Shown here piece by piece: positions 1 through 64,000 of a stretch of DNA of 64,000 nt. The notes beneath the pieces were generated by a model that made no database searches, had not been told where the DNA came from, and saw only the letters and a list, made by a program, of their open reading frames with translations. Both the position numbers and the translations under genes were made by a program. Within the stretch, counting starts at the first letter, position 1. Each line of letters begins with the position of its first letter. Where the stretch lies: the NCBI GenBank assembly GCA_003222085.1, contig QHUK01000007.1, forward strand, positions 1 through 64,000. The letters run 5' to 3'. The DNA is from Gemmatimonadota bacterium. Lineage in GTDB: Bacteria > Gemmatimonadota > Gemmatimonadetes > Gemmatimonadales > GWC2-71-9.

Positions 1-685
1 TTGCTGCCAGCCAGCCGATGCCCGTGCCGAGCGCCGCCCCGCCGAGGACGTCCGTCGGGAAGTGCTTCCCGGCGGCAACGCGCAGGGCGGCCACGCCGAG
101 GGCCCCGACATAGAGCAGCGCGGCGTTGCGGCCCCGGTGCGGCAGGTGCTCGCGCTGCGCCATCACGACATAACTTGTCGCCGCCGCGAACGCGATCGAC
201 GCGTGCCCGGACGGGAAGGAACGCTGGCTGTTGGGATCGCCCGCCGCCGCCGCCGCGTCCGCCGTGTACAGCACGGGTCGCTTACGGCGCACCAGTACCT
301 TCATCCAGTCGGTGGCGGCGAGCGTCCAGGCGAGCGAGTTGGCGAACACGGCGACGTGCCCGCGGCGCTGCGCCGCGGTCGCGCCGTCGAGCGACGCGAT
401 CCCGGCGAACCCGACGGTGCCCACGAGGAGTGCCGTGCTCATGGTGCCCGCCGATCCTGAGAAGGTGTGGAGGGCGGAGCGGTCGATACCCGGGAGCGAC
501 TGCGGATCGCACGGGGCACAGGACGGAGCGACCTTCGGGAGCTTCGTGGCGTCGGGGATGAGCGCGGCGACTCCGGCCGCGGCGACCGACACCGCGTCTC
601 CCCAGCGCAGGCTGTACGGCGCCTGCCCGGCCGCCGATGGGCCGGAAACGACGAGGAAGACGATGGCAGCGGCCAGGCGACGCAT
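1..685 (-). CDS. PAP2-family (type 2 phosphatidic acid phosphatase) membrane protein, partial
   Basis: The gene runs off the left edge, so only its first 228 residues are visible. It starts MRRLAAAIVFLVVSG, a signal peptide or first membrane segment. The three PAP2 active-site motifs are present in order: KVLVRRKRP (KxxxxxxRP), SFPSGHAS (PSGH) and RVAAGKHFPTDVLGG (SRxxxxxHxxxD type). Family members hydrolyse or transfer phosphate on lipid phosphates at the outer face of the inner membrane. It is divergent from the sphingolipid operon that starts 146 bp away, so a role in lipid phosphate turnover fits, but the substrate cannot be read from the sequence. Confidence 0.85.
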   Translation of the reverse strand, partial: MRRLAAAIVFLVVSGPSAAGQAPYSLRWGDAVSVAAAGVAALIPDATKLPKVAPSCAPCDPQSLPGIDRSALHTFSGSAGTMSTALLVGTVGFAGIASLDGATAAQRRGHVAVFANSLAWTLAATDWMKVLVRRKRPVLYTADAAAAAGDPNSQRSFPSGHASIAFAAATSYVVMAQREHLPHRGRNAALLYVGALGVAALRVAAGKHFPTDVLGGAALGTGIGWLAA

Positions 686-831
686 GCGAACTCCACTCGA
701 AACGGGCGGCCTACAAGTTACGCGGTCGGGGCGAACCGCGCCCGGTGTCGCATCTCTCGTGGCCTTGCGGTTTTAGCCCCTCGCCGTTACGCTTGGGGCT
801 GAATTTTCCCGTCCATCGCCCTGGGGGCCCC
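686..831. promoter_or_regulatory. divergent intergenic region upstream of the sphingolipid operon
   Basis: This 146-bp gap must hold the promoters of the leftward PAP2 gene and the rightward sphingolipid operon. No convincing -35/-10 pair is readable. It contains an inverted repeat, AGCCCC (775-780) and GGGGCT (795-800), followed by GAATTTT. This could be a weak terminator or attenuator hairpin in the leader of the spt operon. The repeat is seen directly; the regulatory role is inferred. Confidence 0.35.
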
Positions 832-2040
832 GTGAGTACCGAGACCCTGCAGAACATCGCGTTATTCGAGAAGTGCAGGAGCTTCCTTCCCAAAGCGCGC
901 GAGGTGGAGGCGTCCGGGCTCCACGCCTGGTACAAGCCGATTTCCCGATCCGAAGACACGGTGGTCCTGATCGAGGGCAAAGAGCGGATCATGATGGGCT
1001 CCAACAACTATCTGGGGCTCACGCATCATCCGGAGGTCCTCGGCGCCGCGAAGGCGGCGCTGGATCGGTACGGCTCGGGCTGCACGGGGAGCCGCCTCTT
1101 GAACGGCACGCTCGATCTACACCAGCAGCTGGAAGCCGAGCTGGCGCAATTTTTCGGCAAGGAGGCCTGCCTCGTGTTTTCGACCGGCTACCAGGCAAAC
1201 CTGGGAATCGTGTCGGGACTGGTCGGCCGCGGGGACGTCGTCTTCCTGGACAAGCTGGACCACGCCTCGATCGTCGACGGCGCCAAGATGTCCTACGGCG
1301 AAACGGTGCGCTTCAACCACGGCGACCTGGGCCACCTCGAGCGGAAGCTGCAGGAGGTCCCGCCGGGCAGCGGCATCATGATCATCGTGGACGGCGTCTA
1401 CTCGATGGAGGGAGACGTCGCGGACGTGCCGAACCTGCTCAAGGTTGCGCAGAAGCACGGCGCTGCGCTCGCCATCGATGACGCCCACGCGGTGGGTGTG
1501 CTGGGCCCACGGGGCGACGGCACCGCCGCGCACTTCGGGTTGAGCGACGACGTGGACCTCATCGTAGGTACCTTCTCGAAGTCACTCGCGTCGATCGGCG
1601 GGTTCGTGGCGGGTCCGGAGGGCGTGATCGAGTTTCTCCGCTACAATGCACGGCCACTCATGTTCACGGCCGCCCTGCCGCCCTCTAACACGGCCGGCGT
1701 GCTCGCCGCATTGCACGTGATGCAGCGCGAGCCCGAACGCCGAGACTGTCTCTGGGTAAACGCTCGCCGCCTTCAGGAGGGTCTCCGCTCGATGGGGTTC
1801 GACATCGGCGCGACCGAGACGCCCATCGTCCCGTTCCTGATCGGGGAGTTCGAGAAAACACTGCTCTTCTGGCGCAAGCTGTTCGACGCCGGCGTGTTCA
1901 CCAATCCCGTCGTGCCGCCGGCGCTGCCGCCGTCGCGGTGCCGCCTGCGGACCAGCGTGATGGCGACGCACACGGCCGATCAAATCGACTACGCCCTGGA
2001 GACCTTCGGCAGGCTCGGAAAAGAGCTGGGGGTCATCTGA
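832..2040 (+). CDS. spt: serine palmitoyltransferase (alpha-oxoamine synthase family)
   Basis: This 402-aa PLP enzyme would condense L-serine with an acyl thioester to 3-ketosphinganine, the first step of sphingolipid synthesis. The fold-type I core is complete: NNYLGLTHHPEV near the N-terminus, the cofactor-stacking DDAHAVGVLG, and the Schiff-base lysine in TFSKSLASIGGF (Lys250). The GTG at 832 is chosen because the protein then has the usual family length and begins STETLQNIALFEKC; upstream in-frame codons run through the intergenic region. KBL and BioF enzymes share the fold, so sequence alone gives only the family. The following ceramide synthase-like and CerR-like genes make Spt the best call over BioF. 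Confidence 0.85.
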   Translation: MSTETLQNIALFEKCRSFLPKAREVEASGLHAWYKPISRSEDTVVLIEGKERIMMGSNNYLGLTHHPEVLGAAKAALDRYGSGCTGSRLLNGTLDLHQQLEAELAQFFGKEACLVFSTGYQANLGIVSGLVGRGDVVFLDKLDHASIVDGAKMSYGETVRFNHGDLGHLERKLQEVPPGSGIMIIVDGVYSMEGDVADVPNLLKVAQKHGAALAIDDAHAVGVLGPRGDGTAAHFGLSDDVDLIVGTFSKSLASIGGFVAGPEGVIEFLRYNARPLMFTAALPPSNTAGVLAALHVMQREPERRDCLWVNARRLQEGLRSMGFDIGATETPIVPFLIGEFEKTLLFWRKLFDAGVFTNPVVPPALPPSRCRLRTSVMATHTADQIDYALETFGRLGKELGVI

Positions 2041-2054
2041 GCACTCCGCAGATC

Positions 2055-3149
2055 GTGCCCGTGACCAACGGGCGCGGTCTGGAGCGGTTCATCGGCTTTC
2101 CTTACGACCTGCACCGCGGCGACCCACTGTGGGTGCCGCAGCTGCGGATGGACGTCCGGACCCTCCTCACGCCGGGCAAGAATCCCTTCTTCGAGCACGC
2201 CGAAGCGCAGTATTTCCTCGCCGTCCGGGACGGCCGCCCAGTCGGCCGCATCGCGGCCATCAAGAACGACGCCCATAACCGCGAGCATGGCGATCGGGTG
2301 GGATTCTATGGCTTTTTCGAGTGCGTGAACGAGCAGGCGGTGGCGAATGCCCTGTTCGACGCGGCCGCCCGGTGGCTCTCGGACAAGGACTTCCGGGTGA
2401 TGCGCGGACCGATGAACCCATCGGTCAATGACGATTGCGGGTTGCTGGTCGCGGGATTCGACACCCCTCCCACCATCATGATGCCGCACAACCCCCCATA
2501 CTATGTGGCCCTGCATCAGGGCTACGGCTTCACCAAAGCCAAGGATCTGATCGCGTTCGCGAGCCCGGAGGGCGACCCGCCCGAGCGCATCACGCGGGCC
2601 GTGAACGTCATCGCGCAGCGCAAGGGAATCACCCTGCGCCCGCTCAACATGAAGCGCTTCAAGGAAGAAGTGGAGCTGGTCAAGGCGCTGTACAACCAGG
2701 CATGGGAGCGGAACTGGGGGTTCGTTCCGCTGACCAATGCCGAAATCGACCACCTGGCGAAGCAGCTCAAGCCGATCGTGGTGCCCGACCTGGTGTGCTT
2801 CGCGGAGCGGAAGGGCCAGGTGATCGGATTCGCGGTCGCCCTGCCGGACTTCAACGTTGCCCTGAAGCACAATCCCTCCGGCCGGATCTGGGGCATCCCC
2901 AAGATTCTGTGGTACGCCCGGCGCATTCATCGTTGCCGCATACCGTTGTTGGGCACGCTGAAGGAGTACCGGGGGGCCGGCGTCGATGCGATGATGTACC
3001 ACTGGATCTGGACCAAGGGCGCGATCCACGGCTACCACTGGGGCGAGGGCGGGTGGATCCTCGAAGACAACGCCCCGATGGTCAACGCCGCGCTGCAGCT
3101 CAGCTTCCGCCCCTACAAGACGTACCGGGTCTACGACAAACCCCTGTGA
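2055..3149 (+). CDS. bcerS: bacterial ceramide synthase-like N-acyltransferase (GNAT fold)
   Basis: This is a 364-aa soluble protein of the acyl-CoA N-acyltransferase (GNAT) superfamily. The N-terminal part, with FLAVRDGRPVGRIAAIKN, and a second GNAT-like half, with VCFAERKGQVIGFAVALPD, suggest a double GNAT layout. Bacterial ceramide synthase of Caulobacter is an acyltransferase of this superfamily encoded near spt, and it N-acylates the 3-ketosphinganine product. Assignment here is by fold plus position: it lies 14 bp after spt and overlaps the CerR-like gene by 4 bp. The GTG at 2055 is the likely start; GTG at 2061 is an alternative. A different amine acceptor cannot be excluded. Confidence 0.7.
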   Translation: MPVTNGRGLERFIGFPYDLHRGDPLWVPQLRMDVRTLLTPGKNPFFEHAEAQYFLAVRDGRPVGRIAAIKNDAHNREHGDRVGFYGFFECVNEQAVANALFDAAARWLSDKDFRVMRGPMNPSVNDDCGLLVAGFDTPPTIMMPHNPPYYVALHQGYGFTKAKDLIAFASPEGDPPERITRAVNVIAQRKGITLRPLNMKRFKEEVELVKALYNQAWERNWGFVPLTNAEIDHLAKQLKPIVVPDLVCFAERKGQVIGFAVALPDFNVALKHNPSGRIWGIPKILWYARRIHRCRIPLLGTLKEYRGAGVDAMMYHWIWTKGAIHGYHWGEGGWILEDNAPMVNAALQLSFRPYKTYRVYDKPL

Positions 3150-4114
3150 GGGCATTCGTCACCGGCGGCACGGGGTTCGTCGGTGCGCATCTCGTGCGGG
3201 CGCTGCGCGCCCGGGGCGACACCGTGACCTGCCTGGTGCGAAGCACCACGAAGGCGCAGGCGCTCGGCTGGACCGACGTGCGTCTGATCCGGGGCGATCT
3301 GCACGATGCCCCGGCGCTGCGCGAGGGGTGCGCGGACGCCGAGGTGGTCTACCACGTGGCGGGCCGCATCAGCGCCCGCGATCTCGACGAATTCATGCGC
3401 GCCAACCGGGACGGCACGGCGAACGTGCTCGAGGCCGCGGCGCCGGTGTCGCTGCGACGCTTCGTGCTCGTCTCCTCGCTCGCGGCCGCGGGGCCGACCG
3501 TGCCCGGAAAGCCGATCGATGAGACCCGTCCTCCATCCCCCGTCACACCTTACGGGCAGAGCAAGCTCGCCGCCGAAGGACTCGTCCGGGCGATGGCCGG
3601 CTCGTGGACCATCGTGCGGCCGCCTACCGTGTATGGGGAGTGGGACCGGGAGGTCCTCAAAGTCTTCAAGCTGGCCCGCACGGGGTTGGCGCCGGTATTC
3701 GGTGATGGATCGCAGGAGCTGTCGGTCGTCTACGCCGGGGATCTCGCCGCGGCGCTCGTGGCGGCCGCCATCGCGCCGGCCGCGGCCAACCGGGTGTACT
3801 ACGCCGCGCATCCCGTGGTGATCACCAGCCGGGAGTTGGTCCGCGCAATCGGGCGGGCGGTGGGACGGGAGCCGCGCATCGTGCCGCTGCCCGGGCTCCT
3901 CGCCCGGGGCCTGCTCTGGACCATCGGTTCGATTGCGCATCTCGCCGGCCGGGCGACACTCTTGTCAGGCGATAAGGCGGCCGAATTCCTGGCGCCGGCC
4001 TGGACGTGCCGCGCCGATGCGTTGGCCCGCGACGCAGGGTGGCGGGCGGAAACCGATCTGGAAACGGGATTGCGGCGAACGGCAGCCTGGTATCGGAGGG
4101 AGGGGTGGCTGTGA
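3146..4114 (+). CDS. cerR: NAD(P)-dependent epimerase/reductase, CerR-like ceramide reductase
   Basis: This is a 322-aa extended short-chain dehydrogenase. It begins with the Rossmann glycine motif TGGTGFVG and carries the catalytic YGQSK (YxxxK) with an upstream serine in LVSSLAA. In bacterial sphingolipid synthesis a protein of this family (CerR) reduces the 3-keto group of the acylated intermediate. Its GTG start overlaps the stop of the acyltransferase gene (GTGA), and its own stop overlaps the start of the next gene in the same way, so the four genes are probably translated as one coupled unit. Without the context it would only be called an SDR-type sugar epimerase or dehydratase. Confidence 0.75.
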   Translation: MRAFVTGGTGFVGAHLVRALRARGDTVTCLVRSTTKAQALGWTDVRLIRGDLHDAPALREGCADAEVVYHVAGRISARDLDEFMRANRDGTANVLEAAAPVSLRRFVLVSSLAAAGPTVPGKPIDETRPPSPVTPYGQSKLAAEGLVRAMAGSWTIVRPPTVYGEWDREVLKVFKLARTGLAPVFGDGSQELSVVYAGDLAAALVAAAIAPAAANRVYYAAHPVVITSRELVRAIGRAVGREPRIVPLPGLLARGLLWTIGSIAHLAGRATLLSGDKAAEFLAPAWTCRADALARDAGWRAETDLETGLRRTAAWYRREGWL

Positions 4115-5043
4115 GTCTGCGCAGCGCCGTGGCGTCGTGGCGTCGTGGCGTCGTGGAACGCCTCACCGCCGTGGACGTCGTCACGCTGCTCTACGTCGCC
4201 GTCGCGACGGCCGCGGTCCTGGCGTTCTCCGGTCAGGACCACGCCAGCTGGGATCTGCTGCTCACCGCACACGCCCTGCTCGTGACGCTCGTGCTCGTCG
4301 CGCCGCTCGCCCGCCAGTCCGGGCCCGTGGGTCGGTTCCTGGGCGATTGGTACCCGATGCTCCTGCTCGGCGCGCTGTACGCGGAGGTCGGTGTGCTGAA
4401 CGTCGATCTCGGTTACCAGCACGACCAGGTCATTCAGCGGCTCGAGCTGTGGGTGTTCGGCTCCCAGGTGTCCTACCGCTGGATCCGCGAGATGCCGAAT
4501 CCCCTGCTCTCCTGGTTTCTACACGGCTGCTACCTCGCGTATTACGCCATTCTCTATGCGTCGCCGCTCGGTCTCTGGTTCAGCGGGCGGCCGGACGCGG
4601 CGCGACGCACGATCTTCGCCGTGATGGTGACCTTCTACCTCTGCTACGTGGTGTTCCTTTTCTTTCCCGTGGCGGGGCCGCGCTACACCTTCGAGCTGGC
4701 CCACAACGCGGCCACGTCCGTCTGGCCGGCGCGCGCCACCCAGTGGCTGCTCGACCTCGGTGACTCATGGGGCGCCGCCTTCCCCTCGTCGCACGTGGCG
4801 GCCGCCGTGGTCGCGGCACTGTGCGCCCTGCGCTACTGGCGGCCTCTCGGCCTGCTGCTCACGCCGTTGACGCTCGGACTGGTGCTGTCGGTGGTGTACG
4901 GCCAATTCCACTATGCGGTGGACGCCATGGCCGGACTGATCGTGGCATGCGCCGTGCTCGCGTCGCAGTACATCTACGCGTCGCAGCCCGCCGCCGTCAC
5001 AGCCCCGATGCCCGGACGCGAGCTCGAGACGGGACGCGCCTAG
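4111..5043 (+). CDS. PAP2/Aur1-type integral membrane phosphotransferase, candidate sphingolipid headgroup transferase
   Basis: This 310-aa protein has about seven or eight membrane segments. The PAP2 catalytic motifs are in the diverged form seen in inositol-phosphorylceramide synthase (Aur1) and related PAP2_3 proteins: [18 protein letters not shown] and [11 protein letters not shown] with the catalytic His and Asp. It is the fourth gene of the sphingolipid operon and starts inside the stop codon of the reductase gene (GTGA). Enzymes of this type move a phospho-alcohol headgroup from a glycerolipid to ceramide, or remove a lipid phosphate. Transfer to ceramide is inferred from context. The stop codon overlaps that of the convergent gene. 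An 8-bp tandem repeat sits just after the start codon. Confidence 0.75.
4128..4156 (+). repeat. 8-bp tandem repeat, 3.6 copies, near the 5' end of the PAP2/Aur1-like gene
   Basis: The unit CGTGGCGT is repeated three times, followed by CGTGG. It begins 17 bases after the GTG start. Because the unit is not a multiple of three, gain or loss of one copy would shift the reading frame. The encoded residues ([11 protein letters not shown]) precede the first membrane segment. Confidence 0.85.
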
Positions 5044-5651
5044 CGGGTAATACTGCCGGCCGCACGTGAGGCGACCGTATCCAGGTCGCCCCCCAGCGCG
5101 TCCATCTTGAGCTGGAAGCGGCAGTCGATCACCAGCAGCCCGATCACGTAGGCCGCCAGATTCACGAAGAAGATCACGCTGAAGATCACCGGATACGGAA
5201 ACCACATCCCGAAGTACAGCGCGAACCGCTTGACCCCGGGGTCGAGCTTCGAGCGGTCGGCGATGCTCGTCATCAGCAGGATCGCGGCGAGCGCGATCGA
5301 CATCAGCTTCCACGAGACGAGGCCCGTCCACGCGAACCCGGCGAAAATGGCCGCCTCGGACAGGCGGTCGACCAGCGTGTCGAGCCGCCGCCCCGATTCG
5401 GACGCGAGGCCGTACGCGCGCGCGATTCCCCCGTCGATCCCGTCCAATACCTGGCCGAGCGCCATCAGGCCGAGCCCCCCCGCCCACCCCGGCCGGCCCG
5501 TCGCGACCGCGACGCCTGCCGCCACGCTCACCGCGAACGCCGCCCAGGTCACCTGCGCCGGCGACAGGCCGAGCGTCTCGTGGCACAGCCGCAGCACCGG
5601 CTGGATCGCGCGGTCGAAGATGCGTCCGATCGCGGGTGCGAAGTCAAACAC
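5040..5651 (-). CDS. CDP-alcohol phosphatidyltransferase family protein
   Basis: This 203-aa membrane protein has the family signature DGxxARx8Gx3Dx3D, seen as DGGIARAYG followed by [10 protein letters not shown] and preceded by the extra Asp in QVLDGID. The aspartates bind the divalent metals that position the CDP-alcohol. About six membrane segments follow the short N-terminal helix. Such enzymes swap CMP for an alcohol, for example inositol, serine or glycerol phosphate. It is the last gene of a long leftward run and overlaps the upstream gene by 8 bp. The substrate cannot be told from the sequence. The stop codon shares bases with the convergent gene in a CTAG. Confidence 0.85.
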
Positions 5652-6087
5652 GATGCCGCAACCAGTAGACGCCGACGTTGCCCGCGAGGAGCGCGAGGAA
5701 CAGGATCCCCTCTTTCGCCTTGTCTGGAATGCTCGTCAGCCAGCCGCGCGTGACCCACGGAGAGTACGGGTAGAACGGCATCTTCTCGAAGCGGATACTG
5801 TAATCCATGGCAACGTGAATCGCGAAGAACAGGATCGGCAGCGGCGTTCCGAGAAACACGCACAACGGCACGATCCAGAGCAGCGCCACCGGCTCCTGCA
5901 GCGAGGATCGCCAGTAGTAGCCGCGCTTGTCCCGGAGGCCGATCGCCCGCAGGTAGAGAGGGGCCTTGACCGCGTGGTCGATGTCGACGCCCATACCGAA
6001 CGCGTAGGCAAGGACCCTGTCCCGCCCCTCGAGGCCCATCGCCTGGACGCCCAGCGTGGTCGCGAGGAAGTGCGTGACGATCGTCAC
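5644..6087 (-). CDS. YdjM-like (DUF457-type) inner-membrane protein
   Basis: This 147-aa protein has three or four membrane segments, an early histidine in [12 protein letters not shown], and a metal-site-like [11 protein letters not shown], the pattern of the YdjM family of small membrane-bound putative metal-dependent hydrolases. It starts with GTG inside the stop of the flippase-like gene (GTGA). A second member of the same family opens this gene run at 15170-15628. No biochemical role is established that could be carried over with confidence; handling of a lipid intermediate is a guess from context. Confidence 0.65.
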
Positions 6088-7082
6088 GGTGCCGCGGCGC
6101 GCGCCTGAGCCCCGCGTCCCGAGAACCACACGAGGGCGAGCCCGCCCCCGATCCAGGCGAGATCCCGGAGGCGGCTCACGATGGCAGTATAAACGCCGAG
6201 GGCCGGGTCGAGCCCCAGCAGCTGGAACACGAGGTAGAGCGAGCCCTCCTTGGTCCCGACCTCGAACGGCACGACGAAGATCACGTTCTGGACGAGGGAG
6301 GTAAGGCCGCCGATGACGTAGGCCTGCGCGTAATCGATGGTCAGGCCGACGCCCAATGCGATCAAGAGGTACTCGATCATGAAGATCGAGCGGCTGAGAT
6401 ATTCCAGCGCCACCGCCTGCACGAACCGCCGGGGGTGCCGGTGATAGAGCGCGGTGATCTGCTCGTCCATTTGCGCCAGGGTGGCGCGTTTCGGCTCGAG
6501 GCGGCGCGCCACGCGATCGAGCAGCGGCAGCCGGTGCAGCAGGTCCAACAGCCCCTCGAGCCCTCCGCGACGGTGGCCCGTCACGAGGAGCACGACGAGC
6601 GCGGCCAGCACGACGAACGCGAGGGCCAGGAACGCGAGGATCGCGGGATGAGGCGGGAGCAGCAGGGCGCCGAGCACGACTGCCGTGAGGAAGCTGAGCA
6701 GCATGCCCAGCGTGTGCAGCATCTGGTAGAGGACGACGGAACCAGCCGCCCGCCGCAGGCCCAGCCACGGTGCGACCGCGGCGATCTTGAACGGCTCGCC
6801 GCCCACGTTGACCATGGGCGTGATGAAGTTGAGCGAGAAACCGGCGACGGTGATGGCGTACGCGCGCCAGAACGGCGGACGGCTCGCCTCGTCGGCCATG
6901 CTGAGCCACCACGCTCCCGCGTTGCAGGCGCACACGACGCCGTACAGCAGGACGATCGGCACGAACAGCCACCCGGTCCGCACGGTATCGGCGAGGAGCC
7001 GCGCCACCCCGATGCGTGTCACCAGGTACCCGAAGATCGCGGAGCCGCCGACGAACAGCAGCAGCTGCAGCTTGCGGCTCAC
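6084..7082 (-). CDS. lysylphosphatidylglycerol synthase TM-domain (UPF0104) flippase-like protein
   Basis: This 332-aa polytopic protein has about eight membrane segments and the family landmarks FITPMVNVGGEPFK and FEVGTKEGSLYLVF. The domain forms the flippase half of MprF and also occurs as stand-alone proteins thought to move lipid-linked molecules across the membrane. The GTG at 7082 is chosen because it overlaps the stop of the dehydrogenase gene (GTGA) and gives a start directly before the first membrane segment. Its place between lipid headgroup genes suggests it translocates the finished or precursor lipid. No synthase domain is attached. Confidence 0.75.
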   Translation of the reverse strand: MSRKLQLLLFVGGSAIFGYLVTRIGVARLLADTVRTGWLFVPIVLLYGVVCACNAGAWWLSMADEASRPPFWRAYAITVAGFSLNFITPMVNVGGEPFKIAAVAPWLGLRRAAGSVVLYQMLHTLGMLLSFLTAVVLGALLLPPHPAILAFLALAFVVLAALVVLLVTGHRRGGLEGLLDLLHRLPLLDRVARRLEPKRATLAQMDEQITALYHRHPRRFVQAVALEYLSRSIFMIEYLLIALGVGLTIDYAQAYVIGGLTSLVQNVIFVVPFEVGTKEGSLYLVFQLLGLDPALGVYTAIVSRLRDLAWIGGGLALVWFSGRGAQARAAAP

Positions 7083-8128
7083 GCGCCGTCCGGGATCGTG
7101 ACCGTGGCGCCGTTTCGGGCGGCGACGTACGCGTGCTCGACGACGGTCGCCACCCGCCGGATGTCTTCCAGAAAGGGTCGCGCCGCCGCGCCGGGGTCGT
7201 CGCGATCGAGCGCCGCCACGAACGCCTCGAACAAGCCCGCAAACCAGCGGTGATACGCGGTTTTCTCGAGCTCCGCCGAGCAATCGAGCCGCTCGACCGC
7301 GCCCGCCCGCTCGAGGCGCAGCTCGCCGCCCGACCATTCGATTGCGCCGGCGTCGCCGACGAAGCGGATACGATTCTCGCGCGCCCGCGCGGCCCACGTG
7401 AAGAACATGGTGACCAGCCGGCCGGGATATTCGAACCGCAACGCCGCCGTGTCCTCCACGTCGTAGGCGGCGTGCCGCAGGCGACCGGTCCAGGCGCTCA
7501 CGCTCGCCGGCATGCCGGCGATGTCGAGCAGCTGATACACGAGATGGGTGCCGTGATCCAGTAACACACCGCCCCGTCCGGCCGAGCTCGTGCCGCGCCA
7601 GGGGGTCCCCGCCGCCACCCGGCCGGGGTCAGCCGCGGTGCGATGGACCGAGAACTCGGCCAGGTGCCAGCGCCCGATGGCGCCGCCCGCGAGCCATTCC
7701 TTGATCTTCATCCAGACCGGGTTGTGGCGGTATTGATGGCACGGCATCACGATGCGCCCGCTGGCCCGGGCCGCGGCCGCGATCCGGTCCGCCTCGCCGC
7801 GCGTGAGCGCCACCGGCTTCTCGCACACCACGTGGTAGCCCTGCCCGAGTCCCCAGAGGGTGAGCTCGAGGTGCGAGGCGGTCGGCGTGCAGATGTCGAT
7901 GAAGTCGAGCGGAGCGAGGTCGCGGAGCTGTTCGCGCCGGCCGAGCAGCGGAATCGCCTCCACGCGGGGCACGTCGACCGCGCTGTCCACCAGCGCGACG
8001 ACCTCGACGCGGCCGCGGACGGCCGCCGCGTCGCGGAGCGCGGGGAGGTGCGACTGCCGCGCGATGCCGCCCGCCCCGATCACGGCACCGCGGTACCGCT
8101 TCCGCTCAGGTGATCCGGGCGTATGCAT
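7079..8128 (-). CDS. Gfo/Idh/MocA-family NAD(P)-dependent sugar/polyol dehydrogenase
   Basis: This 349-aa protein has an N-terminal Rossmann fold starting GAVIGAGGIARQSHLPAL and the hallmark CEKPVALT motif whose lysine is catalytic. An alpha/beta substrate domain with DHGTHLVYQLLD follows. Family members oxidise a ring or chain hydroxyl to a ketone, for example in inositol, glucose or UDP-sugar derivatives. Together with the class III aminotransferase two genes away it could convert a hydroxyl to an amine by oxidation then transamination. It overlaps the CDP-alcohol transferase gene by 23 bp and the flippase gene by 4 bp. The substrate is not readable. Confidence 0.8.
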   Translation of the reverse strand: MHTPGSPERKRYRGAVIGAGGIARQSHLPALRDAAAVRGRVEVVALVDSAVDVPRVEAIPLLGRREQLRDLAPLDFIDICTPTASHLELTLWGLGQGYHVVCEKPVALTRGEADRIAAAARASGRIVMPCHQYRHNPVWMKIKEWLAGGAIGRWHLAEFSVHRTAADPGRVAAGTPWRGTSSAGRGGVLLDHGTHLVYQLLDIAGMPASVSAWTGRLRHAAYDVEDTAALRFEYPGRLVTMFFTWAARARENRIRFVGDAGAIEWSGGELRLERAGAVERLDCSAELEKTAYHRWFAGLFEAFVAALDRDDPGAAARPFLEDIRRVATVVEHAYVAARNGATVTIPDGA

Positions 8129-9008
8129 TACGCTCGCTGTCGAGCAAGTCGCCGAGCGCGGTAGCGTTCCACTCGTGGATCCAGAGGAGCGCGACCAGCA
8201 CCAGACTCATCCACACGGCCTCGGCCCATAGGAACGCGGAGACGTGGGCGGCGACGGCCGCCACGCCCAGCAACACGAAGCGGATGTTCTGGCCGAGCCA
8301 GGCGCACAACGGCAGCACGACCTCCTGGCGCGCACGGTACTCGGCGCGGAACGCGTCGGTGACGCCGCGACGTCGCAGGAGGCGGATGAGTTTCACGGAT
8401 CGCGGGAAGAGATGCACCTGCCGCTCCACGTAGTCGCGGTAGACGCGCGCGCCGAAGCGCTGGAGCACGGTCGCTCGCCGCTCGCCGTCGAGGTCCTCCG
8501 GCAGGTCCAGCTCGCCCCCGGTGCCGACGCCGATGTACAAGAAGGCGTTGCGCACGAAGTCTATGGCGGCGCTCTGGAAAGTGTGGGCCAGTCCCGCGGC
8601 GGCGACCAGCAGAAACGCGCCCGGCCCCCAGAACCCGCTGTGGATCAGCCGGTAGATGAGGTGGAAGTACAGATTGACGAACCGGAGGTTGTCGCTGATG
8701 CCGTCCAGCGCGCGGCCGAAGCGCGTGGAGCTGCCCCGCAGCCGCGCCAGCTGGCCATCCGCCGAGTCGAAGATGTCCGAGACGATGAAGAGGACGAAGC
8801 CGATCGCGTTGGTCCAGCGGTCCCGGTACGCAAACAGGTGGCCGGCGACGAGCCCGATCGCGAGCGACCACAGCGTTACCTGGTCGGCCGAAATCCCCGT
8901 CCGCTGGAGCGCGCGCGCGATCCGGATGCCGATGGGGCGGAAGAAATGCAGGTCCGCCCACTCCTCGACCGCACGGCCCTTATGCGATAAGTCGGTCTGC
9001 GGCTTCAC
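8106..9008 (-). CDS. CDP-alcohol phosphatidyltransferase family protein (second copy, longer)
   Basis: This 300-aa protein carries the full catalytic signature in DSADGQLARLRG and FGRALDGISD. It is longer than the 203-aa paralog at 5040-5651, with about 60-80 additional residues between membrane segments, including FGARVYRDYVERQVHLFP, a loop probably exposed to the cytoplasm. Proteins of this longer type occur beside nucleotidyltransferases that make the CDP-alcohol donor. One such gene lies at 11190 in the same run. It overlaps the aminotransferase gene by 29 bp. The reaction type is certain from the motif; donor and acceptor are not. Confidence 0.85.
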   Translation of the reverse strand: MKPQTDLSHKGRAVEEWADLHFFRPIGIRIARALQRTGISADQVTLWSLAIGLVAGHLFAYRDRWTNAIGFVLFIVSDIFDSADGQLARLRGSSTRFGRALDGISDNLRFVNLYFHLIYRLIHSGFWGPGAFLLVAAAGLAHTFQSAAIDFVRNAFLYIGVGTGGELDLPEDLDGERRATVLQRFGARVYRDYVERQVHLFPRSVKLIRLLRRRGVTDAFRAEYRARQEVVLPLCAWLGQNIRFVLLGVAAVAAHVSAFLWAEAVWMSLVLVALLWIHEWNATALGDLLDSERNAYARIT

Positions 9009-10320
9009 CGAGCACGTCCTTCATCGTCGCGAGGGCGCCCATCGCCTGATCCTCGTCGATCACCAGGGGGGGATTGATGCGAACCTCGGGGTTGTAGATC
9101 ATCGCGAGCACGCCTCGGGCCAGCAGCGTGTCGAAGATCCAGCGCGCCGTCTTCTTGTCGAGCAGCTGGCGGGTCCCGGGGACGACCAGGTCCATCCCGA
9201 TCATGAGGCCTCGGCCCCGCACGTCCGACACGATCGGCAGCTCCGCTTCCCAGCGCTGCATCTCCGCCAGCATCTTGTCGCCGAGCCGCCGGGCATGCTC
9301 CACCAGCTGGTCCTCGACGATCGTCTCGATCGTGACACGCGCCGCCGCCGCCGCCAACGGATTGCCCCCGTAGGACGACGAGCTACCGCTGGGGTTGGCC
9401 CAGGGCTTGGAGAACGCGATCGCTTCGCGCGCGATCACGCCGCTCATCGGAAAGCCCCCGCCGAATCCCTTCCCGACCGTGAGCACGTCGGGGAGCACGC
9501 TGTCGTGCTCGATCGCGAACATCTTGCCGGTGCGCCCGAACCCGGTGATCATCTCGTCGCAGATCAGGAGCGCGCCCAGCTCGTCGGCGAGCTCGCGCAA
9601 CAGCTTCAGGTAGCCCGGCGGGGGGACCACATTCCCCGCCGTACCCTGGATCGGCTCCACGAGGATCGCCGCCACGTCGCGCGTCGTCTCCAGCTGGATC
9701 TTGTGCCGCAGGAAATCCACGCAGTGCCACTCGCACGACGGGAACGTCTTGTCGAAGGCGCAGCGCGCGCACGCGGCGTAGGGTGAGAGGTAGGCGCCGG
9801 GCATCAGCGGCCCGAGCGCGTGCTTGAAGCTCGAGCCGAGCAGCGGCAGCACGCCGCCCGTCTTCCCGTGGAACCCGCCCCAGAAACCGATGACCTCCGT
9901 ATGGCCCGTGCGTGACTTGGCGAGCCGCAGCGCCGCCTCGATCGCTTCGGCCCCGCTCGAGTAGAACTGCGAGCGATTCAGATCGCCGGGCGTGAGCTCG
10001 GCGAGCAGCTTCACGAGCGCCGCGCGATGCTCCGTCGCGAAGCTGCCGACGTGCACGCGCGCGATCTGCCGCTGCATCGCCGCGACGTATTTGGGATGGG
10101 CGTATCCGATGCTCGCCACGCCCACGCCGGCCAGCAGGTCGACGTAGCGGTTGCCGTCCACGTCGTACAGGAGGGCACCCTCCCCGCGGTCGATGGCGAG
10201 CTGGCTGAACAGCGCCACGCTCTGTGTGCCCGGCGCGAGGTACATCGCCTCCGCGTCGAACACGGCCTTGGACCTGGGACCCGGAAGGGAGAGCTGGGCG
10301 CGGCGCAGCGTGTCCGTCAC
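8980..10320 (-). CDS. class III PLP-dependent aminotransferase
   Basis: This 446-aa enzyme has the class III features: SSGAEAIEAALRLAK, a PLP-stacking region FWGGFHGKTGG, LICDEMITGFGRTG, and the Schiff-base lysine in TVGKGFGGGFPMSG. A Cys-rich insert, CARCAFDKTFPSCEWHC, matches a C-x2-C-x9-C-x3-C pattern seen in part of this family. GTG at 10320 overlaps the stop of the ATP-grasp gene (GTGA) and fixes the start. The family aminates aldehydes or ketones of omega-amino acids, polyamines and amino sugars. Beside the Gfo/Idh dehydrogenase it would supply the amine of an amino-polyol. A 4-aminobutyrate or ornithine-type role is possible but less suited to the neighbourhood. Confidence 0.85.
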   Translation of the reverse strand: MTDTLRRAQLSLPGPRSKAVFDAEAMYLAPGTQSVALFSQLAIDRGEGALLYDVDGNRYVDLLAGVGVASIGYAHPKYVAAMQRQIARVHVGSFATEHRAALVKLLAELTPGDLNRSQFYSSGAEAIEAALRLAKSRTGHTEVIGFWGGFHGKTGGVLPLLGSSFKHALGPLMPGAYLSPYAACARCAFDKTFPSCEWHCVDFLRHKIQLETTRDVAAILVEPIQGTAGNVVPPPGYLKLLRELADELGALLICDEMITGFGRTGKMFAIEHDSVLPDVLTVGKGFGGGFPMSGVIAREAIAFSKPWANPSGSSSSYGGNPLAAAAARVTIETIVEDQLVEHARRLGDKMLAEMQRWEAELPIVSDVRGRGLMIGMDLVVPGTRQLLDKKTARWIFDTLLARGVLAMIYNPEVRINPPLVIDEDQAMGALATMKDVLGEAADRLIA

Positions 10321-11162
10321 GCGTGGTTCCGATGAGCAATGCGATGGGTGATGTAGGCCGCGATCGCCTGGGCCGCGTCCTCGCGAAACGGCGCGAAGCT
10401 CGGCCAGTCGTTGATGTCGATCAGCACCGGGCGGTCGGGCTCCGGAAACGCGACATCGCCTCCGAACACCTCGAGCCCCAAGATCGCCGCGGCCTCGAGC
10501 GCGAGCGCCTGGAGCCGGTTCTCGTCCACCGCGGGCCGCTCGCCGGCAAACCCTGCTTCCGAGCCGTACCAATTGAAGAAGCGACCGTCGGTCACACCGT
10601 AGAACTTCACGACCGGACCGGGAACGTGCTCCTGCAGCGCCACCCAGGCGATGCCGCGTCGCGTGAACGCCTGCAGCGCCTCCGCCACCTGGTCGAGCGA
10701 AGTCGCGACTACGTCCTCGGGCCGCTCCGCATGCACGTCACCCCGCTTGATCCAGACCTTCTGATGATCGGGGCTCAAGGCCTTGAGCTGGCCGGCGGGC
10801 GGGAGCGGCGCAGAGCTCGCATGAATGAGCGTCCGAGGGAAAGGCACCATGCTGTCGCCCAAACGCTTGACGAGGCGGTAGCGATGGCAGTTCAGCGCGC
10901 TCGAGGGACGGTTCACCACGACCGCGCCGTCGGACTCGAGCGGCATGAGCTGTTCGGCCGCGAGGGAGCCCTGGCACATGTTGAGGTACAGCGGCGCAGC
11001 CGGAAGGCGGCCCTGCTCGACCTCCAGCTCGGTGGTCTTGATCGCCCGCCAGCCCTGAGCTTCGAGCCGCGCGACCGTCGCATCCATGATGGCCGTGTCG
11101 TTCACGCGATGCTGCAGCGGTGAGTACGATGGGCTGCGGTAAATCGCGACCAGTGGGCCCAA
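10317..11162 (-). CDS. ATP-grasp-fold enzyme (RimK/ITPK-like), function unknown
   Basis: The C-terminal half of this 281-aa protein reads as an ATP-grasp domain: KVWIKRGDVHAERPEDVV for nucleotide contact, ALQEHVPGPVVKFYGV, then VFGGDVAFPEPDRPVLIDIND with acidic metal ligands. The DIND-W-P ending resembles inositol tris/tetrakisphosphate kinases (IDIN-x-FP) about as much as RimK-type ligases (ExN). The enzyme could therefore phosphorylate a polyol or join an acid to an amine. It sits between the nucleotidyltransferase and the aminotransferase. The fold is fairly sure; the reaction is not. Confidence 0.6.
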   Translation of the reverse strand: MGPLVAIYRSPSYSPLQHRVNDTAIMDATVARLEAQGWRAIKTTELEVEQGRLPAAPLYLNMCQGSLAAEQLMPLESDGAVVVNRPSSALNCHRYRLVKRLGDSMVPFPRTLIHASSAPLPPAGQLKALSPDHQKVWIKRGDVHAERPEDVVATSLDQVAEALQAFTRRGIAWVALQEHVPGPVVKFYGVTDGRFFNWYGSEAGFAGERPAVDENRLQALALEAAAILGLEVFGGDVAFPEPDRPVLIDINDWPSFAPFREDAAQAIAAYITHRIAHRNHA

Positions 11163-11189
11163 GACGGTGTCGCTCCTCGAGTCCGATGT

Positions 11190-11918
11190 TTAGGTTTCGC
11201 GCGCGGCGAGCCACGCGTTGGCGTGCTGGAGATCTGTTGGCCGATCGATGTCGATGATGCGCGCCACTTCCACCGCCGCCACTCGCCGCCCGGCCGCGAC
11301 GACCGCCTTCAGGAAGCCACGCATCCTGTTCGCGCCGCCGGCCACCGCCTCCGCCGCGGCGCCGCGAATCCCGGCGCTCAAGCCGTAGACCCCTCCGGTG
11401 ACGCACGGAGGATGAACCGGCTCGTCGCTCAGGCCCCGGACGTCGTCCCCCCCGTCCCCCCCGTCCCGCCCGCCCCGGCTGACGTACACAGGAGACTCGT
11501 CGTCCACGTACGGCGTCACAGCGAGCACCAGTTCCGCGCCTCCCCCCAAGTGCCGCTCGGTCGCCCGGTAGACCACCCGCCAGTCGGCAGGTCGCATCAC
11601 CGTATCCACCATGCTGCAGAACACGGGGCCCGCCGGCACGGCCCGCAGCCCCTCGACCAACGTGTGCAGCGAAGATGGCGTGCGACACTCCACCACCGTA
11701 AGGGGGGGGCCGAACCGCCTCCCGTCAAGCAAGCGGGCGACGGCCGGAAAGTCCGCACGAACGGCGCAGGCGAGACTCCGACACCCCAGTGCGGCGAATG
11801 TCTCGAGCAGACCAATGATCTGGGGCCGCCCAGCCACTTCGACCAGAGGCTTGGGCACGCCGATTCCACCCGCCGCGAGCCGCGACCCCTCTCCCCCGGC
11901 GAGGATCAACCCGTGCAC
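11190..11918 (-). CDS. MobA/GlmU-like NTP-transferase (sugar- or polyol-phosphate nucleotidyltransferase)
   Basis: This 242-aa protein opens HGLILAGGEGSRL followed by GVPKPLVEVAGRP, the nucleotide-binding loop and lysine of sugar-phosphate nucleotidyltransferases; SMVDTVM provides the metal-binding Asp. It would activate a phosphorylated sugar or polyol as an NDP or CDP donor. With two CDP-alcohol transferases in the run, a cytidylyltransferase of the inositol-1-phosphate type is attractive, but base choice cannot be read. An acidic, glycine-rich loop, GGRDGGDGGDD, is encoded by a short repeat around 11448-11482. GTG at 11918 follows the HAD stop by one base. Confidence 0.75.
   Translation of the reverse strand: MHGLILAGGEGSRLAAGGIGVPKPLVEVAGRPQIIGLLETFAALGCRSLACAVRADFPAVARLLDGRRFGPPLTVVECRTPSSLHTLVEGLRAVPAGPVFCSMVDTVMRPADWRVVYRATERHLGGGAELVLAVTPYVDDESPVYVSRGGRDGGDGGDDVRGLSDEPVHPPCVTGGVYGLSAGIRGAAAEAVAGGANRMRGFLKAVVAAGRRVAAVEVARIIDIDRPTDLQHANAWLAARET
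11448..11482. repeat. low-complexity C-rich repeat inside the nucleotidyltransferase gene
   Basis: The plus strand reads as imperfect copies of CCGTCCCCC, about 9 bp each. It encodes an Asp/Gly-rich loop on the minus strand. It is in frame and probably a surface insertion in the enzyme. Confidence 0.6.
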
Positions 11919-11919
11919 G

Positions 11920-12579
11920 CTACTCGAGCACCCTTTCGACCTCGGGAAGGCGACCGATCCGCGCCGTGACGACGCGCTCGCCCCCCGGCGGCGCCGTCCG
12001 TTCGGACGGAGCGAGCCAGCACGTGCGGAGGCCCACCCCGGCCGCGCCGCGGATGTCCGCCTCGAAGTTGTCGCCCACCATCCAGGCCCGCTGCGGCGCG
12101 ACCTGGAGGGCGGCCAACGCATGCCCGAAGATGCGCGGGTCGGGCTTGCTCCAACCGACCAGGGCGGAGTCGCTGAGCACGGCGAACAATCTCGCCAGAC
12201 CAAGCTCCTCCAAACAAGGCCGCAAGTTCCCGGTGAAATTGGACACGACACCGAGCCGGTAGCGCCCGGCGAGCCGTTCCAGGACCGGGCGGTTGCGTGC
12301 GACGACCTCGAGCGCTTGGGCGTGCAGCCGGCGCGCGAGGGCGCGGGCGTCCACGGGGTCGGGCACGAGCTCGACGAGCAGCCGGGCCTGAGCTTCGATG
12401 GCGGCGCGAAACCCGAGCGCCCGAATGCCCGGCAGGCGCGCGAGGGCGTCGCCCGAGACCTGGAAGAAGGAATCGAAGGCCGCGAAGTCGAGTCCGCCGC
12501 CCACGCCGCGATAGGCGGCATGGAAGCGAGGACTCCAGTGCACTCCGTCGGCGTCGAGGGTGCCCCCGAAGTCGAACAG
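11920..12579 (-). CDS. HAD-superfamily hydrolase (phosphatase)
   Basis: This protein of about 219 aa has all four HAD motifs: FDFGGTLDADG near the start (nucleophile position Asp), VVSNFTGN (motif II), WSKPDPRIF (motif III Lys) and MVGDNFEADIRG (motif IV). The first ATG/GTG/TTG in frame is the GTG at 12543, which lies after motif I and would remove the nucleophile. The reading frame is open upstream to 12633 and has a CTG at 12579 giving MFDFGGTLD, so that CTG is taken as the start. It probably dephosphorylates a pathway intermediate, judging by its place directly before the nucleotidyltransferase gene. Confidence 0.75.
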   Translation of the reverse strand: MFDFGGTLDADGVHWSPRFHAAYRGVGGGLDFAAFDSFFQVSGDALARLPGIRALGFRAAIEAQARLLVELVPDPVDARALARRLHAQALEVVARNRPVLERLAGRYRLGVVSNFTGNLRPCLEELGLARLFAVLSDSALVGWSKPDPRIFGHALAALQVAPQRAWMVGDNFEADIRGAAGVGLRTCWLAPSERTAPPGGERVVTARIGRLPEVERVLE

Positions 12580-12598
12580 GACGGCGTCGGTCGGCGAC

Positions 12599-13678
12599 TT
12601 AGTGACGGGCGTGCGACGGGTGCTCGTGCGCGGTCATCTTCATGGGCATCGACATCATGTGGTGGCCGCCCCCCTCTTCGAGCCGCATGTAGTGCCGGTA
12701 GTCCTGCTGATAGAGCGAGTCGCCGGGGTCCGCCGCGGGCCACGTCACGCCGTGGTCGGGCACGAACAGACCGCCGACCACGCCCATGCCGCCGTCCGGG
12801 ATGGGCACGCCCGTCGGGTTGTCGTACGACACGGCGATGCGGTAGCGGTGCTCCGGGACGATATGCACTCCCAGGCGCGTCAAGCCGTAGAGCATCGCAA
12901 TCGGAATGGACTCGATATGGCCGGTGGAATCCACCCGGGGCGCGGCACGGTAGATCACCTCGCCGGTCGTCACGTCCGCGAACTCGATCACGCGCCCGTA
13001 GTCGTGCATGTGCCCACCCAAGCCGACGATCCTGCCGGGCACGGCGGGGCTGCCTGCGTACAAGCGCGACGAGCGCCCCGGGGGAAGCGTGAACGACTTG
13101 TCCCCCACCGGAAAGGCCACGTCCATCTGCCATGGCGAGGCGGAGAACAGCGGCCAGGGTCGTTTCGCGGGCGTGAAGCTCATCACCAGCCGCACGCGCG
13201 CCCGGTGGTACTCGGCCGGCGTGAGGTTCTCGACCATCGCGCTCGCAACGACGTGCTCCGCGCGGTTCAGCGGCACGCCGAACAGGAGGCGCGGCAGCCG
13301 GATCGCACCGGTCTCGTGACCGGCCGCGAGCAGGCGGCGCGAGATCGGCAGAAACAGCTCGCGGTGGTCCGGGTCGATGAGATTGAAGTGATGGATCAGC
13401 TCGTCGGGGAGCGAGTGGCCGGCGCTGTCGACCACCTGTACCCGGAAGCCGTAGATGAATCCGGTCTCCGGGATCTCGAGCGTCGCGACCGGCGGCTGCG
13501 CGAGGCCATGGTGTGGTGTGTTCGCCGGCAGGTCCATCGGCGCCAGGTCGAGGACGAGCGTGCCGGCGCGAGCGTCCAGGAAGATACGGGCGCCGGGCGC
13601 GTCCGCCGCAGCGGTGGTCGCGGGAAGATCACCGGTCGCCACGACGAGGAGCAGGCTCAACAGCGCGCGAGGGGTCAT
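12599..13678 (-). CDS. secreted putative copper protein, PHM/Nod19-like, with His/Met-rich tail
   Basis: This 359-aa protein has a cleavable signal peptide (MTPRALLSLLLVVATG to about residue 25). The mature part has a paired histidine in DELIHHFNLIDPDHRE and a GGHMHDYGRVIEF segment, a layout like the copper sites of peptidylglycine monooxygenase-like and Nod19-like domains. The last 25 residues contain six histidines and six methionines (HHMMSMPMKM, HEHPSHARH), a typical copper-binding tail. It overlaps the alpha/beta hydrolase gene by 50 bp. The family call is tentative; secretion and metal binding are better supported than oxygenase activity. Confidence 0.55.
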   Translation of the reverse strand: MTPRALLSLLLVVATGDLPATTAAADAPGARIFLDARAGTLVLDLAPMDLPANTPHHGLAQPPVATLEIPETGFIYGFRVQVVDSAGHSLPDELIHHFNLIDPDHRELFLPISRRLLAAGHETGAIRLPRLLFGVPLNRAEHVVASAMVENLTPAEYHRARVRLVMSFTPAKRPWPLFSASPWQMDVAFPVGDKSFTLPPGRSSRLYAGSPAVPGRIVGLGGHMHDYGRVIEFADVTTGEVIYRAAPRVDSTGHIESIPIAMLYGLTRLGVHIVPEHRYRIAVSYDNPTGVPIPDGGMGVVGGLFVPDHGVTWPAADPGDSLYQQDYRHYMRLEEGGGHHMMSMPMKMTAHEHPSHARH

Positions 13679-14588
13679 GGCGCGGGGAATTGTAACCGCC
13701 CTCCACGCCCGGGGGCAACGGACCCTCCGATGCCTGCAACCGTCGCACGGCCGCCAGCACCGCGGCGGGCTGCTCCTCGTGGAGGAAGTGCCCTGCCCCA
13801 GGCACGCTGTCCACAACGAACGCCGGCAGCGCCGCGGCTAGGACCGCAACTTCGTCCGCGCCGATCCCGCCCCAGTGTGTCGCCGTCCCGAGGAGGAGAC
13901 GGACGGGGCACCGGACCTCGCCCAGATGTGGCCGCAATCGCTCCGGCTCACGCCGCTCGGCCATCGCAAGAAACGCTTTGAGCGTCGCGTCCAGATCGTG
14001 CGCGGCACCTGCCGTATAACCGTCGACCACTCCTTCGGTCACCCACGATGAGTCTCCCGATGCCCTGATCAGCTGTCCGCGGATCTTCTTGCGCACCAGT
14101 TTCACCCCGCCGAACAGCCTGATCCAGGGGGCGAGCTTCATGGCACGCCGAAACGCACGTGTGGCGGCACTCTCAGCCGGCCCGCCGTCGAGCGAAACGA
14201 TACCCGCGACGAGGTCGGCTCGTCGGTAGGCGAGGCGAAACGCCATCGACGCCCCCAATGAGTGCGCAACGACGATCGCCTGCCGCACGCTCAGCCGATC
14301 GAGCGCAGCCGCAATCCGGTCGGCCTGGGCGGTGAGGGAGTAGTCCGCATGTTCGGGGCGCGCCGAGCTGCCGATGCCGAGCGGTTCCACAACGATCGCC
14401 CGGTACCCGGCGGCGGTGAGGAGCGGGATCACCGCTCGGTATCCGAACGCCGAGCCGAACAGACCCGGTACGAGGACCACCGGGCGTCCCGTTCCCGTCA
14501 CGGTCACTGCGACCGACTCGGCCGCCGAAAGCGCCAGGGAGAAGGTATGAACCGTGTCCGCGACCAAGGCCAGGGTGAGGAGCCACAT
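13629..14588 (-). CDS. alpha/beta-hydrolase fold protein
   Basis: This 319-aa protein has the hydrolase core: oxyanion region VVLVPGLFGSAFGY, nucleophile elbow VAHSLGASM, a late acid region, and catalytic His in PGAGHFLHEEQP. An N-terminal hydrophobic stretch (MWLLTLALVADTVHTFSLALSAA) is probably a signal peptide, which suggests a periplasmic esterase or lipase. It ends inside the next gene with a 50-bp overlap, so the last 17 residues may be an extension of little function. The substrate is unknown. Confidence 0.8.
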   Translation of the reverse strand: MWLLTLALVADTVHTFSLALSAAESVAVTVTGTGRPVVLVPGLFGSAFGYRAVIPLLTAAGYRAIVVEPLGIGSSARPEHADYSLTAQADRIAAALDRLSVRQAIVVAHSLGASMAFRLAYRRADLVAGIVSLDGGPAESAATRAFRRAMKLAPWIRLFGGVKLVRKKIRGQLIRASGDSSWVTEGVVDGYTAGAAHDLDATLKAFLAMAERREPERLRPHLGEVRCPVRLLLGTATHWGGIGADEVAVLAAALPAFVVDSVPGAGHFLHEEQPAAVLAAVRRLQASEGPLPPGVEGGYNSPRHDPSRAVEPAPRRGDR

Positions 14589-14600
14589 GGTCCACTCCCG

Positions 14601-15173
14601 TTAGAGACGGAGCGCGGCGACGGACACTGCGTAGAGATCGCGGTACCGCCCTCGCAACCACCGGCCTGCGGACGCCACGTGTCGGCGCCCCACGGCGAGC
14701 CCCACGAGGGCGACCCCGCCGGCCACCAGCGCCCAAGTGGGTACGGGAACGAGTCGGCCCATGCCGGCGATCAGGAGCAGGCGCGGGAACCGTCCCAGGG
14801 CGACCGCGCCGAGGAACCTGGGCATCGGATATCGCGCCAACGGCGCCAGCACGCGCACCGCCGAGTCGGGGATAGGCGAAAAAATCACGAGCACGGTGGT
14901 CCAGAAGGGGGCGCGCTGGAATGCCGCGACGCTCCAGCGCACGCCGCGCCGCTCGGCAAGTCGCGCCAGTTTCGGGAGCTCCGCCGCCCAGTCCACCAGT
15001 CGATAGTTGACGCTTTCCGCGAGCGACGCGCCGAGCGTACCCACCAGCGCGAGCAGCCACGCGGGATACAGGCGCGCGTAATAGAGCAGGGTCGCCTCGA
15101 ACGCCGTCGGCAGGAACGGCGACAGGGGCCCGTGCACCAGCAGCGCGAGCGCGAAGAACGTCACGAGCTTCAC
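14601..15173 (-). CDS. VTT/DedA-like small membrane protein
   Basis: This 190-aa protein has four or five hydrophobic segments. FEATLLYYARLYPAWLLALVG and the later YPMPRFLGAVALGRFPR resemble the SNARE-associated (VTT/DedA) family, including the conserved GR-x-PR near the second re-entrant region. DedA proteins are linked to undecaprenyl-phosphate and phospholipid translocation. GTG at 15173 overlaps the stop of the upstream YdjM-like gene (GTGA). The family match is from a few short motifs, so it is moderate. Confidence 0.55.
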   Translation of the reverse strand: MKLVTFFALALLVHGPLSPFLPTAFEATLLYYARLYPAWLLALVGTLGASLAESVNYRLVDWAAELPKLARLAERRGVRWSVAAFQRAPFWTTVLVIFSPIPDSAVRVLAPLARYPMPRFLGAVALGRFPRLLLIAGMGRLVPVPTWALVAGGVALVGLAVGRRHVASAGRWLRGRYRDLYAVSVAALRL

Positions 15174-15628
15174 GCCAGGAATCCGGTGTAGCGCCACGCC
15201 ACCACGGCGAACACCGCACCCTCCAGGATCCACGCCCACGGCTGCCGGTAGTAGCCGATGTACATCGCGCGCCCCCAGTATCCCGTGTTCTTCCAGAGGT
15301 TGAGCGAATAGCGGCGCCGGCTGAGCGGTAGCAGCAGCGGGAGACCGGTGTCGGTCGGCAGGTCGGCGAGCACGTGCGCCACGACGCTCGCCAGCGCCAG
15401 TCCGCCGAGCCAGGGGCCGAACAGCGCGAGCGCGAGCGCTCCCACGGCGCTGCAGAACAAGAGACTGTGACTCCACGTGCCGTGGAAGTCGGGCCGCGCC
15501 CAACCGGCCCGGATGATCAGGGAATCGGCGTTCGGAAGGAATTGCGCCGCCCCGACCACCAGGAACGTCTCTGGTCGCGGATCGAGGGACGCGATCGCGA
15601 GTGCGATACCAAGGTGCCCGAATTGCAT
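15170..15628 (-). CDS. YdjM-like inner-membrane protein (putative metal-dependent hydrolase)
   Basis: This 152-aa protein has GHLGIALAIAS at the N-terminus, FLPNADSLI, WSHSLLFCSA and AHVLADLPTDTG, the spaced His/Asp pattern of the YdjM (PF04307-type) family, within four membrane segments. It is the first gene of the leftward run that ends at 5040. A shorter paralog is encoded at 5644-6087. Enzymatic activity has not been firmly shown for the family as far as I know. Confidence 0.7.
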   Translation of the reverse strand: MQFGHLGIALAIASLDPRPETFLVVGAAQFLPNADSLIIRAGWARPDFHGTWSHSLLFCSAVGALALALFGPWLGGLALASVVAHVLADLPTDTGLPLLLPLSRRRYSLNLWKNTGYWGRAMYIGYYRQPWAWILEGAVFAVVAWRYTGFLA

Positions 15629-15683
15629 GGTGTCTCCCGGTCGAGGTCCGGGGACACGTTGCGCCTATGGCATCAAGCCAATC

Positions 15684-17573
15684 TCAAGCGCGAGCGTTCG
15701 CGCGGTAACGGCGCGCCTGGCCGGGGGTAATCATCTCCTGCAACAGAACGGCCCGCTCGATCGGAGCGGTGAAAACGTATCCCCGCGCGTCGGCCACCAG
15801 CCAGCGCTCCCACTCGAGCGCATCGAGGGCCTGCTCCAGAGACGAGCGGTCAAGCCCGGTGGCGCGAGCCAGGCGGACCGGGTCCACCCGCTCTTCCAAG
15901 GCGGCCGCCGCGCCGAGCGTCAGCTGCGCGGCCTCGGAGAGCGCGCGGTACCGCCGGCACACGACGCCGACGATGGTCGGGGGCAGATCGCCCGGGAGGG
16001 AGTCGACGAGTGTCCGGTTCGGGGACGGCCAGGCGGGCGCATCGGGCGCGGGCGCGAATCCACCGGCTACGGCCTCGAGCATGGCGACCGCGAGCAGCGG
16101 CAGACCTCCGGTGTCGCGCTCTACCCGGCGGGTCAGGCGCTCCGCGTCGTCCGCCTCGTAGCGGGGGAGCGCCCAGCGCACCAGTTCCCGCAGCGCCGCC
16201 GCGTCGAACCGCCCCACACGGACGACCGCACCTTCGAGATCTCGACCCAGTCGCGCGCGCAGCTCATCCAGCCGCTCGCTCTCGGGCGAGCCGCGGGACA
16301 CGCCGAGCAGCAGGAGCACCCGTCGCGCCGCCGTGTCGCGGGCCAGCGCGGGGAGCGCCGCGAGCGTGGCGGCGTCGGACCATTGGACGTCATCGAGCGC
16401 GATGAGGAGTGGCCGCTCCGTCGCGACGGCGCGCGCGGCGGCCCCGAGCGCCTCCCCGACGGGAGCAGCCGGGACCGCGGCGCGGAACCTCGTTCGCAAG
16501 TCTCCATCAAGCACCGCGAGCCCGGCGAGAGCTTCCGGCGGTGCTGCCGCAAGCCCCGGCGCGTCGCCCAGCCCGCCGGCGAGCAGCCCCGACAGGGCGC
16601 TCCACTCCACCTGTTGTTCACCGGGCACGGCGCGAGCCGTGGCGACGCTCGCGTCATCGAGCCGAACGTGGGCCACCAGCTCTTCGATGAGCCGGGTCTT
16701 CCCCTCCCCGGGCTCGCCCTCGACGATCACCACCTGCCCCCGCCCGCTGCGTGCCCGCTGCCACGCCGCCGTGAGCATCGCCAGCTCGACGCTGCGGCTC
16801 ACCAGCGGCGGTCGCGGACGGGCGTCGGGTGGGGCGGTGACCACGCGGCGCCCGACGCGAGCATCCCGGATCCGCGCGACCAGACGCGCGGTTTCGTCGC
16901 TCACCTCCGCCCCGAGTGTCTGGTGCAGGGCGTGCGCCAGGTCGTCGGCCACGCGCAGAGCGGCGGCGCGATCGCCCGCCAGCGTCAGCGCCCGCATCGC
17001 CGCGCGGGCGGCCGACTCGGACGCGCGGTCGAGCGCGACGGCGCGGAGTCCCACTCGAGCCGCCGCCGCCGCGTCGCCTCGGGCCAGGTCCGCCGCGATT
17101 CCCTGCACCAGGGCCTCGAGCGCCTGCGCCCGCCACAGCGCCCGCTCGGCGGCGAGCCAGGTCTCGAAATCGTTCGCCTCAGGGATGGCGAGCCCCTCGA
17201 GGAACTCGCCATCCACGAGCGCGGCCGCGGTCGCCCACTCGCTCCGCTCGCACAGCTCGGCGAACCGGTCGCAGTCGAGCGTCACCGCATCCGGCGCCAA
17301 CCGAACCTGATCGACGTCGGCCAGCAGCCGCTCGTCCCCGAGGGCGCGCCGCAGCACGCGGAGCGCTTCGCTCAGCGAGTGGCGGGCCTGGCGCTCGTCG
17401 CGGTCGCTCCACAGCAGGCCGACCAGGTGCTCGCGGGTGCGGCTCTTACGGGGGCTCCGCGCCAGGTAGACGAGCAGCGCGACGTGTTTACGCCACAGGA
17501 GCTCCGCGGGCGCGTCCGCGCCGGCGACGGTGACACGCACGGGACCGAGCACGCGACAGTACAGGGATGGCAT
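15684..17573 (-). CDS. SARP-type transcriptional regulator with BTAD and AAA/NACHT-like ATPase domains
   Basis: This 629-aa regulator begins with an OmpR-like winged helix (RVLGPVRVTVAG to about residue 95), followed by a bacterial transcriptional activator (BTAD) TPR-like domain (about 95-240). An ATPase domain follows with Walker A EGEPGEGKTRL and Walker B LLIALDDVQW, then a helical C-terminus. The architecture matches SARP/AfsR-like or MalT-like regulators. It is divergent from a Ser/Thr kinase gene 63 bp away, and a paralogous regulator-kinase pair lies at 21557-26160. Regulation by phosphorylation from the partner kinase is an inference from this repeated pairing. The ATG at 17573 gives a start directly before the winged helix. 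Confidence 0.85.
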   Translation of the reverse strand: MPSLYCRVLGPVRVTVAGADAPAELLWRKHVALLVYLARSPRKSRTREHLVGLLWSDRDERQARHSLSEALRVLRRALGDERLLADVDQVRLAPDAVTLDCDRFAELCERSEWATAAALVDGEFLEGLAIPEANDFETWLAAERALWRAQALEALVQGIAADLARGDAAAAARVGLRAVALDRASESAARAAMRALTLAGDRAAALRVADDLAHALHQTLGAEVSDETARLVARIRDARVGRRVVTAPPDARPRPPLVSRSVELAMLTAAWQRARSGRGQVVIVEGEPGEGKTRLIEELVAHVRLDDASVATARAVPGEQQVEWSALSGLLAGGLGDAPGLAAAPPEALAGLAVLDGDLRTRFRAAVPAAPVGEALGAAARAVATERPLLIALDDVQWSDAATLAALPALARDTAARRVLLLLGVSRGSPESERLDELRARLGRDLEGAVVRVGRFDAAALRELVRWALPRYEADDAERLTRRVERDTGGLPLLAVAMLEAVAGGFAPAPDAPAWPSPNRTLVDSLPGDLPPTIVGVVCRRYRALSEAAQLTLGAAAALEERVDPVRLARATGLDRSSLEQALDALEWERWLVADARGYVFTAPIERAVLLQEMITPGQARRYRANARA

Positions 17574-17636
17574 GGCGCCTCCGAGTATCGGGCGCGCAGC
17601 GGCCGCGGGCAAGCACAGGTACATTCTCTTGCTCCA

Positions 17637-20339
17637 ATGCAGACGCCCGACCTCGACGCCGTGCAGCACGCAGTCGGCGACCGGTACGAAGTGCTCAGCC
17701 TCGCCGGCGTCGGCGGCATGGGCGCCGTGTTCCGCGCCCGCCACCGCACGCTCGGTCACATCGTGGCTGTGAAGGTGTTGCCGCCCGACGTCGCAGCGAG
17801 CACCATGCGCCATGAGCGCTTCCGCCGCGAGGCGACGCTCGGCGCGTCGCTCGACCACCCCAACATCGTGCGCGTGTACGACTTCGACACACGGGAGGGG
17901 ATCAGCTTCCTCATCATGACATTCGTACGAGGCGACACCTTTGAGGAGCGCCTCCGGGGCGACGCCCGCGTCCCGACCGACCACATCCTCCGGATGGTGC
18001 GCGAGATCGCCGACGCGCTCGGGTACGCTCACCGGCGCGGCATCGTGCACCGCGACGTGAAGCCCTCAAACATCCTGCTCGACGAGGACAGCGGCCGGGC
18101 CCTGCTCGCCGATTTCGGCATCGCCCGAGTGGAAGGCGCGGGGGAGTCGTCGCTCACACAGCCCGGGGCCGCGATCGGCACGCCCGGTTACATGGCGCCC
18201 GAGCAGGCGGCGAGCGGCCGGGTGGACGGGCGCGCCGACTTGCACAGTCTCGCCGCGGTCGCGTTCGAAGCGCTCGGTGGCGGGGCGCCGGCGTTCAAGG
18301 CGGATCGGGCCGGGTTGGTGCGCGCGTTGCGCACCGCGCGCCCGGACATGCCGGCTCGCCTCGCCACCGCGCTCGTGGCGCCGCTCGCGGAGCAGCCGGA
18401 TGATCGACCGGCCACGGCCGCGGCATGGCTCGCCGCGCTCGACCGCGCAGAGGTCCGGCCGTGGCGTCCCTGGGCGGCAGCGGGGGTCCTCACGGTGGTG
18501 GGCGCCGTCGCCCTTCGTCTCCTGCTCGGCTCTCACGGGGCCTGCCGGTTGCCGCGCGACGCGCCGGCACGTCTCGCCGTGATGCCATTCGCCGTCTTGG
18601 GCACGCCACCCTACCCGGCGACGCAGCTCCCGGAGTACTTCATCTCCCGGTTCCGTCCCGTGGAGCGCCTCAGCGAGGTCGTCGCGTTCGGCCGGGTGGC
18701 CGCGCAGATCGCGAGCGAGCACCCCTCGAACGAGGAGGCCCAGGCCCTCGCCTGTCGCCTCGGGGCGAAGTTCTTCGTGCAGGGGAGCGTGGCCTACGTG
18801 GGGCCGACGGTCACGCTCCAGGCGACCCTGTACGAGGGCGGCCGGGCCCGACGCAGCGCGAAGGCGGAGGGACGCGTCGGCGCGGAGGAGTCGGAGGTGA
18901 TGGACCGCGTGTGGGCCGGGCTGTATCCGGAGTTCACGCCCGGCGCGGACGCCACGCTCCCGAACGGCGGCCCCGAGGCGCTGGCCGCGTACTTGAACGC
19001 CGAAGCGGCGTTCCGCCGGGGCGACTATCGCACCGCGCGCGACGAGTACACCCGTGTCATTCGTGCGGACTCCGGATTCGCCATCGGGCGGCTGCGGCTC
19101 GCGCTCGTCGCCGCGCAGGTGGACCCGACAGAACAGGGTTTCGGCGCCGCCCTGCGGGGGGCACTGGTGCACCAGCAGGGGCTCTCTCCGGCCGACAGCC
19201 TCCTGCTCGACGGGTTCACCCGGCTGCTCGTCGAAGGCGACGGGCTGGCCGCCCGCGATCGGTTCAAGCGCGCGACCGAGCAGGCACCGAGCTACCCGCA
19301 GGCATGGTACGTCCTGGGCGAGTTCTACTATCACTTCGCCGGCCTGTTCGACGAGACGGTCGGCGAGGCCGGGGTCGCGTTCAACCGCGTGCTCGATCTG
19401 GATCCGCGGTTCTCGCCGGCCATCGGACACCTGATCTCGCTGGCACACCAAGCGGGCGATCGCCGCGAGACCGCGGACCTGATTCACCGCTACCTGCGCA
19501 TCGACTCGACCTCGGTCGTCGCGGAGGCGGTCGGGATCGCCGACACGCTCATCCTCGGCTCGGCGCCCGCCCAGCTCGCGCTGCTCCGCACGGTGTGCCG
19601 GCACAGCTTGCTCGCGCTGCAGTATCTCGCGTTCCAGGCGGCGGAGTTCGGAACGCCGGTGCAGCGGACAGGACCCGCACGGGTGGTGCTGCGGTGTCTC
19701 GAGCAGCGCGGCGCCACCGACGCGGAGCGGGCCCGCATCCTCCGCATGGGCGTCGCCGCCGATCTTGCCGCGGGCTGGGCCGACAGCGCCCGCCTGCGAC
19801 TCGCGCGCGCGACGGGAGGCTCAGCCGCACGGGAGCGGGACCAATGGATCCTGCTGGCACGCGCGACCGGGCTGCCCGCGTTGGGCGACTGGCAGAGCGC
19901 TGCGGAGCGCGTGCGCGGGCGCCTCGGCGTAGCCGCCGACACCGAAGCGGTCGCCCATTGGCTGCTCGCGCGCCTCGGGATCGAGCGCTCCCGCCATGCC
20001 GCCGCGCTGGCCCGGCTCGCCGCGGGGAAGCGGGGTCCCCTTCCGGCGAGCCTCGCCACAGACCTCGACGCCCGCGCCGCCCTGACTCGCCGCGACACGA
20101 CCCGCGCGTTGCAGCTCTGGGATGACGCGACGCGGCGCTATGCCGTCCTCAGCGTGCCGCTCGAGCTGGTGGCGTCGCTCTGGCCGCTACGGCTCGATCT
20201 GGCGCGCATCGCGGCGGCGCGGAGCGACAGCGCCATCGCCGCGCGCGCCTGCAGATCGTTCGAGACCCTGATCGGGTACGTCGATCAGGTCGTGCAGCCC
20301 GAGACCGAGCGACTGTGCCGAAGCGTTCGATCGCGCTGA
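17637..20339 (+). CDS. membrane-anchored Ser/Thr protein kinase with C-terminal TPR sensor-like region
   Basis: This 900-aa protein carries a complete PknB-type kinase domain in residues 15-265: glycine loop GVGGMGAVF, VAVK (Lys46), catalytic HRDVKPSN, ADFGIARV and MAPEQ. One membrane segment (WAAAGVLTVVGAVALRLLL) follows at about residue 280. The remaining 600 residues are extracytoplasmic, starting with an APARLAVMPFAVLG segment like those in adenylate-cyclase/TPR proteins and continuing as TPR-like helical repeats. This layout suits sensing outside and phosphorylating inside. The divergent SARP/AAA regulator next door is the obvious candidate target. Confidence 0.88.
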   Translation: MQTPDLDAVQHAVGDRYEVLSLAGVGGMGAVFRARHRTLGHIVAVKVLPPDVAASTMRHERFRREATLGASLDHPNIVRVYDFDTREGISFLIMTFVRGDTFEERLRGDARVPTDHILRMVREIADALGYAHRRGIVHRDVKPSNILLDEDSGRALLADFGIARVEGAGESSLTQPGAAIGTPGYMAPEQAASGRVDGRADLHSLAAVAFEALGGGAPAFKADRAGLVRALRTARPDMPARLATALVAPLAEQPDDRPATAAAWLAALDRAEVRPWRPWAAAGVLTVVGAVALRLLLGSHGACRLPRDAPARLAVMPFAVLGTPPYPATQLPEYFISRFRPVERLSEVVAFGRVAAQIASEHPSNEEAQALACRLGAKFFVQGSVAYVGPTVTLQATLYEGGRARRSAKAEGRVGAEESEVMDRVWAGLYPEFTPGADATLPNGGPEALAAYLNAEAAFRRGDYRTARDEYTRVIRADSGFAIGRLRLALVAAQVDPTEQGFGAALRGALVHQQGLSPADSLLLDGFTRLLVEGDGLAARDRFKRATEQAPSYPQAWYVLGEFYYHFAGLFDETVGEAGVAFNRVLDLDPRFSPAIGHLISLAHQAGDRRETADLIHRYLRIDSTSVVAEAVGIADTLILGSAPAQLALLRTVCRHSLLALQYLAFQAAEFGTPVQRTGPARVVLRCLEQRGATDAERARILRMGVAADLAAGWADSARLRLARATGGSAARERDQWILLARATGLPALGDWQSAAERVRGRLGVAADTEAVAHWLLARLGIERSRHAAALARLAAGKRGPLPASLATDLDARAALTRRDTTRALQLWDDATRRYAVLSVPLELVASLWPLRLDLARIAAARSDSAIAARACRSFETLIGYVDQVVQPETERLCRSVRSR

Positions 20340-20372
20340 CCACGCTCGGTTCAGTTGGTGGTCGCGACTGTG

Positions 20373-21512
20373 CTACTCCCCGGCGTTACGGGACAGGAAC
20401 GTCACGGCCACGCCGGCATGATCCGAGGGCCACAGCCCCACCGAGGTGCGATCGCCCGGACGATCGCCGACCACCTCGCGGCGAATCAGCACGACGTCCG
20501 CGGGCAGATTCCGGGCGAAGATGAAGTCGATCCGCTGGTCGAACGTGGGCCGCGGGTTCAGGAGATCGGACCGCTCGCAGCACGTCAGGCCGGGCGCCTT
20601 GCGGTTCGGCTCGACCCAGGTGTCCTGATATCCGGCCGCGCGCACCAATCCGTAGGTCGGGGTGACGCGCGTCGGGTCCGCACCGAAGGCGTCGGAGTTG
20701 AAGTCGCCCACGAGAATCGTGGGCCGAGGGTCGCTCCCGAGCAGCGTGAGCAGCTCCTGGGTCTGCGCGAGCTGGATGTCCCGGACTTCCTGGCCCGCGA
20801 GATGCGTCGCGACGAATCGGTACGTCCGCCCCCCGATCGCCGCCTCGACCGAGCTCCATCCCTGATAGACGCCTGAGCTCACGCCGCCGAGCGTCACGGG
20901 CACGTAGGCTGCGTACACGCCCGATCGCGGGTTCGCGCGAGCCACGTCCCCGCGCACCAGCACGGCGTCGCCGTCGGTAAACCGCACACCAGCGAAGATC
21001 GGCTGCCCCGGCGGGTCGAACCCGACAATGACGGGCACTTGAATATCGGTCGTGCGATCCACGGCCGCGAGTGAATAGTCGAGACCGCGCGCGCGCAGCG
21101 AGTCGACGAGCAGCTGCAGGAAGTCGTACGCGACGTGCGTCGCGAGCTCTTCGAACGGTCGGTCGGTCGTCCGATAGAGCGCCGCCTCTTCGAGTCCGAC
21201 GACGTGCGGTCGTCGCGCGGCGATCGCCTGTGCGAGCATCCCCGCGCGCGCGGGAAAGTTCGTGGCTTGCACGTGCGCCCACTCCTCGGTCGCCAGCGCG
21301 ATCGCTTCCTCGGCGGTCCGCGCCTGGATGACGCGCCCGATCTCCGCGCCGACGTAGACGTTCCAGGTCAGCGCGGTGACGCCCGCTCGGTCGACCGCGG
21401 TCGGGCCCTCGATCGTGGCGCGGGGCGAGAGAGGCTCCGGGACGGGGCCAAGTGGACTTCGGTCGCAGCAGGCGACGAGCACGGCGACGAGGACGGCGGC
21501 ACGACGATGCAT
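20373..21512 (-). CDS. endonuclease/exonuclease/phosphatase-family lipoprotein
   Basis: This 379-aa protein has a lipobox-type leader (AVLVAVLVAC-C). All EEP-fold motifs follow: LTWNVYVG, GLEEA (metal-binding Glu), VATHL, VGDFNSDAFG and the terminal PSDHAGVAV with the catalytic Asp-His pair. DQRIDFIF precedes the end. The fold covers DNases, sphingomyelinase-like phosphodiesterases and inositol phosphatases. The lipoprotein leader points to an exported phosphodiesterase or nuclease. It lies between the two kinase/SARP modules and is convergent with the first kinase gene. A sphingolipid phosphodiesterase role is possible but unproven. Confidence 0.85.
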   Translation of the reverse strand: MHRRAAVLVAVLVACCDRSPLGPVPEPLSPRATIEGPTAVDRAGVTALTWNVYVGAEIGRVIQARTAEEAIALATEEWAHVQATNFPARAGMLAQAIAARRPHVVGLEEAALYRTTDRPFEELATHVAYDFLQLLVDSLRARGLDYSLAAVDRTTDIQVPVIVGFDPPGQPIFAGVRFTDGDAVLVRGDVARANPRSGVYAAYVPVTLGGVSSGVYQGWSSVEAAIGGRTYRFVATHLAGQEVRDIQLAQTQELLTLLGSDPRPTILVGDFNSDAFGADPTRVTPTYGLVRAAGYQDTWVEPNRKAPGLTCCERSDLLNPRPTFDQRIDFIFARNLPADVVLIRREVVGDRPGDRTSVGLWPSDHAGVAVTFLSRNAGE

Positions 21513-21556
21513 GTGATCTTCTCAAATGTGGGACGGACGAGAATCGGCCGGCCCGA

Positions 21557-23410
21557 TCAAGGCCCAGTCAAGCGGAGCCGCTGCCCCGGCGTCGCCATAT
21601 CCCGATCGATCACGTCACGCACGATCCGCGCGACGAACGCGTACCCCCGTGGCTCGGCCGCGAGCCAGCCTTGCCACTCGAGCTCGTCCAGCGCCTGCGC
21701 CAGGGCTTCTCCGGCGAGGCCCGCGGCCCGCCCGAGCTTCGCCCCGGCGACCCTCCCTCCCAACACCGCCGTCGCCACGAGCACCCGCTGCGCATCCGCC
21801 GACAAGCGCCGGAAGTTGATCCGGATCGCCGCCACGATGTTGTCGGGAAGGTCGCCCGGTAACGTCTGCTCGAACGTCTCCGTGGGCTTTGGCCACGGGT
21901 GCGGTGCATCACTCGGCTCGAAGCCGGCGGCCACGGCGTGCAGCAACGCGACCACGAGGAGGGGAATGCCCGCGGAGTCCGCCAGAACCCGGCGTGCGAG
22001 GCGGTCCAGCTGCTCGTCCCCGTATGACGGGAGCGCCCAGCGCGCGAGCTCGCGCACGTCGGCGGCGCCGAATCCCCCGAGCTGGACCGCGGTGCCGGCG
22101 AGCTCGCGGCCGATGCGGGCGCGTACCTCGTCCAGCTCGGGGTCGGTGGAGTGCGGTGCTACCGTGACGAGGAACGCCACGGGCGAGCGCGCCAGGTCGC
22201 GGATGACTGCCCCGAGCGCGCGCATGGACTCCCGGTCGAGCCACTGTGCGTCATCCAGGAGCACCACCACCGGCTGCTCGTCCGCCACCGCCTGCAGCAC
22301 TTCGGTGAAGGCGCGGCCGAGCGCGCCGACCGGCGCCGTGCCGCGCAGCTGCGCGAGCGCGTCCGGCGGAGCCCCGGCGACCCCAGGGGCCTCGAGCAAT
22401 CCGCCGCGTGCGATCCCGAATACCGCGCTCCATGGGTCGGCTTGGTCGGCCGCGACCGCGCGCACGGCGGCGACCACCGCGCCGTCGAGCCGGGTCCGAG
22501 CCACGAGCTCCTCGGCAAGCCGGGTCTTCCCCGCGCCGGCGTCGCCCTCGATGAGAATGACGGTCGCCCGCCGCTTGGTCCGGCACGCCGTCCACGCGTC
22601 GGTCAGCCGCTCGAGCTCGACAGCCCGCCCCACCAGCGGGGCGCGACGCGACCCGGACCGGCGCTCTGCCTCACGCACCGCCCGCGGGAGCCGCCAGGTT
22701 CGCTCCAGCCGCACCCGCTCGGCGAGCGCGTAGGTCTCCCCGTCCGGCTCCGCGCCGAGCTCCCGGCTCAATCGGGACACGAACTCCTCGAACAACGCAA
22801 GCGCTCCCGCCCGGTCTCCGGCGAGGGCGAGCGTCCGCAGCGCGGTCCGCAGCGCGGTTTCAGGCCGCCAGTCGAGTTTTCGCGCGCGCTGCACGGTGTC
22901 GTGCGCCGCCGCCACCTTGCCGGCGGCGAGCAGTTGCTCGGCGCGGCGGACCAGCACGTCCACCGAGCGGCGGCACCAGTGCTGGCGTTCCGCCGCCAGC
23001 CAATTGTCGAACTCCGATGCGCCACGGACGCTGAATCCCTCGAGGAACTCTCCATGGATCAGCGCGGCTGCCGGGGCGTAGTCGCCCGCCGCCGCCAGCG
23101 TCTCCAACGTGTCGGTGTCGAGCTCGACCGTGCCGGGCGCGATTCCCACCTGCGCCGGGTCGGACTCGAGGCCGTCGTCGCCCGCACACAAGCGCAGGAC
23201 GTGCACGGCTTCGTTCAGAGAGTGTCGCGCCTTCTCCTCCGGCTTGTCGCCCCACAACAAGCCGATGAGGTGTTCGCGCGTTCGGATGCGTTTGGGCGAC
23301 CGGGCCAGATAGATCAGGAGCGCGAGGTTCTTTTTCCACAGGAGCTTGGCCGGCGCGGCCGTGCCGTCCACACTCAGGTCCACTGGGCCGAGGGCGCGAA
23401 TGACGATCAC
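21557..23410 (-). CDS. SARP-type regulator with BTAD and AAA ATPase domains (second module)
   Basis: This 617-aa protein is a clear paralog of the regulator at 15684-17573: the N-terminal winged helix has the same LLWKKNLALLIYLARSP and TREHLIGLLWGD segments, followed by BTAD, Walker A EGDAGAGKTRL and Walker B VVLLDDAQW. GTG at 23410 overlaps the stop of the upstream kinase gene (GTGA), so kinase and regulator are translated together here rather than divergently. That arrangement strengthens the view that they work as a pair. Target genes are not evident. Confidence 0.85.
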   Translation of the reverse strand: MIVIRALGPVDLSVDGTAAPAKLLWKKNLALLIYLARSPKRIRTREHLIGLLWGDKPEEKARHSLNEAVHVLRLCAGDDGLESDPAQVGIAPGTVELDTDTLETLAAAGDYAPAAALIHGEFLEGFSVRGASEFDNWLAAERQHWCRRSVDVLVRRAEQLLAAGKVAAAHDTVQRARKLDWRPETALRTALRTLALAGDRAGALALFEEFVSRLSRELGAEPDGETYALAERVRLERTWRLPRAVREAERRSGSRRAPLVGRAVELERLTDAWTACRTKRRATVILIEGDAGAGKTRLAEELVARTRLDGAVVAAVRAVAADQADPWSAVFGIARGGLLEAPGVAGAPPDALAQLRGTAPVGALGRAFTEVLQAVADEQPVVVLLDDAQWLDRESMRALGAVIRDLARSPVAFLVTVAPHSTDPELDEVRARIGRELAGTAVQLGGFGAADVRELARWALPSYGDEQLDRLARRVLADSAGIPLLVVALLHAVAAGFEPSDAPHPWPKPTETFEQTLPGDLPDNIVAAIRINFRRLSADAQRVLVATAVLGGRVAGAKLGRAAGLAGEALAQALDELEWQGWLAAEPRGYAFVARIVRDVIDRDMATPGQRLRLTGP

Positions 23411-26160
23411 GCGGCCCCTTTGCAGCCGAGTGCGACGCGCCGACCGGCGGCACTGTCTGCGCGCGCGCGGTAAGGTGGGTCCCCGCCGGACCAGAGCCGC
23501 ACCACGGTCGCGTAGGCCCGACAGGCCTGCTCGCGTCGCTGTCCCGTCCGCTCCAGCAACTCCCCCAGTCGCCACTGCGCGAATGCAGTAAATGCCCAGT
23601 CAACCTCAGCAGGTTGTGGATCGCCACTCGGGTAACCGTGCAGATCGGAGTTCTCGTGCCAGATGAGGTCGGCGATCGCGCGCCCTGGGTGTGTTCCCGC
23701 TTCGTTCCACGACGCGCGCGTCAGGTGCAGCACGACCCGCCAGAACGGATCTTCGATGTCTTGGGCCGGAATTCCCCTTAGGGGATTGGTGGCCGCGAGG
23801 GCCGAATCAACCGCCCCTCCGGCAGCCACCTCCTCGGCCCACAGCAACGTCCCCAGCGGCCCCGGCCGTAGGGTGGACGGCCCGCGGCGACGTGGCGGCT
23901 CGGCGCGCCCCCGCACCCGCTCGACCGTCGCGAGCATCCATGCGGCGCGCCGTTGCCACTCCGGTCGCCCGCCGGCGGCGTCGGCCGCGCCGGCGAGGGT
24001 GGGGAGCGCGTCGGCCCAGCGGGCGGCCGCCCGGGCGGAGTCGACGTCTGCCAGCAGCAGAACGCCGGCCAGCTCACCGACGAAAACCTCCAGCTCCGGA
24101 AAGCGGTAGGCCAGTTGGTGTGCGAGCGCCATGGCGGTATCGGGCCGCCCCATCCCTATGAGCGCCAAGACTCGGGCGAGACCGGCCGAGCGCGCGAAGC
24201 CGGGCTCAGGCAGGAGTTGCTCCGCGAACGCCGACTCGCCTTGCGGAGATCCGAATCCGGCGAGGTACCGGGCGCCGGCGTCGAGATCCTTGATACCGGC
24301 CGCGCGCGCCATCCGGGCCAGGTCGCGCGTCCGCCGCGTCGCGTCGGCCGGCGGCAAAAACCGCCATGCGTAGGCCAGCTCCACAATGGCCAGGGTTGCA
24401 AAGGAGGGATCCTTCGGATCGACGAGAGGCCCCACCCGCGCAAGGGCCGCGGTGGCGCCGATCGAATCGCCTTCAGCGACGTCGAGCCACGCTACGTGCT
24501 CCAGTGCCGGCGCGAAGTCCGCTTGGCTTTTGAGCACATCCTGAAACGATTGCATCGCCTCGCGCCGTGAGCGTCCGACGAGCGGTCCGCGATGGAACAA
24601 CTCGTCGGCCCGCCGGAATTGGCCGAACAGAAAGTCCTTCGTGCCCTTCGCCAACGCATCCAGGGAGTCCAGCCGCGCCGCGAGAGGCAACACCTGCGCC
24701 CGAATCAGTCTCTGGTAGCGGTCCGGAAACTCTGTGAGGTGAGCGAAATAGTGCGTGCTGTCCGCGGGGTCGCCCTCGAGGTTGAACCAGCGGCCGACCT
24801 CCGCATGCCGCCAATAGCACAGCCAGCAAGTCGAGTCGAGAGCCGCGGCTTCGGCGTAACCCGCCCGAGCCTCCCCCCAGCGTCCGCGCGCGAAGGCGCC
24901 CTCCGCACGTTGGAAGGCGGCCCGCCCCAGAGCGTTCTTGGGCAACACGCCACGAGGTAACGAGCGGTCCAGCGAGTCGCGCGACCGGAGCTGCGCCCCG
25001 AAGACCCGATCGGCCAGGCTCTCCGCGAGGAAGCGCCACTCGGCCCGCGGTCCCACGATCTCGATGGTATCGACGCCCGGCCCGCGAAGCCGGACGCGCA
25101 ACCGGCCTTCGTCATTCGCCGTGGCCACGTCAATGCGGGAGCCGGCCCGCAACCACCGGCCGAGTCCCGAGACACAGCGGGCGGACAGGTCGGGGTAGCG
25201 ATCCAGGTTCCGCGCCAATGCGCACGCGACTGAATCACCCCACGCCCCCGCCACGTCCGCGGCAGGGAGGACTGCTTCGACACGAAAACGCATGGTGGAG
25301 GAAACAGGTGTCAATACATGGATCCACAACCCCACAACCGTGCCCCCGATCGCCAGGCCGATCGCATTCCGTCGGTATTGCCAGACGCGGGTACCCCAGA
25401 GGGAGCGTCGGAACACCGTCGCATGCGGCCAGCGGTCGTCCGGATTCAACTCCAACGCCCGGCGTAATACGCGGGCGATGTTGAGCGGCACTCCCGTCCA
25501 GTCTCCCTTCGCGGGCACGCACTTTTCCCACCGGCGGCCTGTGAGCGCCTCGTAGATCACCATCCCGGCGGCATAGATGTCGCTGCGCTCGTCCGCGACG
25601 CCGGCGAACTGCTCCGGCGCCATGTACGCCGCCGTCCCCTGCAGTATCAGCGGATTCGTCTGCTCGCCGGCACTGAGGCGCCGCGCGATGCCGAAGTCCG
25701 TCAGCACCGCTCCGTCCTCGTCGAGGAAAACGTTCGCCGGCTTTATATCCCGATGGATGACACCTTTTCCATGGGCCTTGCCGAGTGCCGCCAGCAAGTC
25801 GCGCCCGAGTTTGCGCGCGGCGTCGACCGACAGACGCCCCTGTTTTTCGAGTTGCGTCTGAAGGGTGTCGCCCTCCAAGTAATCCATCACGTAGAAGTTC
25901 AGGCCGTCCCGTTCATCGACTTTGTGGACGGGAACGATGTTGGGGTGTCGCAGATTGGCGAGGATGCGAGCTTCGTCGACAAATTGCCGGGCGGCCTCGA
26001 CGGTCCACCGCTCGGGCCGCAGCACCTTGACGCCCACGAGACAATCGAGGGCCACGTCCCGCGCGAGGTAGACCGTCCCCATGCCGCCGCTTGCGAGCTC
26101 GCGCTCGAGCTCGTAGTCCGGCGCCAGGGCCGCACGCAGGCGCTCGAAGAAGGCCGTCAC
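23407..26160 (-). CDS. membrane-anchored Ser/Thr protein kinase (second module)
   Basis: This 917-aa protein has the kinase landmarks ASGGMGTVYLA, VGVKVLRPE, VIHRDIKPAN, LTDFGIARR and MAPEQFAG in the first 270 residues. A membrane segment (AIGLAIGGTVVGLWIHVL) follows near residue 290. The extracytoplasmic part of about 600 residues is helical and TPR-like. The kinase domain is followed by a DRWPHATVFRRSLWG juxtamembrane stretch. It is the first gene of a two-gene unit with a SARP/AAA regulator. The overall design equals the kinase at 17637, but the outer region is diverged, suggesting a different stimulus. Confidence 0.88.
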   Translation of the reverse strand: MTAFFERLRAALAPDYELERELASGGMGTVYLARDVALDCLVGVKVLRPERWTVEAARQFVDEARILANLRHPNIVPVHKVDERDGLNFYVMDYLEGDTLQTQLEKQGRLSVDAARKLGRDLLAALGKAHGKGVIHRDIKPANVFLDEDGAVLTDFGIARRLSAGEQTNPLILQGTAAYMAPEQFAGVADERSDIYAAGMVIYEALTGRRWEKCVPAKGDWTGVPLNIARVLRRALELNPDDRWPHATVFRRSLWGTRVWQYRRNAIGLAIGGTVVGLWIHVLTPVSSTMRFRVEAVLPAADVAGAWGDSVACALARNLDRYPDLSARCVSGLGRWLRAGSRIDVATANDEGRLRVRLRGPGVDTIEIVGPRAEWRFLAESLADRVFGAQLRSRDSLDRSLPRGVLPKNALGRAAFQRAEGAFARGRWGEARAGYAEAAALDSTCWLCYWRHAEVGRWFNLEGDPADSTHYFAHLTEFPDRYQRLIRAQVLPLAARLDSLDALAKGTKDFLFGQFRRADELFHRGPLVGRSRREAMQSFQDVLKSQADFAPALEHVAWLDVAEGDSIGATAALARVGPLVDPKDPSFATLAIVELAYAWRFLPPADATRRTRDLARMARAAGIKDLDAGARYLAGFGSPQGESAFAEQLLPEPGFARSAGLARVLALIGMGRPDTAMALAHQLAYRFPELEVFVGELAGVLLLADVDSARAAARWADALPTLAGAADAAGGRPEWQRRAAWMLATVERVRGRAEPPRRRGPSTLRPGPLGTLLWAEEVAAGGAVDSALAATNPLRGIPAQDIEDPFWRVVLHLTRASWNEAGTHPGRAIADLIWHENSDLHGYPSGDPQPAEVDWAFTAFAQWRLGELLERTGQRREQACRAYATVVRLWSGGDPPYRARADSAAGRRVALGCKGAA

Positions 26161-26201
26161 AGAAACCTCGACCGGAGAACATCCCGGCCGCCGTCCCGAA
26201 A

Positions 26202-26235
26202 GTCAAACGGCCCCGCCCAGGCGGGGCCGTTTGAC
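26202..26235 (-). terminator. perfect 16-bp hairpin, probable rho-independent terminator
   Basis: GTCAAACGGCCCCGCC and its exact complement are separated by CA. Read leftward it follows the cupredoxin lipoprotein gene and is followed by TTTCGGG, so it fits termination of that gene before the kinase gene starts at 26160. The T-tract is short. Confidence 0.7.
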
Positions 26236-26254
26236 GCAGCACGTGCGTCGCCGG

Positions 26255-26737
26255 TTACTGGACCGTGATCGCGATCTTCATGCCCAGCGCGACGTGCGGC
26301 AGGCAGTAGCCTTTGTAGACGCCGGCCGGCGCGCCGGTAAACGAGACGTCGTACTTTTCGTTCGGCTGAGTCAGGAACGGGCCCGTGAGGTCGCCCATCG
26401 GATTCGGCATCCCCTTCTTCAGGGCGTCCGCCCCGCCCTTCGGGATCGAATCGGCGTAGAAGGCGATGTCGTGCGGACCGCCGGACACATTGATGAACCG
26501 CACCGTCGTGCCGGGCTTGATCGAGAGCTTGGCGGGCTCGAACGCCGCGGCGGTCGTGCCGTTGCCGGTCATCTTCACTTCGACCACCGCGCCAGCGGGC
26601 TCGGCGGCGGGCGCACTCGCCGCCACACCGGCCGGCGCTGGAGTGGCCGCTTCGGCTTGGGACGCTGCCGACTTCTTGTCGCCGCCGCAGGCAACGATCG
26701 CGAACGCGACGAGCGAGATGAACAGGGTGAAGCGCAT
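26255..26737 (-). CDS. cupredoxin (plastocyanin/azurin-like) lipoprotein
   Basis: This 160-aa precursor has a lipobox (AFAIVAC-GG), an Ala/Pro-rich linker to about residue 45, and a cupredoxin domain. Type 1 copper ligands are present: His in SGGPHDIAFY, Cys in YKGYCLPH, the following His, and Met in ALGMKI. It should be a lipid-anchored periplasmic electron carrier. GGAGGGAGTC upstream of the ATG is a strong ribosome binding site. A strong hairpin follows the gene. A second cupredoxin lipoprotein is at 32236. Confidence 0.88.
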   Translation of the reverse strand: MRFTLFISLVAFAIVACGGDKKSAASQAEAATPAPAGVAASAPAAEPAGAVVEVKMTGNGTTAAAFEPAKLSIKPGTTVRFINVSGGPHDIAFYADSIPKGGADALKKGMPNPMGDLTGPFLTQPNEKYDVSFTGAPAGVYKGYCLPHVALGMKIAITVQ

Positions 26738-26867
26738 TGCTGACTCCCTCCGGGACGAATGACGAGAAGCGCTTGTGAACGCGTTCACAATATATCCGCG
26801 CTCCCTCAAAACGGGAGCCCTGCATACGCGTTGACCGTTGCATTTTCGCACCACCCCGACGACACTG

Positions 26868-28025
26868 ATGCGCATGCCGGAGGCGTCTGTACCGCTCATC
26901 CCCGCCGCCGATCTCGCGCATCGGCTGGATCAGGGCGAACGCGTGCAGCTGCTCGACGTCCGCTCAGCGGAGCGGGTCGCGCAGGGGCGCGTCACCCTCG
27001 GCGCGACACTCGATTTCCGCGCCCTCGCCGCATCGCAGTTGTACGAGCTCGCGACGCTCGCGCCGCTGCGGCTCGACCCCGCGGCCCCGGTGGCGGTGAT
27101 CTGCGGGCACGGCAACTCGAGCGCCGGAGCCACCCGCTTCCTGCGCGAGCGGGGATTCGAGGCCTACTCCGTGGCGGGCGGGATGGCGGCGTGGGAAACA
27201 GTCTACCTCCCGCGCCGCCTCTCTCCGACCCCCGCGCTGGAGCACGTGATCCAGGTCGATCGCGTAGGTAAGGGTGCGCTGTCCTACGTGCTCGTGAGCG
27301 ACGGGGACGCCGTGGTCGTGGACCCGGGCCGCCACCTGCAGCCGTACGAGGCGCTGCTCGAGGAGCTCGGCGCCACGGCGGCGGCGGTCATCGACACGCA
27401 CATGCACGCCGACTACTTGAGCGGTGCCCGCGCCGCGGCTGCCCGCTGGCAGGTCCCATACTTCGTGCACCCCGAGGACGCACGTTCGCCGTACGACGGC
27501 GCCGAAGGCCGATTCGCCCACCAGCCGCTCACCGAGGGCGACACGATCGCGTTCGGGCGCGCGACGCTCGTCGCCGCTCACGTCCCGGGACACACCCTGG
27601 GCAGTACCGCCCTGGTGCTCGGCGACGCGCTGGCGCTGACCGGCGATTTTCTGTTCGTGCGGTCGGTGGGGCGCCCCGATCTGGGCGGCCAACGGCACGC
27701 CTGGACGGCGCAGCTGTGGGACAGCCTGGAGCGGGTGCGACGCGAGTGGCCGGGGGACCTGCTCGTTCTACCGGCGCATTATGCGAGCGAGGGTGAGCGG
27801 CGCGCAGACCGGAGCGTCGCCGCACGGTTCGACGTGATCGCGGCGACGAACGAGGCGGTGATGCTCCCGGATCGTACCGCCTTTCTCACCTGGGTGACCG
27901 ATCGCAGCACGCAGCCACCCGACAGCTACCGGACGATCAAGCTGGCGAACCTGGGGCTCGTCGATGTCTCCGACGCCGACGCGGAGATCCTGGAATTCGG
28001 ACCGAACGCGTGCGCGGTGACATGA
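26868..28025 (+). CDS. rhodanese-metallo-beta-lactamase fusion, persulfide dioxygenase-like
   Basis: The 385-aa protein has an N-terminal rhodanese domain (about residues 10-110, active Cys in VICGHGNSSAG) and a C-terminal metallo-beta-lactamase domain. The metal motif is THMHADYLSG, with HVPGHTLGSTA, LTGDFLFV, GRPDLGG and LPAHYASEG after it. This resembles ETHE1/CstB-type persulfide dioxygenases, which oxidise glutathione or low-molecular-weight persulfides. The last His of the HxHxDH motif is Tyr, acceptable in a one-metal ETHE1 site. ATG at 26868 or 26874 are both possible. It probably acts in sulfide detoxification. Confidence 0.8.
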   Translation: MRMPEASVPLIPAADLAHRLDQGERVQLLDVRSAERVAQGRVTLGATLDFRALAASQLYELATLAPLRLDPAAPVAVICGHGNSSAGATRFLRERGFEAYSVAGGMAAWETVYLPRRLSPTPALEHVIQVDRVGKGALSYVLVSDGDAVVVDPGRHLQPYEALLEELGATAAAVIDTHMHADYLSGARAAAARWQVPYFVHPEDARSPYDGAEGRFAHQPLTEGDTIAFGRATLVAAHVPGHTLGSTALVLGDALALTGDFLFVRSVGRPDLGGQRHAWTAQLWDSLERVRREWPGDLLVLPAHYASEGERRADRSVAARFDVIAATNEAVMLPDRTAFLTWVTDRSTQPPDSYRTIKLANLGLVDVSDADAEILEFGPNACAVT

Positions 28026-28061
28026 GACGGTAGAGGGCTCTACATCTTCTACCGTCGTCTC
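28024..28061. terminator. imperfect hairpin between convergent genes
   Basis: GAGACGGTAGA (28024-28034) can pair with TCTACCGTCGTCTC (28048-28061) with a small bulge. It covers the gap between the rhodanese-MBL gene and the convergent cupin gene, so it could terminate both. Confidence 0.5.
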
Positions 28062-28395
28062 ACGCTATCGGCGCCTGCAGCACCACGTAGACCCAGTCTG
28101 TTCCTCCCAGCGTATGCATCCCATACGGCACGCCCGCGGGAATGTGCACCAGATCGTTCGCCGAGACTTCGATCCGATCGCCGTCGAGGACCATCACTCC
28201 ACGGCCCGCGATCGTAAAGATCAGAATCCCCGAGTCGTCCTCCGTCGAGATAGGCACGGCCGCTCCCGGCTCCATGACCGTGTGCTCGAAGCTGAGGCCG
28301 TGCAGCATCCCCGGAAGATTGAGAACGGTGTGGCGACGCAGCTGGTCTGCGGTGCTGGGTAACTTCGCGAGGCGGCGGTACGTGTAGCGCGGCAC
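28060..28395 (-). CDS. small cupin-domain protein
   Basis: This 111-aa single-domain cupin has GLSFEHTVMEPGAAVP (motif 1 region) and DLVHIPAGVPYGMHTLG (motif 2 with His). The usual three motif 1 histidines are not all seen, so metal binding may be reduced. GTG at 28395 preceded by GGGGA is the likely start. Such small cupins serve as isomerases, sensors or storage of small ligands. No partner gene is apparent. Confidence 0.7.
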   Translation of the reverse strand: MPRYTYRRLAKLPSTADQLRRHTVLNLPGMLHGLSFEHTVMEPGAAVPISTEDDSGILIFTIAGRGVMVLDGDRIEVSANDLVHIPAGVPYGMHTLGGTDWVYVVLQAPIA

Positions 28396-28488
28396 GATTC
28401 CCCATCCAGTAGGGCGCGGCAGCCTTACGCGGAGGGCGCTGCGGCGCCCCCAAAATGGGCACGCCGGGCCACCTGTGCAAGCCATTGG

Positions 28489-28510
28489 GCGCCAAGCGTC
28501 TCTCTTGGCG
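28489..28510. repeat. short inverted repeat GCGCCAAG/CTTGGCG before the vWA gene
   Basis: CGCCAAG (28490-28496) pairs with CTTGGCG (28504-28510). The right arm extended by TCT equals the right arm of the larger inverted repeat at 46.6 kb. It lies 21 bp before the ATG of the VIT/vWA gene, so it could also affect translation initiation there. Confidence 0.5.
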
Positions 28511-28531
28511 TCTCTCACAGGAACCATTGCC

Positions 28532-30706
28532 ATGTCGCCCGCACGTCGCCTCTTCGCCGTCGCCTGCGCCGTCGTTCTGCCGATTGCCCCCGCCGCGGCG
28601 CAGGGCTGGATCGAGCACCCGCGCGGCGCGATCGAAAAGGTGCGCAGCGTCGTGCAGGTCACCGTCACCGGACGCGTCGCGCGCGTCACAGTGGAAGAGT
28701 GGTTCCGCAACGTGGGCGCACTGCTCGACGAGGGCAGTTATCTGTATCCGCTCCCCGGTGAAGCGGTGTTCAGCGATTTCTCCCTCTGGCAGGGAGACCG
28801 CGAGCTCAAGGGCGAGCCGATGGACGCCGCGCAGGCGCGCGCGATCTACGAGGAGATCGTGCGTCGCAAGCGCGATCCCGCCCTGATCGAGCTGGCGGGA
28901 CACGGTCTCTTGCGGGCGCGGGTGTTCCCCATCGGTCCCGGCGAGACGCGCAAGATCACGCTGCGCTACACCCAGATGCTCGATCGGGTGGGCGACGCGT
29001 GGCGGTTCCGGTACACCGCCGGTACGGGGGCCGGCGCGGCCACGTCTTCGAGCTTCCGAATGCAGGTGGACAGCGGCGCGTGGTTCGGCGAACCGTATTC
29101 GCCGACGCACCGCCTCAGCGCGAGCCGCAGAGACGACCGCATCGAGCTCACGCTCGCCGATTCGAGCACTCGCGGGGACCTCGAGCTGTTCCTGCCGCTC
29201 GCCCGCATCCTGGTCGGAATGTCGCTGGTCGCGAGCCAGCCGGTCGGGGAGGACGGGTTCTTCATGCTGCTGCTCGCGCCGGGGCGCGTCGAGGCGCCAT
29301 CCATGCACCGCGATCTCGTCGCCGTACTCGACGTATCGGGCTCAATGTCGGGCGACAAGCTCGACCAGGCGAAGGCGGCCCTGGTGCAGCTGCTCGGCAC
29401 CCTCCGCTCGGGCGACCGGTTCCGCGTCGTCACGTTCGGAGGCAGCGTCCGTCGGTACGCCGCCGGGTGGACGGCCGGGTCGGCTGACGCCGTGCGTGCC
29501 GCCCAGGATTGGGTGCGTCGCCTCGACACCGACGGCGGTACCAACATCGCCGGCGCGCTCGGAGAAGCGTTCGCCGAGCCGCCGGCCGAGGGCGGGTTGG
29601 GCGTGGTCGTCTTCCTGACGGACGGGATGGCGACCGTGGGCGAGACCGACCCTGAGCGCATCGCCGACCAGGCGGAGCGCAGCCGGGGGGTGTTCCGGGT
29701 CTTCGCCTTCGGGATCGGGTATGACGTGAACACGTACCTGCTCGACCGGCTGACGGAGCGGGCCCGCGGTGTCACGGAATACCTCCGGCCGGGCGGCGAC
29801 ATCGAGCAGGCGGTGGCGGCGCTCGCCTCCAAGGTCGCGTCCCCAGTCCTCACGGACCTGGCCGTGCGGGCCGACGGGGTTGAGCTCTACGACCTCCAGC
29901 CGCGCAGCCTGCCCGACCTGTTCGGGGGAGACGAGCTGGTGGTGTTCGGGCGCTATCGGGGAGCCGGGAGCCCGAAAGGAGTCCCTGACGGTCCCGGGGA
30001 GCGGGTGGTAACGGTGACCGGACGAAGAAGCGGGCGTGAGGAGCGCTTCTCGACGGGTGGGCGGTTCGGGAGTGAGCAACCCGGCACGGATTACATCCCG
30101 CAGCTGTGGGCCGCTCGCAAGGCGGGGGCGCTCTCGAGCGACATCCGGCTCCATGGAGCGAATCCGGAGATCGTAACCGAGCTGAAACGGCTCGCGTTGC
30201 GCTACGGCATTTTGACGGCGTATACGTCGTATCTGGTGCAGGAGCCGAGCGTCGCGGCGCGCGGGATCCCCCTGCCGGCTGCGATGCCGCGAGATCAGGC
30301 CGGCGTGGGCGCCGTGCAGCAATCGCAACGGGAGCGCAGGCTCGCGAACTCGTACAACCTCGACGCGGTCGTGGTGACCGCGGCCCCGCTGGCCGATTCG
30401 CTCGCGGCCGCGCCCGGCGACCGCGCCGGTCGCTCCCGACGCGTCGGTGGGAGACTATTCGTGTGGCGCGACAGCGCGTGGACCGACATCGCGCATGGCG
30501 ATTCGCTGCGCGTCGTGAGAGTCGCGGCCTTCAGCGATGCTTACTTCGCGCTGCTCCGCGCTCTACCCGAGCTGGCGCAGCCCGCCGCCCTCGAGCCTGC
30601 GGTCCTGGTGGCCGGACGCCGCGTGAGCATCAAGATTGAGGCCGGTGGCCAGACGACGTGGACGGACGGTGAGCTGGAGCGGCTCGTGAGAGAGTTTCGG
30701 GGATGA
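28532..30706 (+). CDS. secreted VIT-vWA domain protein
   Basis: This 724-aa protein has a signal peptide (RLFAVACAVVLPIAPAAAQ, cleavage near residue 24), a VIT domain (EHPRGAIEKVR to about 150, with DAAQARAIYEEIVRRKRDP), and a von Willebrand A domain with MIDAS motif DVSGSMSGDK and TDGMATVGETD. The C-terminal 130 residues contain LDAVVVTAAPLADSLAAAP, which reads like a TonB box and recurs in the anti-sigma factor encoded just downstream. VIT-vWA proteins bind other surface proteins or matrix. The sigma factor pair that follows suggests a signalling role in the envelope. Confidence 0.85.
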   Translation: MSPARRLFAVACAVVLPIAPAAAQGWIEHPRGAIEKVRSVVQVTVTGRVARVTVEEWFRNVGALLDEGSYLYPLPGEAVFSDFSLWQGDRELKGEPMDAAQARAIYEEIVRRKRDPALIELAGHGLLRARVFPIGPGETRKITLRYTQMLDRVGDAWRFRYTAGTGAGAATSSSFRMQVDSGAWFGEPYSPTHRLSASRRDDRIELTLADSSTRGDLELFLPLARILVGMSLVASQPVGEDGFFMLLLAPGRVEAPSMHRDLVAVLDVSGSMSGDKLDQAKAALVQLLGTLRSGDRFRVVTFGGSVRRYAAGWTAGSADAVRAAQDWVRRLDTDGGTNIAGALGEAFAEPPAEGGLGVVVFLTDGMATVGETDPERIADQAERSRGVFRVFAFGIGYDVNTYLLDRLTERARGVTEYLRPGGDIEQAVAALASKVASPVLTDLAVRADGVELYDLQPRSLPDLFGGDELVVFGRYRGAGSPKGVPDGPGERVVTVTGRRSGREERFSTGGRFGSEQPGTDYIPQLWAARKAGALSSDIRLHGANPEIVTELKRLALRYGILTAYTSYLVQEPSVAARGIPLPAAMPRDQAGVGAVQQSQRERRLANSYNLDAVVVTAAPLADSLAAAPGDRAGRSRRVGGRLFVWRDSAWTDIAHGDSLRVVRVAAFSDAYFALLRALPELAQPAALEPAVLVAGRRVSIKIEAGGQTTWTDGELERLVREFRG

Positions 30707-30710
30707 GCCC

Positions 30711-30805
30711 AACGCGAAAGTGGGAACGCGGAACGCGGAACAGCACGCGGACATCCGTGGAGCCAGACGTTGCTGTTCCGCGTTCCGCGCTCCGCGTTTC
30801 GCGTT
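30711..30805. repeat. 95-bp inverted-repeat element with heptamer arms
   Basis: Left arm 30711-30745 and right arm 30771-30805 are near-perfect reverse complements. The arms contain consecutive 7-bp units close to GCGGAAC. The spacer is about 25 bp. The same unit and layout recur at 57276-57376. The element fills almost the whole gap between the vWA gene and the sigma factor gene. Confidence 0.85.
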
Positions 30806-30812
30806 GACATCG

Positions 30813-31316
30813 ATGCCCCAGGACCTCGCCGAGGTGTACCGCACCACCTACCGCGCGCTCGTGCGGTTCCTGTACCGCAAAGTGTGGGATGCCGAGCGGG
30901 CGGAGGACTTGGCGCAGGAGGCCTTTGTCCGGGCGGTGGTCCACAAACCCGACAACGCGAGGGGGTGGCTGTTCATCGTGGCGGCGAACATGGCGCGGGA
31001 CGAGGCGCGGCGCGCGGCTCGGGAGCGGCGGCACCTCACGCTGCTCACGGCCGAGCCGCAGGAGAGCCGGTCGGCGACCGATGAAGCGTTGGACGTCGAG
31101 AGCGACCGGGCGCGCGTCCGGGCTGCGCTCGACGAGCTTTCGCCGCGCGACCGCGAGGTGCTGCTACTATGGGATGCGGGACTATCATACGAGGAGATCG
31201 CCGCGCAGACCGGACTGGCGCGCGGCGCGATCGGCACGACGCTCTCGCGGGCGCGCCGGCGGCTGGTGCAGGCTTACGAAGCCGGAAAGCCAGGTGAGCA
31301 TGTCGCACGTGGATGA
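30813..31316 (+). CDS. ECF-family RNA polymerase sigma factor
   Basis: The 167-aa protein has sigma region 2 (YRALVRFLYRKVWD, AEDLAQEAFVRA, WLFIVAANMARDEARR) and region 4 (LSPRDREVLLLWDAGLSYEEIA with GAIGTTLSRARRRL). No region 3 is present, as in ECF factors. Its end overlaps the start of the zinc-finger anti-sigma gene, the usual arrangement. The ATG at 30813 lies directly after the inverted-repeat element, so transcription must start within or before that element. Confidence 0.92.
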   Translation: MPQDLAEVYRTTYRALVRFLYRKVWDAERAEDLAQEAFVRAVVHKPDNARGWLFIVAANMARDEARRAARERRHLTLLTAEPQESRSATDEALDVESDRARVRAALDELSPRDREVLLLWDAGLSYEEIAAQTGLARGAIGTTLSRARRRLVQAYEAGKPGEHVARG

Positions 31317-32235
31317 CGGCACGCTTCACACCTATCTCGACGGCGAGCTCGCGCCGGCGGAGGCCCGGGGCGTCGATGCCCACGTCGCCCAGTGCCCCGC
31401 CTGCCGCGAGCGGCTCGAGGAAGAGCGCGCACTGATCACGCGCGCCGGGGAGCTGCTGGCGTTGGCCGCGCCCCCGGACCGCGAGCTCCCGCCGTTTCGC
31501 GCCGGTGACGTGAGGCCTCCCACTCGACTGTGGTGGCGGGTGCGCCTGCCGCTCGCCTGGGCCGCGACGATCGTGCTGGCGCTCGGGATCGGGACGTACC
31601 TGGGCCGCGGGGTCGAACAGGGCCGGAGAGCGGAGACGGCAGCCGACACCGCACCCGCGCGGCTCCGCGCGCTCGAGGCTCCGATTCGGCCGGAACAGGC
31701 ACAGCGCGAATCTCGCGTCGCGGCCCGCGGCACGGCTCGCAAGCCGGCAGCGGCACCGGTCGCAGCCCAAGGGTTCGTACGTCTCGATGGTGAGCGCGAC
31801 GGCCTGAAGGGATCTCCCATCGGCGTCGACACCGCGCGCGCGCTGCTCGGCGGCGACCCCCTCGCAGTTCCAGGTGCACCGATCCGCGCCGTCTACCGAG
31901 CCCGCGAGCTCGGCTACTCAGCCGTCGTGATCGTGGAGCAGGTGCTCGATTCGAATACCGTGATCGAAGTGGTGAACAGGCGCCGGTCCCCGATGGCGCT
32001 CGATCAGGTCGTGGTCACGGCAGCGCCGGCGGCGCGAGCCGACAGCGTCAGCGCGCCCGAGCGGGCCGTACCGAGCCGCGCTCGAGTCGCCGATTCGCTG
32101 GCCGCCGCTCCCGCCGAAAGGGCGGCCGCCCGGCTCTCCCGACGCTTCGCCAACCTCGAAATCCAGATCTCCGGGCCGGTGTCGAGCGACTCCCTGCGGA
32201 AGCTGCTGGAGCTCGTCCAGCCTCTGAAGCCCTAG
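31300..32235 (+). CDS. zf-HC2-type transmembrane anti-sigma factor
   Basis: This 311-aa protein begins with an anti-sigma zinc-binding domain (HTYLDGELAPAEA and HVAQCPACRERL, the HxxxCxxC motif). One membrane segment follows at about residue 80 (LAWAATIVLALGIGTYLG). The periplasmic part includes LDQVVVTAAP and VADSLAAAPAERA, repeats of segments in the upstream VIT-vWA protein. The TonB-box-like LDQVVVTA suggests contact with an outer-membrane transport or TonB system, as in FecR-type signalling. ATG at 31300 is preferred; GTG at 31294 is possible. It overlaps the sigma gene by 17 bp. Confidence 0.85.
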   Translation: MSHVDDGTLHTYLDGELAPAEARGVDAHVAQCPACRERLEEERALITRAGELLALAAPPDRELPPFRAGDVRPPTRLWWRVRLPLAWAATIVLALGIGTYLGRGVEQGRRAETAADTAPARLRALEAPIRPEQAQRESRVAARGTARKPAAAPVAAQGFVRLDGERDGLKGSPIGVDTARALLGGDPLAVPGAPIRAVYRARELGYSAVVIVEQVLDSNTVIEVVNRRRSPMALDQVVVTAAPAARADSVSAPERAVPSRARVADSLAAAPAERAAARLSRRFANLEIQISGPVSSDSLRKLLELVQPLKP

Positions 32236-32637
32236 CTACTGGACCGTAATGGTGCCGTGCATGCCGGTCGGCGGAGTGCCGTTGGCGCCGTGGTTCCTGC
32301 AGTAGTAGTTGTATGTGCCGGCGGTCATGAACTGGTGCGCGACCGTTCCCGCCGCGAGCGCCATGTCATAGCTGTCCGCCGACCCGGTCGCGCTCGTGAC
32401 CGTGTGTGCGACGCCGTCCCCATTCTCCCACGTCACGGTCGTGCCCGCCGTCACGGCGAGCGTCACCGGATTGAACTGGTTCCCCCCGACCGTACAGACT
32501 TTCGTCGCCGTCGGCGTACACCCACCGCCACCACCCCCTCCGCCGCCCCCGCCGTACGGTGACGTCGAGCCGCCGCACGCGGCGAGCAGCACGACTCCTG
32601 CTGCCCCTAATGCCAGGGTGACCACGTTCGACCGCAT
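32236..32637 (-). CDS. plastocyanin-like cupredoxin lipoprotein with polyglycine linker
   Basis: This 133-aa precursor has a lipobox (LLAAC-GG), a run of 11 glycines as flexible linker, and a short cupredoxin domain. Copper ligands: His in GVAHTVT, Cys in YYCRNHG, the next His, and Met in TGMHG. GGAGG six bases before the ATG is a strong ribosome binding site. It lies 117 bp beyond the end of the alternative complex III operon on the same strand, so it is a good candidate for the soluble electron acceptor of that complex, although it seems to have its own promoter. Confidence 0.87.
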   Translation of the reverse strand: MRSNVVTLALGAAGVVLLAACGGSTSPYGGGGGGGGGGGCTPTATKVCTVGGNQFNPVTLAVTAGTTVTWENGDGVAHTVTSATGSADSYDMALAAGTVAHQFMTAGTYNYYCRNHGANGTPPTGMHGTITVQ

Positions 32638-32754
32638 TGAACCTCCGGGGTGGTGTGTGGGACGCGACCGGATCTATGACGCGTGCTTATTACCCTTAGA
32701 AATACCTGAGGGTCGGCCCGGGTTGTCAGAGAATGATGAACGCGCCGGCAGGAG

Positions 32755-33969
32755 TTAGTGGCGCTCGCGCTCCAGGGCGTCGGCCGCGAGGCGCGGTGAG
32801 AGCATCGGGTAGCGGCCGCCGAACCAGCCATAGGACAGGAGAAACAGCCCACCGAACAGCAGCGTGCTGGCGGTCTCGGGGAGGCCGATCGCCGGGCCGA
32901 CGCCGCCGTTGATCGAAGGAACGATTTCGAGGTAGCGCTCGAGCCAAGTGCCCGCCAGGCTCAGGAGCGCGAATGTCACGAATGTCGGGGCGTGCTTCTT
33001 CGGCTTCACCCCGAGCAGGCCGATGAACGGCACGACGAACACGAGCAGAAAGACCCACACGCCGACGGGTTTCCAGGAGCCGATCAGCCGGTAGAAGATG
33101 AAGTACGTCTCCTCCGGCAGGTTACCGTACCAGATCACGAGAAACTGCGCCCACATGAGGTACGCCCAGAAGACCGTGAACCCGAAGCACAGTTTGCCCA
33201 AATCGTGCAGCTGCCTGGGCGAGATCAGCGCCTCCAGCCCCATCCGGCGCCGCACCGCGATCGCAAGCACGGCGAGCCCCATGAGCGCCGCGAGGAAGCA
33301 ACCCATGAAGTAGAACGCGCCGAACAGGTTGCTCACCCATTTGTGCGCGAGCGACATGATCAGGTCGAACGCCAGCAGGCTGTAGCCGAACGCGTAGGAG
33401 ACGACCAGGACGGCCGCGTCGCGCATGATGGCATCGCGGTCTTCCAGCCGATCCGCCGGCCGGCCGCCCTGGGCCAGCTCGCGGATGTCGGGTGCCACGT
33501 CGCGCCGCACGAACCGCCACGACAACCACGCGAGGAGCAGATAGATCAGGCCGTTCCGTACGAAGAAAAACTTCGCCGTCAGCCAGCTCCCCAGATCGGG
33601 ACGCGGCTCGTGCAGCCAACCGAAGATGTGCGCCCGGCCGACGACCAGCCCCAGGTACAACGCCAGCGAGAGCCACAGGAACGCGGCCGCCGCTTCGGCG
33701 AGCCGGATGACGAGTCCGGACCAGTGTCCCTTGGCGAGTTTCTGGGTCGCGGCGAACACGACCAGCGCCTGCGCCAGCCCGGTCCAGAACATGAAGTTGA
33801 CGTGCCACGCCTGCCATGCGCGCGGCGCTCCCCCGACGGCGAGCACCCACAGGAACGCGCCCCCTCCGACGACGGCCAGGAGCGCCCCCCCCAACGTGAA
33901 TGCCCGCGCGGGAAACTGGCGCGCCTTCTGGACCAGCTCGGAGCGCGGGCCGGCCGCGACCGCGCTCAT
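32755..33969 (-). CDS. actF: alternative complex III subunit ActF (quinone-interacting membrane subunit)
   Basis: This 404-aa polytopic protein has about ten membrane segments and family features such as WFGGRYPMLSP at the end and WAYLMWAQFLVIWYGNLPEET in the middle. It is a smaller relative of ActC-type quinone-binding subunits. In alternative complex III it helps hold the quinol site and the membrane arm. Its ATG overlaps the stop of actE (ATGA). It is the last gene of a six-gene unit; no cytochrome oxidase genes follow. Confidence 0.88.
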   Translation of the reverse strand: MSAVAAGPRSELVQKARQFPARAFTLGGALLAVVGGGAFLWVLAVGGAPRAWQAWHVNFMFWTGLAQALVVFAATQKLAKGHWSGLVIRLAEAAAAFLWLSLALYLGLVVGRAHIFGWLHEPRPDLGSWLTAKFFFVRNGLIYLLLAWLSWRFVRRDVAPDIRELAQGGRPADRLEDRDAIMRDAAVLVVSYAFGYSLLAFDLIMSLAHKWVSNLFGAFYFMGCFLAALMGLAVLAIAVRRRMGLEALISPRQLHDLGKLCFGFTVFWAYLMWAQFLVIWYGNLPEETYFIFYRLIGSWKPVGVWVFLLVFVVPFIGLLGVKPKKHAPTFVTFALLSLAGTWLERYLEIVPSINGGVGPAIGLPETASTLLFGGLFLLSYGWFGGRYPMLSPRLAADALERERH

Positions 33970-34523
33970 CGTCTCCCCCGCGGGCTCTGCGCCCCGGCCT
34001 GCAGCGTGCGTACGTAATTCACGACGTCCCAGCGATCGCTGCCCCGCACCTTGTCTCCGTAGACGGGCATCAGGCCCCGTCCCATCACCTGGCCACTCAC
34101 CAGGACCGCGTAGATGTATCCGTCGGTGCGGCGGGCGATCGTGTCGTTCACGAGCGAGCGCACACCGAAGAACGGCCCCCCCGCCGCGGACGAAATCGGA
34201 CCGTCGCCGCGCCCCGCCTGCCCGTGGCAGACGAGGCAATAGGTCTCATACAGAACGCGCCCGCGATTGATCGACTCGGACGTGCGAGTGCGGGCGTTTA
34301 CCAGACGATCCGCGGTCTGGATGCTGAGCACCGGTTCGGCACCCGTCACGGGCACGGTCCCGGGGACGGGCGGGATCGGCTGGGCGTACGGCTTGATGCT
34401 CCGCTGATGCCGCATGGTGGAGAACCAGCCGACGCGGTGCACCACGTCGTCGGGGTTGCAGCCAAGGGCGGCAAGGGCGGCAAGGGCGGCAAGGGCGGCA
34501 AGGGCGGCACGCGGCCTACGCAC
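33966..34523 (-). CDS. actE: alternative complex III subunit ActE (mono-heme cytochrome c lipoprotein)
   Basis: This 185-aa precursor has one CxxCH heme site in YETYCLVCHGQ and a Met ligand region MPVYGDKV. The leader is made of AAL repeats ending LGC, a lipobox, so it should be anchored in the membrane by lipid. GTG at 34523 is chosen since it gives a short basic n-region (RRPR) before the hydrophobic stretch. The leader is encoded by a 9-bp tandem repeat. ActE passes electrons from the ActA heme chain to carriers. Its start overlaps the end of actD by 8 bp. Confidence 0.88.
   Translation of the reverse strand: MRRPRAALAALAALAALAALGCNPDDVVHRVGWFSTMRHQRSIKPYAQPIPPVPGTVPVTGAEPVLSIQTADRLVNARTRTSESINRGRVLYETYCLVCHGQAGRGDGPISSAAGGPFFGVRSLVNDTIARRTDGYIYAVLVSGQVMGRGLMPVYGDKVRGSDRWDVVNYVRTLQAGAQSPRGRR
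34461..34508. repeat. 9-bp tandem repeat encoding the ActE signal peptide core
   Basis: About five copies of GCAAGGGCG (plus-strand reading) are in tandem. On the minus strand they encode repeated Ala-Ala-Leu, forming the hydrophobic core of the ActE lipoprotein leader. Copy number change keeps frame and changes leader length. Confidence 0.88.
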
Positions 34524-35061
34524 GACGCACCTCTTCGGCTCCCGCGGCGCGTAGCAGCGATTCGACCTGGCCCGCCCGCGCCGGCTCGGACGGCACGAAG
34601 ATGCCGAACTTGTCGTTGGTGAACCGCGCATCGTAAGCCACGGTGCCCAGGCGCCGGGCGGCGAACAGCGCGTTGAACGCGATGCCGAGGATGGTGGCAA
34701 GGGCGCCGAACAGGATCGTCATTTCGAACATGATGACGACGTACGGTGGGATCGAGCCGATCGGCTTGCCGCCGAGCACGAGCGGCCAATCGTACGACAT
34801 GTACAGCGTGAGCCAGGCGCCGATGGCGCAGCCCGCGATCCCGCCGATCAAGGTGAACATCCGGACGGGGCTGACCGGCTGATCGAGCGCATCCTCGAGC
34901 TCGTGCCGGGGAACGGGAGAGTACACCGTGAAGTCGGTATGCCCGCCCCGCCGCAGCTGCCCGATCGCCTCCACCGTGGCGTCGAGGTGACCGAACACCG
35001 CCAGCACGCCCGGTGTCGGCGGCGGGTGGAAGATGGCCGTGAGGGGGTTCACGAGCTTCAC
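34516..35061 (-). CDS. actD: alternative complex III subunit ActD (DUF3341)
   Basis: This 181-aa protein matches the DUF3341/ActD family: GVLAVFGHLDATVEAI at the start, YSPVPRHELEDAL, and two membrane segments (MFTLIGGIAGCAIGAWL and IMFEMTILFGALATILG), then a soluble tail FTNDKFGIFVP. In the complex it is a peripheral-to-membrane subunit next to ActC. GTG at 35061 overlaps the stop of actC (GTGA). Confidence 0.9.
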   Translation of the reverse strand: MKLVNPLTAIFHPPPTPGVLAVFGHLDATVEAIGQLRRGGHTDFTVYSPVPRHELEDALDQPVSPVRMFTLIGGIAGCAIGAWLTLYMSYDWPLVLGGKPIGSIPPYVVIMFEMTILFGALATILGIAFNALFAARRLGTVAYDARFTNDKFGIFVPSEPARAGQVESLLRAAGAEEVRRA

Positions 35062-36401
35062 GAGGCCGCCACCTTCCGGCGCTGGGGCGCCGGCAAGACT
35101 TCCTTCACCTCGGAGATCGACACGGCCGGGAAGTTCTTCACGAACAGGAGGAACCACATGAAGAACCACCCGAAGCTGCCCGCCATGATGCCCCAGTCGG
35201 CCCAGGTCGGGTTATAGGGTCCGTTCGCGAACCGCTCGTACGGCTCGCCCGCCAGCGACACGACGATGATCACGAAGCGCTCGAACCACATCCCGACGTT
35301 CACGAAGATCGAGATCACGAACAGCGCCAGGATGTTGGTGCGGACCTTCTTGGACCAGAGCAGCCAGGGCAGCAGGCCGTTGCAGATGTTCATGGTCCAG
35401 CTCGCCCACCAGAACGGCCCGAACGCCCGGTACCAGAAGGCCGCCCGCTCGGCGGCGTGGCCCCCGAACCACGCCGTGAAGCTCTCTGTGCAATACGAAT
35501 AGCTGACGATCAATCCTGTGAGGAGACAGAGCTTCGCCAGATTCTCGAAGTGGTGTACGGTGATCAGGTCGTCGAGGCGGAACAGCTTGCGGATCGGGAC
35601 CAGCAGCGTGATTACCATCGCGACGCCCGAATAAATCGCGCCCGCGACGAAGTAGGGGGCGAACAGCGTCGCGTGCCACCCGGGCACGATGGCCATCGCG
35701 AAGTCCCAGGACACGACGCTGTGCACCGAGAGCACGAGCGGCGTCGCGAGCGCGGCGAGATAGAGGTAGCCGCGGCTGTAGTGGCGCCATTGCTCGTTGG
35801 TGCCGCGCCACCCGAGCGACGTGACGGCGTACAGCTTCTTCCGCCACCCCGTCGCGACGTCCCGCACCGCGGCGATGTCGGGAATCAGCCCCATGATCAG
35901 AAACACCGTCGACACCGTGAGGTACGTGCCGATGGCAAACTCGTCCCAGATGAGCGGCGACTTGAAGTTGGGCCACAGCCCGCGCTCGTTGGGATAGGGG
36001 ATCAGCCAGTAGAAGTACCACTGGCGACCGATGTGAATCAGCGGGAACAGTCCCGCGGTGATCACGGCGAATACCGTCATCGCTTCGGCCGTGCGATAGA
36101 CCGCGGTGCGCCACCCCGAGCGGAACAGAAACAGAATCGCCGAGATGAGCGTGCCCGAGTGCGCGATGCCCACCCAGAACACGAAGCAGGTGATGTAGAC
36201 CGCCCAGTATACCGGGTGCGAGTAGCCCGCCAGCCCCAGCCCGTAGCGCAGCAGGAACAGCAGACACACGATGCCCACGCCGAGCAGCGCGACGGCGAGG
36301 ATGAGCAGGGCGTAGTAGCCCTTGCCCGGATTCCCCAGCGTGCGCGCGATCGTGCGCGTAACGAAGTCGTAGGTGACGCGAGACGGGGACGTCTCGGCCA
36401 T
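35058..36401 (-). CDS. actC: alternative complex III subunit ActC (NrfD-like membrane subunit)
   Basis: The 447-aa NrfD-type protein has about ten membrane segments, including VYWAVYITCFVFWVGIAHSGTL and FGPFWWASWTMNICNG. It forms the quinol oxidation site facing the periplasmic iron-sulfur subunit ActB. The gene lies between actB (4 bp away) and actD (4-bp overlap). Length and order are as in other act operons. Confidence 0.92.
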   Translation of the reverse strand: MAETSPSRVTYDFVTRTIARTLGNPGKGYYALLILAVALLGVGIVCLLFLLRYGLGLAGYSHPVYWAVYITCFVFWVGIAHSGTLISAILFLFRSGWRTAVYRTAEAMTVFAVITAGLFPLIHIGRQWYFYWLIPYPNERGLWPNFKSPLIWDEFAIGTYLTVSTVFLIMGLIPDIAAVRDVATGWRKKLYAVTSLGWRGTNEQWRHYSRGYLYLAALATPLVLSVHSVVSWDFAMAIVPGWHATLFAPYFVAGAIYSGVAMVITLLVPIRKLFRLDDLITVHHFENLAKLCLLTGLIVSYSYCTESFTAWFGGHAAERAAFWYRAFGPFWWASWTMNICNGLLPWLLWSKKVRTNILALFVISIFVNVGMWFERFVIIVVSLAGEPYERFANGPYNPTWADWGIMAGSFGWFFMWFLLFVKNFPAVSISEVKEVLPAPQRRKVAAS

Positions 36402-36405
36402 CGCC

Positions 36406-39390
36406 TCAGCCCTCCACCACGGCGCCGTGCACGACCTTCGCCAGGTACGTGATCGCCGGCCGGGTGTTCAGTCCCGCGAGCACGTGATAGCCGCGCGGAT
36501 CCTGCGCGAGCGCCGCGACGCGCGACGTCTTGTCGTGCAAATCGCCGAACACGATCGCCTCGGACGGGCAGGCCTGAGCGCAGGACGGCGTGATCTCGCC
36601 GTCCTGCACGGCGCGATCCTCGAGGCGCGCCCGGTTCTGCGCGCCGCGGATCCGCTGCACGCAGAAGGTGCACTTCTCCATCACGCCTTTCTCCCGTACC
36701 GTCACGTCCGGATTGAGCAGCATGTTGAGCGGGTCCGGCCAGCTCTCCCACTCGCCGCCCCGCTCGGCGTAGTTGTACCAGTTGAAGTAGCGCACTTTGT
36801 ACGGACAGTTGTTGGCGCAGTAGCGCGTGCCGACGCAGCGGTTGTAGACCTGGCCGTTCAAGCCGTCGGGCGTGTGGTAGGCGGCGTACACCGGGCACAC
36901 CGGCTCGCAGGGCGCGTTGCCGCACTGCTGGCACAACATCGGCGCCACCACGGCGCCGACGGGGTGGCCCCCATCACCCGTGGTGTAGTAGCGCTCGATC
37001 CGGAGCCAGCTCATCTGGCGGCGGCGGGTCACCAGCTCCTCGCCCACGGTCGCGAGATTGTTCTCGGCGTAGCACGCGGTCACGCAGGCCGAGCAGCCGG
37101 TGCACTTGGCCAGGTCGATCGCCAGCCCCCAGCGCGGGTGCTCGCCGGCGTAGTTCCCGAGCGACGCCTTGTCGTGCTGCGCCTCCGCCCACCCCTCGAG
37201 CGCCGTGCGGGCGTAGCCCGGCGTCTCCTCCTCGGCGAACGGATGGGCCCCGCGCTTCAGCTGGCGCGCCCGGGAGAGTGACAGCACCTCGACGATGTCC
37301 CGTCCCTGCTCGCGCGCGTCGCCTTCGACGGTGGCGAGACGACGATGGTCGCCCGTCTTGGTCACCTTGACGCCGACGGCGAACGCGCGCCCGCCGAAGT
37401 CCGCCGGCTTGTCGCTCAGGAGCTCGAACGCGTTGAACGAGCGATCCTTGGCATAGCGGCCGTACGCCTTGTGGCCCTGCCCGCTCGGGATCGCGAACAC
37501 GTCGGGTCGAACCCCCGGGGTGATCCACACGGGCGCGCGCACGGCGCCGTAGGGCGATTGCAGGAGCAGGAGGTCCCCGTTGGCGAGCTGCGATTTCGCC
37601 GCGGTCTCGGGATGCACCTCCACCCACCCATGCCAGGTGATTTTCGACACCGGGTCGGGGAGCTCTTGGAGCCACGGCTTGTTCGCTCCCCGGCCGTCGT
37701 GCAGCGCGATCGAGGGGAAGACGATCAGCAGCTGCTGCTCCGATTCGCCTGCCGAGCCGGCCAGGCCGCCGAGCAGCTGCGCGATCCCGGGGACGAGCCG
37801 CACGGTCTGCGCGGCCACATCGCCGTACACGCCACCATGCTGCACGGCGTCGCTCCAGAAGTCGTCGAATCCCCGGCCGCGCCCGTATCGCTGATGCAGG
37901 GTCCGCCATCGGGTTTGCAGGTAGTCCTTGAAACTGCTCGCCTTGCCCGAGGCTTGAAGCAGTACGTCACCGGTGTGGCGGGTGTTCGGAAACACCGGCT
38001 GCATCACCGGCTGTTGCAGCGCGTAGACCCCGGCGCGGGGCCGCCAATCGTTCCACTGCTCGAGCGGATGCAGGTCCGGCAGGACCAGGTCCGATGCGGC
38101 GGCCGTCTCGTCCAGGTAGGAGGAGAAGCTCACCTTGTATCCGACCCGGCCAAGCGCTTGGGAGAATGCGGCCGGTAGCGAGTGCGCCGGATTCGCTCCG
38201 TGCACGAGCAGCAGCGCGACCTTCCCCGCGCTCATGTCCCCGACCAGGTCGGTCAACCCCTTGAACGAGCCGGCCGCTTCCAGCGCGTGGTTGGGTCCGA
38301 ATTGGATGGTCTTGCCCACCTGCCCCGCGACGTAGTTCAGGAGGTTCACCGACGCGACGAGCACGTGCGCGCCGCTCCCGTACTGCGTCGCCAGGCCACC
38401 CGCCACGGCCAGCCCGCCCTTCGAGCCGGCAAACTCCCGGGACAGCCGCCGGATATCGCGCGCCTCCATCCCGACGAGCGTCGCCACCTGCTGGGGCGCC
38501 GGGAGCAGCCGCTCGAGGCCGCGGGCGTCCGCCGGCGTCGGGGCCAGCCGCTCGGCCAGGATCACCTGCGCCATCGCGAGGGCGAGCATGAACTCCGTCC
38601 CCGGCTTGGCGGCAATCCACTCGTCCGCGCTCATCCCGGTGAGCGACAGGCGGGGCGCGACGGAGACGAATTTGGCCATCGACCCGTCCCGTCCACTCTC
38701 GAAGGCGTGCGCGCGGGTGAATCCGTTCTGATAGCCCACCGGCGAGAGCCAGGTCTCCATGAAGTCGGCGCCGAAGGACACGATGTAGCGCGCGTCGGCG
38801 AAATCGTACCAGGGGATCGCCGGCGTGCCGAATGCGATGCGGTTGCCCTCGCGCAGCGCTTCGAAGGCGAACGGCTCGTAGGTGACGTGGCGACCGGCGA
38901 TCTCCTTCATCCAGGTGTCGACGAGCTCGCCGAACGACCCGCTCTCGAGCCCGGTGACGAACGCGATCCCCTTGCCGCGCGCCTCCTTCACTTTCGCCTG
39001 CAGCCGGCTGATCGCGTCCTCCCAGGAGAGCTTCTGCCACTCACCGTTCGGACCGCGGGCCATGGGATCGGTGACTCGGTCGGGATTGTAGAGCCCCTGG
39101 AGCGCGGCCTGGCCGCGCGAGCAGAGCCGCCCCTCATTGATCGGCGAATCCGGGTTGCCCTCGAGCTTGACCACGCGCCCTTCGCGGACCTTGGCGTGGA
39201 GCCCGCACCCGGCCGCGCATTCGCGACACGTGGTGGCGTAGTACGTGGCGATGCCGGGCACCTGGTTCTCGGGCGGAACCGTGTACGGAACGAGGTGCTC
39301 GGTCGGCTCGGGGTGGATGTCGCACGCCGACGCCGCCGCAGCGGCCCCCCCGGTCGCGCCCAGGACTGTCAGGAACCGTCTGCGGTCCAT
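36406..39390 (-). CDS. actB: alternative complex III subunit ActB (molybdopterin-type plus iron-sulfur protein)
   Basis: This 994-aa protein fuses a molybdopterin-oxidoreductase-like part (about 1-720) and a ferredoxin-like part (about 740-994), as usual for ActB. The leader MDRRRFLTVLG is Tat-type, and ASAC could be a lipobox. An N-terminal cluster site is seen in CRECAAGCGLH. The C-terminal cysteine groups are CTGCSACVTACY, CQQCGNAPCEPVC, CVGTRYCANNC and CTFC with SCAQACPS. The Mo-domain in the family is thought to lack a cofactor and serve as scaffold. It carries electrons from quinol to the hemes of ActA. Confidence 0.93.
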   Translation of the reverse strand: MDRRRFLTVLGATGGAAAAASACDIHPEPTEHLVPYTVPPENQVPGIATYYATTCRECAAGCGLHAKVREGRVVKLEGNPDSPINEGRLCSRGQAALQGLYNPDRVTDPMARGPNGEWQKLSWEDAISRLQAKVKEARGKGIAFVTGLESGSFGELVDTWMKEIAGRHVTYEPFAFEALREGNRIAFGTPAIPWYDFADARYIVSFGADFMETWLSPVGYQNGFTRAHAFESGRDGSMAKFVSVAPRLSLTGMSADEWIAAKPGTEFMLALAMAQVILAERLAPTPADARGLERLLPAPQQVATLVGMEARDIRRLSREFAGSKGGLAVAGGLATQYGSGAHVLVASVNLLNYVAGQVGKTIQFGPNHALEAAGSFKGLTDLVGDMSAGKVALLLVHGANPAHSLPAAFSQALGRVGYKVSFSSYLDETAAASDLVLPDLHPLEQWNDWRPRAGVYALQQPVMQPVFPNTRHTGDVLLQASGKASSFKDYLQTRWRTLHQRYGRGRGFDDFWSDAVQHGGVYGDVAAQTVRLVPGIAQLLGGLAGSAGESEQQLLIVFPSIALHDGRGANKPWLQELPDPVSKITWHGWVEVHPETAAKSQLANGDLLLLQSPYGAVRAPVWITPGVRPDVFAIPSGQGHKAYGRYAKDRSFNAFELLSDKPADFGGRAFAVGVKVTKTGDHRRLATVEGDAREQGRDIVEVLSLSRARQLKRGAHPFAEEETPGYARTALEGWAEAQHDKASLGNYAGEHPRWGLAIDLAKCTGCSACVTACYAENNLATVGEELVTRRRQMSWLRIERYYTTGDGGHPVGAVVAPMLCQQCGNAPCEPVCPVYAAYHTPDGLNGQVYNRCVGTRYCANNCPYKVRYFNWYNYAERGGEWESWPDPLNMLLNPDVTVREKGVMEKCTFCVQRIRGAQNRARLEDRAVQDGEITPSCAQACPSEAIVFGDLHDKTSRVAALAQDPRGYHVLAGLNTRPAITYLAKVVHGAVVEG

Positions 39391-39400
39391 ACGTCGGGCC

Positions 39401-39979
39401 TCAGTAGTGACACACGGTGCAATCGCGCGAGACGTTGCGCTGCACGTGGCAGTTGACGCACCAGCCCATCTTGAGCGTGGCGACCTGGTACACCTGCGGC
39501 ATGCTGCGCACGTCGCCGTGGCAGGTGATGCAGCTCTCGGTGCCCAGGATCTTGATGTGCCGCTGGTGCGGGAAGCGCACGAAACCCGGCAGCGCGTGCA
39601 CGCGCGTCCACACGGGCGGCCGCTTGTTGATCCACGCCTCGCGCACCTTTTTGATCTCCGCCTGATTGGTCGGCTCGGCGTTGGAGCCGCCGATTATCTG
39701 GTGACAGCCGAAGCAGGTCTGCACCGCGGGGATCCCCGGCTCGCTCGAGATGGTCACCGTGCTGTGACAATAGAGGCAGGGGATCTGATCCTGACCGGCG
39801 TGGACGTCGTGACGGAAAAAAATGGGCTGGCGGGGACCCTTGAGGCGCCCCGTGTCGCTGATGACGGGAGCTTTATACGCGGACGCGGACTGACCGGTTT
39901 GTGCCGCGGCCGGGAAAGCGATCAGCAGTGCGATCGCGACGCCCCCCCCGGTCCCGACCCCACCACTCCTCTTCGTCAT
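39401..39979 (-). CDS. actA: alternative complex III subunit ActA (pentaheme cytochrome c)
   Basis: The 192-aa protein has five CxxCH sites: CLYCH, CFGCH, CITCH, CVNCH and CTVCH, with extra histidines (FRHDVH, FPHQRH) as distal ligands. A signal peptide ends near AAAQ. It is the first gene of the act operon. The chain of hemes links ActB to periplasmic acceptors. The 108-bp upstream gap must carry the operon promoter, but no clear consensus is visible. Confidence 0.93.
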   Translation of the reverse strand: MTKRSGGVGTGGGVAIALLIAFPAAAQTGQSASAYKAPVISDTGRLKGPRQPIFFRHDVHAGQDQIPCLYCHSTVTISSEPGIPAVQTCFGCHQIIGGSNAEPTNQAEIKKVREAWINKRPPVWTRVHALPGFVRFPHQRHIKILGTESCITCHGDVRSMPQVYQVATLKMGWCVNCHVQRNVSRDCTVCHY

Positions 39980-40059
39980 CCGGCGCGCTCGATGGCGAAT
40001 GGTATCAATCTGTGTTGTGAAATTGATTGCGGGCGCCGGAATGTAGCGTCAGTGATAAA

Positions 40060-40075
40060 CGGGGCACAAGCCCCG
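40060..40075 (-). terminator. rho-independent terminator after the 156-aa gene
   Basis: CGGGGC and GCCCCG with a 4-base loop. Read leftward it is followed by TTTATC. It sits between the stop of the gene at 40089 and the act operon promoter region, so it would insulate the act operon. Confidence 0.6.
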
Positions 40076-40088
40076 CACTACAGCACCG

Positions 40089-40559
40089 TCATTCCGGTCG
40101 TGCCAGCAACTGATGCTTCAGCCGGATGATGTGGACGAAGGCGTCAACGGCATCCAAGTCGGGGAACTCCATCCAGCACCATCGCACGCCGCCCGCCATC
40201 CGGCCATCGCGAATGGCCTGGCGGGACGTCCGCGGCAGGCCGTCGGTCACGGCGAGCTCGCGCTCTTCGCTCTCCGTGAGGATGAACGTCCCCGAGAGGC
40301 CCGTCTCCATCGGGTGGAGGTAGCCGAGCTTGCGCCCGCCGACCTCGTACATCCAGACCCATTTCCAGGCGGTGCCCATGAACACCACCTGCTCGGTGAC
40401 GTGCCGGAGCGCGCGCATGCCTTCGCGGGCCCGCTTGAACCGCTGGCCGGCACGCGGCGGCAGATCCTTGAGCGGCGCGTCGGACTTGGGACGCTTGCGG
40501 GGGCTGGCGTACAGATTGGTGGCCCAGTAGCCGACCGGCTGGTGATCGATCGGGATCAT
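40089..40559 (-). CDS. conserved hypothetical protein, possibly DUF3788-like
   Basis: This 156-aa soluble protein has no signal peptide. It contains TAWKWVWMYEVGGRKLGYLHPMETGLSGTF followed by SEERELAV, a pattern like the DUF3788 family in which a small protein binds an unknown ligand. It is rich in basic residues in the first 50 positions (ASPRKRPKSD, RFKRAREGMRALRH). Function is unknown. It is 7 bp upstream of the catabolic-looking gene set, on the same strand, and could be its last member. Confidence 0.55.
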   Translation of the reverse strand: MIPIDHQPVGYWATNLYASPRKRPKSDAPLKDLPPRAGQRFKRAREGMRALRHVTEQVVFMGTAWKWVWMYEVGGRKLGYLHPMETGLSGTFILTESEERELAVTDGLPRTSRQAIRDGRMAGGVRWCWMEFPDLDAVDAFVHIIRLKHQLLARPE

Positions 40560-40566
40560 GATGTGT

Positions 40567-41697
40567 CTATTGTAAACCGCGCGTCACCGAACGGAAACGC
40601 CCCGTGTCCAGCAATCGGGCGATCGACACACCCGGCACGGCCATGCGACCGTCCTTACTCATGGTGAGCTTGATCACGTCCGCGCCGCGCCCGAACCAGC
40701 GCGAGCTCGGCTCCACATCCGACGGATAGACACAGGCCGCGAGCGCCGCGACCGCGATGTCCGCCTGGGAGCCGATCCCGGACTCGGGCATCGTTCCCGC
40801 CCAGAGCCGGGCGCCGCATTCCGTCGCGACCCGACAGATGCGGCACGCTTCCGCGAGCCCGCCGACCCGATGCACCTTGAGGTTCCAGACCATCGGGCCG
40901 TCGAGCGCCAGGATCTGGCGCGCAATCCCCGCGTCCCGCAACGTCTCATCGAGGCACAACGGCGTCTTGAGCACGTGCGCGAGCCGCGCGTGGCCCACGA
41001 GCTCGTCAGGGGCCAGCGGCTGCTCGATGTACAGCAGGCCGGCGTCGTCCAGCGCGCGCAACGCGGGCTCGTGCTCGGGCCAGCGATAGGCGCCGTTCGC
41101 GTCCACGGTGAGCGGCACATCCGTCCGCGCCATTCCCACGCGGGCGGCCCGCACCGCGATCTCATCCCACCCCGGCGCGACCTTGATCTTCACGCGTCGG
41201 TAGCCGTGCTGCAGCGCCTCGTACACGCGGCGCGTCAGGGTCTCGGCGCGGCGATCCTCGGGAATGCCCAGCGCGACGCCGCAGGGGAAGCTCGCCGCAG
41301 GCACGACACCGAGCCGCTCGGCGACGAGCTGCGGCAGCCCCGTGCCCCGGCGATGCGCCTCGAGGTCCCACGCCGCCGTCTCGATCCCCGCCCGGGCGAA
41401 CGGATTGCCGCGCACGTTCTCCCGCAGCGCCGCGTCCACCGCTTCGGGGGAGTCGAACTCCCGTCCGCCGATCCGCGGCGCGAGGACGCTGGTGATCAGA
41501 TCGCGAGCGCTGCCGAGCGTCTCCTCGGAGTAGAACGGCAGCTCGTCCGGGGCCGATTCGCCGTAGCCCACGTGCCCGTCGCCGTCGTGCAGCACGACGA
41601 CCACCGATCGGCGCGCGTCGATCCGGCCGCCCGAGATGATGAACGGCTCCGCGAGCGGCAGCTCGAGCGCGTAGAGGTCAACCCGCGCGATGCGCAT
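40567..41697 (-). CDS. enolase-superfamily enzyme of the OSBS/NSAR type
   Basis: This 376-aa protein has the whole active-site set of the muconate-lactonising subgroup: KIKVAPGWD (KxK), TVDANGAY, YIEQPLAP, LCLDETL (metal ligands), and NLKVHRVGG, with GTMPESGIGS after it. The last motifs match o-succinylbenzoate synthase and N-succinylamino acid racemase better than muconate cycloisomerase. No menaquinone gene is near, so racemisation of an N-acylated amino acid is more likely than menaquinone synthesis. It overlaps the DHOD-like gene by 20 bp. Confidence 0.8.
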   Translation of the reverse strand: MRIARVDLYALELPLAEPFIISGGRIDARRSVVVVLHDGDGHVGYGESAPDELPFYSEETLGSARDLITSVLAPRIGGREFDSPEAVDAALRENVRGNPFARAGIETAAWDLEAHRRGTGLPQLVAERLGVVPAASFPCGVALGIPEDRRAETLTRRVYEALQHGYRRVKIKVAPGWDEIAVRAARVGMARTDVPLTVDANGAYRWPEHEPALRALDDAGLLYIEQPLAPDELVGHARLAHVLKTPLCLDETLRDAGIARQILALDGPMVWNLKVHRVGGLAEACRICRVATECGARLWAGTMPESGIGSQADIAVAALAACVYPSDVEPSSRWFGRGADVIKLTMSKDGRMAVPGVSIARLLDTGRFRSVTRGLQ

Positions 41698-42838
41698 GGG
41701 CTCGCACCTCGCGGAACCGGAGCTCGCCCTGCTGGCGCTCGAGCTGCCCGCGCGCTTCGAGCTCGAGCATCCCCGCAATCACGCCGTCCCGCGGATGAAA
41801 CACGAGCACGTGGAGCGCCCGTTGCGAACGGGAGCCATGGGTGGCGGGGTACGCGGAGAGCGGGAGCTGGAAAAAGGTGTGCAGCTGCACGCTCTCGCAG
41901 CCGCGGCGGGCATACTCGAGGATCATGCGGCCTGAGCAGATGTTCCCGGTGCCGGCCAGAGGGCGGTAAAGGGCGGCAGAAGGCGGGAGAGGGCGGTGGA
42001 GGTCTAACACCCGCAGGTTCCGGGCACTCAAGTCCCATCCGCCATAGGCCACACCCCGTTCGACATCGAACAACCGGTTGAAGCACACCAGCGCATCTGC
42101 GCCGGTGCACGCTTCCATCATCTCGACCTGGAACCAGTCATCGAATCGCGCGTTCATGAGCTTCACGGCGACGCGCACCGGGAGGGGTGATGCCGCTCGG
42201 ATGCGTGCGGGCACTTCCCGCAGCCAGCGGAGAACTTGCGCGCGATCGTCCGCGAGCGCGTCCCCCGCCAGGGTGGGGGAGAAGTCCTTCTCCAGGAGGA
42301 GGGGAGGTTCCTCCCACGCCTCCGCCAGCAGCGTGGTGGTATGCCGGTACTCGTCCTCACGAAACGGCTCCGCGAGTCGCGGGAGGTGGTACTTCACCGA
42401 CGGGACTACCAGGAGCCGCCCCGCTCGGGTGAGATCCCGCCCGGCGCGCACCAGCGCCAGGTAGTCGCCGAACGGGCGATCCCACCCGCGCCCTTTCCAC
42501 GTGACGGTCCAGCCCTCACGGCCGGTGCCCGCGCTGCGGCGTTCGACTTTCATCTTCGTCTCGTGGATCGCCCACGCTGCCATCGCTTGCGCGCCGACCT
42601 CGTCCTCGGCGATCACCGTCTTGAGCACTACGAACGCGAGTCCCGCCGCGGCGTCGTCCTCGAGCTGCCCGGCGTTGAGCGACAGCTGGCCCGAGCCTTT
42701 GCCGATGGGATGCGGAACAACCTCGCCGAGATAACGGGCCGTGAGATCGATCCCATAGGTCTCGCGCACGTGAGACGGGAAGTCGCGCGGCAGCTCCCGC
42801 TTGAACCGATCGAAGTCTCGTTCGAGCTTCGCACGCAC
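41678..42838 (-). CDS. DHOD-like FMN-dependent TIM-barrel protein, function unknown
   Basis: The C-terminal half of this 386-aa protein looks like the dihydroorotate dehydrogenase/PreA barrel: VAVKLMNARFD, ADALVCFNR, and a phosphate-binding end GTGNICSGRMILEYARRG followed by CESVQLHTFF. The N-terminal half is unusual for the family. It has a short repeat-encoded loop RPLPPSAALYRPL (about 41950-42000). A pyrimidine role is not suggested by the neighbours. I cannot name the substrate. Confidence 0.55.
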   Translation of the reverse strand: MRAKLERDFDRFKRELPRDFPSHVRETYGIDLTARYLGEVVPHPIGKGSGQLSLNAGQLEDDAAAGLAFVVLKTVIAEDEVGAQAMAAWAIHETKMKVERRSAGTGREGWTVTWKGRGWDRPFGDYLALVRAGRDLTRAGRLLVVPSVKYHLPRLAEPFREDEYRHTTTLLAEAWEEPPLLLEKDFSPTLAGDALADDRAQVLRWLREVPARIRAASPLPVRVAVKLMNARFDDWFQVEMMEACTGADALVCFNRLFDVERGVAYGGWDLSARNLRVLDLHRPLPPSAALYRPLAGTGNICSGRMILEYARRGCESVQLHTFFQLPLSAYPATHGSRSQRALHVLVFHPRDGVIAGMLELEARGQLERQQGELRFREVRAHAHRAG

Positions 42839-42849
42839 AGGTGGGTCGA

Positions 42850-44097
42850 CTAACCCCCAGGCCGTACTCCGGCGTCAAAGCGGGACAGCCGGAACTCGGG
42901 GGGCGCCGCTTCCCCAGTCAGCACCAGTTTGGCGACCAGCTCGCCGACGGCGGGCCCGTGCTTGAAGCCATGTCCAGAGCCACCGCCCACGAGCCAGACG
43001 TTCGTCGCCGCCGGGTGTCGGTCGATGATGAAGTGCTCGTCGGGAGAGTTCTCGTACTGGCACACCCGGGCCTCGACGAGCGGGGCGCCCTTCAAGCCCG
43101 GGAACCGAAACGCGAGATATTCCCGCGCCGCCTGCAGGACCTCGGGCGTGGGCAGCCGTTCGCCCGTCGTGGGGTCGAAGGTGGGCCCACGAGTGTCGTC
43201 GGCGACCTTGAATCCGCGCCATTCGTTGCCGGGAATCCCGTATATGAAACCTCTCCCGTGATCCGCCCAGACGGGCAGCGCCTGCTCGGTAAACCGCTGA
43301 TCGCCCGGGGGTGTGCCGAAGAAAAAGACCTCCTGACGGGTGGCGCGCACGCGGTCGCCGATGACGTCCGGGAACAGGCGCCCGAGCCACGGGCCGCAGG
43401 CGAAGACGAATGCATCGGCGACGAGGGTGGCGCCGTCGGACAGCTTGACGCCCCGCAGCTCGCCTTCCGCGAGACGCGCGCCGGGCTCCGCTGCGAGCTG
43501 GCGGTATTCACCGCCTTCGGCGAGGAAGCCCTCGAGCACGGCGGCGCAGGCCCGGCGCGCCGTCAGGTACCCACCATCCTTCTCGAAGATGGCCCAACGC
43601 ACCTGCTCGCAGTTGATCTGCGGGTACCGGCGCGCCGTCTCCGCGCCCGACAGCTCTTCGAACGTCAGGCCGGCTTCCTTGAGCAACGGCAGGGCCGCCT
43701 TCTCGTACGCGTCGTCGCCCTCAACGAGCCAGAGCACGCCGATGGGATGGTACAGCTTCCGTTGCCAGCGCCGCTCGTGCTCCTTCCACAATCGGAGCGC
43801 GCGCGCCGTGAGGTGCGTGTAGATCCCGCGGGGGCCGTAGGTCGCGCGGATGACACGAGTCTCTCCGCCCGAGCTGGCGCGCGAGTTGCCGGGCCCCCAG
43901 GCGTCGACCAGGGTGACGCGGGCGCCGCGCCGCCGCAGGTGGAGCGCGGTCCAGCCGCCGAACGCTCCTGCCCCGACTACCGCCACGTGCCGTTGCTTAC
44001 TCATCGGAAGCCAGCCCTTCAGCAAGGGGGACGCGCCGAGCGCCGCGCGCGCGACGGCGCAGGACTCGAGGAACGACCGCCGCGAGATGCGCCTCAC
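42850..44097 (-). CDS. Tat-exported FAD-dependent oxidase of the monomeric sarcosine oxidase family
   Basis: The 415-aa protein starts with a twin-arginine leader (VRRISRRSFLESC, then a hydrophobic part to about residue 31). The flavin core follows: VAVVGAGAFGGWTALHL, SSGGETRVIRATYG and the C-terminal GGGSGHGFKHGPAVGE. CQYENSPDEHFIID matches the region of covalent FAD attachment in MSOX enzymes. GTG at 44097 overlaps the stop of the DapA-like gene (GTGA) and is the only start that includes the Tat motif without a long extension. It should oxidise an N-methyl or secondary amine in the periplasm. Export of an MSOX-type enzyme is unusual. Confidence 0.8.
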   Translation of the reverse strand: MRRISRRSFLESCAVARAALGASPLLKGWLPMSKQRHVAVVGAGAFGGWTALHLRRRGARVTLVDAWGPGNSRASSGGETRVIRATYGPRGIYTHLTARALRLWKEHERRWQRKLYHPIGVLWLVEGDDAYEKAALPLLKEAGLTFEELSGAETARRYPQINCEQVRWAIFEKDGGYLTARRACAAVLEGFLAEGGEYRQLAAEPGARLAEGELRGVKLSDGATLVADAFVFACGPWLGRLFPDVIGDRVRATRQEVFFFGTPPGDQRFTEQALPVWADHGRGFIYGIPGNEWRGFKVADDTRGPTFDPTTGERLPTPEVLQAAREYLAFRFPGLKGAPLVEARVCQYENSPDEHFIIDRHPAATNVWLVGGGSGHGFKHGPAVGELVAKLVLTGEAAPPEFRLSRFDAGVRPGG

Positions 44098-44981
44098 GCC
44101 GGGGCGAGGCGCGGAGTACGCGCCTCGCGGACCGCGGAGCGCACGGCATCCCGCTCGGACGGCGGCAGGCTCGGGCCCCACGGATCGTCACACGTGTCGT
44201 CCGGGATCACACCATCGGCCGCGAGCGCCCACAGCATCCGGCGGACATAGCCTTCCATGGGGGGAATGAACGTCGCGCTCGCGAAGCGATCGCACACGCC
44301 GGACAGGCGGACGAACCTGCCGAAGTCGCCCGAGCGGAACGATTCCATGAGCGCGACCTGGAGATCGGTGAGCGCCGCGCCCATGCCGATCAACGCGGCA
44401 CGGGCTCCCATCGTGAGCGAGTAGCCCAGGAAGCGGTCCTCACCCGTGATCAGCAGCTTGTCCGGGTGATGTCGCATCAGTCCCGCGATCCGCTGAAACG
44501 TCACCACCGAGTCGAGCGTGGCCACCTTGATCCCCATCACGCTGGGGAGCGCCAGGATGGCGTGGAGCGTCTGGTTGTCGTACGCGACGCCGCCGGCGGC
44601 CTCGTACAGATAAAAGGCGATCACCGGGAGCTCGCGCCCGAGCGCCGCGTGATAGCCGACCGGATCGTCCGCCTGCGGAAACGCGAGCAGCGCGTTGGCA
44701 CCCCCGGCCTTCGCCTCGGCCGCCATCTGGACGCTCGTCACCCCTGCCACGATCGGGCTCATGGGGAGCGCGCCCCGCCACACCGCCAGCACCCGCCGCC
44801 GCTGCTCGCTCGACAGGTGCGGGCCGCGCCCAGTGTGGGCCCAGACCGCCACGCCGGCCACCTGATGTCCTGCCATCCACGTGGCGTACGCCTGGAGCGC
44901 GTCCTCCGCGAGTACCCGGCCACGGAACGGGACCGGGACCGCCGGAATCAAGCCCCACTCCCAGCCGGGGGTCAGCGGCAC
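44094..44981 (-). CDS. DapA-family aldolase/dehydratase
   Basis: This 295-aa class I aldolase has the Schiff-base lysine in VMGIKVATLDS and Tyr in FYLYEAAGG. An N-terminal region LIPAVPVPF equals the usual TPF-like start. Members include dihydrodipicolinate synthase, N-acetylneuraminate lyase and keto-deoxy sugar aldolases. Here the neighbours suggest catabolism rather than lysine synthesis. GTG at 44981 overlaps the amidohydrolase stop region by 10 bp. Confidence 0.8.
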   Translation of the reverse strand: MPLTPGWEWGLIPAVPVPFRGRVLAEDALQAYATWMAGHQVAGVAVWAHTGRGPHLSSEQRRRVLAVWRGALPMSPIVAGVTSVQMAAEAKAGGANALLAFPQADDPVGYHAALGRELPVIAFYLYEAAGGVAYDNQTLHAILALPSVMGIKVATLDSVVTFQRIAGLMRHHPDKLLITGEDRFLGYSLTMGARAALIGMGAALTDLQVALMESFRSGDFGRFVRLSGVCDRFASATFIPPMEGYVRRMLWALAADGVIPDDTCDDPWGPSLPPSERDAVRSAVREARTPRLAPA

Positions 44982-45745
44982 AGTCCTGCCCGGGCATTGT
45001 CCGACTCGATCGCCGCCCGCTGCTCCGGCGCCAGCTCGAGCAGATCGAGCTTCGCGATGCTCGCCTCGGGAATCCGCAGCGGCTGCCCAGTGCCGAACAC
45101 GAACCGCTCGACCCCGATCGTGCCCAGCAGGGTCTCGAGGTGATCTTCGGGGGGGCCCCAAATCCAGCTCACGTCCCACCAGAGTCGGGCCGCCTCCTCG
45201 GGGGTCGATCCGAAATGCACCTCTTCGATGAACCCGCGATCGGCATGCGTGAGCACGAGCCGCACGTCCTCGTCGCTCCGAACCAGCGCTCGTACCGCCG
45301 CCGCGGGAAGCTCGGCGGCGTGGTCGTTCGGGTGCCGCTGGCGTCCGTCCTCGAGGCGCACGGTCATCATGATGGGCAGATTCGCCGCACCGCAGGCCGC
45401 GGCGAGGTCGCGCATCTCGGGTCCTGTCGGGTCGAGCCCGTAGTACAGCGGATCGCACCGCCCCGCCGGCGCGCCACGGTCCGCCGCCTCGCCCACCGCG
45501 CGATCCCAGCCCGAGAGCCCCGGGTGCAGCGCGGGCACCGGTTTGAGCCGCGGCTCGCGCGCCACGGTCTCGTACAGCCAGGCGTTTCCGGCCATCGGCT
45601 GGCGCCAGAACAGGCTCGGCAGGTGGCTGACCCACGCCTCGTCGATCCCGGCGCGCGTCATAGCGCGCAGCAACCCGTCCAGCGAGGTACCGGGCACGCG
45701 CCGGTACGGGTAGGCGCCCAGGAAGGCATTGACGTCGATGCGCAT
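44972..45745 (-). CDS. amidohydrolase-2 family protein (COG2159 type), first copy
   Basis: This 257-aa protein has the amidohydrolase-2 barrel: MRIDVNAFLGAYPYRR at the start, HADRGFIEEVHFG (metal or catalytic histidines) and VFGTGQPL at the end. The usual N-terminal HxH is VNAFLG here, so one metal ligand pair is missing and the enzyme may be weakly active or need its partner. Its ATG overlaps the stop of the neighbouring amidohydrolase (TGATG), suggesting the two form a heteromer. Confidence 0.7.
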   Translation of the reverse strand: MRIDVNAFLGAYPYRRVPGTSLDGLLRAMTRAGIDEAWVSHLPSLFWRQPMAGNAWLYETVAREPRLKPVPALHPGLSGWDRAVGEAADRGAPAGRCDPLYYGLDPTGPEMRDLAAACGAANLPIMMTVRLEDGRQRHPNDHAAELPAAAVRALVRSDEDVRLVLTHADRGFIEEVHFGSTPEEAARLWWDVSWIWGPPEDHLETLLGTIGVERFVFGTGQPLRIPEASIAKLDLLELAPEQRAAIESDNARAGLCR

Positions 45746-46545
45746 CAGTCGGCGGGCAACGCGCCGCGCGGGAAGATATGTGCCGCGTTCTTCCATTGCA
45801 CGAACTCCAGCTCGGGCGGCGACAGCACGCGCTCGAGATACCGCAGCTTCGCCCAGCCGGTGTCCATCGTGAGATCCGTTCCCCAGAGCAGCCGCTCGAC
45901 GCCGACAGCCTCGAGGCACGCTTCGAGCATGCCACCGTCGACACCGCTCCCCGACAGGTCGACGTACACGTTGGTCATCGGGCGCAGCACGGCGAGTGAG
46001 TGTTCCCAGTCGCCGCCCCCGCCGATGTGCGCCAGAATGAATCGGACCTGGGGATGTCGCGCGGCCAAGGCGGCGAGCTCCTCCCCATCCGACGCTTCCT
46101 GCCCCGGCCAGTCGCGTCTCCGGTGCTGCCACACGTGGTGCAGCACCGGAACCCCCCGTTCCCGCGCCAGCTCGCAGATCGGGTCGAGCAAGGGGTCGGT
46201 CGCGCGGCGGCTGGCCGCGAGTTTGATCCCGACCATCCCGGCGTCGAGGCAACGGGCGATCTCGACGCGCGCCTGCGACGTGTAGTTGGGGTTCACGGTG
46301 ACGTAGCCGCGGATCAGGTCGGGATACTCCCGCTGGAGCGCGAGGAGGGCGGTGTTGCCGTCTTCCACGTCCCGGGGCGACGGGAAGTAGATCGGCGACG
46401 TCCGGCCCCAGCTGCCGAGGATCGAGGCGACGTGGATCGTCACTCCGATCTTGCGCCCCGCCGCGAGCCGGCTGGCGTTGCGCTCGCGCCAATCGGCGCG
46501 GGGGCTTGCGGCATGGTAGAAGTGGGCGTGGACGTCGATGAGCAT
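45745..46545 (-). CDS. amidohydrolase-2 family protein, second copy
   Basis: This 266-aa protein has the complete N-terminal DVHAHFYH, catalytic HHVWQHRRRD and LAHIGGGGDW, and WGTDLTM with the last metal-ligand Asp. It belongs with decarboxylase/hydrolases of the ACMSD-like group. It is the first gene of the run that ends at 40567. The paired gene lacks HxH, so this one is probably the catalytic partner. Confidence 0.8.
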   Translation of the reverse strand: MLIDVHAHFYHAASPRADWRERNASRLAAGRKIGVTIHVASILGSWGRTSPIYFPSPRDVEDGNTALLALQREYPDLIRGYVTVNPNYTSQARVEIARCLDAGMVGIKLAASRRATDPLLDPICELARERGVPVLHHVWQHRRRDWPGQEASDGEELAALAARHPQVRFILAHIGGGGDWEHSLAVLRPMTNVYVDLSGSGVDGGMLEACLEAVGVERLLWGTDLTMDTGWAKLRYLERVLSPPELEFVQWKNAAHIFPRGALPAD

Positions 46546-46564
46546 GCATCAATCTGAGTTGCCA

Positions 46565-46668
46565 GACGCCAAGACGCCAAGCCGCAAGGGGTTCACAGTT
46601 GGTCGGATCCAAGCCGGCGCGGCTTGCATCTTGCGACTGGAGACCGCTTGCGGCTTGGCGTCTGACGG
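46565..46668. repeat. inverted-repeat element with 17-bp perfect arms and heptamer period
   Basis: AGACGCCAAGCCGCAAG (46572-46588) is exactly complementary to 46647-46663. The left arm starts with two 7-bp copies of ACGCCAA. It lies in the gap between two divergent genes (46545 and 46711), where their promoters should be. The layout is like the elements at 30.7 and 57.3 kb, but the unit is different. Confidence 0.8.
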
Positions 46669-46710
46669 CTCCACTGGCGACCTGCTCGCCGATTTCTATC
46701 TTGTGCGACT

Positions 46711-47439
46711 ATGCGCACGCCCCCCCCGCCCCCACGCGGTCCCACGCCGCCCCCCCGCGGCCCCACGCCGCCACGCGGCCCGACGTCGCCCAAGGCCGGG
46801 CCGCCGCCCCGGCCTCCCGTCAAGCAGCCCGTTGCCAGGACGCGCGCGGCGCGCAGGCTCCCAGGCTGGCTCGCCCGTGCGCAACGCCTGATACTGCACC
46901 CGACACAGGAGTGGGCCACGATCGCGGGCGAGTTCACCAGCGCCGGCCCACTGTACCTGCGCTATCTCGTCCCGATGGCGGCCATCGGCCCCGTGGCGGC
47001 GACGATCGGCGGCATCGTGTTCGGCGAGCGGGGCAGCCTGTTGACATTCGGGACAGTGCCGATGAATGCCGGGACGGCGGTGCAAGCCGGGGTGCTCGAG
47101 TACGTGCTCAATCTGGTGGGCGCGTACGCGTTGGCAATGGCGATCGACGTGATTGGAGCGTCGGTCGGGGGACAGCGGAACCTCGTACAGGCGCTGAAGG
47201 TCGCGGCCTACGGGAGTACACCGTACTGGCTCGCGGGTGCGTTCGCGCTGTTCCCCCGGATCGAGCCCCTCGGGATGCTGCTCGGCGTGTGGAGCGTGCG
47301 GCTGTTTGCCCGGGGACTCCCCGCGGTCATGAAGGCGCCGCGCGACAAGAGCGCCGCGTACACGCTCCTGACCAGCATCGCGGCCGCGTTGATCGTCCTC
47401 GTGGTCACGGCGATTATCACGCGCCTGGTCGTCGCCTAA
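46711..47439 (+). CDS. Yip1-domain membrane protein with proline-rich N-terminus
   Basis: The 242-aa protein starts with a 50-residue Pro/Arg-rich tail (RTPPPPPRGPTPPPRG and similar repeats), then a Yip1-type domain with five hydrophobic segments (HPTQEWATIAGE, YLVPMAAIGPVAATIGGIVFG, VLNLVGAYALAMAIDVIGAS). The function of bacterial Yip1 proteins is poorly known. It is divergent from the amidohydrolase and convergent with the ABC permease. Confidence 0.75.
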   Translation: MRTPPPPPRGPTPPPRGPTPPRGPTSPKAGPPPRPPVKQPVARTRAARRLPGWLARAQRLILHPTQEWATIAGEFTSAGPLYLRYLVPMAAIGPVAATIGGIVFGERGSLLTFGTVPMNAGTAVQAGVLEYVLNLVGAYALAMAIDVIGASVGGQRNLVQALKVAAYGSTPYWLAGAFALFPRIEPLGMLLGVWSVRLFARGLPAVMKAPRDKSAAYTLLTSIAAALIVLVVTAIITRLVVA

Positions 47440-48239
47440 CGCCGCTCCCGGAACGCGGTACGCGTTACGCCCCCCTCCCGGCCAAGGAGCGGCGCGGCGA
47501 CGGCAAGCCCTATACCCGCGAACAGGGCGAGCGCGGCACAGTCGAGCGACACCGGCAGCTCGCCGCCGTAGCCCGCTCCCGCCCACGCATCGAGCAGTGC
47601 GTGCTTCAGCAAGTCCACACCGTACGCGAGCGGGTTCGCGTAGACGGCGGCGCGCAGGACGGGACCGAGATGCCGCACCGGGTACAAGGCACCCGATAGA
47701 AACAGCATCGGGAACACCACGAAGTTCATGACGCCCGCAAAATTTTCGATCGAGCGGATACTCGCGGCGAGCACCAGCCCGAGCGTGCCCATCGCCAACC
47801 CCGCGAAGACGACCGCGACGAGGCCCAGCAGTGCCCCCCCGAGGGTGGGCCGCAGGTGGACGAGCGGGAGCAGCAGCCCCGCGACGACGACGGCCTGGGC
47901 GGTGCCGAGCAGCGTCGCGCCCAGCGCCTTCCCGAACGCCACCGTGCTGCGCCGGATCGGCGCGACGAGCATCATGCGGAGCACTCCGGCCTCGCGGTCG
48001 GTCACGGTCGAGAGGGCGGCGAGCAACGAGCCGAACATCACGACCATCCCGAGCAGGCCGGGCGCCATGTACGCGCGGTAGTCGATCTCACTCCGCCCGG
48101 CGAATACGGTTGCGAACCCCGCTCCCGCGAACACGAGCCACACGAACGGCCGCCCGATGCTCGCCAGCACCCGGCCGCGCTGCCGCAGGAACCGCACGAA
48201 CTCGCGTGCCACGATCCCGTACACCGCGCGCATGCTCAC
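47436..48239 (-). CDS. ABC-2 type transporter permease, PQQ-cluster associated
   Basis: This 267-aa permease has six membrane segments, with YRAYMAPGLLGMVVMFGSLLAALS and the conserved RSIENFAGVMNFVVFPMLFLSG. It is coupled (GTGA) to the ATPase gene upstream and through it to pqqE. ABC-2 transporters export small molecules or polymers. In this position export of PQQ or a related product is a reasonable guess. ATG at 48233 is an alternative start. Confidence 0.85.
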   Translation of the reverse strand: MSMRAVYGIVAREFVRFLRQRGRVLASIGRPFVWLVFAGAGFATVFAGRSEIDYRAYMAPGLLGMVVMFGSLLAALSTVTDREAGVLRMMLVAPIRRSTVAFGKALGATLLGTAQAVVVAGLLLPLVHLRPTLGGALLGLVAVVFAGLAMGTLGLVLAASIRSIENFAGVMNFVVFPMLFLSGALYPVRHLGPVLRAAVYANPLAYGVDLLKHALLDAWAGAGYGGELPVSLDCAALALFAGIGLAVAAPLLGREGGVTRTAFRERR

Positions 48240-48988
48240 GCGCCGTCCGTCTCGGCCAGGCGACGGCCGGTGTGCGCGAGGTACACCTCCTCGAGCGAGC
48301 CGACGCCCGCCGCCCGCTTGAGCTCGGCCGGCGTGCCGAGGGCGGCGAGCCGGCCATGATCCAACACGGCAACGCGATCGCACGGCTCGGCCTCCTCGAC
48401 GTAATGCGTCGTCAGGAGCACTGTGAGGCCGGATGCGGCCCGCAGGCCGCGGATCCGTTCCCACAGCAAGCGGCGCGCGCGCGGGTCGAGCCCGGCCGTG
48501 GGCTCGTCGAGAAACAGGATGCGCGGCTCGTGCAGGATGCCCCGGGCGATGTCGGCCGCGCGCCGCATGCCGCCCGAGAGCGTCCGGACGGGGTCGTCCC
48601 GCCGGTCGAGCAGCTCGAACTGCCGCACCAGCGCATCGATGCGCGGCCGGGCGACGCCGTCGGGGAGGCTCCACAGGCGCGCCGCGAAGCGCAGGTTTTC
48701 CGCGACCGTCAGGTCGCGATCGAGCGTGGTCTCCTGGAACACGAGCCCGATGCTGCGCCGGACGGCGAGCCCCTGCCGCACGACATCGTGTCCCGCGACG
48801 CGCGCCGTGCCGCGCGACGGAGCGAGCAGGGTCGCAAGCAGATGAACGGTCGTGGTCTTGCCGGCGCCGTTGGGCCCGAGCAGCCCGAAGAACTCCCCAT
48901 CCTGAATCTCGAGGTCGAGTCCGTCGAGCGCGCGGATCGCGCCGAAGTCCTTGCCGAGGCCGCGGGCGTCGATCGCGGCGGCGGTCAT
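48236..48988 (-). CDS. ABC transporter ATP-binding protein, PQQ-cluster associated
   Basis: This 250-aa ATPase has Walker A GPNGAGKTT, signature LSGGMRR, Walker B ILFLDEPTAGLD and H-loop TTHYVEEAE, as in DrrA/CcmA-like exporters. Its ATG overlaps the stop of pqqE (ATGA). It should work with the permease at 47436. ABC transporters of this type occur next to PQQ-dependent alcohol catabolism genes in proteobacteria. Confidence 0.9.
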   Translation of the reverse strand: MTAAAIDARGLGKDFGAIRALDGLDLEIQDGEFFGLLGPNGAGKTTTVHLLATLLAPSRGTARVAGHDVVRQGLAVRRSIGLVFQETTLDRDLTVAENLRFAARLWSLPDGVARPRIDALVRQFELLDRRDDPVRTLSGGMRRAADIARGILHEPRILFLDEPTAGLDPRARRLLWERIRGLRAASGLTVLLTTHYVEEAEPCDRVAVLDHGRLAALGTPAELKRAAGVGSLEEVYLAHTGRRLAETDGA

Positions 48989-50097
48989 CCTTTCGCGGCC
49001 AGCGCGCGCGACGCGGGCGCCGCACGATACGTCCACTCGACGGCCCCGGCCGCGCGCTCCACCTCCGCGACCGCGGCGTCGATCAGGTGCCGGTGGGGCG
49101 ACAGCGAGCACACCGGGTCGGTCAGGCCCGCGTCGCCCGCCACGAGGAACGCCTGGCAGCGACAGCCGCCAAAGTCCTGGGTCTTGCGTGGGCACGACCG
49201 GCAGGGCTCGGGCATCCAGGCATCGCCCCGGAACCGCGTGAACGCCTCCGAGTGCTCCCAGATCCAGGCGAGCGGGTGCGCGCGCACGTTCTCGAACGTG
49301 AGCGTCGTGATCCGGCCTGCCGCGTGGCAGGGCCAGACCTCCCCGGCGGGCGTGACGGTCATGTAGGCACGCGCCCAGCCACCCATGCACGGCTTGGGGT
49401 ACTGCTCGTGGTAGTCGGGAAGCACCCACACGATCTCGAGCCTGGTCCCCAGTCGGGCGCGCTCGCGCTGCACCACGCGCCAGGCGTCGTCCAGCTGCGC
49501 CCTGGTCGGCATGAGCGCTGCGCGATTATGTAGCGCCCAGCCGTAGAACTGCGTGTTGGCGAGCTCGATACGCTCTGCGCCGAGCGACTCGGCGAGCCGG
49601 ATGAGCGCCTCGACCTGATGCAGGTTCCGGCGGTGCAGCACGACATTGACGGTGAGGGGAAAGCCCAGCTCTCGGGTGTAGTGATAGGCGGCGATCTTAT
49701 CCCCGTAGGACCCCGTCCCCGCGACCGCATCTGAGAGCTCGGCGTCGGCACCCTGAATGCTGATCTGCACGTGGTCGAGGCCCGCGGCCTTCAGGGCCGC
49801 CAGGCGCTCCTTCGTGAGCCGGTACGCGGAGGTGATGAGGGACGTGTAGAGCCCGAGCTCGTGCGCCTCGCGAACCAGATCCTCGAGATCCCCCCGCAAG
49901 GTCGGCTCGCCACCCGAGAGCCCGAGCTGCAACACACCCAGCGCCTTGGCCTCGCGAAACACGCGATACCATTCTTCAGTCGAGAGCTCGCGCTTGAAGC
50001 GCGGGCCCGCGAAGTCGAGCGGATTCGAGCAGTAGGGGCACTGGAGCGGACACTTGTACGTCAGCTCCGCCAGGAGCCACAGCGGCTTAGGATCCAT
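48985..50097 (-). CDS. pqqE: PqqE, radical SAM enzyme of PQQ synthesis
   Basis: This 370-aa enzyme has the radical SAM motif CPLQCPYC, GLSGGEPTLR, and the C-terminal cysteines of the SPASM-type auxiliary cluster region (CMGGWARAYM, PCRSCPRKTQDFGGCRCQ, DPVCSLSP). It forms the Glu-Tyr carbon-carbon bond in PqqA. It overlaps pqqD by 11 bp and the ABC ATPase gene by 4 bp. Confidence 0.96.
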   Translation of the reverse strand: MDPKPLWLLAELTYKCPLQCPYCSNPLDFAGPRFKRELSTEEWYRVFREAKALGVLQLGLSGGEPTLRGDLEDLVREAHELGLYTSLITSAYRLTKERLAALKAAGLDHVQISIQGADAELSDAVAGTGSYGDKIAAYHYTRELGFPLTVNVVLHRRNLHQVEALIRLAESLGAERIELANTQFYGWALHNRAALMPTRAQLDDAWRVVQRERARLGTRLEIVWVLPDYHEQYPKPCMGGWARAYMTVTPAGEVWPCHAAGRITTLTFENVRAHPLAWIWEHSEAFTRFRGDAWMPEPCRSCPRKTQDFGGCRCQAFLVAGDAGLTDPVCSLSPHRHLIDAAVAEVERAAGAVEWTYRAAPASRALAAKG

Positions 50098-50374
50098 ACG
50101 TCACCAGCCCCTTGGCGGCGAGCCCGTCCAGAAACGCCGTGACGTCACGCTCGACTCCTCCCTCCCCAGCCGCGCCGTAGCGTCGCTCCAACGTCGCCAC
50201 CACCTCGGCGACCGAGCGAACACCGTCGCACAGCTCGAGGATCTCCGCCCCCGTCGGATTCAACGCCACCAAGCCCTCAGGATAGAGCAGCACGTCCCGG
50301 CCGCGCACGTCGTCGTGCTGGAGGCGCGCCTTTGGGTGGAGGCGCGGCACGCTCGGGCGCCCTGCCGCCGTCAT
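50087..50374 (-). CDS. pqqD: PqqD, PqqA-binding chaperone
   Basis: The 95-aa protein has PKARLQHDDVRGRDVLLYPEG, NPTGAEILELCDG and AEVVATLERRYG, the winged-helix fold of PqqD that presents PqqA to PqqE. The ATG overlaps the stop of pqqC (ATGA). Confidence 0.95.
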   Translation of the reverse strand: MTAAGRPSVPRLHPKARLQHDDVRGRDVLLYPEGLVALNPTGAEILELCDGVRSVAEVVATLERRYGAAGEGGVERDVTAFLDGLAAKGLVTYGS

Positions 50375-51084
50375 ACGATCGTCCCCGGAAGAGGCCCGCG
50401 CTCCACGGAGTCCAGCAGACTCCACAGGACGTCGCACTTGAACTCGAGCGCCGCCACGGCCCGCGCTTGCTCCTGCGGCGTGCGGAACCGCTCCGTCACC
50501 AGGCCGAGCGCGTACTCCGCGTCGCGCGGCGCTTGTGTGAGCCGATTCCTGAAGTACTGCAGTCCCGCGGGATCCACCCACGGGTAATGGCTCAGCATTG
50601 CCGCCAGCCGCTCCTTCACGATCAGCGGCGCGAACATCTCGGTGAGCGAGGCCGCCACCGCCTCGAGCCATGGCCTCGAGCCACAGAAATGCACGTACGC
50701 ATCCACGGCGAAGCGCACGCCGGGCAGGAGGAAACGCTGTTCGATCAGGTCCTGGCGCTTCACGCCCATCGCTTCCCCCAGGCGGAGCCACGCCTCGATG
50801 CCGCCCTCTTCCCCCGGCCGGCCGTCGTGGTCGACGATGCGCTGGATCCACTGCTGACGCACTTCGCGCTCGGGGCAGCGCGACAGGATCAGGGCATCCT
50901 TGACGGGAATATTGATCTGATAATAGAACCGGTTCGCCACCCACAACTGCAGCTCGGCGCGCGACAGCTCGCCCCGGTGCATCCGCTGGTTGAAGGGGTG
51001 GAGGTGGTGGTAGCGGCGCTCGAGCACGCCGCGCAGCCGACCCACCAGACCGTCGGTCGCACGCGGGCTCACTTCTACGCTCAC
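50371..51084 (-). CDS. pqqC: PqqC, final oxidase of PQQ synthesis
   Basis: The 237-aa protein has the PqqC helical fold with NRFYYQINIPVKDALILSRC, RIVDHDG, and VDAYVHFC. It does the ring closure and eight-electron oxidation of AHQQ without cofactor. GTG at 51084 overlaps the pqqB stop (GTGA). The first 26 codons of an upstream extension are excluded since they overlap pqqB. Confidence 0.95.
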   Translation of the reverse strand: MSVEVSPRATDGLVGRLRGVLERRYHHLHPFNQRMHRGELSRAELQLWVANRFYYQINIPVKDALILSRCPEREVRQQWIQRIVDHDGRPGEEGGIEAWLRLGEAMGVKRQDLIEQRFLLPGVRFAVDAYVHFCGSRPWLEAVAASLTEMFAPLIVKERLAAMLSHYPWVDPAGLQYFRNRLTQAPRDAEYALGLVTERFRTPQEQARAVAALEFKCDVLWSLLDSVERGPLPGTIV

Positions 51085-51992
51085 AGCTCGAACTCCATTG
51101 CGTCCTCTCCCACCACGATGCCAGCCGCCTCGACCCGCGCTCGCTCCGCCGAGCTGCGACACAGGATCGGATTCGTGTTGTTGATGTGCACGAGAACCAC
51201 TCGCTTCGCGTCGAGCCTCGGCAGCAGCTCCAGGCTGCCCCCCGCCCCGCCGACCGGAAGGTGGCCCATCTCGCGCGCCGTCGGCGCGTCGACCCCCGCG
51301 GCGGTGAGCTCGTCGTCCGACCAGAAGGTGCCGTCAAACAGTAGCAGATCGGCTCCACCGGCGACTCGCCGTACGGCGTCATCGATCGCCCCGGCCGTCG
51401 GGACGTAGCCGAGCGTTCCGCCGGTGCGCTCGTCGGTGAGCCGCAGCGCGACGTCGAAGGCTGCGGTGGCGGGGGCGCGCGCGCGCGCGTAGCGCGGCGG
51501 GCGGCGGGCCACGGCCGTCGTGGAGCAGGAGATGCCGAGCGGAGTGCCAGCGCCATCAGCCAAAGCGACGGATCGACCCTCTGCGAGGGTCCGCGGCTCG
51601 ACCCCGGCGTAGGCGGAGAGGACGCGGTAGAGCGGCCACTCGTCGCCGAGCAGCGTGGTCACTCCCCCCGGGGCGTACACCGGAAGCCGCGTGGCACTCT
51701 CGCGCAGCAGCAGGAGCCCGAGAGTATGGTCGATTTCGCCGTCGGTCAGAACCACGGAGCCGATGGGCGAACCCCGCATGCCGCGGGGCCAGAGCTCGTG
51801 GTGGGCGGCGAGCTGCATGCGAAGGTCGGGTGAGGCATTCAGGAGAATCCAGCGCTCTCCATCCGCGCTCACCGCCACGGACGACTGCATCCGGCCGCGA
51901 GCGTCGTGGCGGGCGTCGAGACAGTTCGGACAGCCGCAATTCCACTGCGGGACTCCACCACCCGCCGCCGAACCGAGGATGATCACGCGCAT
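51081..51992 (-). CDS. pqqB: PqqB, metallo-beta-lactamase-fold hydroxylase
   Basis: The 303-aa protein opens RVIILGSAAGGGVPQWNCGCPNC, as in PqqB, where Cys residues bind structural zinc. The metal site is in DGEIDHTLGLLLLRE and HINNTNPIL near the end. PqqB hydroxylates the PqqA-derived diamino acid. It is separated from pqqA by a hairpin. Confidence 0.95.
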   Translation of the reverse strand: MRVIILGSAAGGGVPQWNCGCPNCLDARHDARGRMQSSVAVSADGERWILLNASPDLRMQLAAHHELWPRGMRGSPIGSVVLTDGEIDHTLGLLLLRESATRLPVYAPGGVTTLLGDEWPLYRVLSAYAGVEPRTLAEGRSVALADGAGTPLGISCSTTAVARRPPRYARARAPATAAFDVALRLTDERTGGTLGYVPTAGAIDDAVRRVAGGADLLLFDGTFWSDDELTAAGVDAPTAREMGHLPVGGAGGSLELLPRLDAKRVVLVHINNTNPILCRSSAERARVEAAGIVVGEDAMEFEL

Positions 51993-52000
51993 TGAACAAA

Positions 52001-52025
52001 GGGGCCGGGTTGGTCACCCGGCCCC
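52001..52025 (-). terminator. hairpin between pqqA and pqqB
   Basis: GGGGCCGGGT and ACCCGGCCCC pair perfectly with a 5-base loop. Read leftward they are followed by TTTGTTC. It lies between the stop of pqqA and the ATG of pqqB. It could end part of the transcripts after pqqA, or stop decay, so that the peptide substrate is made in excess over the enzymes. Confidence 0.75.
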
Positions 52026-52047
52026 TCAGTAGCCGTATCAGCCTGGT

Positions 52048-52122
52048 TCAGGCATTGCCGGCGTACGCGCCGACTTCCATCCCCAGCTCGACGACCTCGA
52101 ATTCAGGCTTCGTCCAGGTCAT
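52048..52122 (-). CDS. pqqA: PqqA, precursor peptide of PQQ
   Basis: This 24-aa peptide begins MTWTKPEF and carries the conserved Glu-x3-Tyr (EVGAY, residues 16-20) that becomes PQQ. The ATG is preceded by GGAGGA at the right distance. It is too short for usual gene calling. It is the first gene of the pqqABCDE order. Confidence 0.96.
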   Translation of the reverse strand: MTWTKPEFEVVELGMEVGAYAGNA

Positions 52123-52181
52123 TGGGATCTTCCTCCAGGGGAAATCATGGTCGACCACTACAAGCGCTCGGCATCGCGATG

Positions 52182-52197
52182 TGCAGGTCGCATGCCA
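52182..52197 (-). promoter_or_regulatory. sigma-54 (RpoN) promoter of the pqq operon
   Basis: The minus strand reads TGGCATGCGACCTGCA, close to TGGCACG-N4-TTGCA, with the invariant GG and GC elements 10 bases apart. The expected transcript start is near 52171, giving a leader of about 49 bases before pqqA. An NtrC-type activator gene lies directly upstream. Confidence 0.7.
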
Positions 52198-52254
52198 CGC
52201 GGCTGCCGCATGCTTTCACACCACAACGCCGCATGGGTGCGCCATTTCACCCCC

Positions 52255-52276
52255 ATTTGGGTCAAAAAACCCAAAT
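52255..52276. promoter_or_regulatory. 22-bp palindrome, candidate activator (UAS) site for the pqq promoter
   Basis: ATTTGGGT-N6-ACCCAAAT is perfect. Its centre is about 95 bp upstream of the predicted sigma-54 start, the usual place for an enhancer-binding protein. A weaker repeat GGGTG-N8-CACCC (52235-52252) is adjacent. It could also be a terminator of the activator gene, but the T-run lies in the loop, not after the stem. Confidence 0.6.
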
Positions 52277-52282
52277 CCTCGC

Positions 52283-53686
52283 TCAGGGCTGCAGCCCGAA
52301 CTTCTTCAGCCGATAGCGTAGGGTGTCCCGCGAAATCCCGAGACGCTGCGCGGCCTTGGTCTGGTTTCCGCCGGCTTCCCGCATCGCTCGCTCGATCATG
52401 GCCTTTTCCCACTGCGCGAGATCCACGCCCTGCGGCGGCAGCGCCGGTGCTCCAGTGCTGGCCTCCGCTGCGACCGACAAGCTGCGTTCCCTCGTGGCCG
52501 GGTCGTGGTCGGGACTGGTCAACGAGAGGTGCTCCACGTCGAGCGTGGGACCCCGGCTCCAGAGCACGGCGCGCTCGATCACGTGGCTGAGCTCACGGAC
52601 GTTGCCGGGCCACGGGTACGACAGCAGCAGCTCGCGCGCCGGCGCGCTGATCTCTCGCACCGTCTTCCCGTATTTGGCATTGAGCACTCTCAAGAAGTGG
52701 TCGGTGAGGAGCAGCACGTCCTCCCCGCGCTCGCGCAGCGGCGGCATGACGAGCACGATCACGGCCAGGCGGAAGTAGAGATCACGGCGGAATCGCTCGC
52801 GGCTCGCCTCGCGCTCGAGATCGCGGTTCGTCGCGGCGACGATGCGGACATCGACCTTACGCTCGCGCACGCTGCCGACGCGCCGGACCGTCCGCTCCTC
52901 GATCGCCCGCAACAGCTTGCCCTGCACCGGGAGATCCACGTCGCCGATCTCGTCGAGGAACAGGAACCCGCCCTCGGCGGCCTCCACCAGACCGGGCTTC
53001 GATTCCTTGGCATCGGTGAAGGCGCCGCGCTCGTAGCCGAACAGCTCGGCTTCCATGAGCGTCGCGGGAAGCGCCGTACAGTTGACCTCGATGAACGGCT
53101 TCAGGGCGCGAGGACCGGCGGCGTGGATCGCGTGCGCGAGGATGCCCTTGCCGGTGCCCGTCTCGCCCGTCAGCAGCACCGGCGGGGTGTCCTCCAACGC
53201 GGCGATCTGGCGCGCCCGGTCGAGCACCGCACGGACGGCGGGTGACTCCCCCACCATCGTCGCAAACCCGACATCCCGCGTCGCGCGGCGGCGGTAGTAC
53301 GACAGCTCCTGCTTGAGGAGGCGGTTCTCGCGAGCGCGGTCGGCGAGAAGCTTCAGCTCCTCCAGGTCCACCGGCTTCTTGACATAGTCGAAGGCGCCGA
53401 GCTTCACGGCCTCCACCGCACCCTCGATCGACCCGTAGGCCGTGAGCATGATCACGGGGAGCACGGGGTCGAACTCGCGGATCCGTTTCAGCAGGTCGAT
53501 CCCGCTCATGCCCGGGAGCCGCACGTCCGCGAAGACGACGTCGGGCTGGAGCTTCTCAAGCAGCTCGAGCGCCGTTTCGCCCGAGGCCGCCACTTCGGCC
53601 TCGTAGCCGTGGTCCGCGAGGAACGCCTTGGCGGACCGGGCCAGGGTCTGCTCGTCGTCGACGATCAGCACGGTCGATCCGCTCAT
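52283..53686 (-). CDS. NtrC-family sigma-54-dependent response regulator
   Basis: The 467-aa regulator has a receiver domain ([10 protein letters not shown], phospho-Asp in [11 protein letters not shown], Lys in DYVKKPVD). The AAA domain follows with Walker A GETGTGKG, the sigma-54 contact loop [12 protein letters not shown] (GAFTGA with Asp at position 5) and Walker [10 protein letters not shown]. The C-terminal Fis-type helix-turn-helix is [22 protein letters not shown]. It is coupled to the kinase gene by ATGA. The next genes downstream are pqqABCDE with a sigma-54 promoter, its likely target. Confidence 0.93.
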
Positions 53687-55173
53687 GTGCGGCTCCCCGC
53701 CGGGGCCGGCGCGGGCTCGCCGCTCGCGACCGGCAGCCAGATGCGCACCGTCGTACCGTGGCCCACCGCGCTGGCGATCTCCAGACGGCCCCCGGTCTCT
53801 TCGAGATAGCGCTTGGCAATCGCGAGGCCGAGCCCCGTGCCCTCAGGTCGCGTCGTGAAGAACGGCTCGCACAGGTTGGGTAAAATCTCTGCGGGAATCC
53901 CCGGCCCCGAATCGGCGATCTCGAGCAGGACCCCGTCGGCGCCCCCCGCGTCGGGCTGAGACTGCGCCGCGATCTCCAGCCGCCCACCATCCGGCATGGC
54001 ATCCAGCGCGTTGGAAATGATCTCGGTCAACGCCTGCTCCAGCCGCATGGGATCGACTCGGACCTCGCGGAGTGCCGGGGAAACGGTCACGGCCAGCTCG
54101 ACCCGGCGCCGGCGCAACAGCTCGGCGAAGCCGGAGAGCGCGCCGTCGACCAGCGTTCGCACACTCTCCCGCAGCGGACGCAGCGGGGCGGGGCGTGAGA
54201 AGGTCAGGAGGTGCGCGATCCTGAGATCGAGGCGATCGACCTGCTCGATGATCGCGCTCAGCTGCTCGCGGGCGGCGGCCGGGGGGCCCTCGACGCGGTG
54301 CTGGGCGAGCTGCGCGGCCGCGCGCAGGCTCGCGAGCGGATTCCGCAGCCCATGGGCCACGCCGGCCGCCATCTGCCCGATCGAGGCCAGCTTCTCGGAT
54401 TGCACGAGCTGGGCGCGGGATTGGCGGAGCTGCTCGGTCATGCGGGCGAAAGCGCGCGCCAGGTCGCCGATCTCGTCACGGGAGCGCGGCTCGATCGCGT
54501 GGTCCAGGTCGCCGGCGCCGACCACCGCCATCGCGTGCCGCAGCTCGTTGAGCGGGTGCGCCAGGCTGCGGGAAATGAGCCACGATGCCACGAGGCCGGC
54601 CGCGAGCGCGAGCGCGATGATACCCCAGAGGATGCGCCGTTCCCTGTCGACGATCCCCGCCACCTGCGCGAACGCCGCCTGGACGCTGAACTCGCGCGCC
54701 CGTCGGTAGATCTCCCGGTTCACGTCCGCCAGAGCCGGCTGGAGGCGCTCCACAAGCTCCCGTCGCGCCAGCACGGCGGCCGCGTCGTGCCGTCCGGCAT
54801 CGTGCAGGGTGAACACGCGACCCGCGACCGTCCGGATATCCGCCTCGATCCGGCGGACACCGTCCGCGAGCTTGAGCTCGTCGGGCGGCAGTTCCGCAGT
54901 CCAGCGATCGAGCCAGAAGGCCACGACTTGCTCGGTGAGCGGAAACTCTTTCCGGGCCGCGGGATCGCCGCTCAGATACCGCCAGATCACCTGGGTCTGG
55001 TTGAACATGGCGTCTTCCACTTCGGCGTAGGTCCGCGACCGGGCCAATCGCTCACCCAGCGACTCGAGCGTGCCGCGCACGAGCGCATTGGTGCGAATCG
55101 CCTGAACGCCGACCAGCAGCGCCGGGACCACCATGAGCGAGAAGCCCAGGAGCAGCTTGCGCTGGAGGGTCAC
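53683..55173 (-). CDS. sensor histidine kinase of the NtrB type with HAMP domain
   Basis: This 496-aa kinase has two membrane segments (about 7-25 and 185-205) enclosing a helical periplasmic sensor region. A HAMP domain follows (SRSLAHPLNELRHAM), then dimerisation with phospho-His GVAHGLRNPLASL and ATPase motifs (NALDAMPDG, DSGPGIP, FFTTRPEGTGLGL). It shares an operon with the NtrC-type regulator. The sensed signal is unknown; an alcohol or other PQQ-enzyme substrate would fit. Confidence 0.92.
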   Translation of the reverse strand: MTLQRKLLLGFSLMVVPALLVGVQAIRTNALVRGTLESLGERLARSRTYAEVEDAMFNQTQVIWRYLSGDPAARKEFPLTEQVVAFWLDRWTAELPPDELKLADGVRRIEADIRTVAGRVFTLHDAGRHDAAAVLARRELVERLQPALADVNREIYRRAREFSVQAAFAQVAGIVDRERRILWGIIALALAAGLVASWLISRSLAHPLNELRHAMAVVGAGDLDHAIEPRSRDEIGDLARAFARMTEQLRQSRAQLVQSEKLASIGQMAAGVAHGLRNPLASLRAAAQLAQHRVEGPPAAAREQLSAIIEQVDRLDLRIAHLLTFSRPAPLRPLRESVRTLVDGALSGFAELLRRRRVELAVTVSPALREVRVDPMRLEQALTEIISNALDAMPDGGRLEIAAQSQPDAGGADGVLLEIADSGPGIPAEILPNLCEPFFTTRPEGTGLGLAIAKRYLEETGGRLEIASAVGHGTTVRIWLPVASGEPAPAPAGSRT

Positions 55174-55184
55174 AGCTCGAAGCT

Positions 55185-55352
55185 AGCAGATCCTTCGCTC
55201 GCGCGCGTCCCGCGCGCTCGCTCAGGATGACAGCGCCGCGCGGGCTCGGTAGAGGAAGGGGTGATGGAGGATCGGGAGGGTGGCTTCTCTCTTTCCCTCC
55301 CGAGAGCGAGGGAGCCTGTCATCCTGAGCGCCGCAGGCGCGAAGGATCTGCT
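55185..55352. repeat. intergenic inverted repeat flanking an 84-bp spacer
   Basis: AGCAGATCCTTCGC (55185-55198) pairs with 55339-55352, and CTCAGGATGACA-type sequence (55221-55232) pairs with 55317-55328. The segments between them in each arm differ in length. The spacer has its own C/T-rich hairpin. The 203-bp gap around it (55174-55376) has no gene. It looks like a copy of a dispersed palindromic element. Confidence 0.75.
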
Positions 55353-55376
55353 TTCTGGTGCGCAATGGGGGTTTTT

Positions 55377-56549
55377 TCACCTGATCGCTCCGAGCACGTC
55401 TTCCAAGATGTCCAGCGTCTTATCCACGGTCTCCTCGTCGTGCGCCAGCGACACGAAGTTGTAGGCCGTCCGCTTGAACAGGAGTCCCCGCGCCGCGCAG
55501 CCCCGCGCCACATCGCGCGAAATGTTCTCGCTCGCGAAATGGAGAAAGCACATTTCCGCGATCCCACCCACCCCCGTCACCACGTCGGCGTGCTTGTGGT
55601 GCAACCGATGGAGCCCGTGCAGCAACCGCGTGCCCATCCGGTGCAGGTGCCCGCAGACATCTTCGTGCGCAAATACCTCCACCGTCGCTTGCGCCGCGGC
55701 GAGCGCCACGCTCTCGGTCGCGAGCGTGGATGAGATCCACGTGCGGGCCACTCCCGCCATCAGGTCGGCCCGTCCACCCACGACGGCGAGCGGAAAGCCA
55801 TTCGCGATGGCCTTGCCCAGTACCGCGAGATCGGGCCGGACGCCATAGCGCTCTGCCGCACCGCCGATCGCCAGCCGGAACGCCGTCTTGATCTCGTCGA
55901 ACACGAGCACCGCGCCGACCCGGGTCGTTTCCTGACGCAGCACCTCGAGCCATTCGCGCGTGGGCTCAACCACGACCACCGGCTCGATGACCACCACCGC
56001 GAGGCGATCGCCGGTTTCGCGGATCAGCCGCCTGGTCGCTTCCACGTCGTTGAACGGGAGCTCGGCATACAGCGCCCGCGTCGCCGCGGGGACTCCCTCC
56101 CCCCCCTGAGACCAGTCGAGCCAGCCGTGATATCCGCACCCAAGCACGCGCTCCCGCCCGGTCGCCACACGAGCGAGCCGCACTGCCGCGGCCACTGCTT
56201 CGGCGCCGGTCTTCAAGAACCGCATCTGCTCGAGCCACGGGATTCGCATGGCGAGCTCGTCGGCCAGCGCTTCCTCGAGGACCGGTGGCAGGGGACCCGC
56301 GACGCCCGCGGCGATCGCCCGCCCGGCGGCGCGATTCACCTCGGGGTGGCCGTAGCCCAGCGCCACGGCGCCGAGCGCCATGACGTAGTCCACGTACTCA
56401 CGGCCCTGTGTGTCCCACACGCGGCAGCCCGCCGCCCGCTCCATGCGCGTCGGCAGTCCCGCGTCCTCGTCCGGCAGCGCGGCGCCGAACAGCGCGTCGG
56501 GTCGCTTGCTACCGGTCGACGTGAAGCCGGGAACGCGCCAGTCGCTCAC
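55377..56549 (-). CDS. class III aminotransferase, glutamate-1-semialdehyde aminomutase-like
   Basis: This 390-aa PLP enzyme has RMERAAGCRVWDTQGREYVDY, LKTGAEAVAAAVRLAR, GYHGWLDWS, LVFDEIKTAFR and Schiff-base Lys in AVLGKAIANGFP. It is nearer to HemL-like proteins than to GABA aminotransferases, but it is shorter than HemL and is beside no heme gene. Similar HemL-like enzymes act in sugar and antibiotic paths. It overlaps the end of the TrmJ-like gene by 41 bp. Confidence 0.8.
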   Translation of the reverse strand: MSDWRVPGFTSTGSKRPDALFGAALPDEDAGLPTRMERAAGCRVWDTQGREYVDYVMALGAVALGYGHPEVNRAAGRAIAAGVAGPLPPVLEEALADELAMRIPWLEQMRFLKTGAEAVAAAVRLARVATGRERVLGCGYHGWLDWSQGGEGVPAATRALYAELPFNDVEATRRLIRETGDRLAVVVIEPVVVVEPTREWLEVLRQETTRVGAVLVFDEIKTAFRLAIGGAAERYGVRPDLAVLGKAIANGFPLAVVGGRADLMAGVARTWISSTLATESVALAAAQATVEVFAHEDVCGHLHRMGTRLLHGLHRLHHKHADVVTGVGGIAEMCFLHFASENISRDVARGCAARGLLFKRTAYNFVSLAHDEETVDKTLDILEDVLGAIR

Positions 56550-57258
56550 CGTATTTCACCACCTCGATGGCCATCGCCCGCAGCAGCTTCGCCTCGCGCT
56601 GGTCGAGCGGCGTGCGGTGAATCACTTCGCGCACCGTCCGCATGACGCCCTCGACCTCACGCGTCTTGAAGAACTCGATGCCGCGGAGCGCCGCCTCGGC
56701 GTCCGCGAATAATCGCTCCAGGTCGTCCACCGTCGCCGGCGGGCCCTCCCGGCGCGGCGCTTTGAACGGTCGGTCCTCCTCGCCCCGCGCCAGCGCCAGC
56801 TCGTACAGCATGAGCACGACCGCGTGGGCCAGGTTGAGGGAAGGGTACGCGGGGCTCGTGGGAATGGTCACCACGCGATGACAGCGGTCGAGCGCCGCAT
56901 TGGGCAAGCCTTTGTCCTCCCGCCCGAAGAGCAGCCCGACCGGGCCCGCCTCGCCGCGCGTGAGAATTTCCGCGGCCGCCGCGCGGGGACGCTGCAGATT
57001 GCGCTTCGCTGTGCGGCCTCGCGCCGTGAAGCCCACGACGTGCACGCAGTCGAGCAACGCGTCTTCCAGGCGATCGAACCGGGCCACGCGCGCCAGCACG
57101 TCCTGCGTCTGGTGCGCGATGCCCTCGACGCGATACGGATCGTACTCGCGCGGGCTCACGAGGCGCAGGTCGCGAAAGCCGAAATTCTTGAGCGCGCGCA
57201 CCACGTGCGCGATGTTGACGAGGTCCTGGGGCTCGTGGAGCACCACGACGATGCTCAT
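56509..57258 (-). CDS. TrmH/SPOUT-family RNA methyltransferase (TrmJ-like)
   Basis: The 249-aa protein has the SPOUT motifs VVVLHEPQDLVNIAHVVRALKNFGF, LFGREDKGLPN and SLNLAHAVVLMLYEL that make the knotted SAM site. The C-terminal extension with LERLFADAEAALRGIEFF is like TrmJ, which 2'-O-methylates tRNA position 32. The exact tRNA site cannot be read. The start is clear, with the inverted-repeat element directly upstream. Confidence 0.85.
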   Translation of the reverse strand: MSIVVVLHEPQDLVNIAHVVRALKNFGFRDLRLVSPREYDPYRVEGIAHQTQDVLARVARFDRLEDALLDCVHVVGFTARGRTAKRNLQRPRAAAAEILTRGEAGPVGLLFGREDKGLPNAALDRCHRVVTIPTSPAYPSLNLAHAVVLMLYELALARGEEDRPFKAPRREGPPATVDDLERLFADAEAALRGIEFFKTREVEGVMRTVREVIHRTPLDQREAKLLRAMAIEVVKYGERLARSRLHVDR

Positions 57259-57275
57259 GCGCCCGAAGAACCAAT

Positions 57276-57376
57276 CGCGGAACGCGGAATGCGGAACGCG
57301 GAACAGCAGGGACGGGTCGTTCGCCGAGCGGCGCTCACCTTGATGTTCCGCCTTCCGCGTTCCGACTTCCGCGTTC
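57276..57376. repeat. 101-bp inverted-repeat element with heptamer arms
   Basis: Left arm 57276-57308 contains GCGGAAC-type units in a row; right arm 57341-57376 is its imperfect complement. The unit is the same as in the element at 30711-30805. It fills the gap between the TrmJ-like gene and the end of the heparinase gene. The arms may also serve as a terminator. Confidence 0.85.
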
Positions 57377-57379
57377 GTT

Positions 57380-60175
57380 TCATCCCACCAACTCCAGCAC
57401 GCCCATCCGCGCTACATCCTGCCGATCCCCCCGCACCCACACCCAGCCGTTGCCGCCGCTCCAGACCAGCTGGCCGGCGCGTCGCACCCGGCCCGGCAGC
57501 ATCTCGTTCACCAACAGGTCGAACCGCAGCCGCCTGCCGACGTGCGCCCGCGGCCCTCCTCGTCCCCCTCCCCCTGCCCCTCCCCCTTCCGGCCAGACGA
57601 GGCCGAGCGTCACGCGATATCCGCGCTCGGTACGCACCCATGCTCCCCGCACGCCGTGCGGGTCGCCCGAGGTGTCGCTGGTGGCGTGCACCCGCAGTGC
57701 TCGTCCCTCAGCATCGGGAACAATCAGGTATCCGATGGCTCCGTGTCCGTTCCCGCTTGCTTCGTGTCCCGCGAGGTAGACCTGTAAGCCGTCCGAATGG
57801 ATATCATCGGGCTCGTTGTCGAGTCGCTGCGGTGGTGCGCCGCCCGGCCGGAAACACAACTCGGGTTTCACGACCTCGACCGCCAGGTAGAGAGCGTCGT
57901 CGTCCCAGGCGGCGTGGGCCACGGCGGAGAAGTCGTCGGGGCCCGGGTACGGCTCTTCGCTGCGACGATACTGATCCTCGAGCGCGAGGCGGAGCGGCTC
58001 GCTCGTGTCGAACCCGTCGAGCGATCCGTCGAGCGGCGGCGGGACGGCCACGCGGAGCGCCGCCCCCACGGCGGGCGTCGGCTTGTCGAGCTCGAGCAGC
58101 GGCTCGAACGGCGGCTCGGGCTGGCGCGCGCCGGCGAGCCGAATGCGCCCCACGCTCGTTGTGATCTCCCAGCCGAGGGCCGTAGCGGCGTGCCGGTGGA
58201 GACCCTGCCCCGCCGTGTCGACCTCGATCACGCTCCCCTGCACACGCACGCCCCGGACCGACGCCGCGGCGCCGACGGGCTCCAGGACCGTTACGAAGCG
58301 GGCACTCCGGCCCGCGGCGCGCACGACGTAAAAGGTTTCCCGCTTCCCCTCTCCCGGCCGGCCGGGCCCCTCCGCCCGCACCAGCTGGCCCTCGAACGAG
58401 AGGAACGCCCTGAGTGTGCGAGCGCCGGCGGCCAGCTCGAGCGCGACCGGCGGTGCACCGTCGGGAACGAACTGCTCTACGCGCGACACGAAGTCGTCCG
58501 CGAGCTCCCCCGCAGTCCACGTCCCCCGCCCCACGTCCCCCGCCCCGCGGAAGTGCCATGGCAGCTCGAGCACGTGCTCGGTGCGACTCGCCAGGTCCAC
58601 CACATCGAGCAGGTACCCCGGCCCGGAAACGAGCGTGCGCGCGATCTCCTCGTAGCGGCCGCGAACCCAGGTCCACTCGCCCACCGTGTCGAATGCCTCG
58701 CACACCGCGCCGCCCGGGGACTGGGACGCGCCGTCCAGTCGTGGCGCATTGTGTGCCAGGGTCGCGCGGTACCAAAACAGGTCGCGAGAGACGTAGGATC
58801 CCGTTCCCGGGTCGGCCAGCCAGTGCACGCCATCGGCGTGGAGCGTGAGATGCAGCCGGTCGGGATGCCCGTGCCCGCCACCGTACGGGCCGCACTCGAG
58901 GCTCGCATAGCGGTCCCCCCCGGCCGTGCGCAGCACGGCGAGACCTTGGGACTCGAGCAGGAGACTGCCGGGAGACCACGGCGGTGCGTCCGCCGGGAGC
59001 GCCGGCGCCATCTCGAGCAGGGACCACCAGGACAACGTGCGACGGGAAACGGGAAACGGGACACGTGGCAGTGGTGCGTCGTGTAAGTAAGACTCGAACA
59101 GTTCCGGTCGCGGCGCCGGGGCTTGATACACCGCCGCTAGCCAACTCTCGAGCTCACCTTTCCCGTTTCCCGTTTCCCGTTTCCCGAGTCTCGCGAGCCC
59201 GATCTCCCATAGCTCGAGATACGCCGGTTGGGCCAACGAGACACCGAACCGTGAATCCTTCCGCGCGGGGAAGGTGAAGTCGGGGAGCGCCGTGCGCGCG
59301 GGCGCGAGCAGCGCGGCCCGGACGCGCGCTGCGAGCTGGGGTTCGGCGACAATGTCCACGCCGGCGAGTCGCGCCCACCCCGCCCCCGTCAGGAGGCCCC
59401 GCAGGGCGAACAGATGGTAGTTTTCTCCCTCGTACCACATCCCGTCTCGTCCGAAGCCGCGCAACAGGTGCTCGAGCAGGCCCGTGGGCCCTTCGATCGC
59501 GCGCTTGGCCAAGTCCTCGTCCTCGAACCAGACGGCGATCGCCGCCAGCGCGGCGTTGTTCCAGGTTTGGCGGTTCGAGAACCCCTCGTCGAACTCGCCG
59601 ATCAAGTTCGCCGCCTCGTCGGCGACTCGGCTCACATCCCGCGTCGTCGCGTCATCGAGCGTCTCTCCCGCCCGCAGCAGCGCGGCCGCCGCGAGGTAGT
59701 TGCCGATCCAGATGGATTCCAGGTACGTCGAGAAAAACAGCCGGCTCGGCCCCAGCACGTTGTCGCGGTTGGGATATCGCCAATAGCTCCGGGCGTAGGC
59801 CCGAAGAATCTCGGTCGCCCGCGCGCCCGCGGCGGAATTGCCATCCAGCACCGCCAGCGTCGCCAGGTGCGCCGCGCGCTCGGCGAGCCACAGGTGTTGA
59901 TAGCGTGCCCAATGACGGGCGTGACGCTCGCCGCCGAAGGTCTTGCCACACCGCGAGCAGCGGTGCGTGTCCGGGCTCCACGGATCGAACTCGAGAGCCG
60001 CCCCATCCTCGGGGCATACCCCGCCGTCGGTCGAGAGCAGCGCCTTCGCTTCCGGCACGGGCGGCAGCCGCGCCAGGACCGGCGCGGCGCGGTTCGTCAG
60101 GTGGGCGAGCAGCGCGGCCAGATCCGGCGCGCCGGCGATCGCCTCCCGACGGTCCGCCAGCAGTTCCGCAGTCAC
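57380..60175 (-). CDS. heparinase II/III-family protein with C-terminal CBM9-like domain
   Basis: The 931-aa protein has an N-terminal alpha-helical toroid with FSNRQTWNNAALAAIAVWF and GMWYEGENYHLFALRG, then the heparinase II/III beta-sandwich with GPYGGGHGHPDRLHLTLHADG and LADPGTGSYVSRD. The last 200 residues (WDDDALYLAVEVVKPE, DNEPDDIHSDGLQVYL, YRVTLGLVWP) resemble carbohydrate-binding family 9. It should cleave uronate-containing polysaccharide by beta-elimination. A Cys4-type motif (CPEDGAAL, HRCSRCGKTF) near residue 55-85 is odd for the family. GTG at 60175 overlaps the kinase stop (GTGA). No signal peptide is seen. A repeat element is inserted at 59.1 kb. Confidence 0.8.
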   Translation of the reverse strand: MTAELLADRREAIAGAPDLAALLAHLTNRAAPVLARLPPVPEAKALLSTDGGVCPEDGAALEFDPWSPDTHRCSRCGKTFGGERHARHWARYQHLWLAERAAHLATLAVLDGNSAAGARATEILRAYARSYWRYPNRDNVLGPSRLFFSTYLESIWIGNYLAAAALLRAGETLDDATTRDVSRVADEAANLIGEFDEGFSNRQTWNNAALAAIAVWFEDEDLAKRAIEGPTGLLEHLLRGFGRDGMWYEGENYHLFALRGLLTGAGWARLAGVDIVAEPQLAARVRAALLAPARTALPDFTFPARKDSRFGVSLAQPAYLELWEIGLARLGKRETGNGKGELESWLAAVYQAPAPRPELFESYLHDAPLPRVPFPVSRRTLSWWSLLEMAPALPADAPPWSPGSLLLESQGLAVLRTAGGDRYASLECGPYGGGHGHPDRLHLTLHADGVHWLADPGTGSYVSRDLFWYRATLAHNAPRLDGASQSPGGAVCEAFDTVGEWTWVRGRYEEIARTLVSGPGYLLDVVDLASRTEHVLELPWHFRGAGDVGRGTWTAGELADDFVSRVEQFVPDGAPPVALELAAGARTLRAFLSFEGQLVRAEGPGRPGEGKRETFYVVRAAGRSARFVTVLEPVGAAASVRGVRVQGSVIEVDTAGQGLHRHAATALGWEITTSVGRIRLAGARQPEPPFEPLLELDKPTPAVGAALRVAVPPPLDGSLDGFDTSEPLRLALEDQYRRSEEPYPGPDDFSAVAHAAWDDDALYLAVEVVKPELCFRPGGAPPQRLDNEPDDIHSDGLQVYLAGHEASGNGHGAIGYLIVPDAEGRALRVHATSDTSGDPHGVRGAWVRTERGYRVTLGLVWPEGGGAGGGGRGGPRAHVGRRLRFDLLVNEMLPGRVRRAGQLVWSGGNGWVWVRGDRQDVARMGVLELVG
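59044..59187. repeat. inverted heptamer-repeat element inside the heparinase gene
   Basis: GGGAAAC units (59044-59064, three copies) face GTTTCCC units (59159-59185, about four copies). The span is about 147 bp, 49 codons, and the frame is kept. On the coding strand the arms encode GKRETGNGKGE and VPFPVSRR. Period and design are like the intergenic elements. Confidence 0.8.
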
Positions 60176-61185
60176 CACGCGCGGACGCCCTCGAGCGCCC
60201 ACCGCACCGGGAGGATCGTCACACCGGCGGCCCGCGCGGCGCCGATCGCCGGCGTCGGGTCGTCCCCGGTGACGAAGAACATCGCGCCCCCGGCGCCCGA
60301 CCCAGCCGCTTTCCCGCCGAGCGCTCCCGCGGCCTTCATGGCGCGTTCCAGCCGGGCCATGTCCGGTGTGCGCATCTCCGGATCGAGCGTCTGCTGGTGG
60401 TTCCAGTTCTCCGACAGCAGCGCGGCCACGCGGGCCGCGTCTCCCGCGCGCAGCGCCTCCGCCATCGCCGCGGCGACGTCCTTCAACGCCCGCAGCGCAC
60501 CCGTGACGGCGGGATCACCGCGTTCGTAGGCGGCCATCACGCGCGCGATCGTCGCCCCGGACACCCGCGACCGGCCGGTGTAGCACAGCACCGTCTGCCG
60601 CTCCAGTGCCGTTGCGAAGGCGGGGTCGAGCGTGATCGGCTCGATCCCGACGTCCGGATCGCGGAAGGTGAGTCGCTGAAAGCCGCCGAAGGCCGCGGCG
60701 AACTGATCCTGCTTGCCGCCGGGGATCTTCGCCTCGACGGTCTCGAGATACCACGCCTGCTCGGCGATCTCGCGCCCGGTCAGCCGCTCCGCGCGCGCCA
60801 GCGCCAGGGCCGCGACGAGCGCCACATCCATGGCTCCGGAGCTGCCGAGTCCCGACCCCGGGGGCGCGTCGCAGCGCGTCGTGATCGTGCACGCCGCCTG
60901 CACCGGGAGCATGCGCAGGGCGGCTTTCAGCAGATCGAGCCGGCCGTCGAGCACCAGGCCACCGGAGTCCGCGCACTCGAGCTTCTCGCCCAGGTCTTCG
61001 GAGACGAGCCGGATCAGGCGTCCGCCGAGGCGCACCGCGACCCGCGCCGTGAGCTCGATCGCCCCATTCACGACGACGCCGCCCTCGCGCGCCGAAAACG
61101 GCGGGACATCGGTCCACCCGCCGGCGAAGTCGAGACGCACGGGGGCGGCCGCGTGGAATTCGCCGGGCAGATCGCGCCGTGTCAC
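60172..61185 (-). CDS. GHMP-family sugar kinase (HddA/fucokinase-like)
   Basis: This 337-aa kinase begins with APVRLDFAGGWTDVPPFSAREGG, typical of D-glycero-D-manno-heptose 7-phosphate kinase and fucokinase. The ATP loop is PPGSGLGSSGAMDVALVAAL, and GGKQDQFAAAFGG and KAAGSGAGGAMFF complete the set. GTG at 61185 overlaps the stop of the binding-protein gene (GTGA). It would phosphorylate a sugar set free by the neighbouring heparinase-like enzyme or make a heptose for envelope glycans. Confidence 0.85.
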   Translation of the reverse strand: MTRRDLPGEFHAAAPVRLDFAGGWTDVPPFSAREGGVVVNGAIELTARVAVRLGGRLIRLVSEDLGEKLECADSGGLVLDGRLDLLKAALRMLPVQAACTITTRCDAPPGSGLGSSGAMDVALVAALALARAERLTGREIAEQAWYLETVEAKIPGGKQDQFAAAFGGFQRLTFRDPDVGIEPITLDPAFATALERQTVLCYTGRSRVSGATIARVMAAYERGDPAVTGALRALKDVAAAMAEALRAGDAARVAALLSENWNHQQTLDPEMRTPDMARLERAMKAAGALGGKAAGSGAGGAMFFVTGDDPTPAIGAARAAGVTILPVRWALEGVRAW

Positions 61186-62621
61186 GGCTCCGTGCGCCAC
61201 CGGGCGACGGTCGGCAGCTCGCCCCGCAGGTCCATCCGCACGCCCCGCACCCGGCGGTTCATCCCCTGCACGCCCCGCGCGTGGTAGAGGAACGCGACGG
61301 GAAGCGAATCCCGGAACAAGCGCTGTGCCCGCGCGGGATCGGCGGCGGGACGCATCCCCGCCAGCTCCGTGAGGGTGGTCAAGTAGCCGAGTCCCGGATC
61401 GCCCGGCGTGCCGAGCACCGCGGCCGTGAAGTCCCGCTGCCGGCCGTTCACCCGCGCGAGGAACGCGGTGAGCTCGAGCTGCCGGATCGCGACGTCGAAG
61501 CCCACGGCCGCGAGCCGGGCCTGAATCATCTGCTCCAGCGCCGCCTCGCCGCTCCCGACGGTGAGCAGCTCGAACGCGATGCGCCGGCCGCCGAGCAGCC
61601 GCCGCGCGGAGTCGGGATCGGTGGGGACCGGACGCACCGCCACGTAACCGGGGACGTCCGGTGGCACGGGGCCATCCGCGACCGCGCCGAAGCCGTACAG
61701 GTAGCCGTCGACGATCTCGCGGCGATCGAGCGCGAGCGCGACGGCGAGCCGCACGCGAGCGTCGTCGAACGGCGGCCGGCGCGTGTTGAAGACGATCCCA
61801 TACGGAAAAATCACCGGGTAGTCGAGCACCGTGAGTGCGGAGTCCTTGCGGACGAACGCGGCGTGCGCGGGCTGGATGCCCGCGAAATCGACCTCGCCCG
61901 CCGTGAGCGCAGCGAGCTTGGTCGTCGGCTCGTCCACGACGACGACGAGGAACCGTTCGAGCGCCGGCGGTCCGCCCAGAATGGCTGGGAAGTCCGGATT
62001 GGCGGCGAATACCCAGCGGCGGCCCGGCTCGTGCGCCACGAAGCGGAACGGGCCGTTTCCGACCGGATGGTCGTTCCAGGCGGCGCGCCGCAGCTCCGAG
62101 CGGGGAACCGAGTCGAGCAGGCGAGCGGGGAGGATGGCCAAATCGGTGAGGACGTCCGGCATCGCGTCCTGGGAATGGGCGAACCGAATGACGACCGTGG
62201 AATCGTTGGGGTCATTGACGAACGCCACGTCCGCGAAATCGTTTAGCCGCGGATACCCGGTCGCCGCGTCTCTCGCTGCCGAGAGGGTCCACGCGACGTC
62301 GCGGGCCGTCGTTGGCACGCCGTCGCTCCAGCGCACGCCCGGCTGCAGTCGGAACGTGAGACTCTTGCGGTCTTCCGACCACGTCCACACGCGCGCGAGG
62401 TAGGGCCGGGGCACGAGCGCCGAGTCGTAGCGAACCAGCGTGGTGAGCAGGACGTAGCGCTCCACCTGCTTGGCGAGCGGGTGCACGGTGAGCAGCGGGT
62501 TCACGCTCTGAAGGTCCGCCCCCGAAGCGTAGACCACGGTTCGACCCCGGTGTGCGGCCCCCGAGCCGCACGCCGCGATCACCGCCCCCCCGGTCACCAG
62601 CCAAAGCGCTCGTCGCCGCAC
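61182..62621 (-). CDS. ABC transporter substrate-binding lipoprotein, DppA/OppA family
   Basis: The 479-aa protein has a lipobox (AVIAAC-GS) and the SBP_bac_5 fold: LTFRLQPGVRWSDGVPTTARDVAWTL and VGNGPFRFVAHEPGRRW, GIVFNTRRPPFDDARVRLAVALALDR. The family binds oligopeptides, nickel complexes or oligosaccharides. It is divergent from the permease genes 45 bp away that likely belong to it. Neighbours suggest a sugar oligomer could be the ligand. Confidence 0.88.
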   Translation of the reverse strand: MRRRALWLVTGGAVIAACGSGAAHRGRTVVYASGADLQSVNPLLTVHPLAKQVERYVLLTTLVRYDSALVPRPYLARVWTWSEDRKSLTFRLQPGVRWSDGVPTTARDVAWTLSAARDAATGYPRLNDFADVAFVNDPNDSTVVIRFAHSQDAMPDVLTDLAILPARLLDSVPRSELRRAAWNDHPVGNGPFRFVAHEPGRRWVFAANPDFPAILGGPPALERFLVVVVDEPTTKLAALTAGEVDFAGIQPAHAAFVRKDSALTVLDYPVIFPYGIVFNTRRPPFDDARVRLAVALALDRREIVDGYLYGFGAVADGPVPPDVPGYVAVRPVPTDPDSARRLLGGRRIAFELLTVGSGEAALEQMIQARLAAVGFDVAIRQLELTAFLARVNGRQRDFTAAVLGTPGDPGLGYLTTLTELAGMRPAADPARAQRLFRDSLPVAFLYHARGVQGMNRRVRGVRMDLRGELPTVARWRTEP

Positions 62622-62666
62622 GCCCGGATTCTAGCGGGGCCCCGCGGGTCGCGCGAGATTCGGCGC

Positions 62667-63641
62667 ATGCTCGCGCACCTCGGGACCCGGACCCTGGCCG
62701 GCGCCGTCGTGGTCGCCGGGGTCGTCTCCCTGACGTTCCTGCTGATGCGGCTGGCACCAGGAGATCCCGTGGCGCGTCTGCTGGGGCCGACCGCGACCCC
62801 GGCGCAGCTCGCGATCCAGCGCCGCGTCCTTGGCCTCGACCGGCCCCTCGCCGCGCAATATGCGATCTGGCTCGGCCGGTTTGTTCGCGGGGACTGGGGC
62901 CGGAGCATCGCCACCGGGCGCCCCGTGCGCGCGCTGCTCGGCGATGCGGTGCCCGCGACGCTGGCGCTCGTGGGCACGTCCCTCGTCCTGAGCTACCTGC
63001 TCGGCCTCGCCGTCGGGGCCTGGCAGGCGGGCGCGGGCCCACGCATCGACACGGCGCTCTCCATCACCACCGTCACGCTGTTCGCGCTGCCGGGATACTG
63101 GCTCGGCCTCATGCTCGTGATGGCGTTCACGTACTGGGCACACTGGCTCCCCGCATTCGGCGCCGCCGGGCTGGACGCCGACGGGCTCACTCTCTCAAGC
63201 CGCCTCGCCGACCGGCTCCGGCACTTCGCGCTGCCGCTCGCCACCCTCACGCTGATCGGTGTGGGCGGCGCGGCGCGGTTCGTGCGCGGCGCGATGCGCG
63301 ACGTCATGAGCCAGCCGTTCGTGAGAACGGCGGAGGCCAAGGGATTGACGGCGTTCCAGGTTACACGACGCCACGTCGCAAGAAATGCTTCGATCCCGAT
63401 CATCACGCTGATCGGTCTGTCGTTGCCCGCGCTGTTCTCGGGTGCGGTGTTCGTGGAAGCCGTGTTCGCCTGGCCCGGCGTGGGGCGTCGTCTGGTGGAG
63501 GCGGTCCAGGCCCGCGATTACCCGGTGGTCATGGCGGCCACCGCGGTGACGGCCGTCCTGGTCGTCACGGGGAACCTGCTGACCGACCTGGGCGTCGCGT
63601 GGATCGACCCGCGCGTGCGGAACGGAACACGGGAATCGTGA
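62667..63641 (+). CDS. ABC transporter permease, DppB/OppB family
   Basis: This 324-aa permease has six membrane segments, with RLAPGDPVARLLGP and LDRPLAAQYAIWLGRFVRGDWGRS early, and the EAA loop RTAEAKGLTAFQVTRRHVARN. The start ATG at 62667 lies directly before the first segment (RTLAGAVVVAGVVSLTFLL). It is coupled to the next permease gene by GTGA. Confidence 0.9.
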   Translation: MLAHLGTRTLAGAVVVAGVVSLTFLLMRLAPGDPVARLLGPTATPAQLAIQRRVLGLDRPLAAQYAIWLGRFVRGDWGRSIATGRPVRALLGDAVPATLALVGTSLVLSYLLGLAVGAWQAGAGPRIDTALSITTVTLFALPGYWLGLMLVMAFTYWAHWLPAFGAAGLDADGLTLSSRLADRLRHFALPLATLTLIGVGGAARFVRGAMRDVMSQPFVRTAEAKGLTAFQVTRRHVARNASIPIITLIGLSLPALFSGAVFVEAVFAWPGVGRRLVEAVQARDYPVVMAATAVTAVLVVTGNLLTDLGVAWIDPRVRNGTRES

Positions 63642-64000
63642 AACGGCTGCTGCGGGACCGCAGGGCGGCGTTTGGCATCGGCGTGCTCGTGATCGTCGCC
63701 GGCGCCGCGCTCGCGGGGCCGCTCGTCTCGACCGGCCGACCGACGCTGCAGCGTGACGTCGTGGCGACGCGATTCCTGCGGCCGCTCGCCACCGACCACT
63801 CCGGTAGTTTTCATCCGCTCGGCACCGACCGCTTCGGCCGCGACGTGTGGACGCGGCTGGTTTACGGCGCGCGCGTCTCGCTCGCCGTGGGGGGGCTCGC
63901 CGTCCTGCTGTCGGTCGTGATCGGCGTACTGGTGGGTGGAGCCGCAGGGTTCTGGCCGGGCCCCGTGCGCACATCGCTGCTCGCGGTCACGGACTTCGTC
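63638..64000 (+). CDS. ABC transporter permease, DppC/OppC family, partial
   Basis: The first 121 residues are visible before the window ends. The start GTG overlaps the stop of the upstream permease (GTGA). RDRRAAFGIGVLVIVAGAALAGPLV is the first segment, and HPLGTDRFGRDVWTRLVYGARVSL is the family's hallmark. It would pair with the DppB-like protein to form the channel. Confidence 0.9.
   Translation, partial: MKRLLRDRRAAFGIGVLVIVAGAALAGPLVSTGRPTLQRDVVATRFLRPLATDHSGSFHPLGTDRFGRDVWTRLVYGARVSLAVGGLAVLLSVVIGVLVGGAAGFWPGPVRTSLLAVTDFV

Follow-up and report, generated by a model that had tools for sequence, protein, structure and literature searches.

Spt, bCerS and CerR are known ceramide enzymes that are widespread in bacteria; bCerS and CerR were reportedly defined in a Caulobacter study. 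To our knowledge, few of the enzymes that attach polar head groups to ceramides in bacteria have been identified. The ceramide genes of Caulobacter and E. coli BL21 are spt, acpR, epi/cerR, aasR and aca/yghO/bcerS (PMC9386255, PMC11087976). A plasmid of Rubrobacter radiotolerans carries an operon in the order Spt-bCerS-CerR, followed by a gene of the LTA-synthase family. Two inositol head-group enzymes serve as references, the yeast inositol-phosphoceramide (IPC) synthase Aur1 (9vj4, 9ivc), which has a partner, Kei1, and the phosphoinositol dihydroceramide synthase BT_1522 (NF052609; PMC9246714). In addition, a B. vulgatus-type alternative inositol-lipid cluster has been described (PMC9246714). 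A literature search returned no paper connecting Gemmatimonadota with sphingolipids or sphingolipid genes and none on bacterial PAP2 inositol-phosphoceramide.

Here we analysed a window of 64,000 nucleotides, i.e. the whole stretch of DNA studied, from a metagenome-assembled genome. The first-pass annotation had raised Gemmatimonadota as a conditional host; the host is indeed a member of this phylum, a soil bacterium. We describe the genes of a ceramide-type locus, how tightly they are spaced and where they overlap, the families to which they belong, the conservation of their linkage and the Aur1 fold predicted for the last product. Probably the four genes act as one translationally coupled unit which makes a phosphorylated ceramide, with the PAP2 protein moving a phospho-head group to ceramide.

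Operon structure and conservation

The operon consists of four genes:

spt, 832..2040, plus strand: serine palmitoyltransferase-like PLP enzyme, 402 aa
bcerS, 2055..3149, plus strand: bacterial ceramide synthase-like tandem GNAT N-acyltransferase, 364 aa, GTG start
cerR, 3146..4114, plus strand: extended-SDR reductase, 322 aa, Epimerase PF01370
pap2, 4111..5043, plus strand: Aur1-fold PAP2 membrane protein, 310 aa, proposed ceramide head-group phosphotransferase

The annotated four-gene, translation-coupled operon at 832-5043(+) was recovered as described. A gap of 14 bp separates the spt stop from the bcerS start. The GTG start of cerR overlaps the TGA stop of bcerS as GTGA, and a second GTGA overlap joins cerR and pap2. 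A strong ribosome site, GGAGGGAGGGG, is located about 6 nt upstream of the pap2 start. With the window as training set, a codon model scored all four reading frames as coding. A scan for promoters and terminators gave none above shuffled sequences.

The arrangement is not due to chance: every one of the 25 measured Gemmatimonadales loci had the same -4 overlap of bCerS and CerR, and relatives share the order of the four genes. Loss of this order among relatives, one of the two outcomes that the first-pass annotation had named as refuting, was not seen; the majority of genomes in two Gemmatimonadales families kept the order, which also occurs in Eisenbacteria and KSB1. Among 200 Gemmatimonadota genomes, 83 of the 85 with this PAP2 also had bCerS, and in 58 it was directly downstream on the same strand (counts that ignore phylogeny); conversely, 23 of 106 genomes with bCerS were devoid of this PAP2. 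B. finegoldii and Prevotella likewise carry a CerR-PAP2 pair, as do four further genomes of Bacteroidota.

The first three genes are related to known ceramide enzymes

The first gene had been annotated as Spt, and the comparison sustained this; best matches to BioF or KBL, the other outcome named as refuting, were not obtained. Against NCBIfam models it scored 503.8 bits with SPT (SerpalmtaseCFB), 393.9 with bioF and 368 with KBL. In the PDB the Sphingobacterium SPT was best (427.8 bits), ahead of KBL (267), CFAT (258) and BioF (223). The predicted PLP lysine, K250 in TFSKSLAS (SKS motif), aligned with those of SPTs. By these scores the protein is nearest to SPTs among the alpha-oxoamine synthases, far above BioF or KBL. 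It remained below the NCBIfam equivalog cut-offs (503.8 vs 640 for CFB; 424.2 vs 500 for the beta-proteobacterial model) and is classed, on sequence, as an SPT-like enzyme only, outside both subfamilies. The missed cut-offs would be in line with another alpha-oxoamine synthase, i.e. KBL, BioF or CFAT for sulfonolipids. We consider this very improbable, with SPT ahead of these by 100-200 bits and with bCerS and CerR directly after the gene; on the family and PDB scores, a BioF, KBL or CFAT identity was rejected.

bCerS was 33.6% identical to E. coli YghO over 369 columns (99%; E 2e-67). Its AlphaFold model (pLDDT 92) had tandem GNAT proteins as best fold matches (E 4e-13). CerR was 28.8% identical to E. 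coli epi/CerR (ECD_02852; E 5e-29) and 37% to the CerR of the Rubrobacter operon; it is homologous to epi/CerR and linked to spt and bcerS. E. coli yghO and epi are the named orthologues of Caulobacter CC_1154 and CC_1164, and orthology of the window proteins to those of Caulobacter is based on this assignment (PMC9386255). A periplasmic location has been reported for Caulobacter CerR (PMC11087976). The N-terminus of the window CerR, MRAFVTGGTG, has a Rossmann motif from the very first residues.

Compared with Caulobacter and E. coli BL21, the enzymes are homologous (Spt 44%, bCerS 34%, CerR 29%), whereas gene order and coupling differ, AcpR and an acyl-AMP ligase are absent from the operon, and a PAP2 enzyme is added as fourth coupled gene. 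The first-pass label 'Caulobacter-type' therefore holds for the three enzymes and does not extend to the dedicated acyl carrier protein or the acyl-AMP ligase, whose genes this operon lacks. With Rubrobacter the gene order is shared (identities 49, 39 and 37%), yet the gene which follows is PAP2 instead of the LTA-synthase family member.

The fourth gene product has a predicted Aur1 fold

The protein matched PF14378 with 71 bits; a single-protein search of the PDB gave no match. Structural alignment of its AlphaFold model with yeast Aur1 extended along the entire chain, with Z 17.7 (251 residues) and Z 17.6 (270 residues), at 17% identity. The two Aur1 entries were the top Foldseek and VIA matches (Foldseek E 1.2e-4), which bears out the initial description as Aur1-like. 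The putative His-His-Asp triad, H228, H267 and D271, aligned with that of Aur1:

PAP2 H228 (FPSSH), 4792..4794, plus strand: aligned with Aur1 H255 in a profile alignment, invariant in 27 homologues
PAP2 H267 and D271 (HYAVD), 4909..4923, plus strand: aligned with Aur1 H294/D298, invariant in homologues

Could the protein be an ordinary lipid phosphatase, acting on ceramide-1-phosphate, PGP or undecaprenyl pyrophosphate within a ceramide operon? It belongs to the PAP2 superfamily, LpxE, YodM and PgpB were fold matches with Z 9-14, and some homologues weakly matched undecaprenyl phosphatase models. By sequence-profile score against PAP2, LpxE was about equal to Aur1. However, phosphatases aligned over only 163-184 residues (Z at most 14.3), the whole-chain match was restricted to Aur1, the phosphatase motif K-x6-RP is absent, and the linkage to bCerS and CerR across phyla is a dedicated one. 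A phosphatase is therefore unlikely. The window itself offers a contrast to the operon PAP2, a neighbour in which K-x6-RP is present:

classical PAP2 phosphatase (KVLVRRKRP...PSGH...H), divergent, 2..685, minus strand: PF01569 70.7 bits, cut by the contig end

BT_1522 shares with the operon PAP2 the superfamily and the proposed ceramide head-group step. The BT_1522 model NF052609 scored 19.3 bits (curated cut-off 480), and a profile of the operon PAP2s gave 28 bits to a BT_1522-like protein against 138-153 to CerR-linked PAP2s. This ruled out membership in the BT_1522 family. The annotation had suggested that the head-group step belongs to the ceramide unit. The Aur1 fold and the GTGA coupling agree with this; the protein is outside the BT_1522 IPC-synthase family, and a head group other than inositol is conceivable.

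We infer all catalytic steps, and the operon product is most likely a phospho-ceramide. 3-Ketosphinganine would arise from serine and an acyl thioester by condensation on Spt; bCerS would then N-acylate it, and CerR would reduce the ketone, giving dihydroceramide. PAP2, a predicted integral membrane protein, would take a phospho-head group from a glycerophospholipid and attach it to the ceramide 1-OH via its His228-His267-Asp271 site.

A convergent cluster resembles a Bacteroidota inositol-lipid cluster

The operon is met by genes on the opposite strand:

CPT1, CDP-alcohol phosphatidyltransferase, 5040..5651, minus strand: full D..DG..AR...G...D...D motif, convergent with pap2
small membrane protein, family unassigned, 5644..6087, minus strand: no Pfam match, conserved beside CPT1
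LPG-synthase-TM/flippase-like protein, 6084..7082, minus strand: PF03706, 33% to a B. finegoldii inositol-lipid cluster gene, E 1e-48
Gfo/Idh/MocA oxidoreductase, 7079..8128, minus strand
CPT2, CDP-alcohol phosphotransferase, 8106..9008, minus strand: 29-32% over most of its length to the Bacteroidota alternative-cluster homologue, E 1e-34 to 1e-39
class III aminotransferase (start uncertain), 8980..10281, minus strand: PF00202 310 bits
ATP-grasp-like protein, 10317..11105, minus strand: 33% to a B. finegoldii 'hypothetical protein' of the Bacteroidota cluster, E 4e-40
nucleotidyltransferase (NTP), proposed CDP-inositol former, 11190..11918, minus strand: 30-32% to three Bacteroidota cluster NTPs, E 1e-34
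HAD-family hydrolase, 11920..12543, minus strand: 28-37% to its Bacteroidota cluster counterparts, E 1e-18 to 1e-24

CPT1 adjoins the operon within the genus and in genome G024. It has no PIPS-specific RAER motif, which the PIPS gene on another contig of the host has, and was dismissed as a PI-phosphate synthase. In a plasmid collection, the nucleotidyltransferase had matches only in four Bacteroidales records.

The stretch 6084-12543(-) corresponds gene for gene to the putative alternative CDP-inositol lipid cluster of Bacteroidota: NTP transferase, CDP-OH PT and HAD occur together, plus ATP-grasp and LPG-TM, all homologous to the B. vulgatus-type genes. It differs in having no adjacent MIPS and in its extra aminotransferase, Gfo oxidoreductase, CPT1 and small membrane protein. 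In the alternative-cluster species the HAD protein has so far served as the provisional candidate for the PI-dihydroceramide step.

This likeness would fit a head group coming mainly from the cluster (NTP and CPT2) with ceramide as acceptor and PAP2 in a side role, as would family f2 (G052), where the cluster is convergent with Spt-bCerS-CerR and PAP2 is not adjacent. Yet CPT2 occurred in only 17 of 61 relatives compared with 41 of 61 for PAP2, and most relatives with the four-gene operon have no such cluster beside it. We thus regard a main role of the cluster as improbable.

The head-group donor

With PAP2 as the proposed transferase, the donor may be phosphatidylinositol (PI). The host should have PI at its disposal, since MIPS and PIPS are encoded as a pair in its genome, located on another contig (C64) and not near the window cluster; the PIPS gene scored 158.5 bits and has the canonical motif. 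MIPS was present in all 85 Gemmatimonadota with PAP2, a weak indication given that nearly every genome of the phylum has it (184 of 200). One genome, G069, has lost both PAP2 and MIPS. In Bacteroidota, MIPS was found in 4/4 genomes with a strong CerR-PAP2 pair (4/6 overall) and in 3/21 others, a difference confounded by taxonomy. The co-occurrence does not prove that the head group is inositol, given a near-universal enzyme, a single co-loss and this confounding.

Phosphatidylethanolamine (PE) is almost as likely as PI to be the donor in the same pathway; the product would be ceramide phosphoethanolamine and the PAP2 family would include the Bacteroides EPC synthase. Several findings point this way. 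One Bacteroidota genome (G453) has a full BT_1522-type inositol cluster besides a CerR-linked PAP2, an argument against a second PI-ceramide synthase in that genome. In B. thetaiotaomicron, deletion of BT_1522 abolishes PI-DHC and spares PE-DHC (PMC9246714), and a homology search gave no EPC synthase (PMC8791184). The human SMS-related protein was also a fold match to PAP2 (Z 11.7). On the other hand, the top fold match was Aur1, not SMSr, and the occurrence of MIPS with PAP2 in both phyla, including the co-loss, argues weakly for inositol, being phylogenetically confounded.

Implications

In the operon, overlapping reading frames connect an Aur1-fold PAP2 protein with ceramide genes, and this linkage recurs in several phyla. 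Tentatively, the CerR-linked PAP2s of bacteria as distant as Gemmatimonadota, gut Bacteroides and Prevotella may constitute one family of ceramide head-group phosphotransferases distinct from BT_1522, with a role in Bacteroides as EPC synthase or as PI-dihydroceramide synthase of the alternative-cluster species. PAP2 is a direct candidate for the head-group enzyme in Gemmatimonadota, and the CerR-PAP2 pair is a candidate in the tractable Bacteroides, where homology had yielded no EPC synthase (PMC8791184).

The ceramide core and its surroundings

The first-pass annotation had placed four closely spaced or overlapping reading frames, a presumed sphingolipid operon, at 832-5043 (+), and exactly there they were found:

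832-2040, +, spt, serine palmitoyltransferase (SPT)-like
2055-3149, +, bcerS, ceramide synthase-like
3146-4114, +, cerR, reductase
4111-5043, +, pap2, membrane protein of 310 residues, proposed head-group phosphotransferase

The window forms the first part of an 82-kb contig in a 3.54-Mb MAG. The host is indeed a Gemmatimonadota bacterium as supposed, the closest named relatives being Gemmatimonadetes soil MAGs and Gemmatimonadales. Inspected by eye, the segment at 48985-51992 (-) resembles a cluster for PQQ synthesis (PqqB-, PqqC-, PqqD- and PqqE-like genes adjoining ABC transporter genes), and 32755-40559 (-) a respiratory cluster of the alternative complex III type.

The assignment of the first gene as SPT, not BioF or KBL, held: the SPT model scored best (504 bits; BioF 394, KBL 368), and the ranking of solved structures agreed (Sphingobacterium SPT 428 bits, KBL 267, CFAT 258, BioF 223). 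The score was below the curated SPT cut-offs; thus the protein is SPT-like and falls outside those named subfamilies. bCerS had no Pfam match at the default threshold; its AlphaFold model (31 sequences, pLDDT 92) was a tandem GNAT. E. coli YghO was 34% identical, the alignment spanning 99% of bCerS. In PMC9386255, YghO (ECD_02850) and ECD_02852 are given as orthologues of Caulobacter CC_1154 and of the reductase CC_1164, respectively. CerR was 29% identical to ECD_02852 and 37% to gene 3 of a Rubrobacter radiotolerans plasmid operon, which has the same order Spt-bCerS-CerR. The E. coli proteins were taken from a plasmid-collection record carrying the same ceramide cluster. The first three genes are likely to make ceramide, a core already known from many phyla (PMC11334938).

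On the Rubrobacter plasmid (L152:8905-14497) an LTA synthase family gene follows, perhaps a different head-group enzyme at the same position. On a Roseomonas plasmid bCerS adjoins a sterol desaturase family gene, LptF/G permeases, a CDP-alcohol transferase and a lipid-kinase-like gene, possibly a plasmid-borne sphingolipid cluster.

PAP2 has a predicted Aur1-like fold

The top Foldseek and VIA matches of the PAP2 model (27 sequences, pLDDT 90) were two Aur1 entries (251-270 residues, Z 17.6-17.7), whereas phosphatases matched over 163-184 residues only (Z at most 14.3); human SMSr reached Z 11.7. In a profile alignment Aur1 H255, H294 and D298, which we take to be its catalytic residues, corresponded to PAP2 H228, H267 and D271, all invariant in 27 homologues. 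The phosphatase motif K-x6-RP was absent from the operon PAP2 and present in an unrelated PAP2 at 2-685. Profile comparison ranked LpxE and AUR1 equally (E about 0.004); judged by sequence alone, the case for Aur1 is thin. The operon PAP2 differs from the known PI-dihydroceramide synthase BT_1522, scoring 19 bits, far under that model's cut-off of 480. PAP2 is probably a head-group transferase.

Linkage within and beyond the phylum

Loss of the gene order in relatives had been named as evidence against the sphingolipid-operon reading; Spt-bCerS-CerR-PAP2 was kept in nearly all loci of the best 30 relatives. The bCerS-CerR overlap was -4 in 25 of 25 Gemmatimonadales loci measured, and loci from Eisenbacteria and KSB1 also showed the four-gene order. 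In a set of 200 Gemmatimonadota genomes, 85 had PAP2, 106 bCerS and 83 both (Fisher p 7e-32, a value which ignores shared descent). Where both occurred, PAP2 lay at most about 1.1 kb downstream, and on the same strand, in 58 genomes and nearby in 10 more. Because bCerS occurred without this PAP2 in 23 genomes, PAP2 is not obligatory. Two other Gemmatimonadota loci (L165, L166) had the order CerR-Spt-bCerS-PAP2, so PAP2 follows bCerS there. Within the host's family, one near-complete genome (G069, locus L154) retained Spt-bCerS-CerR and lacked both this PAP2 and MIPS, possibly a co-loss.

In the plasmid collection PAP2 matched only in Bacteroides finegoldii and Prevotella sp. oral taxon 299, in both directly after a CerR homologue. 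Four further Bacteroidota genomes had the pair. The loci with it were:

L169:5700-7663, L172:5621-7681 and L197-L200, CerR homologue directly followed by PAP2 (Bacteroides, Prevotella, relatives)

An operon-PAP2 profile built without these sequences scored them at 138-153 bits and a BT_1522-like protein at 28. They are candidate ceramide head-group enzymes.

The head-group donor

In the source genome MIPS adjoins PIPS (158.5 bits, motif RARAEGLGLTAKVGIAQRAER) on another contig; phosphatidylinositol (PI) is thus probably made. Convergent with the operon lies a further cluster:

6084-12543, -, LPG-TM, CDP-alcohol phosphotransferase, ATP-grasp-like, nucleotidyltransferase and HAD genes

Each of the five is homologous to a counterpart in the proposed 'alternative' inositol-lipid cluster of Bacteroidota (E 1e-18 to 1e-48), but class III aminotransferase and Gfo oxidoreductase genes are extra here; speculatively, an amino-cyclitol head group may be made. 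Searched against the 7.3-Gb plasmid collection, the nucleotidyltransferase matched four Bacteroidales records only. In G052, a genome from a different family of the order, the cluster again lay convergent with Spt-bCerS-CerR.

Tentatively, we place PI narrowly first as donor. One genome with the CerR-PAP2 pair (G453) also carried a complete BT_1522-type cluster (MIPS, PgpA-like, GtrA-like, PIPS, PAP2, LPG; the PgpA- and GtrA-like names were assigned by eye). In B. thetaiotaomicron deletion of BT_1522 abolished PI-dihydroceramide, yet the phosphatidylethanolamine (PE) form remained (PMC9246714), and homology gave no ceramide phosphoethanolamine synthase (PMC8791184). Together this makes PE a serious alternative, which we place close behind PI. 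The novelty lies in the coupled Aur1-fold enzyme, in its linkage across phyla and in the connection to Bacteroides.

Follow-up and report, generated by a model that had tools for sequence, protein, structure and literature searches.

Inositol lipids are thought to be uncommon in bacteria, and one of the two routes proposed for their synthesis is known from prediction only. In the alternative inositol-lipid cluster of Bacteroides and Prevotella, genes for an NTP transferase, a CDP-alcohol transferase and a HAD-family protein are found with an inositol-1-phosphate synthase (MIPS) gene nearby, and the functions of the products are predicted (Heaver et al. 2022, PMC9246714). Phosphoinositol ceramide is made by both B. 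vulgatus and P. veroralis, which carry the NTP/CDP-OH/HAD/MIPS cluster, and the adjacency of MIPS has exceptions such as P. copri (PMC9246714). By its described gene content, this predicted Bacteroides cluster matches the plain form of the gene set analysed here, that is, the form without a class III aminotransferase (AT3) and a Gfo/Idh dehydrogenase (Gfo). The initial statement that no known pathway has such a set therefore calls for amendment.

The window is a stretch of 64,000 nucleotides (positions 1 to 64,000 of the forward strand of contig QHUK01000007.1, assembly GCA_003222085.1) from a Gemmatimonadota soil bacterium. Every gene named in the sequence-only reading was found within a run of thirteen closely spaced minus-strand genes at 5040–15628; the last seven genes, from the ATP-grasp-like gene through CDPb, overlap successively by 4 to 29 bases. 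The four upstream-most genes encode YdjM, a VTT/DedA-like protein, an alpha/beta-hydrolase and a protein without a Pfam hit (12602–13678). These are followed by HAD, a MobA-like nucleotidyltransferase (NTP), the ATP-grasp-like enzyme, AT3, a CDP-alcohol phosphotransferase (CDPa), Gfo, a UPF0104/LPG_synthase_TM membrane protein, a small membrane protein (MH) and a second CDP-alcohol phosphotransferase (CDPb). The run ends tail-to-tail with a plus-strand spt-cerS-cerR-PAP2_3 operon, with convergence at approximately position 5040.

Among the 32 NTP-bearing genomes of the phylum, all sufficiently long loci showed the single order HAD-NTP-ATPgrasp-AT3-CDPa-Gfo-UPF0104. The same gene set, traced via the ATP-grasp family, was present outside the phylum in Verrucomicrobiota, Acidobacteriota, Ignavibacteriota, Bacteroidota and others. 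Since the core order is kept in the phylum and the same genes come together again in other phyla, a chance grouping is excluded; the orthologs stay together rather than lying scattered. The positions of YdjM, VTT, the hydrolase and the 12602–13678 protein are kept in the nearest genera only, and these four were therefore dropped as pathway members. Thus, the thirteen-gene unit originally proposed was reduced to a core of seven genes and a separable MH-CDPb pair. MH (5644–6087, minus strand; no Pfam hit) and CDPb (5040–5651, minus strand; PF01066, 6.8e-11) stay paired both in Gemmatimonadota and in five loci of Ignavibacteriota, with an MH identity of 54–56%. The catalytic motif of CDPb is intact by inspection. 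Both genes are left out of the pathway described below and are unexplained by it.

The HAD-IA phosphatase-like protein (11920–12579, minus strand; Pfam Hydrolase, 6.8e-18), predicted to release inositol from inositol phosphate, keeps its conserved motifs in 16 orthologs. No ATG, GTG or TTG precedes its catalytic motif in the window, and translation may begin at a CTG at 12579. MIPS was found in 39 of the 41 cluster-bearing genomes outside the phylum, versus 6 of 14 control genomes. It is located inside the cluster in approximately 25 loci of other phyla, with 3 bases separating it from the preceding HAD match in one of them (L123), and HAD is directly upstream of MIPS in many Bacteroidota and Ignavibacteriota loci. 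Because MIPS accompanies the cluster outside the phylum, the polyol handled by the cluster is most likely inositol. In Gemmatimonadota, MIPS lies outside the cluster; in this genome, it is on another contig and adjoins a near-canonical PIPS (158.5 bits; cut-off, 170). As 278 of 298 Gemmatimonadota genomes (93%) have MIPS regardless of the cluster, its presence is uninformative within the phylum and was dropped as a within-phylum test of the inositol link.

AT3 (8980–10320, minus strand; Aminotran_3, 3.2e-92) is predicted to be a keto-inositol aminotransferase, and Gfo (7079–8128, minus strand; GFO_IDH_MocA_C3, 1.1e-22) is predicted to oxidise inositol to a ketone. The catalytic Lys (K283 in A4) and Asp of AT3 are invariant, as are EKP and D191/H195 of Gfo. 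On the basis of a score gap, AT3 forms a dedicated subfamily, and both cluster proteins far outscore their paralogs in the same genomes. The score of Gfo against the iolG model was 44.5 bits (cut-off, 355), and we know of no class III aminotransferase that acts on an inosose. Both genes were present in 29 of 42 loci and both were missing in 12; the one other locus had Gfo only. On the ATP-grasp tree, AT3 changes four times and Gfo follows in three of the four independent pairs (p = 0.25, the events being too few for significance). In addition, a single genome (G323) holds one plain cluster (L141) and one aminated cluster (L144). AT3 and Gfo are an optional pair within the cluster. No description of aminoinositol or inosamine lipids was obtained in literature searches, and we found no published description of the AT3/Gfo branch in the inositol-lipid work retrieved.

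It is conceivable that the aminated polyol is another sugar or polyol, with MIPS-derived inositol serving the plain steps only and Gfo and AT3 making a second modification. Such a scheme would suit the families of Gfo and AT3, which are both broad in substrate, and the position of MIPS, which is outside the cluster in Verrucomicrobiota and Acidobacteriota loci as well as in Gemmatimonadota. We consider it improbable in view of the fact that aminated and plain clusters have all other genes in common, that both kinds in Ignavibacteriota have the same order with MIPS at the end, and that MIPS is carried by nearly all of the cluster-bearing genomes outside the phylum as given above.

NTP (11190–11918, minus strand; NTP_transf_3, 1.5e-11) reached no curated family: it scored 24 bits with the MurU model NF045761 (cut-off, 250) and 16 bits with the IPCT/DIPPS model NF041135 (cut-off, 580). 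Its assignment as a MurU/GlcNAc-type enzyme, one of the two results that would have counted against the sequence-only reading, was thus unsupported. NTP is predicted to be a cytidylyltransferase for (amino)inositol phosphate. The ATP-grasp-fold enzyme (10317–11162, minus strand), predicted to be an inositol/aminoinositol kinase, was recognized from weak sequence matches together with a confidently predicted structure (pLDDT, 90), to which ATP-grasp enzymes are the nearest solved folds. Its best profile matches, the graspetide ligase PsnB (2.1e-5) and ITPK4 (2.6e-5), were near-tied, and PF05770 was matched by 2 of 26 members of the family with a best E-value of 0.0088. Fold searches were non-decisive for substrate assignment; the ATP-grasp model matched ligases generally, and the NTP model (pLDDT, 93) was about equally near RmlA, GlmU, MurU and IPCT.

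The nearest folds of the ATP-grasp model, D-Ala-D-Ala ligase, ArgX/LysX and RimK, and the narrow lead of PsnB are what would be expected if the headgroup were inositol-based and the enzyme were a ligase adding an amino acid or other acid to it, or to the amine in AT3-containing clusters, with NTP activating the MIPS product directly. Furthermore, the MIPS product is already phosphorylated, and a kinase seems redundant in plain clusters. However, the ATP-grasp gene is kept in clusters lacking AT3 and Gfo, and the enzyme therefore needs no amine. It is also fused to NTP in two Bacteroidales loci (L179 and L183), which suggests consecutive steps, and ITPK-family inositol kinases recur among its profile matches. 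A ligase is accordingly unlikely, albeit the best placed of the alternatives; the enzyme probably phosphorylates rather than ligates.

CDPa (8106–9008, minus strand; CDP-OH_P_transf, 6.9e-11), predicted to transfer the headgroup to lipid, has an invariant DxxDGxxAR-8x-GxxxDxxxD motif, and its nearest solved protein is AF2299. A role as PIP synthase was rejected for CDPa and CDPb, which scored 39.6 and 49 bits, respectively, with the PIPS model (cut-off, 170). The check for IPCT/DIPPS relatives suggested at the outset gave 30 bits for CDPa and 35 bits for CDPb, which, like NTP, fell below the cut-off of 580 for NF041135. The UPF0104/LPG_synthase_TM protein (6084–7082, minus strand; PF03706, 1.5e-25) is a predicted flippase present in most cluster loci.

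On the plus strand, spt (796–2040) encodes a serine palmitoyltransferase that scored below the cut-off of SerpalmtaseCFB (504 of 640 bits), yet this was the best of all models. It stands with genes for a GNAT-like predicted ceramide synthase (cerS, 2034–3149; weak GNAT match) and an extended SDR, the predicted ceramide reductase (cerR, 3149–4114; Epimerase, 4.8e-38), the combination by which bacterial ceramide operons are recognized. The cerS-like gene adjoins spt across phyla, and spt is near the cluster in Gemmatimonadota, Verrucomicrobiota, Acidobacteriota and Bacteroidota, so that the check for synteny suggested in the sequence-only reading was positive in four phyla. Sphingolipid desaturase and hydroxylase genes accompany the cluster in L118, and MlaE/MlaD lipid-transporter genes lie inside Ignavibacteriota clusters. 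Cytidylyltransferases and CDP-alcohol transferases of the IPCT/DIPPS kind also make di-inositol phosphate, and CDPa resembles proteins of this type; the product might then be a soluble or cell-wall constituent, such as a phosphoinositol-type compatible solute, a teichoic-like polymer or capsule. The proximity, in several phyla, of spt and of genes resembling cerS and cerR, the lipid-related genes in L118 and Ignavibacteriota, and the flippase-like protein argue against this, and we regard it as very improbable compared with a membrane lipid.

The last gene of the operon, PAP2_3 (4093–5043, plus strand; PF14378, 1.2e-19), encodes a predicted AUR1-like headgroup transferase to ceramide, in which the FPSSH...HYxxD motif is invariant in eight orthologs. 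A comparison with solved structures gave no AUR1 match, and the family assignment is at the Pfam level. No spt was found in three cluster-bearing genomes of the phylum (G041, G119 and G239), which hold only a lower-scoring relative, or in 3 of 36 genomes elsewhere. The three of the phylum are not taken as strong counter-evidence, because about 2 losses among 33 are expected at 93–95% completeness. There was likewise no spt match in the cultured strain Desulfoferrobacter suflitae DRH4 (L152), which has AT3 and Gfo and in which the acceptor would be a glycerolipid. Because some cluster genomes have no spt match and PAP2_3 adjoins the cluster in some genera only, ceramide as the acceptor is not general.

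Beside the observed gene content, order and conservation, the MIPS linkage, the AT3/Gfo co-occurrence and the NTP-ATPgrasp fusions, we propose, with a probability of about two in three, that the core genes encode a CDP-alcohol (Kennedy-type) route leading to an aminoinositol phospholipid; the reactions, the amine position, the nucleotide and the acceptor are all predictions from sequence. MIPS, encoded elsewhere in this genome, would make inositol phosphate, from which HAD would free inositol. Gfo would oxidise one hydroxyl to a ketone and AT3 would convert it to an amine, giving an inosamine. Such a combination of oxidation and transamination, feeding an activated polyol phosphate to a CDP-alcohol transferase, had been suggested before and is supported. 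The ATP-grasp enzyme would phosphorylate the inosamine, NTP would turn it into a CDP derivative, CDPa would move phospho-aminoinositol onto a membrane lipid, and UPF0104 would flip the headgroup-bearing lipid. In lineages like the present one, whose cluster abuts spt-cerS-cerR-PAP2_3, ceramide is the probable final acceptor of the headgroup, reached either through CDPa itself or through transfer from a glycerolipid by PAP2_3.

The chances are slightly better than even that this represents an undescribed class of membrane lipid in which ceramide or diacylglycerol bears phospho-aminoinositol. Its synthesis, encoded in at least seven phyla, would pass through CDP-inosamine, use an ATP-grasp inositol kinase and derive from a general CDP-inositol lipid pathway to which one oxidase-transaminase pair was added. 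If so, the predicted CDP-inositol route would gain a candidate for a missing step, the ATP-grasp kinase, and a wide distribution, and its built-in variant would make a zwitterionic aminoinositol headgroup. Amine-bearing inositol lipids would alter membrane surface charge, a property that influences resistance to antimicrobial peptides in other bacteria. Two genes separate the plain from the aminated cluster, and one genome has both, which offers a ready contrast for testing.

IPCT/DIPPS resembles the proposed pathway in acting on inositol phosphate with a cytidylyltransferase and a CDP-alcohol transferase, whereas its product is a soluble di-inositol phosphate and the proteins of the window miss its curated model. 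In the scyllo-inosamine branch of streptomycin biosynthesis, inositol is oxidised by a Gfo/Idh enzyme, transaminated by a DegT-family aminotransferase and phosphorylated. The sequence of steps is the one proposed here, but the aminotransferase here is of class III and the streptomycin branch leads to an antibiotic precursor instead of a lipid. BT_1522-1526, for phosphoinositol ceramide in B. thetaiotaomicron, has spt, an AUR1-like PAP2-family enzyme, as predicted here for PAP2_3, and an inositol sphingolipid as its end product, the probable outcome here too; it differs in using a PIP synthase and a PIP phosphatase with no CDP-inositol, and CDPa and CDPb miss the PIPS models. The Caulobacter ceramide phosphoglycerate pathway CpgA-D likewise uses CTP to activate a phosphorylated small molecule that becomes the headgroup of ceramide, and lies in a sphingolipid cluster, but its headgroup is phosphoglycerate, it has a ceramide kinase, and it is described without an aminotransferase or MIPS (PMC13228409, PMC11324152). 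The alternative inositol-lipid cluster shares with the window an NTP transferase, a CDP-alcohol transferase and HAD together, and the plain Bacteroidales loci found here read NTP-ATPgrasp-CDPa-(UPF0104)-HAD-(MIPS). The main text of its description names no ATP-grasp enzyme and no aminotransferase, and the locus tags (NTP, RS13095; transferase, RS13105; HAD, RS13115) leave space for one gene per gap (PMC9246714). In contrast to that cluster, the set in the window includes AT3 and Gfo and has no MIPS nearby, the gene being on another contig in this genome.

Thirteen genes were observed on the minus strand at 5040-15628 of the window (positions 1-64000 on a contig of 82 kb, from a genome of 3.5 Mb), with overlaps of 4 to 29 bases from the ATP-grasp gene through the second CDP-alcohol transferase gene (CDPb). 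At about 5040, the run meets a plus-strand operon of spt (serine palmitoyltransferase), a GNAT-like gene, an extended SDR gene, and a PAP2_3 gene. The single-strand run and its convergence on a sphingolipid operon, both described in the sequence-only reading, were thus confirmed. Bacterial ceramide synthase (CerS) is GNAT-like and ceramide reductase (CerR) is an extended SDR. The corresponding genes of the spt operon fit the bacterial cerS/cerR pathway (reviewed in PMC10191378), and the PAP2_3 gene, judged by its Pfam family, fits an AUR1-like transferase. Upstream of HAD in genera g1, g13, g14, and g21 lies the gene at 12602-13678 (minus strand), whose conserved product carries a His motif, GGHMHDYGR, and matched no Pfam family. 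At 12543-12579 (minus strand), the HAD frame has no ATG, GTG, or TTG ahead of its DFGGT motif; the nearest candidate start is CTG at 12579.

Homologs of the nucleotidyltransferase (NTP) were found in 33 of 298 sampled genomes of the phylum, G294 being a weak match. The order HAD-NTP-ATP-grasp-AT3 (class III aminotransferase)-CDPa (CDP-alcohol transferase)-Gfo (Gfo/Idh)-UPF0104 was kept at every phylum locus of sufficient length, with a gap of about 2 kb between Gfo and UPF0104 in G245. CDPb and a small membrane protein form a pair present at many but not all phylum loci, and its orientation relative to this core can flip (L057). The proposed synteny with spt held in genera g1, g13, g14, g21, and g36, where spt and its neighbors adjoin the core; in the other cluster genomes of the phylum, spt usually lies on a different contig, and three cluster genomes of the phylum lack spt. 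In family f2, spt occurs in 10 of 103 genomes, including all four cluster genomes (two genera), an association that is statistically weak because three of the four belong to one genus. At L035:4361-6913 and L040:13068-15636, additional SDR and PAP2_3-like genes, which share 32-39% identity with their counterparts in the spt operon, lie between the alpha/beta-hydrolase and the 12602-type protein.

Since the ATP-grasp protein falls below every Pfam gathering cut-off and carries very specific motifs (KRGDVHA and NDWPSFAP), it was used as the query for scanning genome contigs; the best 80 of 205 relatives were retained, and their neighbors were placed by tblastn. Among these 80, record placement put cluster enzymes also in Verrucomicrobiota, Acidobacteriota, Ignavibacteriota, Bacteroidota, Myxococcota, Elusimicrobiota, Thermodesulfobacteriota, and Eiseniibacteriota. 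The synteny with spt recurs here: the cluster is flanked by spt and GNAT in Verrucomicrobiota and by spt, GNAT, and SDR in Acidobacteriota, and is preceded by spt and two GNAT genes at four Bacteroidota loci (L123, L124, L125, and L148). At L118, genes for a sphingolipid desaturase and a fatty-acid hydroxylase are also present. Ignavibacteriota-type clusters include genes for the permease MlaE, an ABC ATPase, and MlaD (L134:7431-9943; L136:5003-7522), which suggests dedicated lipid transport. For one cluster (L135), the contig title names Patescibacteria (BroJett037) and the genome size is 1.2 Mb; this contig is probably misbinned.

Inositol-1-phosphate synthase (MIPS) was found in 39 of 41 cluster genomes outside the phylum (from the best 80 of 205 relatives), compared with 6 of 14 control genomes in the identical family search. 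The best support for inositol as the polyol comes from about 25 loci where MIPS lies within the cluster, typically directly after HAD, in the arrangement NTP-ATP-grasp-[AT3]-CDPa-[Gfo]-UPF0104-HAD-MIPS. The probability that a lipid headgroup derived from inositol is the product of the run is put at roughly 0.85. The genome of the window carries MIPS on a different contig, preceded by a near-cut-off PIP synthase (L184:7727-9933); this genome therefore probably also makes ordinary phosphatidylinositol by a separate route.

AT3 and Gfo likely aminate the headgroup. Among 42 loci outside the phylum (same 80 relatives), 29 had both, 12 had neither (including some short or CDPa-less loci, e.g., L151 and L154), and one had Gfo only. 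This exception, L126 (Myxococcota), has ATP-grasp, MIPS, and Gfo, and no AT3, NTP, or HAD nearby. On the ATP-grasp tree (47 rows), AT3 changed state four times, and Gfo accompanied AT3 in three of the four comparisons that were independent, a number too small to reach significance. A Melioribacter roseus MAG has one cluster without the pair (plain; L141), one with it (aminated; L144), and two MIPS genes. In six genomes, cluster AT3 scored 537-913 bits, whereas no other class III enzyme exceeded 342, and cluster Gfo scored 184-593 bits versus at most 99 for others; both therefore look like dedicated subfamilies. The catalytic lysine of AT3 and the EKP and Asp/His residues of Gfo are retained.

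Profile searches with the ATP-grasp protein returned inositol 1,3,4-trisphosphate 5/6-kinase 4 (2.6e-5), further ITPKs, the ligase PsnB (2.1e-5), and RimK, and the folds nearest to its predicted structure are ligases. A kinase role is moderately favored because the protein is retained in clusters that lack AT3 and Gfo and would make no amine, and because two Bacteroidales proteins combine it with NTP in a single chain (L179, NTP 1-231 and ATP-grasp 234-509; L183). Tandem ATP-grasp genes lie beside AT3 in some Ignavibacteriota/Bacteroidota clusters (L138, L140, and L144). The proposed steps would be dephosphorylation, modification, rephosphorylation, and activation, an order made coherent by HAD beside MIPS at the cluster end opposite NTP-ATP-grasp. 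Ceramide is slightly favored as the final acceptor in the window's lineage.

From NTP transferase, CDP-alcohol transferase, and HAD genes near MIPS, Heaver et al. predicted that Bacteroides and Prevotella have an alternative inositol-lipid cluster, and they reported phosphoinositol ceramide production by B. vulgatus and P. veroralis (PMC9246714). The ATP-grasp protein occurred in 12 of 119 Bacteroidales-order genomes, in the context NTP-ATP-grasp-CDPa-(UPF0104)-HAD-(MIPS) and without AT3 or Gfo wherever flanks allow. The sequence-only reading named no known pathway with this exact set, a view to be corrected for the plain form; no description of the aminated form was found in the open-access papers searched. 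The plain cluster is very probably that of Heaver et al., to which it adds an ATP-grasp enzyme unmentioned in the text of that paper.
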